This document shows, in pieces, positions 1 through 64,000 of a stretch of 64,000 nucleotides of DNA. This DNA is from Siphonodentalium dalli (lineage: Eukaryota; Mollusca; Scaphopoda; Gadilida; Siphonodentaliidae): positions 53,549,849 through 53,613,848 of the forward strand of contig CP136062.1 in the NCBI GenBank assembly GCA_032622095.1. The letters run 5' to 3'. A program made the position numbers and the translations under genes. Each line of letters begins with the position of its first letter. Position 1 is the first letter of the stretch. The notes below the pieces were generated by a model. That model saw only the letters and a list, made by a program, of their open reading frames with translations. It had not been told where the DNA came from and did no database searches.

Positions 1-925
1 TGCTAGCTCACTGTATGAATGCCCTGATTCCCGTCCCCATATAAACATGACAGTTGAGAAGATATAATTGTTCAAGTGACTTAATTCGGTCACCATTTGT
101 CGATGTTGTGAAATTTAAACACCAAAATCTCCTTTGAACAAATTACGGAGATGAATATATATAACTTTCGTGGATATCGCGTCTAAAACATTCTTATCAA
201 TGTTAGGGCGCCTCCTCTCGCCACCCCTCACCCAAACGGCACCAAATGTGGCGTCTTTAATCCACTTTATTTGATTTCTCGTATCATTGGAGAAGAACGT
301 GTATGAATCTGGTGGAAAGTAGTACTAAACATAGTTGTATCAGCTTTGGTGCCCCACCCATCCCCGTTCGTGACTCAGACTTTTGACATATATAAACCAC
401 GTCCATTAGACACATGATTTCATGTTGATGATTATGTATAAGTTTGGGGGTAATCTTGAAGTAAACAAATTTTTATAAAATGTGTTGCCCCCCACCTCTC
501 ACACAAACGGCACCAATTTGGCGTCTTTATAATTACACGATTAGATTCCTCGTATTTTGGGAAATATATGTATCAATTTGGTGGAAATCGGTGCTAAAAT
601 AGCATGATTTTTATCAAATGTTGGTGCCCCTCTCTTCCTCCGTGCTCCCATGAGTCGAACGACGTCATATCACGACGAATAGTATAAGTTCGGTGTAAAT
701 CGGCGATAAAAATATTTCATAAGTTTTCTGCCCCTACCCCTTTCTAAAATTTTGCGTCTTTGAACCACATGATTAGACTCCTTGTATCATGGATAGTAAT
801 GTGTATCAATTTAGTGGAAATCGGCCCCTATTCCCTAATTCCCCTTCCGTGCACACCTGACTCGAACGACGCCAGTTTTGACATCTTTAAACAACACCAT
901 AAAATTCATAATATTATGGAGATGA
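1..925 (+). repeat. Left arm of a foldback-like element, made of degenerate subrepeats
   Basis: Two kinds of about 125-base subunit alternate here with a compound period near 260 bases. One contains a 'ggcgtcttta...cgtatcat' core followed by 'tcaatttggtggaaatcgg'. The other contains a 'cgaacgacg...gacat' core and 'gtataagtttggtgg'. The first 150 bases match the reverse complement of 7270-7420, including 'gaatgccctgatt' and 'gaagatataattgttca', so this looks like one terminal arm of a large inverted-repeat element. The window starts at or near its outer end. Short reading frames here have no protein-like character. Confidence 0.7.
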
Positions 926-2789
926 TTAATCTTAATGGCATACTTTTTGGTAACATGTAAGGCGTGAAATTGTCCAGTCACATGTAAATACAGTTTTTGT
1001 TTTAGCAAGTGAATCCGTACATCAATACAGTACCAGTCAGAGGAAGTGGTATTTGTAGGCGCACCTTTATTGCAATATTGAGCGTGCTTAATTTAGAAAA
1101 AGGCGTGATTATAGCACACTACCAAAAATCTGTCGCGCTTATTATTGCAATATTGAACGCAAAATATTGCGATACTAAGCGTGCTAAATTGCATACAGAC
1201 CCGATAGTGTTATATTTATATTAGATAAATACTGTGCATATAGTGTACATATAGTTTACATATAGCATTTACAACTATAATTATATACATATCTAAAACA
1301 TTGTCTCTATTTATACAATAAACAATATAGAAGAAGCAATAATTGATTTAAATGTCACAATTTTGAGCGCAAGATGTCGCAATATTAAGCGCAAAATATT
1401 GAGATATTAAGCGCAAAATATTGCAATAATATCACAAGCGACATGCTTATAAGCGTTTCCACTAGCAATTTGATTGCGATATTGGGCGCGAAATTAGCGC
1501 GCTTAATATACCACTTCTTTTGACTGGTACTGTATATCAATAACAGTTAGTTTGGATTGGAACGTTCAAGACAACAGCAGATCCCATAATAACTGTGCGC
1601 GATGACTTGGCGACAATGTTTTTTCCATGAAATTTTTAAGCATGATGCATCAAACTGTATACTGGTATCACGACACTGACTTAGTATAAATATCAGTGAG
1701 TCAGCCAAAGATAGTTTGATAAGAACATCTAACCAATAGTGTACTCCCGGTAAATTGTCGTAAAAACTTGACGATAACATGGCGAATGATGACAATGTCT
1801 CATATCCACACGTTTCATTGAAAATTGAAAACAGGATGAATTTGTCCGTGTAATTGTAAAGTTGAAATTGTAGATATGTGATCATCGGTCACTGCGTGGC
1901 GTCAGTTCATTGTTTACGGTGGTGTTGTTGACACTGAAGTTCTTGTGAATTACACTGGTGCATACAGCACATGTACATGTATATCCTCTCTTGTAAATGT
2001 ACATGCATGTGCTTTGAAACAATCAGATTCAGAAAACTATCAACTGGATTGTCAACATTCTAATAGTAAGAGCTGCTCCTTGAGTCGTTGTTGTTATTAT
2101 TGTCACTATTGGTTGACATCGAAGCTTGTGTTAATTGTACCTGTATCCTCTTGTGTCAGTAAATGTGCCAGTGTCTTGATACTAAGTCACAACACTGCAA
2201 TTTCAACATCAGCAATGCGTCGAATGAAGTCAGACCCCGGGCGGCTGATCATTCCATGATTGACATGAATCTCTACTCTCGAATTTAGTGGAAATTGTCA
2301 ATGATTAAGCCGCTATTCGCTGAATTGCAACTTGTCCGGTTATCAAAGGAACCGAAATCAGACCGTCTTAACAACCGTCCACAACCGAAAAGGTAACAGT
2401 TTGCTATCAACGATAAATCATAAAATGGTGAAGAAATGAGCTGATTGCTAAAGCGGGAACTTACCCCGGAATGAGAATTACGTACCGTACTCATGATAAT
2501 TCGTACGGGCCGCATAACACAGAATGGATGCCGCATTAATAATACATATTAAATATCAGCAGTGTAAGATTCAGTCATACTGTATGGAGTCATTGCCGTA
2601 TATAATATGGTCGCCGATAAATATACTTTTGAATTTTGACGGCATGACTTTGAATCACGAAAATATTTAATTTAGACAATTTTCATGGGCACATAACATA
2701 ACGGTATGGGACCGCCAAACTGATGAAACGGTATGGGGCCCGATTATGACGGCCCGAAACCGTCGAACCGACAGTAATTTATAACAGTG
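926..2789 (+). mobile_element. Truncated copy of the CACTG-ended DNA element
   Basis: This stretch is collinear with two separated pieces further right: 926-1918 matches 24410-25380, and 1919-2789 matches 32628-33553. The second locus is therefore the same element interrupted by later insertions. The right end reads 'aaccgacagtaatttataacagtg' followed by TA, as in the other copies, and is preceded by repeated 'aaacggtatggg' and 'gacggt' subterminal motifs. The left end of the second copy (23662-24410) has no counterpart here. No transposase reading frame is visible, so the copy is non-autonomous. Confidence 0.65.
1026..1534. mobile_element. Tc1/mariner-like MITE (about 0.5 kb)
   Basis: The inverted termini read 'cagtaccagtcagaggaag' on the left and 'cttcttttgactggtactg' on the right, and each is flanked by TA. 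A terminus of the type CAGTACCAGTCA is known from Tc1/mariner elements of animals. The interior is built from short near-palindromic words such as 'gcaatattgagcgc' and 'gcgcaaaatattg'. A second diverged copy lies at 24515-25022 at the equivalent place in the larger element, so the MITE was already inside it when it was duplicated. Confidence 0.6.
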
Positions 2790-2889
2790 TACACAAAACA
2801 ATTTCTTTGCGGGTAAAGCATCTTGCAGTAAATCTATCACAAACAAAGTGATGAACAGTGCGCGAAACTCGTGTAGAGAGACATGCACT

Positions 2890-3425
2890 TTGTCAGATTG
2901 ATTTTATACCCAGAATGAGATCGGACTAATGATCAATACTTGTTTCGCGTTCGCGATAATTTGTGGCGTGTCAATAACCATTATACCGGTCTGTTTTGTG
3001 GTCAGATTGGTAAGAGGGTAGTTTGACTGCACGCTCATATCACCGAATCGAGTTGTCAATTAGCTGGCAACTGAACAACAAAACGTTGAGATAACGAATC
3101 AGGCCAATGTGTTCGAACTCAGCGACAGCGCTCACAATAGACTGTGTTAATTGGGCGGTACTCACAATGGGGCAACCAGAAAATAAATCGTCTACCGACT
3201 TCTCAAATACCGATCACCAGCAAAACGACACAGTAACAGTTGTTGACCTCATGTCCATGGCACATCTTCCACGAGATAAGTTCACAAGTGATCTTCCGAG
3301 AAGTACCTATTCCAACTTTCCCTGGTTAAAACAATCTTTAGATATAAAGATTTGTTGACAAAGACCAATCATGGCAATTACGATTAATCATAACACACTA
3401 CAAAGTAAAAATGTACAGTATAGTA
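2890..3425. other. Unassigned stretch before the LINE remnant
   Basis: A frame at 3107-3358 is open for 83 codons but matches no family I recognise. It lies just upstream of, and on the same strand as, the LINE endonuclease remnant, so it may be the decayed leader or first ORF of that element. Nothing else stands out. Confidence 0.25.
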
Positions 3426-5000
3426 ATGTATAGTAATGTTAAACTGATAGCATGGCATGCCACTGACATGGAGTCCAATGCATCATACTTAACATCACTA
3501 CTAAATGAGAAAGTATATGATGTCGTAGGTATATCTGAGCTCTGGCTTAACGATAGTTCCCTCCACTAGCTTTCTAAATAAAATTCACTCAAACTACGTA
3601 AGTGTCGGCAAAAGCGGGAGAACTATAGAAACGAAGACCGGTGACAGCTATTGTCGAGACGGTGTTGCATTTCTCATTTCGTGCTTCGACCATAGCTGTG
3701 AATACTGAACGAATCACTGGGATTCGTTTAAGACTTGAGTATAATCAATTTGTTTTCATCTTTCGAGTGTTGATTATGTTGTCATCATTCAAGTGTATCT
3801 TCCAAGTTCGAACCTCCTGGATGAATCCTACGATAAATGCCTCTCTGACTTGTCTGACCTCATCGATATTGTTTCAACACACGGTTCTATTATTCTTATG
3901 GGAGACTACAATGCGAATCTTTCAAGATCAGATTCAAAGTCCGAATTTGAACCACGCCGATATAACTCTAGAGTTATGCCGCTTACACGGTTCACAATAT
4001 GACACCAGTGATGACATTGCCTATGTGCAAAGGTCCAACTCTATCTTACATACCATACTCTCTGGAGTACCAACCCTCACATCAGGACCACATTATTGTA
4101 CATAACTCCAGAATAGATCTGGTTTACTGAAATAGTGGATGACAATGCCGTTAATACATCAAATCATCTGCCTGTAAAATGCACTGCACTCATCCCCTCA
4201 CTAATGAGCTAAAACTCTACCAGTCATAACGCCACCAAACGTAATCCACTAAACTGGGATTAATTTGACATTGAGCAGTACTGTGCACTGCTGACCGATG
4301 ACTTTCAGTGCCTGCCAAATCAGTTCAATTCACCATGCGATATCGACTTGTTCCACTCAAACGTTGTCAACGCCTTATTGTCTGCCGCGAATGAAGCGAG
4401 TAAAAAGACCTCAATTGAGACACAAACTCAAACCATATTAGAATAACGAGATAGAAAGTTTAATCAAACTGTGATACTAAGCAGGAAAGCTTGGCTATCT
4501 GCTGGACGGATAAGACTGTTAAATCACATAATCATGCGTGATTGTGTCCGAAAAAATTAAGCATCCAACCAAAAAAGCTTTTGGAAAGCTATTCGTCAGC
4601 GAACGTGAAGTAGCATACGTCCCGGAACAGAAATGCTCTTCAGCGACAAGATGTCTCGGGACCCTCATGCTATTGTCAGAGGGTGGCACCAGTATATTTC
4701 AGATTCATATAAGCTTTCGGAATACAGTCAGCCATATTTTGAACTCGAAAGTAGAAGAGTTTCCTATTGCGGACATGGATAATAATAACAACAGTCTAGA
4801 TGTGGTTACATTGGCTGAGATTAATATAGCTCTTGGGAAACTAAAACTTAATAAAGCAGGCGAGTCAGCTAAATTGATTTAAGAACATGTCCTACTTGCT
4901 CCTCCTATTGTTCTCCATGCACTTTGTTTATTATTTTCTGCAATGTTACGTCTCGCACACATTCCTCATGCTACGACAAAGGGCACTGAGCTTTGCGTAA
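3426..5000 (+). pseudogene. Decayed non-LTR retrotransposon (endonuclease and start of reverse transcriptase)
   Basis: Frame-broken remnants of an endonuclease/reverse-transcriptase polyprotein can be read in order on the plus strand. An endonuclease motif YDVVGISELWLNDSS is at about 3516-3560. The catalytic-loop motif IILMGDYNANLSR is at about 3890-3925. A DNTSNHLPVK-type histidine motif is at about 4150-4180, where NH replaces the usual DH. The sequence leading into the reverse transcriptase (LGKLKLNKAG, then LLFSAMLRLAHIP) is at about 4830-4985. Many stops and frame changes separate these pieces, and the RT core with its YADD/FADD motif is absent. The style fits an RTE- or CR1-related LINE; the clade is not certain. 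It lies between the two foldback arms. Confidence 0.7.
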
Positions 5001-5220
5001 ATGAACATTGAGGACATTCTTACCCAAGCATGGTGATATCAAACATGCATATATCCGAGGTCCGTTAAACCCTTTACCCAACAAACCGGCCAAAAACGCC
5101 CAAATAAATCTTCAACAGCCTAAAATATCGTCGGTCTGTCTCAAGAACACCATACAAATATGGATATCATTGGAACCGGTTCATTGACCACATTGTGATG
5201 GTTACAGTTATGCCCTGTGC

Positions 5221-5285
5221 CAATGCATTCTCTTATATATGCGAGTCGACCATAGGTCGCCTCGCATATATAAGAGAATGCATTG
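5221..5285. repeat. Perfect 25-bp stem palindrome, left copy
   Basis: The arms are 5221-5245 and 5261-5285, beginning 'caatgcattctcttatatat' and perfectly complementary. The 15-base centre is 'tcgaccataggtcgc'. It belongs to the piggyBac-like MITE. Confidence 0.9.
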
Positions 5286-5381
5286 GCCTAAACAAATTCT
5301 TTTTTTAACACTTTTTACCATTTTTTCTTATAATATTTTCTACATTCTTTGACAATTTGATCATTTTTAATATGTGTTAAT

Positions 5382-5446
5382 CAATGCATTCTCTTATATA
5401 TGCGAGGCGACCTATGGTCGACTCGCATATATAAGAGAATGCATTG
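5382..5446. repeat. Perfect 25-bp stem palindrome, right copy
   Basis: The arms are 5382-5406 and 5422-5446, the same 25-base arm as at 5221. The 15-base centre is the reverse complement of the centre of the left copy, so the two cassettes face each other. Confidence 0.9.
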
Positions 5447-5829
5447 GCACAGGGCCGTTCTGTTGGGTAAAGGGTTAAATGTCAAAGCAACGAGGTTTAT
5501 AAGTAAACAAAGCCTTGTTTTCCAGAGAATTTCGATTTGTCGCGCTGTCAGAAAATGGATGTAAACAACACATTAAACGATCGTGTCATCACCATACCCT
5601 TTTCTATCACGATAAATGACTTATAATTTTGAAGACATGTTAATCGCGGACATGTCAGATGACCAGTGACATTCAGGGGTTTATGTGAATGCCCGGGCTT
5701 CACGTATACACATTATACGTCTTTTGAATGCAAGTCCATTATAGAAGAGCAACGGGTGGGACTCAGTCCAAAAACAGCATCGACCCAACCGATATCTCAA
5801 GCTGTTGAGGACCGAGAAGACTTGGTCCA

Positions 5830-7420
5830 CATGATATGAGGAAACTAAATGTTTGGTTTAAATGTGCCAAGTCAAAAGTGGCTCAAAGCTGTCAAAAGTG
5901 GCGTCAATCGAGATAGGGGTGCACTGAAGGGGAGAGTGACACTAAAATTGTTAAAGATATATTTAGCGCCGATTTCCATCAAATTGATACACATTCTTCT
6001 CAATAATTCGAGGAATCTATATATAATTGTGTAATTTAAAGACGACTAATTGGTGCCTTTGGGTGAGAGATGAGGGGGGGGGGGGTATTAGAGTTTGAAA
6101 ACGAATTGTTTCGTCGCCGATTACCACCAAACTTATACATAATGATCTTCATGATATCAGAAGTCTAACTGTGTGGTTTCAATATGCCAAACGTGGGTCC
6201 GTTCGAGTCAGGCTGCATGTAGGGGAAAGGTAATGGGCACACCAAAATAGTTTGGCCTATTTCTACCAAGTTGATACATATTCATCTCCGCGATGCTCGG
6301 AATCTAATACTGTGGTTTAAATACGCCAAATGTGTGCCGTTTGAATGAGATGGGGCACTACAGTTTATACGAATTTGTTTAGCCACCGATCTCCACCAAT
6401 TTGATGTATAGTCACCTTCATTATGATTTTTAGTGTGTGGTTTAAAGATGTGTCATAAGTAGCCTCACATGAGTCAGGGATAGGGAGAGGAGGTTCACTA
6501 AAACTTATACAAATATATTTAGCGCCAATTCCCACCGAATTCATACAAGTTCTTCCCCAATTATACGAGGAATAATCAAATCATGTGGGTTAAAGACGCC
6601 ACATTTGGTGCGAATGTCCTCTGTCTGTGTTCTATATAACTTCACGGGGGACCATCTACATTGCACCAAATAGGTCTAACATGGGAAACATTTTACCAGG
6701 AAGATAATAGTGCGGGTTAAAATAGTCTAACGTGACTCTGTTTGTGTCAGGCGCATAGAAGGGAGGGTAGCAAAAATGATGAAATGTGTTTCCACCAAAC
6801 GTATACATAATCATCTCCATGATATGGCACCGTTCGAATCAGGGGTGCACGGGGAGGGGAACCGAAATTGACAAGCAAAAAAGCGCCGATTTCCACCAAA
6901 TTTATAATGTGTTCTTATCCATGATACGATAAATCTAATCGTGTGATTTAAAGACGCCAAAATTGGTGCCGTTGGGGGCACAAACTTTGATAATAATTTG
7001 TTTAGTTTCCGATTACTACCAAACTTATACATACTCATCTCCATGATGTCAGGAGTCTAATGGACGTGGCTGACATATGTCATAAGTGGCGCTGTAAATA
7101 AATATGTTTAGCAATAATTTCCGCCAAACTCACACGTTCTTCTCCATTGGTACGAGGAATCAACTCATGTGAATTAAAGATTCCACATTTGGTTCCGTTT
7201 TGATCAGGGTTGGAGATAGGAGGTGCCCTAACATTGATAAGAATGATTTAGTCGCCGATATCCAGAAAAGTTATATAGAGTCATTCCAATAATTCCTTCT
7301 AAGAAGTATTTGGCTTTCAAATTTCACAACATCGACAAATGGTGACCGCATTAAGTCACTGAACAATTATATCTTCTCACCTGTCATTTTAATAATAATC
7401 AGGGCATTCGTGTACTGAGC
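5830..7420 (-). repeat. Right arm of the foldback-like element
   Basis: The reverse complement of this stretch carries the same alternating subunits as 1-925, in more copies. They are recognised by 'aaagacgcca' and 'gatttccaccaaa' on the plus strand. It ends at about 7420 with 'aatcagggcattcgtgtactgagc', the mirror of the window start. The arm is longer than the left one (about 1.6 versus 0.9 kb), as expected if subrepeats expand and contract. It contains a 12-base G run at 6074-6085. Confidence 0.7.
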
Positions 7421-9427
7421 CAACACAATACACAGAAGAAAAAATTAACAGTATAGTTATTATTCTATTAAAGAGATACATATATTCTTGCAAAATGATG
7501 GACCTTGGACCGTCAGAGGATGGTATGTTAGAATGGGTCATGTATTATAACACAATTGAGTGTGTCGCATTCAAGATATTTTTCACAAACACGATACAAT
7601 TTGTCAAGAGAGATGGAAATGTATACAAGGCCTGTTAAAAATAGTGGTCACCGTATGTAATCAAATATAGTTTCTTCTGAGATAAAAGAAAACACAGTCA
7701 GCCGCACTTGACTTTTCTGAATCCTCAAATACTGTCATATGACAAGGGTACTTCTATCCGATACAGAGGATTTCTTTAATTTTTTTAGAACAAACTCATT
7801 GCATAAGCAACCTGTCACTCTGAATCTGACGCATGTAACTGAAAAATAGCAACATTTCTTTTAAACTGAGAATAATTAACCAGTATAGCACCACGGACAG
7901 AGAGGCACCTGGAAATTTCTTTAAACATGTGTATCTTCATGGAGATATGATAACTAGGTGTCCTCAAGATCTTAGTCAAACACACTAGATTGATTTATAC
8001 ATCGCTATGTAAAACCCAATTGCCGTCTTTTATATTTTGCGAATTAATGTGTTTATGATGTTCATTTTGGTCACAATAAAACATATTTTAAATCAAACAA
8101 ATATAAATTCCAACCACATCAGCATGTGGCCTGCAACGTGTCCCAAAGGAAAATGTTGACGGACGGGTGCACGCCCCCCCCCCCCCCATCACACGGACGA
8201 CAAACAACCAACACACGACAATAGCTTAAGCTTTACAAAGTAAAGTTGAGCTAAACATTACAACGTCTGACGTACATGTATGTGCAGTTGTAATTAAATA
8301 CATACTTCTTTATTGGCGGGACGAATTAATCGCGATAAACAAAATGACAATTACTGCGACAAGGTGAGCCACTAGTTATAATCCATGTACATGCAAGAAT
8401 GACGTGTTGTGATGCCAGTTGGATACACAATTTATGAGAATTCGTGTAACACTTTGAGCAAGAGTATTCTCTCTATATTCCCACAACATGTCCACAGCAG
8501 AGGGTTTAACATCACTTTAACCCAGACAGCGCCGGGTAACCCTGCTAGTCATGATTATATCTTAGATTTAAACAACATTTAGTTGTTTTAAATACTATTT
8601 TCAAGTCACAAATGCTATAAGCATATGTTTTGTATCCATGCTTTTGATCAGCAATGGCATGACTGGCATGACAATAATAGCTATTGGACCCACAGCGGCT
8701 GATATTTAGAAGTCGCAGTGGCAATGCAGTATCATGTTGTGAGGTAGATGTTGGGTTAAATAAGCCAAGTTATACACATTTCTGATCAGAAAGAGGTACA
8801 TGTACATTATACATCTAACAGGGCAATTCCCTAGATATGGATATGTCTCATAACATTAAGGTGGCGTTACACTATTTAGTCGCGCATTGAGGTCATCAGC
8901 CACACACGAACAGTTTACAGAAATGAGAATTTGGTGATGTTTATTGTACCAGCGTCTTTAAATAGGCTTTATTTTTGTTGGTTTTTTAATTTCCTATAAG
9001 CGTACATACTGATCTCAGCTATTTTAGTGACTTGACTTCTGTCAAGTCAGTGAGATCTATGGTACTTCGACGTCCACATCTGCCAAAATTAACTCCCTGT
9101 TTTTACATGAATCCTGAAGAGTAATTGAGGATTTTGTGAGAAAAGTAAACGGACAACCTATACTTTTTGTGGCTTTTTTCAAAGAACCATTCGTGCAGCT
9201 TATTTTTCTGAATTTCCAGCAAAACACAAACCCGTATTTTTACAATTCAGGGTCAAATATAGGTATAATGTGACAAAAATCAGCTCAAATAAGGTAAAAC
9301 AGGTTTTTTTTCTAAATCGTGGTCATGTGACATATTTTCAGTTTGCCACCTGCTATTGTGAAACAGGGTTGCGGTTTCGTACCATATACCACACTACTGT
9401 GGGATATAGGCAAGAGGAAGTAGGGGT
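7421..9427. other. Upstream flank of the lectin-like gene, no gene recognised
   Basis: No coding region is recognised. Landmarks are a 14-base C run (8174-8187) and a nested inverted repeat at 9011-9057: an inner TGACTTGAC/GTCAAGTCA stem and outer GATCTCA/TGAGATC arms, about 370 bases before the start codon. No convincing TATA box is seen, and the transcription start cannot be placed from sequence alone. Confidence 0.4.
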
Positions 9428-9733
9428 ATGACTCGGAGCGATGTCATGTGGCTTGCCGGGGTGATGTTTGCTGTAGTCACCACACTCTGCATGTATGCGA
9501 TCGCCGAACAATGCCAGCTACCCGAATTGAAAGTAGCGCCAGATCCACCACTGACCATCATGCATACAATGAAGAGTCTGAACATGATGCGGTGCCAGAG
9601 GGCGTGTGCTTACACGTTCGGATGTCAAAAGGTTGCATACGATACGACCAAGAAGATCTGCTATTTCCTGGGAAACGGAAGCAGAGAAATCCCTACTGAC
9701 AGTGCATTTGAATACGCCGATAAGACCGTCCTG
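9428..9733 (+). CDS. Exon 1: signal peptide and PAN/apple-like segment
   Basis: The exon codes for 102 residues. Residues 1-27 look like a signal peptide: a short charged start (MTRSD), a hydrophobic core (LAGVMFAVVTTLCMYAIA), then cleavage near AIA-EQ. Next comes a cysteine pattern of PAN/apple type: one Cys just after the cleavage site, then RCQRAC, FGCQKVAYD and KKICYFLGNG. This is the usual C-x3-C-x5-C spacing followed by the 'yd...k.C' strand. The reading frame runs on past the splice site to 9778, but CTG|GTATGT at 9731-9739 is a strong donor and the downstream residues lose domain character. The exon ends in phase 0. A second in-frame Met at codon 7 is an alternative start, but codon 1 gives the better signal peptide. 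A tandem repeat starts 45 bases past the donor. Confidence 0.75.
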
Positions 9734-12700
9734 GTATGTATGATGGTACATGGGAGTCATGCCATTTCCACGCGGTAACAGGATTCATACCCATCTGTTA
9801 ACTAGTACTCGGGATTCATATGCCGATTTAACTGGTATTCAGGATTCATACCCCTCTGTTAACTGGTACTCTGGATTCATATGCCGATTTAACCGGTATT
9901 CAGGATTCATACCCCTCTGTTAACTGGTACTCTGGATTCATATGCCGATTTTAACCGGCAGTCAGGATTCATACCCCTCTGTTAACTGGTACTCTGGATT
10001 CATATGCCGATTTTAACCGGTATTCAGGATTCATACCCCTCTGTTAACTGGTACTCGGGATTCATATGCCCATTTTAACTGTGATTCAGGATTCATACCC
10101 ATCTGTTAACTGGTACTCGGTATTCAAATGCCGATTGTAACTGGTATTCAGGATTCATACCCCTATGTTAACTGGTACTCGGGATCATATGCCCATTTTA
10201 ACCGGTATTCAGGATTCAACAACAATTAAGGCTGATACCCAGCTTTTATAGCACCATTTGTTCAAAATTTTATTGTTTCTTAGCCAAAATGGCATATTTT
10301 GATGTAATTTGGTATCATACATCTTGATATGTTGATGGTATGACCATTCCATCAGCAAATGTGTGAAATTTATAATATTAGTGTGGAATAACCAGTTTGT
10401 ATTCTATAGTTTCTTATCTGGTACGCAGAATTCACCCCTCTGTTTTGTCTGGTATTCAGGATTCAGGGGGTAAAGGGTAACACAGTCGTGTATGTTTTAC
10501 CGATAATACCGTCCCGGTTTGTATTTTTTACCAGATTGTAGCACACGTATATGAGATGTATATCGATATTACATCATTCAATTGAATATAAACTAGACAA
10601 CTGAGTAGGATATGCTCCATAACATTGCATAACCTTTCTGTTACGTTAAAGTTGAAGCTATATAGGCGCAGTCAGCGTAATCGAACCGTATTGTCCAAGC
10701 ACAACAACTTATGTTATTGAATGGCAATCCACCTACTACACACGCGATTGAATATCGAAATAAAGTAAATCGGGGTTCACGATTAGATAGCGATTGCTAT
10801 TCAATCTGAGCAACGGGTTCCATGCGATGTTAGGATTGTATATCGAAATTACTATCATGAGTTAATCGGAGGGTGATAACCAAATATAGAAACAGTTTAC
10901 AACACCACAAGTGATCAGATTACAACACCACAAGTGAACAGATTTGGTCGTACGTAAGTCAAATTCACCTATTGAGTGGGTAACCCTTCCAAAAAAAAAG
11001 ACTCTCTTTAAAAGCAAAACGCTCTTTAATAATGTCTTTTTTTTATTTTTGTTTCATATTTCCGAATATCTTCGTTATATGGTCAATATAATCACCCCCA
11101 TCGATTATATCTGGATAGCCATTTCGAAATACAACCCTAACATCGCGAGGCGCCTATTGTTCAGATTGAATACCAATCTAATAATATATAATCGTGCACC
11201 CCGAGAGTATTCTATTTGAAAAACCAAAGCTGATTAATTTGCGTCTCTGTTTAGTTGTTCGGTGACACTGTCTTATTGTCGCGTGTTGGAGGCAGGTCTG
11301 TGCATTTTTATTTCCTGTTTGGTTTATCGCTAATGATCTCCAGGGTCCTGTACTATACAACTTATATACGTGATTATTACAAAACGGTAAACATTAATGT
11401 CAAACCAATGCCGCTTCACAAACATGGCGGAACCGAGATTGCTAATACACTTATTGATATTGTGCGAAGAATCAGTATTACAAATAAGAACCCATTGTAA
11501 GAAAGCACATTGGATATGTATATTATTGTTGATCACAGTATGGTCTAAATATTACCGTCTTGTATATTACATGTGGTCTATAGTATTGGCCGATGAACCA
11601 AATTATATTAACCAACGACGTTAAACTGTGAGCTGGCAAATCGAGTTTTACAGTGGACCAAGGTCCAATCTGACTGCATACAATACATATAATTATACCA
11701 AATTGGATGTGGGTCCCTTTGGATAAAACCATTGATCTCCTTCGTTATATGAAGGGCCGGAAGTTCAAAACAATGAATAGTGTGTATACAGGGACGAGGC
11801 TAGAGGGAATCCGTTTGGGGTATCAAGTTTCAACTATTGGTCTAAAACAAAACAATCCCGGCTAATGACTGGTTGGAACATCAAACAATCAGAACAATTC
11901 ATATATCGTGTAAATATTCCCAATATAATGTATAATGTATCAGACATGGAATTTGCAACTACTTTAACAACCGTGGGGTGCGGTACGCACAAACACCCTC
12001 ATCTGTAGCCCTGTTTCTATATATGTGAGAGACAGTTCGTTTTCGGTACTCACCGAGTCCATTCTTCCACGCAGGAACCATCACACCCATGCATCCTCTC
12101 TCCGTGTGGCGCCAACTCGATCTGTTCACCTAGCTTCATCAGTGATACCGGATACCGCTGCATTCCATTCGATAGAACCGGTGAGTATATTCACTGTAGA
12201 ATGACGCTCACCAACCAAATGTGACGCCCATTTACTGTTTTGCTACATCTACAACCATGGTGACGTGGTCATGTTAGTTTGCTATGATGTTGCTTGTGGG
12301 TCCTTCTTAATTGATACGATATAAGTTAGAACGAAATAATGCCGTTGAAAACAGTACTTTTTTTTATAAAGTTGGTATAATATGTCATCGGAAGCTGTTA
12401 TTGATGAACAAATATGTGAGATTGAGGAACACGTTACTTAAAATGTTCTTATGTACATATAGGGCATGAGTTGGAGATGACTACACGGGTATATATAGTG
12501 TCCAGTCAGTTGGCTGAATATAGTTCACGAAGCGAAGCCGAGTCAACTGTACCCACCACTGGGCACTATATACACCCCGTATTCAACGACAGGACATCCT
12601 CTATTATTGCATTTCATCTAACAATCTGAACGTGTATCATGCACACTACATAACTGTATCTCACCAAGTTGGAACCAACACGAGCTGCAGGAGAAGTTAA

Positions 12701-15700
12701 AATAAATCAAATATGATTGCCCACCTATTGTACACTAAATCCGGTCATTTGTGGGACCATCTCCTTCTATACTCAACATAATATAAATTTAGTATACAGT
12801 CCCTCTGGAAGAGAAACACAATTGTTGACAACCCAACACCCGGTCGCCACATCCATGCGTGTATTATTTCAGTTTTATTTCGATTTTACGAAAAGCCGAT
12901 ACAGTTGGATACGCCTCAGCTAATTGGTGCGTACAATGTCGGTCTATTTTGGTATAGTATTGAGTTAAATTTAGCACGATGATATATAGAGGATCTACAA
13001 CGAGTCTCAAGTTTATAGCGGAATTTACAAAACGAGTCCAGTAAATTAGGTCTGGACCGAGCCTTTAACGAAGCCCAGACCTAAATTTACTGGACGAGTT
13101 TTGTCATTTCCGCTATAAACTAGGGACGAGTTGTAGATTCTATATATTACATGATCCAAAAACTCGACAAAATACTGTTACATCAACAAATCGCGACCTG
13201 AGTTCCAATCTGTTCTAAGTACCGTTCTTGTACGAAATGTCCGTTGTGGTACCGTTGGAACCGGAATTAAATTCTCTACAAGATGGTCGCAACACCGAAG
13301 CGATATTTCGAACAATAACGCCGTAAAATACGGTTATTTCTTGTCCGAAGTACGCGAAAGTGAGTTGTAATGAGAACTGACTTGTTCCATCTGCTTCCAT
13401 GCACAAAGGGGACTGAAACCATATTGGTCTATAACTCAAGTGGATGTAATTTCTTAGTTCCATCTTGTTCTATTTCAATTTTGGCAATGTCTGAAACATT
13501 CTACGTGTATGAGTCTTCTTCCTACATGGAACAATGTGGATCTAAAATATGATCGAAGCCGATACCTTATCATATTTAAACTATATAGATAGGTTTATAT
13601 TAAACTACTCTAATTAACCTTCGCAGTGCAAAACAGACTATAATATTGTAATGGAGTAGATGAATAACCACTCAGTTTCTTGGTGGCTATATTCCGTTTC
13701 CCAAACAAGGTACATATAAGTTTTAATATGTTAGTATCCTGTATTATTCATTCAATGACATAACTGGTTATTTATATTTGACATACATAGTGATTCACTG
13801 TGCATGTCTAACGTTCTGAATGTTTGCATTGGTTTGATATTTTATTTATTGTCATTCCCGCTTCTAGGACATACACCACTTTCATTTACAAATAATGCGC
13901 AGATGGTTAATGGTATGCGGAATCCACTCCACGAACATTAGCACGTTAATACGGATTTGTATGGGGCGCCATCACTGCAAATATTCGTTTTCGGAGATAT
14001 CTCCTCGTAATTCGGAGATATATGGTCCATTATGGAGATATCTCCTTGGATCCTAGGAGATATCTGCTTGGATTATGGAGATATCTCCTTGGATCCTAGG
14101 AGATATCTCCTCGCAACTACGATATATCTGCTTGAAATATTTTCAAGGAGATATCTCATTGAAACCGAGGAGATATCTCCATAATCCAAGCTGATATCTG
14201 CTCGGATCCAAGGAGATATCTCCTTGGATCCAAGCAGAAATCTGCTCGAATTATGGAGATATCTCATTGAAATAGTTTTCAACGAGATATCTCATTGGAC
14301 CCAAGGAGATATCTCCATATTTTAAGCAGATATCTCCTTGGATTATGGAGATATCTCCTTGGAAAACCGCGGCCATGAAATATTAATGAGATCTCCACAG
14401 TACATATATCTATGATCGAAATACATCCAAGCAGATATCTGCTCGGAATATGGAGATATCTCCTTGAAATATTTTTCAAGCAGATATCTCCATAATCCGA
14501 GCAGATATCTGCTTGAATCCAAGGAGATATCTCCTTGAACATATTTCAAGGAGATATCTCCATAATGCGAGCAGATAGCTGCTCGCATTATGGAGATATC
14601 TCCTCGGTTTCAAAGAGATATCTCCTTGAAAATATTTCCGAGGAGATATCTCCATATTCCAAGCAGATATCTGCTTGAAACCGAGGAGATATTTCCATAA
14701 TGCGAGCAGATATCTGATTGGATCCAAGGAGATATTTCCGGAAACGAATATTTGCACGGATGGCGCCCCATAGATTTGTTACTTTTCGTCACCCTTATAA
14801 TTTTCGATTTGATAGCGAATTTATAGTTGAAGGACATTCAACACACATTTATTCATGAGACTTAATGCTGTTGCATTGACAGAATATATCCGTTAGTCGG
14901 CTGTGGCTATGACCATGGGATCACCATATATGAAAGTGACCAGAACTACACATACACGCACATACATACACTCTATCAACGACTTTCTGATGTTCACTTT
15001 ATCCATCCAGTTTTGGAAATACACCAGAGCACACCTTGGGCGTCACAATAGTGGATATATAATTCAGAATAATTAGAAAGTTATCGTGTGTGTTGGACAG
15101 CATACTTATATGCTCAGCCCCAATCACTGACCGCTCATATCAAGGGATTCAATAAATTCAGTCGTGCCAACAGAAACGTCAACTTCAGCAATCAACTACC
15201 ACCCAGCCTAGCCACCCCAAACACATGATCAGCCATTTTGGTGAAGACTGATATACACGTAGCACACCAACGCCACCCTTCCCCAACGACGTTATATATT
15301 GGCTGTTCATAAGCGCACATCAGCCGATAGATCCCATGTTGATCCAACACACCATGTACATCAGAATAAAGTATTGTAAATGCAGAAACAGTCAGCAAAC
15401 GCGCACATACATCAACGTGATCTTCATCACCAACATACATCACTCGCTCCACCCATGTTAACATTAAGTCATTTCATAATTCCGTTAGGCATCTCCATCC
15501 AAGCCCCATCCATCCCAGTTCTTTCTACATAAGAACGCATCAGGGGATGCCACAATAACCATGCAGCTCCGTAATACGCGGTACATCGGCTATTGAATAG
15601 CCCAAAGGAAGGGCAAACACATACTACACTCAGAGGCACTACATAAGCGCATGCGACAGAATGGAGCACATGGAACCAGCACCACATCATACCCATGGAT

Positions 15701-18700
15701 GTACAATTCTATTCAGAAAGGCAATGTTTCACTCTTATCACAACCACAGGACAACGCCAATAAGGCATAAAGCGCAACGAATTTAAAGCCCAACTTGAAC
15801 ATAGCCGACAGAATAAGATCTGGACGGATATGATGTCTGGATTGGATGTCTCGAAACACATCCACCATAGGTCCCGGAGACAGCAAGTACATTCGACCGA
15901 TGCATCCACAACACAGAAACAGTTGTACACGGTAACTATGTTATAACACTGCAGACAGATGCACAGCTTCGCACATCGATATGACCCAACAATATCCTCT
16001 TGCTAAAAAGTCGCACACCATCTGTGGCTTGTACATTGGTTTTAAACACTGGCAAACACAGCATACGAAACAAAATGCCGCTTTGAGACTCTGAACCACA
16101 GTACGAAGGCCACAACACGATACACCCACGGGACAACATTATTCTGCAATATTGGCGCCTACTATATTCCCTAATACATACAACGTTTATTGGCAAGTAA
16201 AAAGCTGGTTGCTAAAACGCACCACGGTAGTGAACTTGTGCAGAGAGACCTCAACCAACAACGCAGAGGCTGCATACGTCAGCGTTCATGGGTTAATCTC
16301 ACGAGTAACCAACATGAACTATGACCATGACACCCAGCATATATCCACATTGAACGGCGCATCAGCCTACCGAAGACACTCGATTCCGCAGATAAGAAAC
16401 CGAAATACGCGCCATGTATGTATATGTAACAGCATGGTGGAGTGTTGTGGGTTCTGTGTTTAGCATGCACTCTTATACCCATTGTGATAATTCAATAGGA
16501 TAGTATTTATACGCACGTGACTGATATATAGACCAATGAGTCATACATTTGGCACACGGAATACATGTAACATCCTAGCTCACGTATACGCTGCATTGCC
16601 GACCGCCCCAAATACACTTGCAGAGAACAGCTATTTAGACCCACCAACAAAAAACACAGCAAGCGACACATGGACTAATTACTACTGCGGAGCTTTGCAG
16701 ACGTCGAACACAAGGCATGCATAATAACCTAGATGTTTTGTTCCTTTCCCTAACCAGTGCCAATGTTATCCAAGGAGACACATTTCTATGAATAGCTTTC
16801 CTTGTGGTATTTGAATTTTGAACTTCACCTAAAACCGCAATAAGTTGGAAGATCCCTGTCAGCAGCCCAGACACCAGCAATATACAGCGTCCCGAGTTAG
16901 AAAATACTGAACACTGTTACATGATCATATAGGCTATGGTCATCTTGAAATTATATGGCAGTTTCCAATAGGCGTTGTTCGTGTATGTTGTATATCAGAT
17001 GCACGTGAAGTGTCCATAGCCCACAATGATCCACATCATCAACCGCCGACATCACACAGCGATGTCTCCGCGCCAGTATTCCATGCGAGCATGTTTCCAA
17101 ACGACTGACTCTACCATTTGCTCTTATTCTGGAAACTAATGCACGGATTGCAATTTTAATCAAACACCTACTCAACTATTGTAGCAATACCATGAATTCA
17201 GTCAATCAGAGCACACCACCACATTGCAGCGAACACATAGCGGCGCTTCGTCCAGACACCCAGTCATTAAAATACCATCAACTGTCCATGACATCAATCA
17301 GTCTAATCGTGGGTATGTTCGCCGCAATATGAGGACCCCACGTCCGACAAATCGAATGCGAATTTTGTACGGTCCCCATCGATAGTTCTCTACGAAGTCA
17401 CGTTCCCATGAACCGGCACGTAAGTACATGTACCACATAACAGGAGCGGTAGGCACACGGGAAGGGCGCGGATCGTCACTATGGAGAGGTAAAATGGTTC
17501 ACAACATCAATCAATGTGAAACATGTATTTTTCACTACCTTCAATGTGCGTTCAGCAGCACATTGCTATTCCTCACAATAAAGTATCAACATTGGTGCAC
17601 AAACAACATACAAAGCCAACCTGATCATCACACTTTCAGGCCAGGCAATCGGAACGAAAATGAACACCGTACTAATATATAATGAACTGTCGAATCAACA
17701 AACAATGGCCCTCTCGCAAAGAAAAAACTGTATGAGAAAATTTCAGATAACACCCCCGATTGATCTAGACAAAAAAGTAAATTCGAAGATAGATTCTTAC
17801 TCCAGCTTAAATAGTAGATGCGGTTACCAAGGTGTACATGCATATCCAATGCTGAAGCATATGCCAGCTATATATACATGAGCGTCTACATTGGAAGCAC
17901 TTTTGGCGAAACAAAACCAACGCATGTGCTCTTGGAACAATCATAGCTGCCACAAGTTGTCCATGTTCAAATTGCCATTGATCCAAACATGGACGCCCGT
18001 AGCACAGTAGATTGAGTGAGTGAACACTTCTGGATCATTTGGCCACCTGTCCTTATTAACAACGTGCATGAATTGCGCTATGGTAACCACATAGCTGTTC
18101 ACGCTATTGATGGATGTTTTGTGGCTGGAAGCTACTAATATGGTGTTGAATGATGAACACATTGATGGTATCCAAATTTTAGCATAGCAGCTGAAATGAG
18201 TGTGTCAAAAGACCAACTTTAATGAATGGGGTGATCAATTGAGTTCATATTAAACCTGACAATTATATATATTGCTAATTTCCAATACGCAGGTAGGACA
18301 GCTCCGTTCGTCTGGTAGATTACAAAACTTTGGTGAGTATACGTGAACTAATTTCCTACCAATGTTGACGCAATACATTATTATGGTCTGCACGATGTGT
18401 AAAGTCCATCTCTCGAGTAGCATTGTATTTATAGTGATGTTGGTACTCATTTAAATGCATCATACTGTAAACCAACATGACCAAAGTAGTGTACTTGGAA
18501 CAAATGCGGCTTCCAGAAGTGTCGGAAATCAATTTGTTATTCTGATGAATAGAGTGTATAGTTTAACTCTTAGTTGTCCTAAGTTCCAAAATGACATATT
18601 TTACGGAATATAGGACAACCAGGCCCTAAAATAGTGTTAAGGTCTGAAATGTCATTTGCGTGTTCAACAACAAATATTTAGTTCTATTTTGCTCTAAGTG

Positions 18701-19547
18701 CTAAATTTCACACCCTAGGTCTACATTTCTCAAAACTTAAGAGATATAACAGACTTATGCGGATATGTCTTGATAAAATTGAATAGCTAAGACATTAAGG
18801 AATCCAAAGATGTGAAATTTTCCACTGTAAACCATACATTTCAGTTGTGACGGCAATTCAAACTTTGAAAATCGATTTTCTCAAAATCATAAAAAATGCA
18901 CTTAGAACAGATTGGAACTCAGGTCGCGAAATGAGACGCGAAACTAACATCGGCTTCTATAAGGAATGCGATGACGTTTCACGTAACTATGCGTTGTTTG
19001 TCCGCGTAAAGAAATAGTCCCAGATAAATAAAGACGCTTTGGCGCATTTAATGGCGTATATTTAATGACATAACTTTTCAAACTCCTCATTAATTATAGT
19101 TTGTTGGAAAATATTTGAAGCCATAGTATTTTGAGATGTAGCGTACGGAATATAAATAGACGACAAACCGACCGGAAGTCAAAGGTCACCGGCACTATTT
19201 CCTGTTATTAAACGAACGTTTAATATCACACATTATAGGCTGTGCTTGCTTAAGTGTCAACGACAGGTGCGAGACGAGAACTATACATGTAGATGCATGT
19301 TCAAGTTTTGCGTGCGCTTTCTATCTACTTCCGGTATATACATTAACCTGTATTTGGTCTCCACTGTATGCATGACGACCTGTATAACTGCGCATTGTCA
19401 CATGATCTCATGTTGATCATGAGCTCTCGTGTGTGTGTGTCTGCTTTCACCCTTGATTGAAATCTTGCATGCTCTCATGATAATACAACTCCATTTTGAT
19501 AGAGGAATAACATATCTCCCTCTTTCGTACACAATCAGAAAGTGAAA

Positions 19548-19579
<32 letters not shown>

Positions 19580-20751
19580 CCAACAACAACGACGACGACC
19601 ATAACGACTCCAACTTACGCAGGTATGTATATATCTGGATCTATCAAGCGAAAACTCTTGAATTTTACTTATCATCTCTTCATTGCTTATATAATTTAAA
19701 AGTTTATTAAAGTTATTAAAAGTTCAAAACAATGGATTTGAATAGATTTTGGGAGGTTAAGTATATTCTTTGTTGTATCTACTCCAGTATATACACTAAC
19801 CTGTTCTCTTTTCTGCACTGTGTGCATGACGATCTATATAATTGTGCGCATTGTCAAATGGACTCTTGTTGATAATGAGTTCTCGTATGTGTGTCTGCTT
19901 TCACCCTTGGTTGAAATCTTACATGCTCTCATGATAATACAAAAACTCCATTGTGATGGAGGTATAACACATTTCCCCCTTTCTTACACCATCAGAAAGT
20001 GAAACAACAACAACAACAACAACTTACGCAGGTATGTATATATCTGGATCTATCAAGCGAAAACACTTTAATTTTACTTATCATCTCTTCATTGCTTATA
20101 TAATTTAAAAGTTTATTAAAGTTATTAAAAGTTCAAAACAATGGATTTGAATAGATTTTGGGAGGTTAAGTATATTCTTTGTTGTATCTACTTCCGTTAT
20201 ATACATTATCCTGTCCTTCTTACAACATCAGAAAGTGAAACAACAACAACAACAACAACAATCACAACAACAACAACAACAACAACCACCTCCACCACCA
20301 CCACCACCACAACAACAACAACAACAACACGTTCAACAACAACAACAACAACAAGTTCAACAACAACAACGACCACAACGACTCCAACTTACGCAGGTAT
20401 GTATACATCTGGAGATATCAAGCGAAACACTTGAATTCTACTTATCATCTCTTCATTCCTTATATAATTTAAACAGTTTTTAAAAGTTCAAAACAATGGG
20501 TTTGAATATATTTGAGAGCTTAAACATATTCTATGTTGTATATACACTATCCTGTACTTGTTTCTACAGTGTATGCTGACGACTTATATAACTGGGCGCA
20601 TTGTGAAATGGTCTCTTGTTAAGCATGAGCTATCATGTGCCTGTCTGCTTTCACCCTTGGTTGAAATCTTGCATGCTCTCATGATAATACAAAAACTCCA
20701 TTGTGATGGAGGAATAACATATCTCCCTCTTTCTTACATCACCAGAAAGTG

Positions 20752-20786
<35 letters not shown>

Positions 20787-23700
20787 GCAGAACAAACTTA
20801 CGCAGGTATGTATCTATGTGGATCAATCAAGCGAAAACAATTGAATTGTACTTACCATCTCTTCATTCTTTATATAATTTAAACAGTAATTACAAGTTCA
20901 AAACAATGGATTTGAATATATTTGGGAGATTAAATATATATTCTATGTTGTATCTACTTCCGGTATATACACTATCCTGTACTTTTTTTCTGCACTGTAT
21001 GCATGACGATCTATATAATTGTGCGCATTGTCAAATGGACTCCTGTTGATAATGAGTTCTCGTATGTGTGTCTGCTTTCACCCTTGGTTGAAATCTTACA
21101 TGCTCTCATGATAATACAAAAACTCCATTGTGATGGAGGTATAACACATTTCCCCCTTTCTTACACCATCAGATAGTGAAACAACAACAACAACAACAAC
21201 TTACGCAGGTATGTATATATCTGGATCTATCAAGCGAAAACACTTTAATTTTACTTATCATCTCTTCATTGCTTATATAATTTAAAAGTTTATTAAAGTT
21301 ATTAAAAGTTCAAAACAATGGATTTGAATAGATTTTGGGAGGTTAAGTATATTCTTTGTTGTATCTACTTCCGTTATATACATTATCCTGTCCTTCTTAC
21401 AACATCAGAAAGTGAAACAACAACAACAACAACAATCACAACAACAACAACAACAACAACCACCACCACCACCACCACCACCACCACAACAACAACAACA
21501 ACAACAAGTTCAACAACAACAACAACAAGTTCAACAACAACAACGACCACAACGACTCCAACTTACGCAGGTATGTATACATCTGGAGATATCAAGCGAA
21601 ACACTTGAATTCTACTTATCATCTCTTCATTCCTTATATAATTTAAACAGTTTTTAAAAGTTCAAAACAATGGGTTTGAATATATTTTAGAGGTTAAACA
21701 TATTCTATGTTGTATATACACTATCCTGTACTTGTTTCTACAATGTATGCTGACGACTTATATAACTGGGCGCATTGTGAAATGGTCTCTTGTTAAGCAA
21801 TTAGCTATCATGTGTCTGTCTGCTTTCACCCTTGGTTGAAATCTTGCATGCTCTCATGATAATACAAAAACTCCATTGTGATGGAGGAATAACATATCTC
21901 CCTCTTTCTTACATCACCAGAAAGTGAAACAACAACAACAACAACAGCAGAACAAACTTACGCAGGTATGTATCTATATGGATCTATCAAGCGAAAACAA
22001 TTGAATTGTACTTACCATCTCTTCATTGTTTATATAATTTAAACAGTTATTACAAGTTCAAAACAATGGATTTGAATATATTTGGGAGATTAAATATATT
22101 CTATGTTGTATCTACTTCCGGTATATACACTATCCTGTACTTTTTTTCTGTACTGTATGCATGACGATCTATATAATTGTGCGCATTGTCAAATGGACTC
22201 CTGTTGATAATGAGTTCTCGTATGTGTGTCTGCTTTCACCCTTGGTTGAAATCTTACATGCTCTCATGATAATACAAAAACTCCATTGTGATGGAGGTAT
22301 AACACATTTCCCCCTTTCTTACACCATCAGAAAGTGAAACAACAACAACAACAACAACAACAACACCAACAACTTACGCAGGTATGTATATATCTGGATC
22401 TATCAAGCGAAAACACTTTAATTTTACTTATCATCTCTTCACTGCTTATATAATTTAAACAGTTATTAAAAGTTCAAAATAATGGCTTTGAATAGATTTG
22501 TGGGAGGTTAAATATATTCTGTGTTGTATCCACTCCAGTATATACACTAACCTGTTCTCTTTTCTGCACTGTTTGCATGACGATCTATATAATTGTGCTC
22601 ATTGTCAAATGGACTCTTGTTGATAATGAGTTCTCGTATGTGTGTCTGCTTTCACCCTTGGTTGAAATCTTGCATGCATGCATCAACGTAATACACATAA
22701 TCATGGTTCTGACTGATAAATCATTACTACAAATTAAGTTAATGGCAGCTGTGACATGTTACCAATCACGAATGTCCCGGCAGTACATCACTCTCACAGC
22801 CATAGTGAAGTGCATGATTAATACAAATTAATTCTGAGTTATAAATTGTCATGATTCAGTATGGTCCTCTTGACATGGAATAGGAATGTTTGTAACATGT
22901 GCATCAGGGCCTATGTGATTTGGGTGGGGGGGGGGGGGGGGGGGGGTGATGTATGTATTTGCTTACAATTTACAACATGTGGACATTTCATGCGTGACAC
23001 ATTAGTTGAAAATTGTCCAACCTCAGGGGGTGGATGTCAAATAAGAGATATTGAAACGTTCCAACTCAAGCGGGGGAACATGGGGTCCAGGAGCATAATA
23101 CAATTTAAGTGAAATGTTCCACGACTCATGCGAGCGGAGGGGGGGGGGGGGGGGGTGTGAATCTAATTTTGCGCAGTTGGGAATTTGGTCTGTTTTAAGG
23201 TGGTGGGCAGACAGAAATTTCAATGAAGACCCCCGACTGAAACAAATCTTGTCACGTGAATATACACACATTTACCACACCCTGCAGTGGGGAGGGGTGG
23301 GACAAGAGGATTGTGTGTGTTTAACCTTGTATGTCTATCCATCTGTCGTTGTAAAATTACTTTTGATTTTTCAACCAGTCGCAAGCGAGCTTTCTCTGTG
23401 AGCCTTGACATCACTTGATAAACAAACATTCCCCCGGCGCTGATAAATTCAATGATGGCCGACCACGTCAAAATATAAACGAAACTCGAACAATACTTTA
23501 GCCTTTTAAAATCAGTTTCATGACTATACACATTGTTGGTCTAGGGGTAATAGAGACCTTTCGCAAAATCACTATTACGATTACGGAGGAGATATATTGT
23601 AAGGTGGACACCATACAAAAGTTGGATATACGATGGTTGAGACTGTATATGCCCCACTATACACTGTTAACAAATAGCGTCGTTTCAACGGTCTGAGACT

Positions 23701-26700
23701 GCGCAACATCGCTGCCAACTTTTGAAAGTTAAACATACGGTCAGACCGTAGCATGTTCCACGGTATAATACCATTAAAGTAACTGGCAGACCGTAACCAG
23801 TAACTGTCAGACCATTGTATTCTTTACGGTTTAGCACCCTTTAATTAATATCAAGACGGTAACTAATAAAGGTCAGACCAATGGTATTTTATGGATCAGC
23901 ACCGATGTTTTGCTCTTTATTTGTTAATTTACCATAGAATTAGCCAGGTTCCCATGTTGACAATATGATTTCCCAGTAGGCATTACGATTCATATGTTTT
24001 TGAATGGTCGAAACTAGTATTATTCGTAACTGAAAAATACATCTTAGTTCTTATGTTATGATCATAGTTTGGATGAAATGTAAATCCTCAATGCATAAAG
24101 TGATAGACGATACTTATGAAACTTTGCAGTTTGCACAGGATCAAGCTTGTTATCTGCCTCATAGAATTTAATCCGAAAAAGGCTGCGCACGCGTAATTTG
24201 TTCGCCTTTCACTAACTACTGTATAACCATGGCTGTAAATAAAAAAAATGATACTAGTAATAGCTGATAAGCCAACCCACCACTATTCAGTTATGAGTAA
24301 TACTAATTTCGACCATTCTAAAACATGAATCGGCATGCCCTTTTAAGCCATAAAAAAACAAAGCTACATGTTTCACAGTTAAAACTCAAATTTATGTACA
24401 TGTAAAAGTTAAATATCTTAATGGCATACTTTTGGTAACATATAAGGCGTGAAATTGTCCAGTCACTTGCAAGCACGGTTTTTGTTTTAACAGGTGAATC
24501 CGTACATCATGACAATACTGTACAAGTCAGAAGAAGTGGTCTTTTTAGGCGCACCTTTATTGTGATATTGAGCGTGCTTAATTTAGAAAAACGTGTGATT
24601 ATAGCACAATACCAAAAATCTGTCCCGCTTATTATTGCAATATTGAATGCAAAATATTGCGATTCTAAGCGCGCTAAATTTCATACAGACCCGATAGTGT
24701 TATATTTATATAATATTAGATAAATACTGTGCATATAGTGTACATATAGCATTTACAACTATAATTATATACATATCTAAAATATTGTCTCTATTTATAC
24801 AATAAACAATATAGAAAAAGCAATAATTTGATTTAAATGTCACAATTTTGAGCGCAAGATGTCGCAATACTAAGCGCAAACTATTGAGATATTAAGTGCA
24901 AAATATTGTGATAATATCTCAAGCGACATGCTTATAATCGTTCCCACTTGCAATATTATTGTGATATTGTCAGAGCGCAAAATAGCGGGCTTAATATACC
25001 ACTTCTTTTGACTGGTTATGTATATACCGGTATCAATAACAGCTAGTTGGGATTGGAACCTTCAAGACAACAGCAGATCCCATAATAACTGTGCACAATG
25101 ACTTGGCCACAATGTTCTCCTGTTGTCGCACATTTTCAATGAAATATCAGTGAGTCAGCCAAAGATGGTTTGATAAGAACATCCAACCAATAGTGTAATC
25201 CCGGTAAATTGTCGTAATACCGGTAACTTGACAATAACATGGTGAATAATGACAATGTCTCATATCCACACGTTTCAATGAAAATTGATGAACACGGGAT
25301 GAATTGGTCTGTGTAATTGCAAAGTTGGAATTGTAGATATATGATCATCCATCACTGCGCGGCTTCAGTTCATTGTTTACCTGTATCTGTAGTGGGTTCA
25401 GTGCAGTAACCAATTCTGGTTTTAGGCGCACTGGGTGGAGGATGATGTTGATTCGGTTGAGGACTCTTTTTGTTTTTGTTTTTATTATAAATTTTTATTT
25501 GAAAAAAAGACAAATACATTGTGATAATACATGAATTATATTACAGTTAATGGTTGGTAATTAAACAGTTTTTGTCTCTTTCGTTATTTTTTTGTTTGAG
25601 ACTGTAGAAAGGTAGAAGAGAAAAAAGAGTGTGGAGTGAATGGTTTTATGAATGTTGTGTTATTTAGTTATATTAAATTTCCATTAGTTATAATAATAAA
25701 TATAATGAATATAATGAAAATGAAATATTGGGTATATGTATTATTCATAATTTTTTCTGAGTCCCTCACGTTATTAGGTATATATATGGTAATTACATAA
25801 TGCAAAATAGTAACATTGAGGGATTATTAATTAGTGTTAGCATCGAGCTAAAAGTCTTAAAATCTGGTATATTTACGTAACGTGATTATGTACGGCATGG
25901 ATAGATGGTATGCAATTAATTTTACTCACTATATGATTCAAATAAGTAAGCATACTGTTAGGTAAGTCACACAACACGGCACATGTCTGGTCAACATTCG
26001 TGTTTAAACACAGTTTTTACAATACTAAATAATATTTACGGAATACTTGTGTGCCAGGCATGTGCAATGTTATGTACTACATTTCCAGCATACATGTAAA
26101 TATCTATAGTTATGTATGTGCTGTTTAACTGTAATAGTGTAACAGACCTTTCCATTTATCCCACCGATATTCGAACTCAGTATATCTAGATTTGCTGTAA
26201 AAAATCCATCTTTCAGTTTTTGCGTACATTCGTATTTCTGCTTGGATATTTTGCAATTTTGGTAATTCAGATCTCATCTTTGATCGGTATATATTATACT
26301 TAATTATGACCAATATCGTTTGGAGGAGTGGATCAATTTTCTCAGTATCAGCTTTGCCAAATAAAATAGTGTTTGAATTAATTTCTAATTTATTTGAAGT
26401 CGTGTTAAATATCCATATACGAATCTCGTTCCACAGCGAAGCAATAATGTGACATTGAAACATAAGATGGCTAATGGTCTCTTTTTCAATTTTACAAAAA
26501 GAACATGTAACATTTTCAGATCGACCCATTTTCTTTAGTACATTGTTAGTCCCTAATATTCTATTGTTTATCCGATATTGAAACCATACATATTTCATGT
26601 CACAAAACTGAACAAAGGGAGTTTTTAAAACGTCTGACCACCAGTCTAATTCATGGTGCATATTTAGTTTCTTCTCCCATTTTGAGATGAGGTTCATGTT

Positions 26701-29700
26701 CATTTTGGGGTCTTGAATGCAATTGTATATATATTTCGAATTCGATTTGAGTAAGTGTTCGATCTGATACGGTAGTATTGGGTTGTTCAGTCGTTCGTTG
26801 TTACTTTGTTGATAGCTACTAGAGTTTTCCATTTTAGTTAGGTATTTTGTTATTGAAGAGATTATACCGTTTTATGTCAAACAATCTGTTTTAATGCCAT
26901 ATAACCGCTTTGCTTCGTCATAGGACATTAATTTGTTATTATCACACATAAGATCGTTCACAAAATATATGCCACGAAGGGCCAACGATCTGTCATTAAT
27001 TGCGTGTTTATTTATTTTGAAAATATCGTTATTTACAATCGTCGATGAGAGCACATCACTGTGCGTTTTTGGGGCCATCTTTAAGTTAAATATTTTCCAT
27101 GCATCTAGAACATCTATCCAGGATTGATTGATATATTTGCTTTTATATCTATTAAGGGCACATCCATTCGATAGATACCATTTGTCATTGTTTGTACACT
27201 CCATTTGATATCGGACGAGGTTTTGCCAAGTATCCGGTTGAGTTATGTAGCGTTTCACCCATGACATTTTCATTGAATGCATAAATGTTTGGATATCAAT
27301 CATTTTACAACCTCTCATGGAATAGTCTTGTTGAAAATATTTCCTAGCAATTTTGTCAGGTTTTTTATCCCATATGAAATTATATATGTCTTTGTTAATG
27401 TCAGTTAAGAATGTTTTTGGTGGATTTGGAATTGTCATAAATAAAAACGAGAGTTTAGAAAGTACCAATGACTTGAATATTGTGACTCTCCCGATAACCG
27501 TCAGGTGTCTTTTAGACCACACAGAAAAAATTGTTCGTATCTGGTTGTACGCTGTGGTGTAATTATTCGAAAATATATCATCGGCATCTAATTGGAAATT
27601 TACACCGAGAACTTTAAAACCATTTGGTAGCCATCTTATTTTCCATCTGTCACATATAGAGTCAGTACAATCTCTTTTCTTACCAATCCATACCGCAACT
27701 GTTTTGTCGTAATTAATTTTTAAACCTGAAATAAGATAAAAGTCATGTAATAGCTCGAATGCATTGTCAAGGCTTTGGGGGTCACCATCAAGAAATAATG
27801 AGGTATCGTCAGCATATTGTGAAAGTTTAAATTCTGAATTCCCTATCTTAATACCCTTGATAATTTTCCGTTTCCGGAATCCTATACCTAATATTTCTAC
27901 ACACAATACAAAAATGTAAGGCGAAATTGGATCACCTTGGCGACAGCCCCTCGATATTCTGAAGCTACGAGACACATGCCCGTTGATATTGACATTTGAC
28001 GATATACCGTTATACAAGCAATTAATGATTTTAATAAAATTATCCCCAAAGTTGAAGTATTTTAAGACTGACGACAAGAATGACCATGAGACCGAATCAA
28101 AAGCTTTTTCGAAGTCAATGAGTACAAGTAGTCCAGGAATATTAGCAGATTTTGTTGTGGACAGGATGTCTGATATTAATCGTATATTTTCGCCAATGAA
28201 TCTACCTTTTAAAAACCCACTCTGGTCATGATGAATAAGATCTTGAATTACACTTTTCAATCTTTCAGAATGTATACCAGATAAAATTTTGTATGACACA
28301 TTAAGAAGTGAAATAGGTCGCCAGTTTTTTAGGAATTGTTTTGGTTTGTTTTCTTTTGGAATCAGAGTAAGAATACCGTGTTTCTGTGTAACCGATAATT
28401 CACCTTTATCTAACCGTAGTTTAATGACCTAACTAGGAATTGACCAATTTTATTCCAAAACATTTTATGAAAATCACACGAGAAGCCACTGGAACCAGGG
28501 CTTTTGTTATTGCGCATATGTTTTAAATAGGTTAATGCCTCGTTTTCAGAAATACGTGATTCAAGGGTGTGAGAGATTTCTGGAGATAATTTATTTGGGA
28601 AATTATTTGTGTTATCATTTTGAACGCGAACAAATTGTTCAATGTCCGATACATTTGTGTTCTCGTGTCTATTTTCATATAATTTTTCGTAATATAGTTT
28701 GGCCTCTTCGAGAATATCATTTTGATCTGTAACCACTTTACCATCCTCTTTTTCAACCCGAAGAAGTGCTTTATTCATATAATGTCTTTTTTCTAAGTTA
28801 AGAAAATATTTAGTTGGTTTTTCCCCATCACTGACCCATCGAGCTCTTGAACGTATCATTGCGCCTTCTAATTTCTTTTTTCTTATATCTTCTAATCGTA
28901 GTTTAAGTTGTTGTAATTTCTCAATACCAACATCATCAGTAAGCCGATTTTCTAACACTTCAATGTCTGCTTCAAGTAAAGATTCTTCTTGGCGTTTAGT
29001 ATTTGCTAGTGCTTTTGAAAAAGTTAACGTCGTTTTTCTCATCTCCATGAGCAATGTTTCAAAGAATAATTGGTCGTTTATTTGAAACTTTGGACTCTCT
29101 TCGTTATCACATAGCGTGTCATTGTCCGACGATTTATACTGTTCGACAGTCGTCTTTACAGTTTCATTTATTTTATCGACAAAAGTTTTATTAGAAAGTA
29201 GAGAGTTATTAAATTTCCAATAGCCACGTCGTATCACATAATTTGAAATTCACAGTTGCTATTGAATGATCGTACGATAACCAGGTATTACGGAAGATGA
29301 TTCAATAAAAGGCAAAATACAGTTTGATATGAGAAAATAATCTAAACGTGCTTGTTTAAACGGGGACTTTCTTCGCCAAGTATATCTTAGTTGTTCTGGG
29401 TTCTGATATCTCCATACATCAATGAGGTCTTTTTCGCCGATTAGTTTAAATAGTTCCTTGCGAGCTTTCGGGTTATTGTCACCAACGTAATTAAAACAGT
29501 CTTTTGAAGGATTAAGGGCAATATTGTAATCACCACAAATCACAACGTTATCAGATATGATATCATCGGTTAGTATTTTGTTAATTTGTTCATAAAAAGA
29601 CGGGGTATCTGCATTGGGTCCATATATATTTACTAATATTAGCTTGAAGTCATATACATTAATTTCGGCTATGAGCATGTTCCCATTTGGGTCCGTATGT

Positions 29701-32700
29701 AATGAATTAATCTTTAGACCAAATGTATTATTGAATAAAATCGCGACGCCTCTACTTGATGATTTGAAAGAATTAAAACAACAAGTATAACCCCACTCCG
29801 ATTGAATAAATCTCTCTTGATCGCGAGTAAAATGAACGTCTTGTAAACAGTAAATGTCATACTTCAACTTTTTAAGGTACGTGAAGACATCTCTCCGTTT
29901 TTTCTTATCCCCAAGTCCTTGACAATTCATTGAAAGAATTTTAACCGACATCTATTAATTGTAGATTGTTAGAGCAAGCCCATATTTCATTTTCAAAATA
30001 CATGTGAATAAGAAACAAACATAGTGCAAACCTTAGTAGAGGACAGAAATACATTAAAAAGAGGATTGTGTGAACATTGCTTCCTAGTTCGGGACAGGAA
30101 GTTCCAAAGCATATTATTTGAATATAATATTAAAGACAGTTATTTTTGTGTTTATTACACACCCGCGTGCATATGTGCATATGGTCTATGTGTGTATGAA
30201 GGGTGTATAGTGCGCATTATTAGCTCCGTAAACAGAATAGATAACTATTTTAATTTTAGGTCTAAATTCTTGACTAGAATTCAATGGTGTTGTCAATTCA
30301 GTAATGGGCTTTAATTCAGTGTGTTTGTATATACGTACGGCAACATGTGTATATACTTAACAATTTTAAAAGTCGACATTAATCGGTAACAAAAATACAC
30401 AACCTGGTATTAATTAGCCAATGATTTGTCAATATAACATAAACAATCTTTGAGAACGCGAGATGTGTTGCAATAAGACAATTAAAGTTCAGCCTGATAT
30501 GTAGCTTCGCAAATTAATGTAAGGTGTGACATATATCGGACACGTCATGGCTGAGAAAAGTACAATCTATAAATAAAATCAATCGATATGTGTTTGGGCA
30601 ATGCAGCTGAAAGGTACAGTCTATAAATAGAATGAATCGATATTCAGGTTGACAACAGGCGGTCAGTGAATGGTCAGATTAATAGTTAGGCCAGAGTAAC
30701 ATAATGTTCAGTTTGTCAAGGTATGCCTGTTAACTTCACTTGGTGGTGATTGGATTAGTTTATGCGCAAGTGTATAGTGCCATTGTTATGAACTATAATC
30801 TCGGCATATGTATTTAAAAAAATATTATTTCACTTATTGAGATAATATAGAAGTATGACACACGATATGTGTATATGTGCATCAGATAGGAAAACATATT
30901 GGCAGCGAAAAATGAATTATAAGAAGGGGTTCAGATCAGATTAAACAGGACATTTTTAGTAGGGTGGTTACAGACATTGAGCGAAACAAGAAATTATAAG
31001 AGGAGATTCAGATCAGATTAAATTAAACAGGACGCTTTTAATGGGTTGGTTACAGATTTTGAGTATCGTTGTAAAATTATGTGTCAGAAATGGGGAGAAA
31101 AAGAAATTGACAGCGAAATATGGATTATAGGAGAAGTTTGAAAGTAGGTTTTAGCAGGTTAATTTTAGCGGGGTGATGATGTTGGGCGGATGTGGTATCA
31201 GGTCGATGTCAATAGAGCAGTTATGTACAAAGGTGAGTCATATCACAAGTCATTTTCTAGCGGTCGATCTTTTCGCAGCGTCTTTGAATAAGTGGTCCAG
31301 GTTTTCTAAAATGTCAACTTTAACATTCGTGTCGTTCTGCAGCTTTGCCCAAATAAACCCGTTCCTGTGGTATCCGTATTTGACCATCCTGTGGTCAAAC
31401 AGTGAGTTCATCAGCTGCAGATTGTCCCTAGTTAAGTCGTCGCGCACTTTAACCGGTGCCATCGATCCGTCCGTCTTCTTCTGCTTCAGAACGTTTCTCT
31501 TTTGGAACACCATGTTCCGTGTATCGGCTCGCAGGAACTTCACGATACACGGGGGAGGCTGTGATTTGGAAGGAAGTCGATGAGCCGCTACAATATCAGC
31601 CGTACTTATCTTAATTTCGGTCTGCGACTGATTTACAATGTTGCAAAATCTTTCTGCCAAAGTGTGATCATCATTTTCTGTGACCTGGATATCCAAAGCT
31701 CGTACACACGTTTTCCTGGAATATTGTTCCGCTTTATTTAATTGTTGCCTGAGATATTTTATGTCTGTCTTTAAATTGTCGTTTTCAGCACGATACACGT
31801 CAACTTCTTCTCGCAACAAATCTGCTTCCGTCTCGTAGTGATTAATTTTGTCAGTCAAATCCTTTATGTGAACCGAAATATGCTTGTCGATATCAGCCTG
31901 CAGTTGCGTTTTGAAAGATTCAAACTTCTCTTCTATGCCTTTTGAAAGGAACTCTTCCATGAATTTCACTGTTGGGAGTGTGTCCATATGTGTTTCTAGT
32001 CGAGTAAGCTGTTCCGTCAGCCCCTTAAAGGCCTCGGACTCCATGAAAGAAGAATTGGCCCCAAGACTGTCTCTTTCCTCTCGAGCACGTTTCGACGCAG
32101 GTGCTTTGTCCTTCTGTTTTTCTTTAATTGGAGCAGCAGGTACCTTCGGCGTCCCTTTCTTTCCCTGTGTCTTGTCGTCTTTTCCGTCGCCCATTGTTGT
32201 TAACTGATCAGAGAATCCGGATAGTGAAACCAACAATTAACGACACCAATAGGCCAACCGTCTAGACTAAACACTGAACTCAATGGAACTACTCAAGCGT
32301 GACGAATAAATCGACAAGAAATATGTTATGTAATCGATAGTCCTCGAAATTAAGCCATACGAAACAGTTCAAACATCAAAAACATAGCATACAGTTTTCA
32401 ATTTGTGCCGATTACCTTGGTTAATCAAGCGGTAGTTATACACATAGAGAAGAGTCAATAATGGTCGTCTTACATAGTTTTACAAGAACGAATTATGCTT
32501 TGGAACAGGAGAGCTTTTTTATCGATCCATTGTTTACTTTTACGAAACCGGAAGTCTCCGTTGAGGACTCTGATGATGCTGTGTCCTCAGGTTCAGTGAT
32601 TCCATCGTTGCGGAGTGCCCGTAATAGTTGTTTACGGTGTTGCTGACATTGCAGCTCTTGTGAATTACACTGGTGCACGCAGTGCATGTATATCCTCTCT

Positions 32701-35700
32701 TGTAAATGTACATGCAATGATGCATGAGCTTTGAAACAATCAGATTCTGAACACTGTCAACTGCATTTTCAACATTATAATAGCAATAGCTGCTCGTTGA
32801 GTTGTTGTTATTATTGTCACTATTGGTTGACATCGAAGCTAGTGTTACCTGTATCCTCTTGTGTCAGTATATGTGCCAGCGTTTTGATACTAAGTCACAA
32901 CACTGCAATTTCAACATCAGCAATGCGTCGAATGAAGTCAGACCCCCGATCGTGCCATGATTGACATGAATCTCGACTCTCTGAGTCGAATTTAGTGGAA
33001 TTTGTCAATGATTAAGCCGCTATTCGCTGAATTGCAACTTGTCCGGTTATCAAAGGAACCGAAATCAGACCGTCTTAACAACTGTCCACAATCGAAAAGG
33101 TAACAATTTCCCAAAAACAACAATTTACGATCAAATATGCATTGCCAAATACAAAATGGAGTATAAATGAGCTGTGATAAAGCGAGTAACTTAACCCCGA
33201 TTTATATAAATGAGCTGTGCTAAAGCGAGTAACTTAACCCCGTTTTAGATACTCATGCTAATTCGTACTATACGCATAACACATAATGAATGCCGGATAA
33301 ATAATATATATTAAATATCAGCAGAGTACGATTCAGTCCTACTGTATGGAGTAATTGCCTTATATAATATGGTCGCCGATAAATATACCATTGAATTTTC
33401 ACGTCGTAACTTTGAATCACGAAAATATTTAATTTAGACAATTTTCATGGGCACATAAAATAACGGTATGGGGCCGTCAAACTGATGAAACGGTATGGCA
33501 CCGTCGATTATGACGGTGAGAAACCGTCGAACCGACAGTAATTTTTAACAGTGTATTCAATAGCACATATATATGTAATGGAAAAAGTATTGTGTGTCTC
33601 TTTCAGATCCCATGTTCTTACCCGTGTGTTATACACCACGCGGATAATGTTAGAGTGTCCCCAAGCAGGACCGGTGGCGCATCCTTGACACATCTGCACA
33701 TAATTAAACTGCGTGTGGTATATGTCTCTCACATAAGAACCCCCGTGCGTAGAGATATAATTTTTGGCCGTATACTGCCAGGATCTTTTCGATATCCGTA
33801 ATCGTAATCGTGATTTTGAGAAAGGTCTCTAATATCAGCAATCGGACTATCGATTATGATTAGAATACACATCAGGTATGACGGGATGCGGCGTCTTATT
33901 TTTTCCTTTTTTTTTTTTTTTTTAGAGATTGTTGATCAGTTTAAACATAATGCTATCCCGCGGATTGACATTTTCCTGATATTGAGCAATGGGTTGATTA
34001 TCGGACATTCGAGATGGAAAGTTTTGGGGCTGTTTCCACACAATCATATTCGACAGTTGTTAGTGGTGAAGAATAGCGTTTAGGGAAAAAATAAAACTGT
34101 CAACTGGGTTGGTTTGTTGAAAAAAAGATGTTTTTGAAACCATTTTCCGAGACTTTGTGTGATTCCCTCCAATGGGGATATTTGATCCATCTGAAAATAT
34201 ATAACAAAATTAAAAAACAATGTACTCGGACTCCTGTGTTAACCAGGAATGATTCCCGTCTGGAGCCATACAATCTATGATTCGGTGTAGGACATATGCT
34301 GTTTTTCTTTCAACTGGATGTAAATTGCTCTTTTGGTGATTTAGTGATGTCGTCAGTCCACACCACATCACACCATGTGGAATTAGTTTAGTGGTCTGTT
34401 CGAGCCTGTCTCTGACAGACGTTATATTATAATGGCGATATCACGAGTCTGACTAGCACCCTTGATTTGTGGAGCTAGAATAGAGGAATATAGATAGATT
34501 AGTCTGAACAATTCTCATGAAATCAGAGTCACTTGCGTTACCGGAAATAATTATTTTGTGATATAATTAAAACAACTCATCTCTGCCAGCAGTTCTGGTT
34601 AAAACACAGACACACAGCTATGCAAGTGAGTCTGGGGTAAATATGGGGATTTCTGTTACCACCAGCATAATTACGTCAGTCTCACCCAATCACACTATCA
34701 TCGGGAAAGCGATGTATCCTATCAGGCGATGGTTGGACTGCCTTTACAGTGGTAGATTAATCTCTTGGCGATTTAGTGATGCCGTCAGTCCACATCACAT
34801 CACGCGGAAACAGTTAATTCGTTTGTTCTGTCTGTCTCTGAAACCGTTATAGTACAATGGCGATATCACGAGTCTGACTGGTATCCATGGCGATATCACG
34901 AGTTTGACTGGTATTCAGGATTTGTGGAGCTAGAGTAGAGGAATATAGATATGTTAGTCTGAACATGTATCATGAAATCGGAGAGTCACTTGCGTTACCG
35001 GAGTTAACTATTTTGTGATATAATTAAAGCAATTCCTCTCTGCCAGCATCATACTATTCCATAGTCATCGGGATTCAATGAAGCTGTGTCATAACTGTAA
35101 AATTTATGACGGAGATCCATCTTTACATAATCCGACCCTTATTCAACAATATGCAAGGACGTGGCGACAGGGGCTGGGTTAACTCACCCTCAACTTTGTT
35201 CAAACTTTTAAGTAGTTTAAATATTTTGTCAAATGTTTTGTCAAATGTTTGGGCTGAAGTGGCCATTAGTTGGAAAATTGCCAACCATAGTGGAGGGATT
35301 CGTGTTGGAAATTTCCAATAGCTGCATATTTTGAAGTACCAGTTGGATAATTCCTATCGAATGGGGCACAAACAACATGTCCTGAACTTGGAACTATTGG
35401 TCTCGGTCAAGGCCGGAAAGCTGTTAATTCAAGCGAACACCCCTATCGGATACTGTAGCTACGTCCCTGTCCAATAACATCCTGTTGAATAATTGGTTCG
35501 TATGAACTGACACACGTTGTCCATAAACATAATGTACATGCACGCGAAGGTACACAAGTAATGAAATACAATTGACATATTTAGATGATAATTATATGTA
35601 CGTACATGTATGTTATTTTTATGTTGCAGATTGTAAAGAGTTGAAGGCTGCGGGCGTTCGGAACGACGGTTCGTATAAAATCACACCAGGTGGCACCACG

Positions 35701-36267
35701 GAAGTCGAAGTCGTCTGCGACATGACGACAGCCGGAGGTGGATGGACCATTTTGCAGCAAAGAAGAGACGGAAGCACCAATTTTTTTAGGAACTGGACAG
35801 AATACGAAAACGGATTTGGCGATCGTACCACAATTGGAAACTACTGGATCGGACTGAAGAACATTCACCAACTATCTTCAATTGGCACTACCGAGTTGTA
35901 CGTCAGCCTGACCACAACAAACGGACTGAATAAATATGCTCGATATTCCACTTTCAGTATCGGTGACGCTTCAAACAACTACGCTCTCCGCGTGTCAATG
36001 TACAACGGTAACGCGGGCGATTCTCTGAATTATCATAACAGGATTCCGTTCAGCACTTTCGACAACGACCACACCGAGTCTGGATGTAACTCGCCATGTA
36101 CCGTCCAAGAGCACGGGGCGTGGTGGTACCGCTGTTGCTCTTATTCCAACCTAAACGGGGAGTATCAAAACACAACGTTCGGAAATGCTCGTGGAATGCT
36201 CTGGATCATCGACCTCGACATGCGATCTGTGATGCACACCACGATGATGCTCCGCTCGGCTGGATAA
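9428..36267 (+). CDS. Secreted PAN-EGF-(Thr-rich stalk)-fibrinogen domain protein, whole gene
   Basis: This span joins exons whose phases agree throughout. 9428-9733 ends in phase 0, and 12075-12180 starts in phase 0 and ends in phase 1. Eight optional phase 1-1 mini-exons lie at 19539-22381, and 35630-36267 starts in phase 1. The three anchor exons total 1050 bases, which is 349 aa plus stop. Adding all eight mini-exons gives 562 aa. The order is signal peptide, PAN/apple-like segment, EGF-like module, threonine-rich stalk, fibrinogen C-terminal domain. Proteins of this class are extracellular and fibrinogen domains usually bind carbohydrate or acetylated ligands, often in innate recognition; that role here is inference. 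The intron before the fibrinogen exon is very large because of transposon insertions. Further exons I did not recognise could exist. Confidence 0.7.
9779..10222 (+). repeat. Minisatellite of about 61-bp units, seven copies
   Basis: Each unit joins two related halves of about 30 bases. One contains 'ggattcatacccctctgtta' and ends 'actggtactc'. The other contains 'ggattcatatgccgatttta' and ends 'accggtattca'. Both halves share the start GGATTCATA and the end GGTANTC, so the 61-bp unit is a dimer of a 30-bp ancestor. A lone degenerate half copy is at about 10419-10470. The array sits at the 5' end of intron 1 of the lectin-like gene. Confidence 0.9.
10765..11215. mobile_element. MITE-like element with inverted arms of about 85 bp
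   Basis: 10771-10850 and 11121-11203 are inverted copies that share 'cgatgttagg.ttgta', 'tcgaaatt' and 'attcaatctgancaa' in complementary order. The roughly 270-base centre has no ORF or recognisable motif. Target duplications were not identified. It lies in intron 1. Confidence 0.55.
11216..12074. other. Intron 1 remainder
   Basis: There are overlapping short frames on both strands at 11255-11732 but none with protein family character. Nothing else is recognised before the exon 2 acceptor, which is 'ttccacgcag' ending at 12074. Confidence 0.4.
12075..12180 (+). CDS. Exon 2: EGF-like module
   Basis: After the acceptor 'attcttccacgcag' the phase-0 frame reads EPSHPCILSPCGANSIC, then SPSFISDTGYRCIPFDRT. 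This is the PC-x4-C-x5-C ... GYRC core of an EGF-like repeat. The exon stops after one extra G in front of the donor GTGAGT at 12181, so it ends in phase 1. That matches the start of the fibrinogen exon (AT, giving GAT, Asp) and of the mini-exons (AA, giving GAA, Glu). The module is short and lacks the last cysteine or two of a standard EGF; the Cys of the following DCKEL in the fibrinogen exon cannot be assumed to substitute. The exon is only 106 bases and no similarity search supports it, so confidence rests on the phase match, the splice signals and the cysteine pattern. Confidence 0.65.
12480..12582. mobile_element. Hairpin MITE
   Basis: The arms 12483-12506 and 12558-12580 are inverted copies ('gtatatatagtgtccagt' against 'actgggcactatatacac'). 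An inner stem pairs CAGTTG with CAACTG around 'cgaagcgaagccgag'. No coding content. Confidence 0.55.
12983..13147. mobile_element. Hairpin MITE with 72-bp arms
   Basis: 12984-13055 and 13075-13146 are nearly exact inverted copies, including 'ctacaacgagt', 'gtttatagcgg' and 'acgagtccagtaaatt' in complementary order, around a centre of about 20 bases. The element at 52515-52606 shares the pattern 'gaatttac..aacgag' and the following 'catgatc.aaaa', so the two probably belong to one family. Confidence 0.7.
13960..14772. mobile_element. Palindrome-array element: GGAGATATCTCC units between inverted ends
   Basis: The ends start TATGGGGCGCCATC and are inverted copies over about 45 bases with four mismatches. 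They are flanked on both sides by GATTTG (13954-13959 and 14773-14778), a perfect 6-bp target duplication. The roughly 720 bases inside consist almost wholly of the self-complementary word GGAGATATCTCC and relatives such as AGCAGATATCTGCT, separated by 5-15 base spacers ('ttggatccaa', 'ttgaaat', 'cataatcc'). There is no ORF of its own; the minus-strand frames here merely translate the repeat (RRYLLG, KEISPW). The only interior interruption is a roughly 55-base unique patch near 14365-14420. The superfamily is unknown. Confidence 0.8.
14773..19320. other. Intron 2, first part: no gene recognised
   Basis: This is long AT-rich intron sequence, with ACA/CAC-rich stretches around 15.1-16.7 kb. Frames of 60-103 codons occur on both strands but none shows a domain, a signal peptide or consistent coding character. 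A 30-base segment at 18900-18929 is the exact reverse complement of 13191-13220. No tRNA or other RNA gene was seen. Confidence 0.4.
19539..19622 (+). CDS. Mini-exon A (28 codons, Thr-rich)
   Basis: The acceptor 'cgtacacaatcag' follows a pyrimidine-rich stretch, and the donor is CAG|GTATGT. In the phase-1 frame it reads SEK, a Thr run, a few substitutions from ACN to CCA/ATA, then PTYA. At 84 bases it preserves the frame. It is the first and most diverged of the array, with a run of acg codons near its end. Confidence 0.6.
19996..20031 (+). CDS. Mini-exon B (12 codons, Thr-rich)
   Basis: The acceptor is 'cccctttcttacaccatcag' and the donor is CAG|GTATGT. The exon is 36 bases and reads SETTTTTTTYA in phase 1. 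It is the same length as mini-exon E. Confidence 0.6.
20232..20396 (+). CDS. Mini-exon C (55 codons, Thr/Ser-rich)
   Basis: The acceptor is 'gtccttcttacaacatcag' and the donor is CAG|GTATGT. At 165 bases this is the longest of the set. The phase-1 frame reads S-E, then Thr runs broken by single Ile, Ser, Arg-Ser and Ser-Ser, ending in PTYA. The substitutions (ATC, TCC, CGT, AGT, CGA-type changes read as Thr/Ser) keep the frame open and threonine-rich. Composition is that of a heavily O-glycosylated mucin-like segment. The upstream intronic block is shortened here relative to B and D. Confidence 0.65.
20746..20805 (+). CDS. Mini-exon D (20 codons)
   Basis: The acceptor is 'ctttcttacatcaccag' and the donor is CAG|GTATGT. 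The exon is 60 bases and reads SE, a Thr run, then AEQTYA, a variant tail shared only with mini-exon G. Confidence 0.6.
21173..21208 (+). CDS. Mini-exon E (12 codons)
   Basis: This is the copy of B in the second trio. It starts with AT instead of AA, so the junction codon would be GAT (Asp) rather than GAA (Glu). The acceptor is 'cccctttcttacaccatcag', the donor is CAG|GTATGT and the length is 36 bases. Confidence 0.6.
21409..21570 (+). CDS. Mini-exon F (54 codons, Thr/Ser-rich)
   Basis: This is the copy of C in the second trio. At 162 bases it is one codon shorter. It has lost the internal Arg and has a longer CCA/ACC block. It ends SS, a Thr run, PTYA, in front of CAG|GTATGT. The frame is preserved despite several repeat-length differences from C. 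Confidence 0.65.
21921..21965 (+). CDS. Mini-exon G (15 codons)
   Basis: This is the copy of D in the second trio with a shorter Thr run. It is 45 bases and has the same AEQTYA end, the acceptor 'ctttcttacatcaccag' and the donor CAG|GTATGT. Confidence 0.6.
22331..22381 (+). CDS. Mini-exon H (17 codons)
   Basis: This is the first exon of a third, incomplete trio. It is 51 bases and reads SE, a Thr run with one Pro, then TYA. The acceptor is 'cccctttcttacaccatcag' and the donor is CAG|GTATGT. The array ends about 300 bases later. Confidence 0.6.
22690..23548. other. Intron 2 spacer with two G runs
   Basis: No gene was recognised. There is a 21-base G run at 22926-22946 and a 17-base G run at 23139-23155, with shorter G-rich blocks ('cctcaggggg', 'gcgggggaac') between. 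Frames crossing them are not convincing. Confidence 0.5.
24515..25022. mobile_element. Second copy of the Tc1/mariner-like MITE
   Basis: It is collinear with 1026-1534 and has the same interior words. The ends are diverged ('actgtacaagtcag' left, 'ttttgactggttatg' right). Confidence 0.55.
26125..29951 (-). pseudogene. LINE ORF2: endonuclease and reverse transcriptase, lightly damaged
   Basis: The ORF codes for about 1275 residues. It has an apurinic-type endonuclease from MSVKILSMNCQGLG, with CLQDVHF, VNIYGPN, CGDYNIALNP and the beginning of the final DHS motif. Next is a linker with RGYWKFNNSLL and then the reverse transcriptase. RT landmarks are NWRPISLLN, LIDFEKAFDSVSW, GCRQGDPISPYIF and the catalytic QYADDTSLFLD. 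The C-terminus has a zinc-knuckle-like C-x2-C-x9-H-x4-C motif within NVTCSFCKIEKETISHLMFQC. Damage is of three kinds. A patch near 29240-29278 has the expected DHSIATVNFK in another frame, with the frame restored after it. A frameshift lies near 28430 between VRSLNYG and LDKGELS. One in-frame TAA is at 26872-26874. The motif set places it in the L1/Tx1 group. Confidence 0.85.
29952..31249 (-). other. Long inter-ORF spacer of the L1-like element
   Basis: This is 1.3 kb between ORF1 and ORF2 with no long frame. A roughly 100-base segment is repeated at 30905-31080 ('agattcagatcagattaaa', 'ggttggttacag') and partly again near 31090-31150, so it contains diverged tandem copies. Confidence 0.6.
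31250..32194 (-). CDS. LINE ORF1: coiled-coil nucleic-acid-binding protein
   Basis: The ORF codes for 314 residues from MGDGKDDKTQG; an upstream in-frame Met would add 14. The first 40 residues are Lys/Pro-rich and basic. A long heptad-like helical region follows, about residues 50-165, with ETEADLLREEVDVYRAEN and YLRQQLNKAEQYSRK. The C-terminal half resembles the RRM and C-terminal domain of L1-type ORF1 proteins: the motif AEQYSRKTCVRALDIQV, then ADIVAAHRLPSK, PCIVKFLRADTRNMVF, and VRDDLTRDNLQLM. In this family the protein trimerises through the coiled coil, binds the element's RNA and forms the retrotransposition particle. The frame is intact. Confidence 0.8.
   Translation of the reverse strand: MGDGKDDKTQGKKGTPKVPAAPIKEKQKDKAPASKRAREERDSLGANSSFMESEAFKGLTEQLTRLETHMDTLPTVKFMEEFLSKGIEEKFESFKTQLQADIDKHISVHIKDLTDKINHYETEADLLREEVDVYRAENDNLKTDIKYLRQQLNKAEQYSRKTCVRALDIQVTENDDHTLAERFCNIVNQSQTEIKISTADIVAAHRLPSKSQPPPCIVKFLRADTRNMVFQKRNVLKQKKTDGSMAPVKVRDDLTRDNLQLMNSLFDHRMVKYGYHRNGFIWAKLQNDTNVKVDILENLDHLFKDAAKRSTARK
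34080..35629. repeat. End of intron 2 with a direct duplication of about 270 bp
   Basis: About 34333-34595 and 34769-35050 are direct, diverged copies. Both read 'gtgatttagtgatg.cgtca', 'atggcgatatcacgagt', 'gatttgtggagctaga', 'tcacttgcgttaccgga' and 'ctctgccagca'. The second copy carries a small internal repeat of 'atggcgatatcacgagt'. No exon is visible in the rest. The intron ends with 'tttttatgttgcag' at 35616-35629. Confidence 0.7.
35630..36267 (+). CDS. Last exon: fibrinogen C-terminal (FReD) domain
   Basis: After the acceptor 'tgttattttta-tgttgcag' the exon starts with AT, completing an Asp codon with the phase-1 G of the previous exon, then CKELKAAGVRNDGSYKI. The domain is about 211 residues, the normal length. 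It contains the standard landmarks VVCDMTTAGGGWTILQQRRDGS, NFFRNWTEYENGFGD, YWIGLKNIHQLS, the calcium-site region FSTFDNDH and GAWWYRCCSYSNLNGEY, and it ends MRSVMHTTMMLRSAG. In ficolins and related proteins the DxD region binds calcium and the neighbouring C-terminal half binds acetylated sugars; ligand binding here is inference. The Cys-Cys pair in YRCC and the SGCNSPC insertion differ from the commonest pattern. A frame open from 35572 is only intron read-through. Confidence 0.93.
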
Positions 36268-36336
36268 TACGCTTCATTGCTTTCTCGATAGAAGGGTCAT
36301 TTGGGGTCAAATGTCATTGAAGGTGCACATAGTGAT

Positions 36337-36342
36337 AATAAA
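36337..36342 (+). promoter_or_regulatory. Poly(A) signal AATAAA of the lectin-like gene
   Basis: A canonical AATAAA lies 70 bases after the fibrinogen-exon stop, giving a short 3' UTR of roughly 90 bases. It supports this exon being the last. Confidence 0.7.
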
Positions 36343-37679
36343 CGGACTCAGATGAGTGTATGAACGCGATAGCTTCTTTACCAGGCAGATAATATGTCAA
36401 GAATAATAATGGATACTATAGAGTGAATGTTGTGATAACATTCAGCTACAATGGATGGCTATTGATCTATGAAAGATATATGGTCGCAGAAAAATGTTAA
36501 ATGAAGGTACATTATCAAATGAATGAAGTTAGTTTTGATCGCGTTTGTAATCCTGTTTCGATCATTGCAGTGTAAATTGGATGGCACTTGTATAATCCGG
36601 TTATCACAAATAACATCATTCTGTTATCACATAACAGATGTGAATTATATAAAATAAATGTAATCGCCTTCACTATTGCAAACAATACAGTTTCATAACA
36701 TGGTAATGCATAAAAGTGTCGTTGCAGTGACATAGCAGGGACGTGCTGGATGGTCTCAGTTGGGGGTTTGTCCATTTGCCAATTCCCAACTGCATCGCCG
36801 CCCCTTGAGCCAAACCATAATCTCTCAAACTTTCCACCTGTTGGAAATTTCCAACAAGACGCCTCCCAAAGTTTGAAAATGAAGGCTGCTACAAATAACA
36901 AATTCCCGAATTATAATCAATGGCTTTACGTGATGTATAATGGTATGATACATGATCGAGCTTATGCGTGTGGTTCTAAAGAACAAGTTTGGATCATGCG
37001 TAACTCAATCTCAGAGACAGCTTTCAGGCCACCTACTGTATTAAGTCACCAGTTCCTGTATCACACCATTGTACATCACACAAAGCCATGACGACAATTT
37101 TCGAAACTTGGAAATTTCAGGCCTGACACAACATTAGTTGGAATTTTCTCCAAGATATAGGTTGAAATTGTTATCATTTTCTTTGAATGTCCAACCAGTG
37201 ATTAGTGGGGAATTTATTTTTTAGACGAACATCAGTATATTTTTCTGCATGTTGTCAACATATTGGTTTGAAATGGCATTCAGTTGGAAATTTTCCAACC
37301 TTAGTGTCAGGTCAGCTGGTCAGGTTGGAACTGTGAGATTACGATCTGTTTCAAAGGGCGAGGATGCAGTTGCGCGTAGCTCAACCTTAGAAATAACAGT
37401 TAGGAAACCGACTTGGCATAAACTTTAGTGAGAAACCAGTTTGGGACAAATGTACTTACAGCTCACATTTGTTAAGAAAATTAAAGCAAAAGTGGTGTGC
37501 TTTAATATCTCTGATAAGTATAAAATAACATCGATAATTTCATATGCAAGGACATGTATATTTTATAAAGCATGTACGAAGAAATGTTTTATCACACTTG
37601 AAACATAGCCCTTCTATCAAGAAAGCAACATCGAGCATCGTTGAAATGTTTGTGCAGAATATTCAGTTTGTCAAATGTG
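36343..37679. other. Downstream flank, no gene recognised
   Basis: There are several copies of a short palindromic word GTTGGAAATTTCCAAC and variants (36840-36855, 37280-37296 and also 35274 upstream), in places next to 'ggcattcagttgg'. They look like scattered remnants of one repeat. Frames at 36515-37091 overlap on both strands and are not convincing. Confidence 0.4.
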
Positions 37680-38095
37680 TGCATGTATTATTATGAGATA
37701 GAGTATGAAGATAATTAAGGATATTGAGAGTGTGTGAGAGGAGAGCAAATGAAATAGTGAGAAAGTTTGAATTGGAATATGATTGACGGGGTGACAGACA
37801 TAACAGAGAAAATGGGATGTAAGAGGAGACAGAAAGAAGGAGAGAAAACAGATCGTCAGAATAGACAAATATAGAGGCATGCAAGAGATGACGATAGAGT
37901 GAGCGTTACGATATTGAGAGAGGGAGAGACAGAGCAATAGGGGGTGAGGGCGATAGATAGGTGGAGGGTGATAGAGAGGAAGAGGCATGCATATATAGAG
38001 GAGGGATGGATATAGAGGGGGATGGGAGGGATATATAAAGGAAGGGGGAACATAGAGAGGGAGATATAGAGAGCGTGATATGGAGAGGGAGTACT
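37680..38095. repeat. Purine-rich (GA)n-like tract
   Basis: About 415 bases are dominated by GAGA and GGAGA words on the plus strand with interspersed T. The long minus-strand frame over it (about 37671-38120) is only the translation of a CT-rich strand (Ser/Leu/Pro/Tyr). Confidence 0.85.
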
Positions 38096-39144
38096 GTATG
38101 GAGTCACTGTTGTATATCATTTGGTCGCCGATAAAATTTTTGACGGCATGAACTTGGAATCACGCACAAAAATATTAACTTAAACCATTTTCAGGGCGCA
38201 TAAAACAAACGGTGTTTGGTGTAAACATTATTTATTTTGTATCCCAGATTTATACAATAATTTACAAGATGATGATACGTCTGAGAGAAGAGGATTTGAC
38301 ATCAAGCCCCAGGCGCTTATATGGATCCATCTCCTCAGAAAAGAACAATATATGCGTAGTGGAAAGATAGAACTAGAGATCGATAGCTTGGAGACAAAAT
38401 ATATAACGTTGAAAACAGAGGCATGGATGAAGTAAATGTCGAATTTAGGAAATGAAAAAGGAAACAAGACATATAGACAAATTTAAAAATTGGGATTATC
38501 ACTGCTCTGTATATAGCAGTATAATTTATAAATTTGAAATTAACGTTTTGATTAATTTTACTATTACTTATGGATTAGCCAAACGAGTTGCCAGTCGAGA
38601 GGAGTCACTTGATCGTTATGCATGCCTATCAACACAGCTATTTTGCTCAGGTTTCTTGATGCAATGATTCAATTAATTCAATTAGTAGATCGAAAGTATA
38701 ACTTTAAAATTTTAGTTGACGTTTGATAATGAACTTACTTGAATCTACTCGTAGAAAGTATAAATGATTGAGTTGCTTCGAATATGGTACGATTAAGACT
38801 TATCAAGTGCGAAGTGGATCTTTTCAATGGCATATCTGTTCTCCAGAGACTGCGATTTGAAACACAGAAGGTTTCGTTTCTAATGCGCAAGTATTTGGGA
38901 CAGTAAAGTAAGACATGGTCAGCGGTTTCGATTTGTCCACATGTGCACTTGTTGGTCTGAAGTAAGTGATTCCGGTAGAGATCATCATTAAGATTGCTAC
39001 ATAAAAATTTCCAAAGTATCTGAGTTTTCGTTTCGTCGGGCAGTGCATTCCATTCCCGTGTAGTTGCGGGTCATTCACCATATAACTAATGAAACGGTAT
39101 GGGACCGTCGGACACCGTCAAACCGACAGTATGTTTTAATAGTG
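38096..39144 (+). mobile_element. CACTG-ended element remnant split by a LINE fragment
   Basis: 38096-38220 matches 2576-2700 ('ctgtatggagtca', 'tggtcgccgataaa', 'ttgacggcatga'). 39078-39144 matches 2715-2789 ('aatgaaacggtatggga', 'aaccgacagta'). The right end 'tagtg' is followed by TA. Between them is the insertion at about 38221-39074. GA tracts lie on both sides of the remnant. Confidence 0.65.
38820..39070 (-). pseudogene. 3' coding end of a LINE (5'-truncated copy)
   Basis: The minus-strand frame reads EWNALPDETKTQILWKFL, NLNDDLYRNHLLQTNK, then CTCGQIETADHVLLYCPKY and LRIRNE. This is the C-x-C...H...C end domain found at the C-terminus of many CR1/Jockey-type LINE polyproteins. It is the same type as the end of the intact ORF at 47285-50767, where CACGELEDTEHYLLECERY is seen. 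The reverse transcriptase is missing. The element probably extends to about 38221 as 3' UTR. Confidence 0.65.
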
Positions 39145-39213
39145 TACGAGAGAGAGAGAGAGAGAGATTGTATGTGAGAGAGCGAGAGAGATAGAGAGAG
39201 AGAGAGAGAGAGA
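39145..39213. repeat. (GA)n microsatellite
   Basis: Nearly pure GA, interrupted once by 'ttgtatgtgagagagc'. It begins immediately after the transposon end. Confidence 0.9.
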
Positions 39214-39940
39214 CAAACAAATGGAATGTTAAAGATGAATTGGAGAGAGGACAATAGGAACAAAATGGTGCAATGAGGTAAATAGTTGTGACAGGGTATA
39301 CAATATAGTGGGAGACAGCTTACAGACTGAGCGATGAGAGAACTGGTTAGAGTGAGCGATTTAATAAGTCAACCCATTCATGGAAGGCTTCGGTTGTCTG
39401 ATATTGACTTTTAGCTGATACATTGTTATCAGGTGTTGAAATTTTCTCAGACGTCCAAAATTAAAGATCGCCTGTAATCACAATTGCTGGACACAACATT
39501 TAATTTTATTTATCATACGCATGTATAACCAAATATTACTAATAAAAAAGACCAGTTAGGAAATCTTTCAATCATCGATGTGTCATTGTTCCTATATAAA
39601 CTTCACGCGTATGTGTACATATGATATTGCCCACCACATTACCACGGGCTAAGCTCACGATGTACAATTTTAATTATGCAATTTTTCAAAATGCAAACTG
39701 CAATCAATTGCACACGCTGTCATTAGTACCCTGTTAAATTCAGGCCCTGTTAAATTCAGGTGTCCAAATATCCCACAGTGTCCAAATTTACCCTGCTTTA
39801 CCCTAATGGAAACAACCAATGAACTTGAAGCAATTAGCATCCCGCGCGCATATTTGAAAAAACGCGCTCGAATTATAACTTTCGGAGAGGTTGTATGTCG
39901 TTGATCCGTGTTGTGCGTGCCGCGTTTTATGAAACTGTTC
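39214..39940. other. Intergenic stretch, nothing recognised
   Basis: Only a short duplicated phrase near 39730-39765 ('ccctgttaaattcagg' twice) stands out. Confidence 0.4.
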
Positions 39941-39947
39941 GTTTGGA

Positions 39948-40028
39948 TTACAACAACAACAACAACAACAACAGCAGCAGCAGCAATAACAACAACAGCA
40001 GCAACAACAACAATAACAACAACAACAG
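39948..40028. repeat. (CAA/CAG)n microsatellite
   Basis: Imperfect CAA repeats with CAG and AAT interruptions. Unlike the mini-exons at 19-22 kb it is not preceded by a splice acceptor or followed by ACTTACGCAG|GT, so I treat it as non-coding. Confidence 0.8.
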
Positions 40029-40029
40029 A

Positions 40030-42030
40030 GTGCTAATGACCGTGTGTGAATCGATTGCGTGTTGCAATTTGATACATTGAAGATCGGTAGATTTCCTAAC
40101 TCGGTCTTTTTATTAGTAATATGATAAAGCAAACGATAAATTAAAACTGTGCATTGTACATTTGAAGCAGTAGAGGGAATAAATTAATGGATCATAGTTC
40201 AGTATTATGAGTACACGGACACTGTGACCTTTATTTCCAGGACAATCGTTCATTTTTTCTACATATATACTTTTACGTATACTAGATCGGTAAACGATCG
40301 CTCATTGTTCCGTAAATGTCAAAACGTTGAGACAATGTACATGCAGGTATCGTATATAAATTATATGTAGTTATACGTAATTGGAGGAACTACTAACCCC
40401 GTCGTCCATGTTGGGTGGAGCTATTTGTTCAGCAAACTTTTTCTGTGATGATTTCGTCGACGTATTATGAATTATGAAGAGTCACACTGCCACTGTACTG
40501 CACATCAAAGTATCAAATTAAATTTAGTCATACAATAGAGCGGCAAAATTGTGTTGACCAAACTAGACAATGGGGTAGTTCACTTACAACAACATTTAAT
40601 TGATTTACAATACTTATGTGTACTTTCTAAATTTACGGCAATTACAACCGTCATAGATATAAACATTAGTCCTTCCACATATAATTATTCCGTAAAATGT
40701 CGAACCAAAGTCCTGCAAATATACAGTCAGTTAGGGAACAGTTACATTTAGGGAACAATGAGCTGCCAAATATTTTTCAACCCTTTAATTGTTCTGTAAA
40801 ATTATAGAAACCCTTTTAACATTGTATACATAAGAGCTGACATTTGCTCTTCATCTTTGTATTAATTTGGATGTCCATATGGAGAATTCGTAATGAGAAA
40901 TGACTGTGTCTAACGAAATCAAATTAAATTAATTTGGATGTTTCTTTCGCCTGGTAAGAAAATTGTGACGTCAAATAGGATGGGCCATAATTAACACATA
41001 CATGCGCAGTAGATCCAAAATTAATCATATTATTGTGAATGTACGAATATATAACCAAACCCTTTGAAAAATGCCGTAGTCTGGCGAATCGAGTTGGCAT
41101 CGTATCACATTAAACATTCTAATTTTCACCCAAAATTCAACGTTTGTATCTGAATTTAGAACACGCGGGAAGAAACAATTATACCGATGCGAGTTTGTTT
41201 TTTAAGTGTGGACACTTTGTGTTTAATTTATCCTCGAGAAATAGCTGACGTCTATTCATCACATGACATCACACTGATTGGATAGGACGGATTCGTCACG
41301 TTTAAATATTATCTACGTAAACATCTAGGTTTAAGCACCAACTATATAACTACAGAGAACGGAATGTATAACTACGGAGAACTCTTGTTGATTATTTGTG
41401 TTTTTCTTATATGTAATTCTTTAAACCCATGTACACATGGCGTAAGAATAAACAATTATTATTATTAGAGAACGGGGCGCATTAATACCAAGAACAGGAT
41501 ATGACAACCACCCTCTGATTATAGAGCGTGCGTAAGTGACTTGAACCTAGTGCGATTGTCGCTTTGGTGCGCGCATATGAGTCTCACTGCCTGGCCGTTA
41601 CAATCCGATGCACCAACCATTACACAATATTTAAATACCCCGTCTGTGTTACACTAAATCGTGATTGGTGACTTGTCAACCGCCAATTGTGCCACCCGTT
41701 TCATATCCCAATAACATAAATTCGCCTAATAACACAAAGACCATAACGCGAACACGGCGTCACACATTATTGACCTAATCTGACCTGATCACAACAATCT
41801 GTCAGCAGGCAGAATAAGTGGGCGTGCTTTCCAAGTTCAGCCGAATTTCACCCGAATCAGGTAATTTATATCGATCACGTTATCGTTGCTAAGTGCTTGG
41901 AAATCTTATACTGGGCTGACTTAGTGTGTTGCGTGGGCTAGTCTCAAATTTGGGAGATTTTGTGAAAATAAATAATAATACACTCAGATTTTATATGAGA
42001 ACTAATAATAAAAAATCTATATAGATATAC
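40030..42030. other. Intergenic stretch with a possible retroposon 3' end
   Basis: No gene was recognised. At 41426-41468 there is a palindrome CCATGTACACATGG, then AATAAA (41447-41452) and an ATT repeat. This arrangement is typical of CR1/L2-type LINE or dependent SINE 3' ends; the body could not be identified. Confidence 0.35.
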
Positions 42031-42032
42031 TA

Positions 42033-42188
42033 TAAGAAATGCATGTATTGGCTGTGTGCTATTTTTGGGATACGTCGTTGTGGGGGGTCACATTTGGTGA
42101 GAACCGCATCGCGGTTCTCATAATGTGTTCCATCAGCACCGTACCCCCCGATAGCACATAACCACTACATGTGTAAATTCATTTCTTA
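42033..42188. mobile_element. Hairpin MITE
   Basis: The ends 'taagaaatg' and 'catttctta' and the inner blocks 'ctgtgtgctat', 'ggggggt' and 'gagaacc' are mirrored on the two sides of 'gcatcgc'. No coding content. Confidence 0.6.
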
Positions 42189-43935
42189 AATCTCATGTGT
42201 GTTAATAGTTGTATATACCCAAAACATCAAATATAAACAAACGACTTGTGTGAGCTGTATCTACTCTCTACATGTATCATATATAGTACAATATTTATGC
42301 CGCTGGTGATTAAAATTATTGTGAGCGAGGAAAGTTTGTGCAATGTGAGAGGGCTGGTGTGTTCTAAGAAAGTCTGATCTTGATTTATAAATGCTTGCCG
42401 GATTTGTTTGTTTATGACAGTTGTGCATGTTGTGATTGATTTCTAATAAAATTATGAAGACAAACACTTTTCTTTTAAGTATAATTAGCTCCCCTTTTCT
42501 GTATATTATCCGGGTTAATACTCTGGGAGAAGAAATACTATCTCCGTGAGTTGTGCAAAAACCTCTCTATTCGAGAGATTTCGCAAAACTCATATCAGTT
42601 ACGATTACGGTTAGGGTAAAATACTATCACATTATGAACAAGCTCTATCTATGGCAGTGATGTTTTAACCGTATCAAATGACAGAATCTTGCAAACACAA
42701 TGCGCTAACATAACGCGACAAACAGAACCAAATCACCTTACTTCGAGTGGCATGACGTTTGAACGTCACTATTTTCTCACAGGACGGACTCGTAGTCATC
42801 AATTCTGTGAAAAAGTGTTTGGGTTGTCCGAAAGATTTACGACTGCTAATAGCTATTCATAACTCTTATCAGTAGTAGTTCATTGTGAAAAAGGTGTTTA
42901 AATGCTTGGTACAAACCGACACCATTGAAACCATATCCGTTATGTCGATTGAGGCTTCGTGGTTACGGTCATAATGTGTGTATACCTTGGTGTCATAGTA
43001 CCTTTACTGTAATCGTAATTTCTAACCGTGAAATTTGCAAAACATCTCATAAAGAATCATTCCCCGACAAATTCAATGTATCTTGACGTATGTGGTGGCT
43101 TGTAAAAACTTTATGTGTGATTTAAAACAATCAAGACTATATGTTTTGGTACAGAGCCGATCCTATCGGTATCTAAATACGAACTTAAAAACTGGATTCC
43201 ATGCTATAAACTGTGTTTGTATGTTTATTAGGAAATATTCTACAGATGTCAAGCTCACATCTGATGCGATTTGAACGTTAGCCATGTATGCGCCACAAGA
43301 AACGTTAGCATTTAAGCCTATGGAAAATATTTGGACCATTGTGACCTAACACATTCAACAACATGTATATTGTGAAATATTTTAATACTATTTGTGTTGG
43401 TTGCTGAAAAAAGTTCGTAATTGAGTTGTCTATTCCTAGTGCTTTGCAAATACCATAGATATGTTCTTGAATATTTCATACAGACAGGGAAGTGGCTAGA
43501 GTGTTTCTGTTGCGGGTTTTCACCTTTAAATTTCCACCCCCTTGAACCTGGCAAAACTCCCAAGTGGCGTAATATCAATAGCAAGCCCCCACCCGCTCCC
43601 GGTTTGAAATTTCCTAACTGGCTAACTGATTGTACCACACGAAAATTGGTTTGTTCAGATCGACGCACGCGACTTTTCCCGTTTTTTTCTAACTCCGCGC
43701 ACAGGGGCACCAATGGAGTACACCGGTAACCCATTTTCTAGTGAATCCTCGTTCGAACAAAGTATGAATGCAAATGGATATGGTCCATATGATGTAATGC
43801 ATGGTATGTTGATATATGTTACGACTAAAGGAAGTTACATAATAAGTGTGTTCAACATTAAAATAAATGTAATTTTCCACCCTCCGCATTCGTCTCGACG
43901 ATCGCCATTCGTCTCCGGTGTTTCGGAATCAAGTA
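42189..43935. other. Intergenic stretch with remnant of the outer MITE family
   Basis: 42567-42603 ('gagatttcgcaaaactca' then 'ttacgattacgg') resembles the terminus of the outer element at 23549. A related inverted piece ('tgtaatcgtaatttc...tttgcaaaacatctca') is near 43008-43050, so a degraded element of roughly 480 bases may lie between. Frames at 43318-43988 on both strands are unconvincing. Confidence 0.4.
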
Positions 43936-43951
43936 AAAACAATCTGCCCCA

Positions 43952-43982
43952 GAATATGTCCATGTATATATTGTCAATAAAG

Positions 43983-44013
<31 letters not shown>
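43952..44013 (+). mobile_element. Very short A-tailed retroposed insertion
   Basis: About 35 bases ending in AATAAAGAATT and a run of 27 A are flanked by ACAATCTGCCCCA (43939-43951) and ACATTCTGCCCCA (44013-44025), a 13-base duplication with one mismatch. A poly(A) signal just before the A run and the flanking duplication indicate target-primed insertion of the extreme 3' end of some transcript. Confidence 0.65.
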
Positions 44014-44109
44014 CATTCTGCCCCAAGAGGACGAATAAGATGAATGTATAGTAACTATATCATTTAGATCACATTTTTAATAGGTGATCATATTCATGTT
44101 GTCGCCACA

Positions 44110-44225
44110 ACGTTCAACACATAAATGATCGCAATGGCAAGAGAGTAGATGGGCGCGAAGCGCCCGGGGTGGTCGAAAAGATCGAGTGATCTTCTCCTTC
44201 ACCCCAAATGATCGCAATTGTGTTT
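44110..44225. repeat. Compact hairpin cluster
   Basis: GGGCGCGAAGCGCCC (44151-44165) is a tight stem. 44166-44205 forms another, 'ggggtgg..gaaaagatc' against 'gatcttctcctt.acccc'. AAATGATCGCAAT occurs on both sides. Probably a small MITE. Confidence 0.5.
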
Positions 44226-44329
44226 CCTTTACAATTTAAATGATAGATACGGGCGCCGCTGAAAACACATCTATTTTGGTCAATCACAATCGTTAATTCA
44301 CGCAATGCAAGTTACCGTAGTACTCCGTG

Positions 44330-46380
44330 CAAACACATGGAGTACGGCCAATAAGAATTACACCACGAAATGTTTTTCTCACCTGATCCAGTATTTGGGA
44401 CTTTCCCCGCAGTATTTCACTGACTATTCAGTCGAAATTTCGCCCCAAACATTGAGTCGTATTACAAATGAAATAAACACACGGTGTATCAGTGCTTCGC
44501 ATCGTCCTACAATCAGTCTCTTTGTGGTACAACTTGACCATACACACCTCTACACCATGTATTTATTTCTTTAAATCTTTTGAGCGAAAATGCATTTCAG
44601 ATGTTAGTTCTGTACATGGAAGTCAGAATATATTGAAAGAGTGATTCAACATTGTGGGTAAGACCCTCCCAATGACAAAATATCAATTATTTACCAATAC
44701 CGCTCCGACGGGCAAATATGGAAGTACAAGCCGCGGGTTTTCATAGTGCGTGGTTCTTGGTCACAGACACGGAAAACATCAACTTCGTCTTTTGGTTCCC
44801 CGCCAAGAAGCACACTGTCCATATTCGGAACCAAACATGCTTAATCGGTCATAATTTTAACAATGTATAGGCCTACAATTTGTGGTTAAGTTCAATATTC
44901 AAAAAAGTCCATATACATGTAGTTCGCCCTGGAGTCGGCAGATATCTCATTTATCTATGCAGTAAGTGATGCGACATACTAATTATATTTCTGACCTCGA
45001 CATCGGTACGTTGAATTATTGGCAACTGGTCGACTGTGGGTCTTTAATGTAATGCCACTGAACAATAATTTTTGAGCACTTGGGGTACAATTAAATAATC
45101 CGTCGCATACCACGAAGAATCCGTAGCGCATTTTTCAGGCTCACAAATAAACTGCTGCCAAATTTGTTATGATATTTAGCATATTTACCGCTGGGTTTGA
45201 TTCGCAAATTCCCAGCAAATAAATACAAAAAGCTTCACTGCGACTGCCATTAGCTACATTAGGACTTTTTCTGTCCAAAGCAGTCAAGCAACCTATGTAT
45301 TTTTACTCTGGTTTGGACATAAAATAGCAAAATTAAGTGCAATTCCGTCAGACCTCCTTTCAAGTTATCCGTAGCACTCTTCGCAAAGAATCAGCTCGTG
45401 CATGAGCCAGGCCTCCTCCGTGTGCACGGGAGTTTTACAGTACTTTGGGCCGAGATCTATATAAATGTGCAGGTTTGATGATCAAATGAATTGTATATGA
45501 CTCTTCGATTAATATATTATTCATTTAGAGGGGTGTTCAGGTAATAAAAGCAAATGACAGACAGAACAACAGATAATTGTATTATCATTATTCATTGGTG
45601 GGAACTGTTCAGATAATACGTTAACTTATAAATTATTATCTGAACATTTCCTGAGTATAGAGGGACATTTATGCCGGCGTACGGTTGACGGATGAAACAA
45701 CATTTATGTCGCTTATACTAATTCTAAGGTAACATGTTATTGTGCAAATAACTTCGAAAAATCATCTCCTAAATGGGAACTTTTCATATATATCATGCGA
45801 ATGGTATTATGTTTATTATTCAAATTGATTCGTGTTTCTAATAATGTGTTTTGTTTGATTTATATTTTATAATATGCAAATGTTACAATATTATTTGCAC
45901 AGAACGGCGAAAGTTAAAATTTAATAAGTTTCATAAATTCACAATAACTGTGTGTACACTTTTGTCTGGTAATCATTATTACCGTATATCTATTCTTTCT
46001 AGGTTCTCCATTCTCTCCAATATGTATTTTGGCTAGAGTATGGACATGTCTTTGTGCAATGCTCATGTCGCTTTTGATGTAATAGGAGAACATGCAGGAG
46101 TCCGCTTTTATGTCATATCAATAAATAAAGCAATTGGTCCTGACAGTTAAACAACAAATTGAAAGCACCCCTTGGAGCTACCGTAAATAAATGCCCTAAG
46201 AGGACACAAATATCCAAGGAATATTGGCAAACATTCTATATAGTTTTTTTTATTATCATATATAAAGGATTTTAATAAACAAGTTAACAATGAGAAAAAA
46301 ATCAATAAATTAATTGTAATTTGGTAGCAATACACAGCAAACTGCAATAACCCAATGCATATTAAGTATTAAATAAACTT
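44330..46380. other. Intergenic stretch, no gene recognised
   Basis: There is a moderate inverted repeat at about 45607-45652 ('gttcagataata' against 'tattatctgaac'). The remainder shows only short frames without domain character. Confidence 0.4.
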
Positions 46381-46429
46381 TATTGAATAATGATTGTTTT
46401 AATATTGCACAATTTCCATTATTGTGCCT

Positions 46430-46525
46430 CGACAAGTCAACGACGAGATCGAAAGAAGAAGTAACAAGTATCATCTAACGAAATCGACAAAGAAGAAGTA
46501 ACAAGTATCATCTAACAGGTAGATG
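46430..46525. repeat. Short tandem duplication
   Basis: 'aagaagaagtaacaagtatc' plus 'atctaac' occurs twice, 41 bases apart (46454 and 46495 regions). Confidence 0.7.
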
Positions 46526-47284
46526 TAGCCCTGAAACTAAAAATAAATACAACAAGAACCACCACATCAATTAGTCAAAATTACTTGGCATGCCGAATGA
46601 GATATATGATGGCTCCCCGCAAATTGGATACATGGAGGATCTCACATGAGTTTCTATTTTATACGGAATTTGGTGTAAACAGTATTTAATCCATATAATT
46701 CATAAAGTAATTACAACATAATAACAAGTTATGGTATGGAGTGGATTCGACAGCAAGCTGATAGCTTATATGTGTCGTCTCCGATTACGATGTGACCGAG
46801 CCCACGTCGTGAGTATGCTTGAATTAAGTGCGATGTATTTCAGACAATTTGGTGCTCACAGTTGGCGTTTATTTAGTTTTTGTCTCGCATCAACTCACGC
46901 GGTGGGCTCGTTCGATAGGTGTGTCGAAATTGAGTTTTATGGAACAAACGGTTTAAGTGAGACTAAGAGTTGGTATTGATAATAGTTGGTGTTAGACAAA
47001 TTAATATCAGGTCAGTGGGAGAAAAGGGCAGAATAGTAATGTTTCAGATAGAAGAGAATTTAAAGATATGTGGAAAATCTGATGTAGACAGAATTATTTT
47101 GAGGAGCTGACTTTTAGCATCTGAGCCGACGACGCACCACGGTAACAGTTCACAATGAATTCGAACGCGGAATGTTTTCTTATGTGGTCAGGTTATAAAC
47201 TAAGCTAGCTCATTATTGCATATCTTCCGATTTTATTTGGTTATTGTGCGTGTGTGTGGTTTAACGAACGAGTCCTCGGGGTCA

Positions 47285-50200
47285 TTACTGATTGAATTTG
47301 AATCGTTTGGTTCTTAGGATATACTTTTGTACTTCTCTGAAAATGGTTATATTATCGTCATGTAAGAGTTCAGTGGAACCATGGAGTAGCACCTCGGTTG
47401 TAATGTTGCAAAGACCAGACACTGTGGTTAGTAATGAAGATCTTTGTGAGTCGTATCTTTCGCATTCGAGTAAATAATGTTCGGTATCCTCTAGCTCACC
47501 GCAAGCGCACATGGGTTGGTCAGAAACAAAATTTGAATAGGTGTGGTAATTTAAGTGGCTACAGTGCAGTCTAAGTCGAGAGTGCAAAACCTGCGCATCG
47601 CGTGTGTAGGCATAATAAAACCATTTAGGGATATTGTTCATGTTAGAATTCAATGACTTTGAGAATGTCACTATTGAATCCATGGCAATCCTGCTTGTGT
47701 CAAGGTTATTCCACAAGGTGGTTGTCGAGGGAAGGAAGGATCTTCTGTGATATTCATTATCGAAAACTGGAACCATGAAACAATTGCCTTGTCTGGTGAC
47801 ACGTCCCGATATCTGACTGTGAGTTGGAGGTACTAAAGTTCTTAGATATATTGGTGCCTGGCCATACACCATCTTGTAGAATAGCTTCAGTTTGTATTTT
47901 TCACGTCGTGATTTTAAAGTTTCCCAACCAGTTTCTGCTAGGAGTGTCGACTTACTGACAGACCTAGTGGCACCCGTTACGATGCGAGCTGCTTCATACT
48001 GTATATTTTCAATAGCGTCAGATTCCTGTTGCACACAACCATCCCACACTACACAAGAATATTCAAGAACTGATCGAATCAGAGTGAAGTAACATTTTTC
48101 AAGACTAGCTCTGTCAAGATAAAATCGATATTTTCTTAGTAGGGAAATACGTTTCCAGGCAGTATTCGTCATTTCATTGATGTGGGGACCCCAGCAACCA
48201 TCTTTACTCAAAATAACACCGAGGTGCTTGTGTGAATTGACTTCCTTAATGGGCTGTTGATTCATAGTCAGAGTTGGGTGGCTTAGAGTATTGCGTTTTC
48301 GAGTACACGTTAATGCCTCTGTCTTAAGTTCATTGAATTTAACGAGCCATGTGGAGGACCATTCTTCAAGTCGTATAATATCATGTTGCATCATAATTGC
48401 CCCAGTGGTAGGGTCATCAGTTGACAGCGCAATCGAAGTGTCGTCGGCAAAAAGACGAATATTACATGTCATGTTGTCAACACTGTCGTTAATAAACACA
48501 AGAAATAGGATAGGACCCAATACTGACCCTTGGGGCACTCCTGCAGTTATTTTTCCCCACGTTGATTGGCCAGAGCGTAGTATTACACGCTGTTGGCGAT
48601 CGGAAAGGTATGATTTGAACCAACAGAGCATATTATCGCGAATTCCTATTGCATGAAGTTTAAAAAGTAGACCCTCGTGCCAGACTTTATCAAACGCTTT
48701 ACTTATGTCAAAAAATACTAATCGAATGTCGCGCCCTTCGTCCAAAGATTTACTAATTTTGTCAAATATGTCACATAGTTGATAGGCAGTTGAGTCGGCG
48801 GGAACAAACCCGGACTGACGTTTAGTTAGAATATTATTCGATTGGAGATATGCCATAAGGTGTTTAGCGATGCATTTTTCAAATAACTTGCTTATACAGC
48901 TTAAAAGTGAGATTGGCCGGTAATTCGCCGGATTGGTTCGGTCTCCTTTTTTATGTATTGGTACAACGTTTGCGCGTTTCCATTGCGGAGGAAAGTATGA
49001 TTCTCGGATAAAACGGTTGAAGATTTTGGAAAGAGGCTTACTTAAGCTTGTGCAGTTCTTTAACAGACGTGGGCTAATAAGATCAGGTCCAGATGCCTTA
49101 TCAGGTTGGAGTTCTTTTATAGCATTATAAACTTCCAGCTCGGTTATATTTATATCACTGAGTGTGGTCAGATTAGGGCCATCCGGTGTTGGGGGTGGAG
49201 GTTGTTTTGTTCCATCGAGAGATGCAATGCTACAGAAGTAGCCATTTAGCACCTCGGATTTGTCTTCATCCGACGACACAACTTTGCCCTGCCAAACTAA
49301 AGGAGGCACAGTTTCAGCCCTATTTGTGGAAAGATGTTTAAATGTTTTCCACCATTTGCCAGCGGTTGTTTCGTGACCATTAAGGACTTCTTGCACTTTT
49401 AATAAATGAAATTGTTTAGACGATCTAACTTCGGAAATTACTTCGTTTCGAATTTTTCTATATTTACTCCACGAATCGGAGGTATTTCTTCTTTTTGCCG
49501 ATTTATGAATCCTTTTTCGTTGTCTAATTAAATATTTAATCCGTGGGTTCATCCAATCGGGCTCGTCTTGCTTGCAGCTGATAAGCTTGTGGGGAATATA
49601 TTTATTCATAAGCTCAGTTAGTTTGTTAGTCAAAGTGCCACATAGATCCTCAAGAGGTAAGTTGTTGAATGCCTGGGTCCATTCTGATGATTTTATTTGG
49701 TTGTTAATTGTTGAGAAATCTGCTTGTTCAAACATGTATACAGTGCGTTTATTATGTACTATCGGTCTAGTTATTTCACGAGTTTCAATTTTCACGTAGA
49801 CCGGGACGTGGTAGCGAACCAAGTCACAAAAGAAGGGTTCTAATGTTCCACTTTCCTTTCGTGTGCAGTTACCGTTGATCAGTACAACATCTATGAGTGT
49901 TTCTGAATATTCAGTAAAATTTGTCGATTCGTATATAACTTGCTTGAGGGAGAAGTTGGTTGAGATGGAGGACACTTTGGAATTTGCTGGATTAAACTGA
50001 TTTTCATTCAAATCTCCACATAGTATTATTCTATGGGATGGATGGGCATTTACTACATCACCAATGTTCCCCTCGATTTCGTCCCAACATTGTACATTTG
50101 GTGGGCGATAAAAGGTACCGACTAGAACGTTTTTTCCATTCAATATAATTTCGATCCATAAATTTTCTAAATTACTTCTTTCCATGTCATTTCTACGTTT

Positions 50201-50767
50201 AAATGCTATATTGTTCTTGACATAGACAATAACACCGCCCCCTATTGTATCGGTATGAACTCTATCTCTACGTTCAGGTTCGTGGAAACCAGGTATCAAC
50301 AAATCGTTTTGTTCATTTTTGGTACTAAGCCAGGACTCCGTAAAACCACACACGTCATAGTTTTGGATTTCGGTGGAAAGAACATCAAGTTTCGGGAAAA
50401 TACTCCGCACATTCAAGTGGAACACTGATAGTTCTCCGTCTGTTCCAGGTCCGGGGTTAGGCAAGATATCGCCAGAAATTAATAGCAATTGTCTGAGCCA
50501 CGTGGCCGTTAGGGTAAGATCCTTAGGAGAGGAAAAGATTTCTCTTGGTACCCTAGTTTTATTCATGAACATTTCGTCGGAGTTCACAATCGAAAGTATG
50601 AGTAGTACTCTAATGAGCTTGAGTTGGTTTGTTCCATTCATAGCCAAGTTTACGTAATAGATTAGAAGTTTGGACGTATACGGATCACATCGCTCTTTAC
50701 GTTTCGCATATCGCGCGCGATTATAGAATGTGCCTACCCTTGAGCGGTAATAGTTATCCTGGATCAT
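47285..50767 (-). CDS. Intact LINE polyprotein, CR1/Jockey group, with a 2A-like motif
   Basis: The ORF is open for 1160 codons without a lesion. Near residue 95-105 is LLLISGDILPNPGPG, a 2A-like motif whose usual Glu (DxExNPGP) is replaced by Leu. The endonuclease follows, with LSVFHLNVRSIFPKLD, GFTESWLS, GGGVIVYV, VGTFYRPPN and ILCGDLNENQ, but with YHVPVYV where DHLPV is usual. The RT has ANVVPIHKKGDRTNPANYRPI, FFDISKAFDKVWHEGLLFKL, GVPQGSVLGPILFLVFIND and the catalytic RLFADDTSI. The C-terminus ends in the finger-like CACGELEDTEHYLLECERY. In this group the protein nicks DNA and copies its own RNA into the target. No separate ORF1 was found upstream. It is the most intact mobile gene here. 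The 5' and 3' limits of the element were not found. Confidence 0.92.
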   Translation of the reverse strand: MIQDNYYRSRVGTFYNRARYAKRKERCDPYTSKLLIYYVNLAMNGTNQLKLIRVLLILSIVNSDEMFMNKTRVPREIFSSPKDLTLTATWLRQLLLISGDILPNPGPGTDGELSVFHLNVRSIFPKLDVLSTEIQNYDVCGFTESWLSTKNEQNDLLIPGFHEPERRDRVHTDTIGGGVIVYVKNNIAFKRRNDMERSNLENLWIEIILNGKNVLVGTFYRPPNVQCWDEIEGNIGDVVNAHPSHRIILCGDLNENQFNPANSKVSSISTNFSLKQVIYESTNFTEYSETLIDVVLINGNCTRKESGTLEPFFCDLVRYHVPVYVKIETREITRPIVHNKRTVYMFEQADFSTINNQIKSSEWTQAFNNLPLEDLCGTLTNKLTELMNKYIPHKLISCKQDEPDWMNPRIKYLIRQRKRIHKSAKRRNTSDSWSKYRKIRNEVISEVRSSKQFHLLKVQEVLNGHETTAGKWWKTFKHLSTNRAETVPPLVWQGKVVSSDEDKSEVLNGYFCSIASLDGTKQPPPPTPDGPNLTTLSDINITELEVYNAIKELQPDKASGPDLISPRLLKNCTSLSKPLSKIFNRFIRESYFPPQWKRANVVPIHKKGDRTNPANYRPISLLSCISKLFEKCIAKHLMAYLQSNNILTKRQSGFVPADSTAYQLCDIFDKISKSLDEGRDIRLVFFDISKAFDKVWHEGLLFKLHAIGIRDNMLCWFKSYLSDRQQRVILRSGQSTWGKITAGVPQGSVLGPILFLVFINDSVDNMTCNIRLFADDTSIALSTDDPTTGAIMMQHDIIRLEEWSSTWLVKFNELKTEALTCTRKRNTLSHPTLTMNQQPIKEVNSHKHLGVILSKDGCWGPHINEMTNTAWKRISLLRKYRFYLDRASLEKCYFTLIRSVLEYSCVVWDGCVQQESDAIENIQYEAARIVTGATRSVSKSTLLAETGWETLKSRREKYKLKLFYKMVYGQAPIYLRTLVPPTHSQISGRVTRQGNCFMVPVFDNEYHRRSFLPSTTTLWNNLDTSRIAMDSIVTFSKSLNSNMNNIPKWFYYAYTRDAQVLHSRLRLHCSHLNYHTYSNFVSDQPMCACGELEDTEHYLLECERYDSQRSSLLTTVSGLCNITTEVLLHGSTELLHDDNITIFREVQKYILRTKRFKFNQ

Positions 50768-52140
50768 ATCGATGATAATTTATGGTGCTAGATAATATGT
50801 AGGTAGGCTTTTTCGTTTGATCACGGTTCCATCGGCGCGACGTTGGCTCAGTTGCAGGCTCTTTTATGAAGATACATAGGGACAATGGGTTGTGAAGTAA
50901 GAGAGTAATACATATTAATATGTGGAAGTAAGGTAAAAAAAGAAAAAGAAAAAAAACATATTCATGACATAATATAACAAAACAGTTCTTAAGGAAGGAA
51001 GTACAACTTATATGGAGATGTTCAAATTACAACATGGGTTAATGTGATTATGCTTTGTGAACAGGTTTCCGCAATATATGTCACTATTATTCGGAAAGGT
51101 TGTTTGTCACCAGATTGATGAATTACATGGGAAGATAGATGCGTTTGTGTGAAGTGGGAGGCGCGAACACTCAGTGAAATAAGACCTCGATCGTAGAAGT
51201 CGTACAAGTGAATAAAGATGGATAACTCTATCGATGAGTTCGTGTTATTTCATTTATTTATACATAAGCAAGTGAGGGTAAATAACTCTATTCGTCGTTT
51301 CTCGATGTCGATGTCACATTAAAGTGATATATCGATCCGGGTTTGTGTTGTGCAATAATATTGGTGGAGAATAAATGTGGTTAGCTGTATCCAGTGAATT
51401 TGTTTCGAGATACTGGTTTTTGGGAGGGGGCATGCTGATGATGAGTTCCTGGACGGATCTTGTGTCCATGAAACGGGGTGGCTGAAATTTTGTTTTTCGG
51501 AATAAAATAAGCACAGTTTTTGTGATATTTGTAATGTAGAATGTTCAATTCGGATATATATGCATTATGGCAGCGCCTAGGTATGACTTAGTTGGTGGGG
51601 ACGATCAATTTACATACATGTCGCAGCTGCCTATAATATATATTATGATATACGTCTGTATTGGCTGCAAATAACTTTTAAACTCATTGTAGTACAAGAC
51701 ATGACAAAAATCATAACATGAAAGAAGAAGAGAAAGAAGGACATGTAGTTAAAGATGCTCTATATCGTCCCGGATAGACTTCCAACAGTGATTTAAATTG
51801 TGACTACATGTTTGTATTTGTGAACGAGAGTCACATGTACAGCTTGTGCTTTGACATATGTATTAACACTTGGATGTTTTGTGGCACATTCAAGTAAGCA
51901 ATTAACGAAAACTCCATTGTGTAATATAATCTTATACAGTCGTCGTTTCATTTCATTTCCCATGGGATATGTAGTGTGGGGTGATATAGAACATCTTCAC
52001 ATACATTATGATCACTTGGTGCACTATATATGGTAAAGCAGACATAGCATAGTTGAGTGATTTAAAAGCTGGTTGTGAATATCGTCTGATTATTATCATC
52101 ATGATAATTATGGGATATATAGTTATGCCGTTGTCTATGA
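50768..52140. other. Flank of the intact LINE, no gene recognised
   Basis: The first part may be LINE 5' UTR. An A-rich stretch is at 50930-50960. Only short, weak frames are present. Confidence 0.35.
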
Positions 52141-52510
52141 TGATATCTGGCACAAGTTCACCCTTGTCCCTTTACTGGATTCATGGGACAGAAGTAGCCT
52201 TCGCCCCCAAGGTACATCCCTTCTTGAAAATCGAAAGACGAAGGGATGATTGAAGGAAGGCTGGTTCTACTAGGTGCACTAGTGTCAGATGCATTTAAAT
52301 GTTTTCAAGATAAATACTATACAATATTTCAATGTGGTTTAGCTAGGTGTGCATATCGACTAACTATGTCGCGATGACACGTATGTCATTAGAGTTGCAT
52401 ACATCGGTATATATTGTAATACTGTCTGGCACGATTTCATCATTGTCCCTTACTAAAAGGGACAGAAGTAGCCTTCACCCCCAAAATGCATCCCTTCTGA
52501 AAAATGAAAT
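52141..52510. repeat. Diverged direct duplication (about 110 bp)
   Basis: 52144-52250 and 52422-52515 share 'atctggcacaagttca'-type sequence, then 'gggacagaagtagccttc', 'cccccaa', 'catcccttct' and 'gaagg'. Confidence 0.6.
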
Positions 52511-52514
52511 ATGA

Positions 52515-52606
52515 AGGAATTTACCGACCGAGTTCACTAAATTCGTTTTGAGCCGAGGTTTACCGAGGCTCAACTAGAATTTAGTGGACGAGGTTGATAA
52601 ATTACG
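52515..52606. mobile_element. Hairpin MITE related to 12983-13147
   Basis: The arms 52516-52553 and 52567-52605 are mirrored ('gaatttaccgaccgagttca' against 'gaatttagtggacgagg' and so on). The right flank 'acgagtttgaga...catgatcaaaa' resembles that of the 12983 element. Confidence 0.5.
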
Positions 52607-52770
52607 TATAAAATAAAACGAGTTTGAGATACCTTTTATCGCATGATCAAAAAAAAAACGCGAAGTATTCATCAAAAACAACAATCATAAACTTCAACGA
52701 TCGCAAGTCATTTAAATAATGGCGTGACGTCATCGCACGCACTAATATTACACGTGTGTCTTACCAATAA

Positions 52771-53286
52771 TTATGAAGCTGGTTTTGTGGGTTCATTATG
52801 TGATAAATATCGTTCCGAACCAGACCGATTGAAATGAATGTCATCCTCCAACTTCGGAGAAAGCTGTACCGGGATTCGCACATGCATCCAGCAGTACAAA
52901 CCATCAACGGTATGCATATTATCCGCCAAAATATGATTGACCAAATCAACACATTTGTTATAAACACCGAGTGAAAACTTAAATGGATTCTGAGAAGGCT
53001 TATAGCAAACACGTTCTCTGTGGAATAAAGTACAAGCGGCCATCGCAGAAACGCCATCCATCTCCACCAAGGACTAGCCTAATTTCCGCAGCCCAAAAAG
53101 TACTTGGCCCGACACCGCCCTTCCCAAGAAGACGGACATTCGCGAAATCGTCCGACAACCGAAAATACGACGAGAAATCATCCATTGGTGGTCACAGTCG
53201 TCGAGAGGACAACAAATTGTCATTGTATAACATGACCATAATCGGTCAACAAAAGAATGTCCCACAATAAGCACACGGACTGTCAT
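52771..53286 (-). pseudogene. Broken SGNH/GDSL-hydrolase-like gene
   Basis: The minus strand starts MTVRVLIVGHSFVDRLW, where GHSF is the block I active-site motif of SGNH hydrolase-like proteins. In another frame comes SSYFRLSDDFANVRLLGKGG, with the family's Gly-rich second block. In a third frame it ends YNKCVDLVNHILADN, then LYCWMH and LEDDIHFNRSGSERYL, with the D-x2-H-type C-terminal motif. The segment that normally holds the GSND block is missing. So there are at least two frame changes and one deletion. Such SGNH-like frames are numerous in some invertebrate genomes and often linked to mobile elements, which would explain decay here. Its size and completeness are below those of the family, and no splice signals rescue it. 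Confidence 0.55.
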
Positions 53287-53560
53287 GGCAAATCACATGA
53301 CAGATACGACGGAAGAATTAAAAAAGTTACAGACGTTAACACATGCAAAAACAAAAAACAAAAAAACAAACAATGGAAACGCTTCTGAAGAAAAGTATAT
53401 ACAATTTCTGAACAACAGTAGGCCTACTAATTCTGAATGGCCTTTCCAATTCGTGGATAACCTCCCGCTGGCCAACCCGACGTGGCCTTCGTAAACAAAC
53501 CAGAAAGCATGATTGCACTCGATGGATAAACTCAACTAAGCTTAACGCTTAATTGATCAT

Positions 53561-53641
53561 TGATGAAACTCGTTTAATAATTTTGATTCACAACTCGTCT
53601 ACGACTCGTTGTGAATCAAGTTTATCAAACTCGTTTCATCA
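53561..53641. mobile_element. Hairpin element
   Basis: 53561-53598 and 53601-53641 are inverted copies ('tgatgaaactcgttta' and 'gattcacaactcgt' with their mirrors) around a 2-base centre. Confidence 0.65.
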
Positions 53642-53684
53642 AATCGTATATCCCAACATGACTCGTTGGAGATCCTCTACTCGC

Positions 53685-53850
53685 ATATATGGTAGCCAGC
53701 TAGGCGCGCACCGCCTCTCAGTAGGTGCACCGCGCCTCGAGCGAAGGCGCGCGGCGCCTTTCGCTGATTATCATCGCGCCGATCCGCGGAGCGGTCTTCG
53801 GGCCTTCGTTCGTCGTCCGTTGCTTCTACCAATTACGTCCGCGCGTTCGA
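53685..53850. other. GC- and CpG-rich patch
   Basis: About 165 bases dominated by GCGC, CGCG and TCG words ('ggcgcgcaccgcc', 'gaaggcgcgcggcgcc', 'gatccgcggagcgg') stand in an otherwise AT-rich region. It is part of a 100-codon frame (53553-53855) that starts in the neighbouring hairpin and has no recognisable domain. It contains short stems such as GGCGCGCGGCGCC. Confidence 0.6.
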
Positions 53851-53885
53851 TTTGATTGAATTATCGAAACTAAATGTAGCTTTAA

Positions 53886-54183
53886 CCCTTTCAGTGCCAA
53901 GTCCGATGTTTGCATCAACCCATATTTCCTTGATCATTTTTCAAATTTACTGATTATAATAATCTGATACATTGATGGAATGAGCTCTTAGTTGTATACG
54001 TATACGTTTACATCGAGGTAGGTCGCTACTTTCACCCTTTCAGTGCCAAGTCCGATGTTTGTATCAACCCATATTTCCTTGATCATTTTTCAAATTTATT
54101 GATTATAATAATGTGATACATTAATGGAATGAGCTCTTAGTTGTATACATATACGTTTACATCGAGGTAGGTCGCAACTTTCT
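53886..54183. repeat. Two tandem copies of a 149-bp unit
   Basis: Both copies run from CCCTTTCAGTGCCAAG through 'catcgaggtaggtcgc' and differ at few positions. The first is preceded by TTAA, giving TTAACCCTTTCAGTGCC, which resembles a piggyBac-type terminus. No matching inverted end was found. Confidence 0.85.
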
Positions 54184-55587
54184 TACATCAGAGGATACGT
54201 TCTTACACCAGAGGATGCAACAAGGCAAACGCGTACTTAGCGTGATTAGTTATATACCAGCTATAAAATACGATATGTATATGCACATGCATGGTACACT
54301 TGAAGAGACACGGAAGTGACTGGAATTGGAATTCATTAGAATTTTTAAATTCTTCCGACTTGATCATCACTCTACATGCACATGTCTGATATGGCTATAA
54401 TCCAATTCAAGGCAATCAGGGTTTACTAATGTAACTCTGCGCTTTATTTTCTATGTCAAGAAATATACCTAAATCGAGAGCGTTTCGCCACACGGATAAA
54501 GACCATAAAGAGCGTTGTGTGATATTTTTTTCGAAATAACCAACATTGGTTTCAGTCCGATATAACAATGCATAAGGCAATCAGGCTTCTCTTATCAGTT
54601 GCAGTGTATCTTATTATCTCTGTTACTAGTAGTGTTAGCACAAGAGTTATCAATAAAGAGTGTTTTGTCATATATAAAATTGATATGTATTAACCATCGA
54701 CCTTCAGTGCGGTGTAACATAGTGCATGATTTTGGTCTCTTTCTTGTATCTGAATAATTGCCTTTGATGCGATGCGATGTGTGATTTAAAATGAGATATT
54801 GGCATAGTGTGCCATCGCCTTTGTACTATCTTATCATGGGAAATAAAATATGCTGCCAAAATTAAATAAAGCCTTCATAGTCATGTCAAGTCTGTATAAT
54901 AAACTATAAGTATGTACTTTCTGTGTCCAATTACTCAACATATATCATGAAACAGGTATGCAGTGACTGCGCGGCAAGTAACTGTGTTCCACTGGTCCTA
55001 TCCGTCTATTCTGCTATGACGTTAGTAGGTCTTGTGAAATTGTTATGCTGTTGGTAGCACAAACTGACGTCGTTACGAAAAGTACTGTTTTTGTTCTTTT
55101 AAGTGTCATTTTCGCGGTGTTTGGCTAAGCCGAGGGTTTTTATAAATAACAGTGTATGTATGAAACATTCAATAACGTATATATTTTTTTTTTATTTTTT
55201 TTTTTAAACTAGTAATGGCTGCGCTGGTATTTGCTAAATAACATTAATAGCTAAATTGTTGATAGTCGATTTGCAACAGCTAATACAAACAGTATTAACT
55301 TATTTGTATTGTGCTTCTGAATGTTTCATACACATTATACCGTTTCTTGCATATGTTCAGATTATCCGAACACCGCAATAATGACAACTTTAAAACTGAT
55401 TAACGGTATCTTTTCGTAACAGCATCAGTTTGCCGTAACCTCGCATAGCAGTTAATCATTATCCATCAGCACCATATCACATTAGCAGGACAACTTGACT
55501 AGGGTGTGTTCCTAAATTTCCACCGCGGATCGATTCGGTCATGCGTTGATGGTTCTTCGTCGTTAATGACTAATAATTACGCACGCC
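54184..55587. other. Intergenic stretch, no gene recognised
   Basis: AT-rich with a T-rich run at 55182-55205. No domain-bearing frame or RNA gene is seen. Confidence 0.4.
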
Positions 55588-55592
55588 AGTTC

Positions 55593-56471
55593 CACCCCAT
55601 GCATCCGGACATGCTCGTAGCGGAAGACATGCCCGTAGCGGAATAACCACATGGCCCGCGATTTGCACACCATTCACGGTTAAACACATTTTGCACCGAA
55701 ACCAACACATACCAGTGGTTGACGGTGGTGGTACTATTTGTGGCTATAATTTACCCAACTGTACATCAAACTTCTTTAAACATGGACGCAGTTTAATCCT
55801 ATTTTATAGCGAAGTTAGGCAAACTTTTCATTTCTTACATAAAATTACGATTTCTGTGGTAACAGCCCAGACAACATAGTCTTTGCATACATTGCTATTT
55901 CCGCGGATATTCCCTTAATATAATAGACAACATTTTCAGTCATGTTTCTACATTTTTCATAGTAAAAAAATTACCATATATGCAGGTCATAGCAAGAAAA
56001 TATGGCATGTCTATAGCAGTGTTTTTACGTTTGCTATAGACATGCCCCAAAATCAAGTGAGTGCATCCATGGAAACTAATTTTTCGGGCACTAATATGAT
56101 TGACATCGCAAACATGTCCAGTTCATTTTGAAGCTAAGATATCATACTTTGAGAGACTGTATGTTATATAATGTGTCAATGCAAGGATTCATTAAAATTT
56201 GATAAAACTTATATCGAGTAAGTATTTCAGGTCATAATTTTCGTATAAAACCCGATTATCGAACAGTAATATGCAAATTGCGGAAACCACAACCGCTCAT
56301 TTCTGTAGACCGATTATCGCTGTTAAACGTTTAAAAAAAATCAAGGTAAAGTAAACCGTGTTTTTATGAAATAACTTACGACAACTAAGGACGATGTGCA
56401 ACTCGCTGGCCATGTGGTTATTCCGCTACGAGCATGTCTTCCGCTACGAGCATATCCGGATGCATGGGGTG
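55593..56471. mobile_element. 879-bp MITE with long inverted ends and a central hairpin
   Basis: The ends start CACCCCATGCATCCGGA and are inverted copies over about 64 bases with two mismatches. They include a direct repeat of ATGCTCGTAGCGGAA within each end. AGTTC flanks both sides (55588-55592 and 56472-56476), a 5-bp target duplication. A perfect 15-bp stem (56004-56018 with 56032-56046, 'ggcatgtctatagca') stands almost exactly at the middle. No transposase frame. The superfamily was not assigned. Confidence 0.8.
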
Positions 56472-56910
56472 AGTTCGCGTTAATTGATTTATCAAGACGG
56501 GTCAAACGTGATTAAAGTGACTGTTAACGTGTGTCTCTCAATGCATGTATGTATAATCGAGTTTGGTCACTATGTTCTGACATCTGATGATATAACAGGC
56601 CGTTAAATACACAGCTGGATTAAACTTTTATACCAGCCATAAATATCAACTGTATTGATATAGTATACACGTGGCAAACACAAGTATTCGGATTATAGTT
56701 TTATAAATCATTATTACAATAACAATTGTATCAATTTTTTACCTATATCGTTTATTCTGTAAACAATCTTGGTACTAAGAACAAATTATCTTGAGCCATA
56801 TGTAAAAGCCAAATGTAGTGAAATTAGCCGCATTTTTCAAAACACAATGCGAGAAAACATTGCGAAATGCTCAACTTCATACTAATCATATTAAATATAG
56901 TAATTAAATC
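56472..56910. other. Spacer, nothing recognised
   Basis: No features beyond AT-rich sequence. Confidence 0.4.
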
Positions 56911-57045
56911 ATGTGCCGAAACGTCTTCGACGACGTTCCGAAACATCCAAATGCTTGGTCCGAAATAACAATTGCCGAAACCCCAGGTGCCGAAACATCC
57001 TGAAAACTTGGTGCCGAAACGTCCATGTGCCGAAATGTCTTGCAC
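56911..57045. repeat. Short repeats of GTGCCGAAACGTCC
   Basis: About six copies of (GT)GCCGAAACGTCC and variants ('gttccgaaacatcc', 'gtccgaaataac', 'gtgccgaaacatcc', 'gtgccgaaatgtc') are spaced about 20-24 bases apart with variable spacers. The minus-strand frame over it is just the repeat translated. Confidence 0.8.
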
Positions 57046-58685
57046 CCGGAAAAGTTACACCATGACGTTGTTCATCAATATTCGTTGAAATCATACGAAT
57101 GTAATGAACATTATGGAATTGACATGTCTTCTCCATATATAGTATATCAGTCGCATCGCTCACCAAGCGTCAACAAATATATTGGTTAAATTCCGTAAAA
57201 ATGTTCACGTTCCCCACTCGGCATGCATGGTATAATTATTTTCACTTTGGTGTTGGTATAGTTTATACTACGTGTAGCAGACAATAAAGACTACTCGGAA
57301 ACACGTTTGGTCTAATTTATGATCTAAATTATAATTGGGATCCATTCTTTCGATGAACCGTTGTGGACGAAGTGTAATTATTGATTATCAATATAGGTTA
57401 TGTGAATCCGATTTGGTCTTAGGCACGTACCGACAGGGTGTGGGTTGTCACACTCCGAACGAGGACCATAAGTTGCATAGTTAGAAATTTCATGACTCAA
57501 ATTTCAATAGTTGGAAATTAAAAGTAAAAGTGAATCGAATGATCTAAGTGTTTCAATTTCCGACTTCAAGTTCAGACTTGTATGTTTTACCGAACATTGC
57601 GTCATGGTCACTAGTCTATTAGTAATGCCAAACCTCCATATCTTTCTGATAACAGCTTTAACGATATAACATTCAGCATGCATAATTGTTACCATCATAT
57701 ATTGTTACTTCTTGGAATTTGAATACGTGTAACCCGTATTCGCTCATCAGCCATATTCTGATTAATAGCATGTATAATGTGCATGTTCTGCACGCAGACT
57801 GTGACGCAGTATACTCGAAACATAACATATGGATCAATGCTATGTCATGATTGTCATTTGTGTCTTTATTTACACAGTCCATGCTCTTAAACAGAATGTA
57901 TGGAAACCCAAATTATGAAGCCAATATTGAAATATTGCATTACTCAAAACCAAATGCTATATAGTTGGATATTTGATTAGACAAAAATCCTATATATTTG
58001 GAAATGTTATTAGACCAAATTCTGTGTACATGTATATATAGTTGGAAATTGTATGGTCTCACCCACGGTTGGATCCCTTTGGAACGTCCCTATTTGGCGG
58101 GAATACCAGGTAATATATAAACCAATTTTGATTTAAAAAACAAAAGCCAGTTACCCCAATGTGAGTGGTTTAGCTTTGTTATTTAATTACGCTAACGCAT
58201 GGTCATATTACCATATTTATTCTTGTCGACCACGTCCATCGATAACTTATATAGTGCGTAGAAATAACCACACGGAACATGGTGCTGTTATCCCTTACAC
58301 GAACAAGTACCCTTATGATTTTTGCGATGCTTGATTAATCTGCAAGGCCAGTGTCTAGTTGAAACATTCAAAAACATATATTCTTGAACTTTATTAACCC
58401 ATGCCATACTACTAGTGTTCGCGCTGCCACTTGCCAAATTTGCTAATGGCAAAAATAATTCAAATTTGGCAAAAAATAATTTCATTTGGCAAATCACTTT
58501 TTAATTCCTCTAGAAAAATTGAAAACAATATTGGTCAATCAACACCATTCATTTCAGGAAACGTACAATATAATTATATTAGTGGTGTTGTATATGGTTT
58601 ACGAAAAGTGAACACCTCTATTAAGATGAAGTTAAACTGATAGCATTAATATCGATTGGTGGTGGGATTTAGTGTGGAGGTGTTT
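57046..58685. other. Intergenic stretch with scattered short repeats
   Basis: 'agttggaaat' and 'ttagacaaaa.cctatata' phrases recur at 57510-57530 and 57960-58050. 'tttggcaaa' words cluster at 58436-58495 and again at 59205-59255 beyond the SINE. No gene was recognised. Confidence 0.4.
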
Positions 58686-58695
58686 ACATAGCAAA

Positions 58696-58980
58696 CCGGG
58701 GCCCCGGTGGTCCAGTCGGTAGAGTTCCAGCTGCATTACGCCGCCACAGACCGTCCAGCGCCGACGAAGCTGGTTCTAACCCCGTCATATAGAGGGTGAC
58801 CGGAATCGTGTACCTGGGCAAGGTTGTCAGTTGCTTTCCGGGGTCTGTGGTTTATACACGCAGTGGAACGATTTCCCGGTGAAATTAAGCCTCTGTGTGG
58901 TCTTTCCTCCACCCGTAAAATTGACAACGTCGTTTGTGGCCTAGCGGCTAGAACGACTATAAACACTAACAAACAAACAA
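58696..58980 (+). mobile_element. tRNA-derived SINE with target duplication
   Basis: The head contains a pol III A-box-like GGTGGTCCAGTCGGTAGAG and a B-box-like GGTTCTAACCC about 50 bases later, both in tRNA order. A roughly 180-base body follows ('gacaacgtcgtttgtggcct' near the end), then an AAAC/CAAA tail. Perfect 10-base duplications ACATAGCAAA flank it (58686-58695 and 58981-58990). The two boxes would drive internal pol III transcription; mobility depends on a LINE. The 88-codon frame across it is not a gene. Confidence 0.85.
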
Positions 58981-59799
58981 ACATAGCAAATCCTCTTGTG
59001 ATGCGCCCTTCTGATAAGGCAACCATTCTATCGTGTTATTGTTTGATTATTGGTGTATTATGTGGTGATAAACTAGAGATGCGAATATAATTATTAACTT
59101 CTCGCTTTTCTATCGATATCAAAAGTTGTTCAAACCGCGAGTGTCAGAACATAAGACTCAAAGTTGCAGAAAATGATACTTACAATGATAGTATTTCGCA
59201 AATTTTGAAATAATTTGGCAAACAAAAATTTCTTTTGGCGAATTATATGGCAAAGTAAATTTTGGTCCAGCGCGGACCCTGCAAACTACAAAACGTTAGA
59301 GCAGATTAGAAATTTACTCCTTCTTAAAGTCAGATAAACGCGTGAAACCAGATCCAGACCAGCGACCATAAATCGACCAACTTAGATTCCAATAATGGGG
59401 ACAAGTACCGATAAGCAACCAATACATGTAAGTTTACATGTCCAATAAGTTTACCTTTCTTTGACTGAAAGCAGGCACAATGTACCAGGGACAAACAATA
59501 TCCGCATAGCGTAAGTGCTGTCGACATCCAAATTGGTATATGCATGTACACGTGTGTATACAGCAATAAAATGTGTCTAAGATACTCCGTGTATCGGAGT
59601 TGAACATCAGCGTGAGTTTTCTAACAAACTTTAAAATGGACGTATCCATAACCATCGAACGGCTCTTGGTTGTGTAACATCAAATCAATTACCATCAAAG
59701 CCACATGGCGGCCCCAATCGTAATTCAAAGTAATTTGTCAGTTCTGTTAGGTCAGCATATGACATTTTGGTACGTGCTTTGATTAGATAAGTGATGTTA

Positions 59800-61830
59800 C
59801 TTGGCACATGGCGGTTTGTGATTCAAAATACAGCTAATAATGTTCACTTTCGAAATTTTACCGGTACCGAAATAGGTCGATACATACATGTACACTCTGC
59901 CGTTAAATGAGCATGCCGAGTTCCCAAAAAAAACCATATTGATGTAATGTAAAATACAACTTTAAACACGGTGTTTGGGTCCCAAACAAAAACAGAAAAT
60001 TCCACGAGGTGGTTTAGAAAAGAGCGTTCAGTATTAGTCTATTCTAGATATCGCAGACATGAAGAGCGTTTTTTCTTCACTTGTATGTATGTGAAAAGTA
60101 GAACATAGCTGTAAAACTGCTGTAGCCATGGCATGTATTGCCATAGATCACGAAGCTGGCATATCAGCACACCATAAAAACGATGGCCAGACTAAATACA
60201 TAATATACACATTGTAATGAATCTCTCTTGGTCTAGATATATATAAGAGTATAAATTCAGTGTGAAAGTTTGTCTATCTATCTGCCCGGATTTTCTCCCT
60301 ATACCGATTTCAATTGCATTTGGTGTGATGACTCGGGGTACCCTAGCGGATGTTATCACGGTGTTAGATTTAATTAACAAATTATAAAATAAATAATAAG
60401 TGAATGGAGCAGAGCTCAATTTAAAAAAAACAAAAGTGTTTTAAATAAAATATACATATTTTTTTTATCTCAAGACACATGGCGGTTTGCACTCATAAAT
60501 ACATCTAATAAATAATCACTTTTTAATTGTTACCGACAACGAACTGGTTTGTACTTACACGAACAACCTTTCTGCGGGCATTATATGTGTCGGGAAGAAG
60601 CATTTAATTCATACAAAATTTAACGTTTAACACGCGGTGTTTGTTCATAAGAAAGAGCGTTTATTAAAATGAAAACGTTTATCAAATGGCTGTGACCATG
60701 GATATTATTTTTCAGAGCAAGCATATGAAGCCGGTATGTCAATGGTTCGTTTTATTTGTCAATATATCGTATACCTCATTCCAAATTACGCCGAGGCGTA
60801 TAGTGTTTGAGTCTGTCATGGTCATTATTTGTTTAAATAATCTCTCATTGGGGATGTTTCATATGATATGTTCTCGTAAAATAGGGCGCGCTCGTCTGAC
60901 AGAGAAATACAGTGTATCAAAAAAGTCGAGGTCAAAGTACCGTCCGCTTAGTATGTTGAAATATGCCAAATAGTAATTGCCGGAAAGAATCTGGAACCCA
61001 TTCATTAATGGCAAGCACGTGTCCGTATGTTGTAGCGAAGTCTTTTTCCTGCAAACGATGGATAAACGGCATCCCCCACTGTGTGGTGTCATCATCCGAG
61101 TCTTTAATGATAATATGTCATCCGTGACCACATTGTCACATAACACATGAGCGCATATATAGTACATTACCTAAACATGATATGTGAATTAAACATATGA
61201 ACATATAAACATATAAACAGGAAATACACATAGATAAATGTAGTTTGTATAACACATACAAAGCTAAACCTAGAAATCGGCAGAATATAGGACATAAATA
61301 TTTGACACCCGCTGCGCTCAGTGCCAAATCATCAGGTTGTTGCACCCGTGAATCGGCGCCGTTTTCATGAGTGAGATGGATATATCTAATTACCCGCGGT
61401 GTGATGTCATTATCGAATATTCCGACTAGAGTGCTATATAATTGAGTGTCGGGTAATAAGTTAATCGCAGTCGATACCCCCCGTAGATTATCAAAAGTTT
61501 CTATCTAGGGTATTATATAACATTAATTAAAGCCATATGGTATAGTTCGCGCTTTAAAATGCATGTAATAATATTCGCTTTTGAATGTTTTGCCGGTATC
61601 GATATAGGTTGATAAAAACTCGAAATACTGTTCTACGGGCATTTTATGCCACAGAAAGGCGCACTGGAGTAACAAAAAAAATCAACTTTGAACACGGTGT
61701 TTGGGTCCCAATACAAACAACATACATATGCACATTTATTTTACTCATATGCAAAACGTTGAAAACAGAGGTAAAACTGCTGTGACCATGCCAAGTATTT
61801 TTCAGAGAATATGAATCTGATATATAAACA
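59800..61830 (+). repeat. Three diverged copies of a block of about 330 bp
   Basis: The copies start near 59805, 60478 and 61545. Shared phrases in order are 'cacatggcggttt' (first two), 'ttaccg..ac.ga' followed by 'tactt' or 'aaaact', '...gggcat...atg', 'aacacggtgtttgggtccca' (first and third; 'cacgcggtgttt' in the second), and 'ctgtgaccatg' with 'ttttcagag'. A 102-codon minus-strand frame near 60859-61167 has no family character. Confidence 0.6.
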
Positions 61831-61989
61831 TTTCGTGTATTTGTCAACCTATTTTATACTCCTTCTTGTCAACAGTTAATCACATCTCTGTCACCACATC
61901 ACAACATCAACGACTTCTTTGATAACTCAATAAAGACATAACTATTTAACGATAATACTCGCAGCAAACTCCCCAGAAATAGCAACAGA

Positions 61990-62605
61990 CGTGATCCCCC
62001 ACGCAACAAGCTTAGAACATACAGAACGTTCAAAACAATCACTTGTTTGGAGGAATATCTTGACATCATTTCCACCCCAAACAACGAGAATCCCTCACGA
62101 AATTCAGAATTAGTTGTCACACACTGGGCATTGGGCGCGGACGCTATTTAGATTTCGATGAAGCAGACCGTAAATGTGAAACCTGCAACCAAATTGATAA
62201 TGAGGAGCACTTTCTCCTCCATTGTACATCACTGTCCGACGAGCGCGCCATATTTCACGAGAAACTAATACCTGATCTCCTAACCACCCCTAACGAGATG
62301 TTATTCAATAAAATATTAACAAGCACAGACCCAACAACTCTACAGGCACTGGCATATTTCGTCCACTGTGGACTGAAAAAGAAAGGTGTTTGGCGATCAA
62401 GTGACGAACTGGTTAATCGAGTACAACAAAAAAGGAACACTGCCCTATCAGTCAAATTTACATTAACATAGAATAACATTATTATGTATTTGTTGCTACT
62501 TATTTTGTTCCATGCATATTCGATGTTCTTGTCCTGTTATTCTATATATATGTTATTGTACATTTGACCATACATGGTGTAACGTACTAATAAACTTGAT
62601 TGATA
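61990..62605 (+). pseudogene. 3' end of a CR1/L2-type LINE
   Basis: The plus strand reads KLRTYRTFKTITCLEEYLDI. After a frame change near 62120 it continues GRGRYLDFDEADRKCETC, NQIDNEEHFLLHC and TSLSDERAIFHEKLIPDLL, to a stop at 62470. This is the C-terminal finger region (C-x2-C ... H-x4-C) of CR1/L2-like polyproteins. About 120 bases further come AATAAA (62589-62594) and TTGATTGA, the simple-repeat ending usual for such elements. It is 5'-truncated with no reverse transcriptase; upstream sequence from about 61870 may also belong to it. Confidence 0.75.
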
Positions 62606-62614
62606 GAGTGATCT

Positions 62615-64000
62615 AAATTGCGTAAACAACACTTGGAAGCTCGGGCGATCCATGTCCGTTTATACATGTATATATATATTCACCAGCGAATATGGAACAA
62701 TTAATATTGTATATCTTTGGAAGTGTTTTCGTCTCCCATTTGTATACAACGTCATATGGGCAAATCTTGTAATCTGATGGTACATGTATATCGGGTTTAT
62801 AGCAGACAATGTCAATTGAATTTTAATGGTCAATGACTGAGCACTGGCACTAACGTGGTAAACGAGGCTTTTGTGCGTTGATCTATTCAAAGGGTCAATT
62901 TAAGACATATTATGTACTTGTTCGGGTGTGTTAAATTGATAAGTTAGTATGCAGGCGCTATGCCAACTAAAGGAATATTACATTCTACTAACATCGCCAA
63001 AAATTTGAACCAAATTGGCCGTAGCACTCCATAGAAAACATCGTCATAACTACGCTCAATTGTAAATATTTACTAATCGATTCGGGACGAATCTATAGGC
63101 GATAAACTAACGAAAACAATTTCGCCATCGAGAGTCACTGCATTTAATTAATATATAAGAATGACGGTGTGTGCTGTGACGTTTGCTACACTATTTGTAA
63201 AAAAAAATACTACATTGAACAGATTATTCTCCATTTCTATGTTATCACCATACCGGAGTGTTTTACATCACTTTAATACAAATAGTAAAATGTGTGCATA
63301 TGACTTGCTTGAAACGATTAACATTTGGATGTTTTTTGTGTGTATTTCTTGACCACCATATGATGCATTCTTCCTAAATGTTATATGTACCAAAATGTTA
63401 TATGTACCAAGCCTCTACCAATTACTGGTCAATTGTTTTGAACATTAGTACATATATTTACCACTATGGTAACTTATACACATGCAAATGCGAGCTTTGT
63501 TGGATTTTGTTCAGTAAAGCTATCCTCATTGTTCAACTTAGATATAATGATCGGAAACATGCATGTACTGAATTGTGTCTAAGTTTGATCTTTAAAACTT
63601 GACACACTATGCTTGCTATATGCCATTGACGAGAGCCTGTCCGCATATGAATATGAACTCGGTCTGCATGGTGTAATTTGTTTTCGTATAGTGTTATGGC
63701 TATCCTTAAATCCACATATCGATTTATATATATACGGTCCGCATTATGACGCATGCGCTTGTACTCACGTTGGTATAGTGGTAAAGTTTTTGTTATTACA
63801 TCAGACCAAATCCCCTAAATACAATTTTAATACATGTAGTCCACCTTTAAATTTGCATCGATGCGAGTACATGGGGAATTTGTCATAAGATGGGTCGAGT
63901 CTGGCTGTGTTTTTGTTTGCATATTCAATGTTCCCATTGTGCGCGAGTCAAGAAGAGTAATGACTCTCGATGTACAGGTTTGGCAGAACTGGGTTTCGAG
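62615..64000. other. Right end of the window, no gene recognised
   Basis: AT-rich sequence with short frames only (up to 91 codons at 63613-63888). None shows a domain or a complete gene structure. Confidence 0.4.

Follow-up and report, generated by a model that had tools for sequence, protein, structure and literature searches.

We conclude, with a probability of about 0.72, that eight tandemly duplicated exons within a single large intron are true coding exons that are probably mostly all included in the transcript and that together encode a long, extended Thr stalk. These exons lie in the window (the whole stretch of 64,000 nucleotides of Siphonodentalium dalli DNA analyzed here) between the EGF-like and fibrinogen exons of a gene that also contains a PAN/apple exon.

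Exon 1 of this gene (9428..9733, plus strand) contains the ATG, a hydrophobic leader judged by eye, and a PAN/apple domain (Pfam PAN_1, PF00024; E=5.3e-5, 23.4 bits compared to a cut-off of 21.4), and it ends in phase 0 at a GTATGT. Shortly 3' of the PAN exon is a 31/62-bp tandem repeat (9779-10218; 7.1 copies of 62 bp). The second exon (12075..12180, plus strand), delimited by its frame and splice sites, is 106 nt long, encodes 35 amino acids including 4 Cys, and runs from phase 0 to phase 1. It had been called an EGF exon ending in phase 1 in the initial annotation. The phase was correct. Because this exon contains only four cysteines and gave no Pfam match at E≤0.01, the name EGF is a loose one, and the exon is EGF-like at most, which makes the gene no more than a candidate FReM (EGF-like + fibrinogen). 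It gave 96 genome matches at E≤0.001, itself among them. The fibrinogen C-terminal domain is encoded by a single exon (35630..36267, plus strand) that starts in phase 1 and ends with TAA, and its match to Pfam Fibrinogen_C (PF00147; E=2e-56, 191.7 bits compared to a cut-off of 22) identifies it as a FReD, whose nearest solved relatives are those of ficolin-3, ANGPTL6, tenascin-R, and FIBCD1. The PAN domain is upstream of the FReD on the same strand, as in PAN/apple-containing FReDs, and a common transcript is predicted. Ligand binding, and hence a lectin role, is putative for this FReD, whose solved relatives include ficolins and FIBCD1, and the leader suggests that the protein is secreted, with a membrane anchor as a possible alternative. 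The last intron (22382-35629) also contains LINE-like frames on the minus strand (26125-32236, extent judged by eye), one of which encodes a reverse transcriptase domain (PF00078, E=5.7e-36). An unbroken 1164-aa frame at 47285-50779 on the minus strand is by appearance a second LINE protein, and a further CAA tract is present 3' of the gene at 39950-40028, outside the scanned intron.

The eight stalk exons, all on the plus strand, are D1 (19539..19622, 84 nt), A1 (19996..20031, 36 nt), B1 (20232..20396, 165 nt), C1 (20746..20805, 60 nt), A2 (21173..21208, 36 nt), B2 (21409..21570, 162 nt), C2 (21921..21965, 45 nt), and A3 (22331..22381, 51 nt), each assigned by its splice sites, its open phase 1-1 frame, and a scan of the intron. 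The starts, lengths, and open frames given for these eight (CAA)n exons in the initial annotation were reproduced to the base. All eight have a CAG acceptor and a GTATGT donor and end in TAC GCA G, and each encodes the module (Glu/Asp)-Ser-Glu-(Thr-rich)-Tyr-Ala, where Asp replaces Glu in A2, which starts with AT. A TAAC box is present at position -29 in six copies and is missing only from the acceptors of B1 and B2. When the 23.4-kb intron at 12181-35629 was scanned permissively (AG ... GT[AG]NG, 27-600 nt, length divisible by 3, phase 1-1 frame open, ≥45% T+S), exactly these eight exons and no further Thr/Ser-rich phase 1-1 exon frame were recovered. The two other reading frames of the repeats were rejected: the Asn frame contains a stop in all eight exons, and the Gln frame is interrupted by a stop in D1 and is out of step with the flanking phases. 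The claimed agreement of the 1-1 phase with the phase 1 end of the EGF-like exon and the phase 1 start of the fibrinogen exon was borne out.

When all eight exons are joined, the stalk has 213 residues (149 Thr and 16 Ser), of which B1 and B2 contribute 109, and has the high Ser/Thr content of mucin-like regions. Its Thr density and composition suggest that it is probably O-glycosylated. Any subset of the exons had been proposed to preserve the frame, and computation confirmed that all 256 combinations stay open between the flanking exons, giving 256 distinct proteins of 136 different lengths (349-562 aa). The accompanying claim of stalks ranging from 0 to 213 residues is thus sound as arithmetic over these subsets, but not as an observation.

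Four classes can be told apart among the eight copies, which follow one another as D, A, B, C, A, B, C, A, and alignment revealed a tandem duplication of a three-exon block (20032..22381), in which [B1 C1 A2] (20032-21208) is followed by [B2 C2 A3] (21209-22381). The two blocks differ at 18 of 1157 aligned bases (1.6% divergence), and the 150 bases 3' of A1 and of A2 are identical. Five inter-exon introns that were compared are mutually 87-99% identical, and the stretch before D1 is only ≈70-72% like those introns. Since neighboring exons are homologous and their splice sites are intact, the array qualifies as a tandem exon duplication and, judged from the alignment, the last step of the expansion is the duplication of the three-exon block, where the near-identity of the blocks could also reflect an assembly error. 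On the donor side, part of an inter-exon intron (20408-20530) resembles a dispersed repeat; 28 of 53 matches in a search with the unit were outside lectin loci, at 72-80% identity. We speculate that unequal crossing-over could have been aided by the remnant of a mobile element next to the exon.

We searched the 2.2-Gb assembly (9 contigs), in which fibrinogen domains are abundant (677 candidates at first look, 150 of them scored), for related genes. A sister gene on C2 at 44.85 Mb, ≈8.7 Mb from the window gene and in the opposite orientation, has an EGF-like exon, three stalk exons (105, 93, and 129 nt), and a fibrinogen exon in that order on one strand. Identity to the window gene is 85.7% over 35 aa in the EGF-like exon and, for the fibrinogen exon, 68% in one comparison (219 aligned positions) and 71% in another, and a PAN exon upstream of the sister gene is 86% identical to exon 1. 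Since two stretches of the sister gene are 83-91% identical to these five inter-exon introns of the window, the exons may already have started to multiply in the common ancestor of both genes; support at the key nodes of the intron tree was weak (0.72-0.83).

Including this pair, we found stalk exons at 17 loci, with 24 delimited exons of 36-639 nt, plus two partial exons that were left out of this count, one with an unsettled 5' end (L021) and the other with a 3' end beyond the fetched stretch (L062). The L062 exon has an open frame of no fewer than 181 codons and sits between EGF-like and fibrinogen exons. One stalk exon was seen at each of the 15 loci outside the sister pair; 13 of these exons are delimited and range from 18 (L066) to 213 (L089) codons, the 5' end at L020 being less sure because it was chosen by pyrimidine count. 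The stretches covered at these single-exon loci were ≈1.2-3 kb each, and a DNA search with the unit gave no second unit beside them among the matches listed. Among the matches listed, and compiled by hand, a same-strand EGF-like exon lies within 35 kb upstream at no fewer than 13 of the 17 loci, the window included (none is listed within that distance for L065, L020, L088, and L089). A same-strand fibrinogen exon lies within 15 kb downstream at at least 7 of the 17 among the matches listed, with none listed for the other 10, and PAN, EGF-like, stalk, and fibrinogen exons occur in this order at at least 6 of the 17, again among the matches listed. Same-family Thr-rich phase 1-1 exons are seen on C7, C1, and C6 (L020, L021, L026, L059, L081, and L088-L090), several of them behind PAN and EGF-like exons and with no fibrinogen exon among the matches listed. 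For the stalk exon on C7 at 203.7 Mb, a fibrinogen exon was absent from the 5 kb beginning ≈1.1 kb behind it. The exon-start pattern was specific, in that all 20 of its genome matches were stalk exons and the reversed pattern gave none. The exon-end pattern was unspecific, with 116 matches at ≤1 mismatch (100 of them listed and 30 turned into loci) compared to 988 when the pattern was reversed; its exact matches numbered 14, and all but two of them (L019 and L022) were stalk exons. Comparison with these homologous exons backs the earlier claim that the window exons code in phase 1-1, with the reservation that phase agreement in the paralogs is partly inherent in the design of the scan. This comparative evidence is the strongest that we have. 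Because homologous Thr-rich exons with the same ends are present in related genes, we read the array as an older stalk exon that has been expanded in tandem.

Codon usage further supports coding by these exons. At the Thr-silent third position, 489 of 807 departures from ACA were found in 20 exons (a non-redundant set that leaves out A2, B2, C2, and L088 as near-duplicates), compared to 75 of 282 in 20 control CAA tracts read in the same frame. Full third-position counts were 45 of 74 departures in the window and 543 of 890 in the paralogs, and the control tracts gave 22 of 126 without two tracts in which the periodicity was broken. In the same 20 non-redundant exons, the purity of ACA as the Thr codon was higher in shorter stalk exons (Spearman -0.73, p=0.0003; confounded by clade). 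An A/C-rich splicing enhancer in small exons might account for this purity, as might simply recent slippage.

Variation among the copies points in the same direction. For the four unit classes, 1 of 32 exon and splice edge columns varied compared to 41 of 238 intron columns (p=0.024); the corresponding values were 2 of 32 and 48 of 237 for all eight copies (p=0.038) and 4 of 32 and 85 of 238 when three paralog units were added (p=0.005). These tests give modest support, and the copies, being related, are not independent; the upstream-intron columns exclude B1, B2, and p44a, which are unalignable in that stretch. The branch and pyrimidine stretch from -37 to -1 varied in 8 of 37 columns, which is no less than the intron. 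In ungapped comparisons to A1 of nine distant exons, out of 16 paralog exons, the exon ends were more alike than the nearby intron: identity was 6-11 of the first 11 exon bases, 6-9 of the last 10, and 7-8 of the 8 donor bases, versus 13-19 of 52 positions in the downstream intron. In the upstream intron (-60 to -26), 3-10 of 35 positions were identical in seven of these exons and 23-24 of 35 in two.

CAA tracts are plentiful in this genome ((CAA)9 gave 3935 + 4643 overlapping matches), which could favor the view that a CAA microsatellite or satellite array imitates exons by chance. However, none of the 20 control tracts passed the same exon scan, and the paralogs have homologous exons between the same domains. 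We therefore rejected a chance microsatellite, which we consider extremely improbable. The controls were CAA stretches of 381-401 bases taken from the first listed places in the same genome, and because all come from contig C1 and several are copies of a single repeat family (e.g., L096, L099, and L107), they are neither random nor independent.

It is rather unlikely, in our judgment, that combinatorial splicing of cassette exons is the point of the array, with regulated or stochastic inclusion of subsets producing many stalk lengths in each animal. The openness of every subset, the heterogeneity of the acceptors, and the absence of the TAAC box from the two exons that supply about half of the stalk would all suit such a mechanism, and there are precedents in the repeat variants of SmPoMuc (PMC2576457) and the Thr-rich stalk exons of CADM1 (PMC5385562). 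However, any duplicated 1-1 exon is frame-neutral, so this property is no sign of use, and the donors are GTATGT in all eight copies. Moreover, at six of the loci where one delimited stalk exon was seen, no TAAY box is present from -16 to -50 either, which implies that a missing TAAC box need not mean a weak acceptor. Similar stalk lengths are reached at other loci with one exon and, because a single Thr exon there can be as long as 213 codons, constitutive inclusion is at least as plausible; as far as sequence can tell, inclusion of all eight exons would fit the data as well as combinatorial splicing. Regulated exon choice is possible, and B1 and B2 are the best lead to it. Decidedly unlikely is the more extended, joint claim that tissues or animals choose among the eight exons, that exon copy number also varies through unequal crossing-over, and that the B exons are the main switch, between 213 and 104 stalk residues. 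Folding of the 56 bases of RNA before A1, B1, and C1 was not significant (z of -0.60, -1.73, and -1.82, respectively), and a CTCCAT..ATGGAG hairpin is intact in some copies only.

We also find it very doubtful that splicing draws on just one copy or a few and that the others are recent, unspliced, or decaying duplicates. The low divergence of the duplicated block and the small size of A1 and A2, which may be poorly recognized at 36 nt, are consistent with this view. By contrast, the acceptor, donor, and open frame are intact in all eight copies, and the exon and splice edges are less variable than the introns.

Under the preferred reading of a long stalk with mostly full inclusion, the ancestor would have been a phase 1-1, Thr-rich stalk exon of the type seen singly at other loci. 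Placed between a phase 1 donor and a phase 1 acceptor, such an exon could be multiplied without damage, and the stalk would have lengthened by duplication of single units and then of the three-exon block, together with CAA slippage inside exons. In a protein of the PAN/EGF-like/fibrinogen type, the stalk modules would thereby come to lie between the last two domains, where a stalk of up to 213 residues would separate the fibrinogen head from the PAN end. All copies are 1-1 with good splice sites, so that most or all of them would probably be present in most transcripts. Skipping of any copy keeps the frame, so stalk length could drift or be tuned. Within one gene family, the Thr stalk has been lengthened in two ways, by growth within one exon, to as many as 213 codons, and by multiplication of a frame-neutral exon, to 3 copies in the sister gene and 8 in the window. 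The occurrence of both routes in one family provides a natural test of whether genome copy number or splicing tunes the stalk length of a recognition lectin, or whether neither does.

Several elements of this arrangement have counterparts in other systems. Like the PAN/apple and fibrinogen proteins described in the molluscs Biomphalaria, Crassostrea, and Lottia (PMC7588048), the window gene combines these two domains; the word threonine does not occur in the main text of that report. Occasional Thr-rich stretches precede the fibrinogen-like domain of rotifer FReDs (PMC8878817), as in the window gene, so that the mere presence of a Thr-rich region in a lectin of this type is no novelty. According to the available text of PMC8878817, the N-terminal region of the rotifer proteins has no detectable domains, and hence no PAN or EGF-like domain, and no exon array is described there. 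The available portions of PMC4759782 and PMC3269628 contain nothing on Thr-rich stalks in fibrinogen proteins, and a full-text literature search, mostly at the level of listings, found no Thr-stalk exon array in fibrinogen lectins.

Outside the fibrinogen proteins, schistosome micro-exon genes have many symmetrical small exons and disordered Thr/Ser/Pro-rich regions that are predicted to be O-glycosylated (PMC4671649), and they share symmetry, small size, and Thr richness with the stalk exons. However, their micro-exons are shorter than 36 bp, and tandem copies of one stalk exon are not described for them in the available text of PMC4671649. The Thr-rich stalk of CADM1 is likewise exon-encoded, by exons 8 (Thr 17/28) and 9, which are alternatively included and reported to be O-glycosylated (PMC5385562). 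Unlike the window gene, CADM1 has two alternative exons, encodes a membrane protein, and is discussed in that source for an effect on shedding. In the PTS domain of chicken Muc13, each repeat is encoded by one exon, as is each stalk module here, and the authors suggest that splicing may set its length (PMC1552070). Unlike the window protein, Muc13 is a transmembrane mucin with a SEA domain and at least 12 repeats of 20 aa, and we claim no homology. SmPoMuc of Schistosoma mansoni consists of tandem units of ≈1 kb with up to 20 copies of a 27-bp exon that encodes mucin repeats, the number of copies changing from gene to gene, and cDNA variants differ (PMC2576457). As in the window, a short exon and its flanking introns are tandemly repeated and encode mucin-type repeats. 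SmPoMuc has a uniform 27-bp exon and is not a fibrinogen lectin, whereas the units here are 0.24-0.51 kb long, with exons of 36-165 nt that have undergone CAA slippage. Thus, the design of one exon per mucin repeat is already known from SmPoMuc and chicken Muc13.
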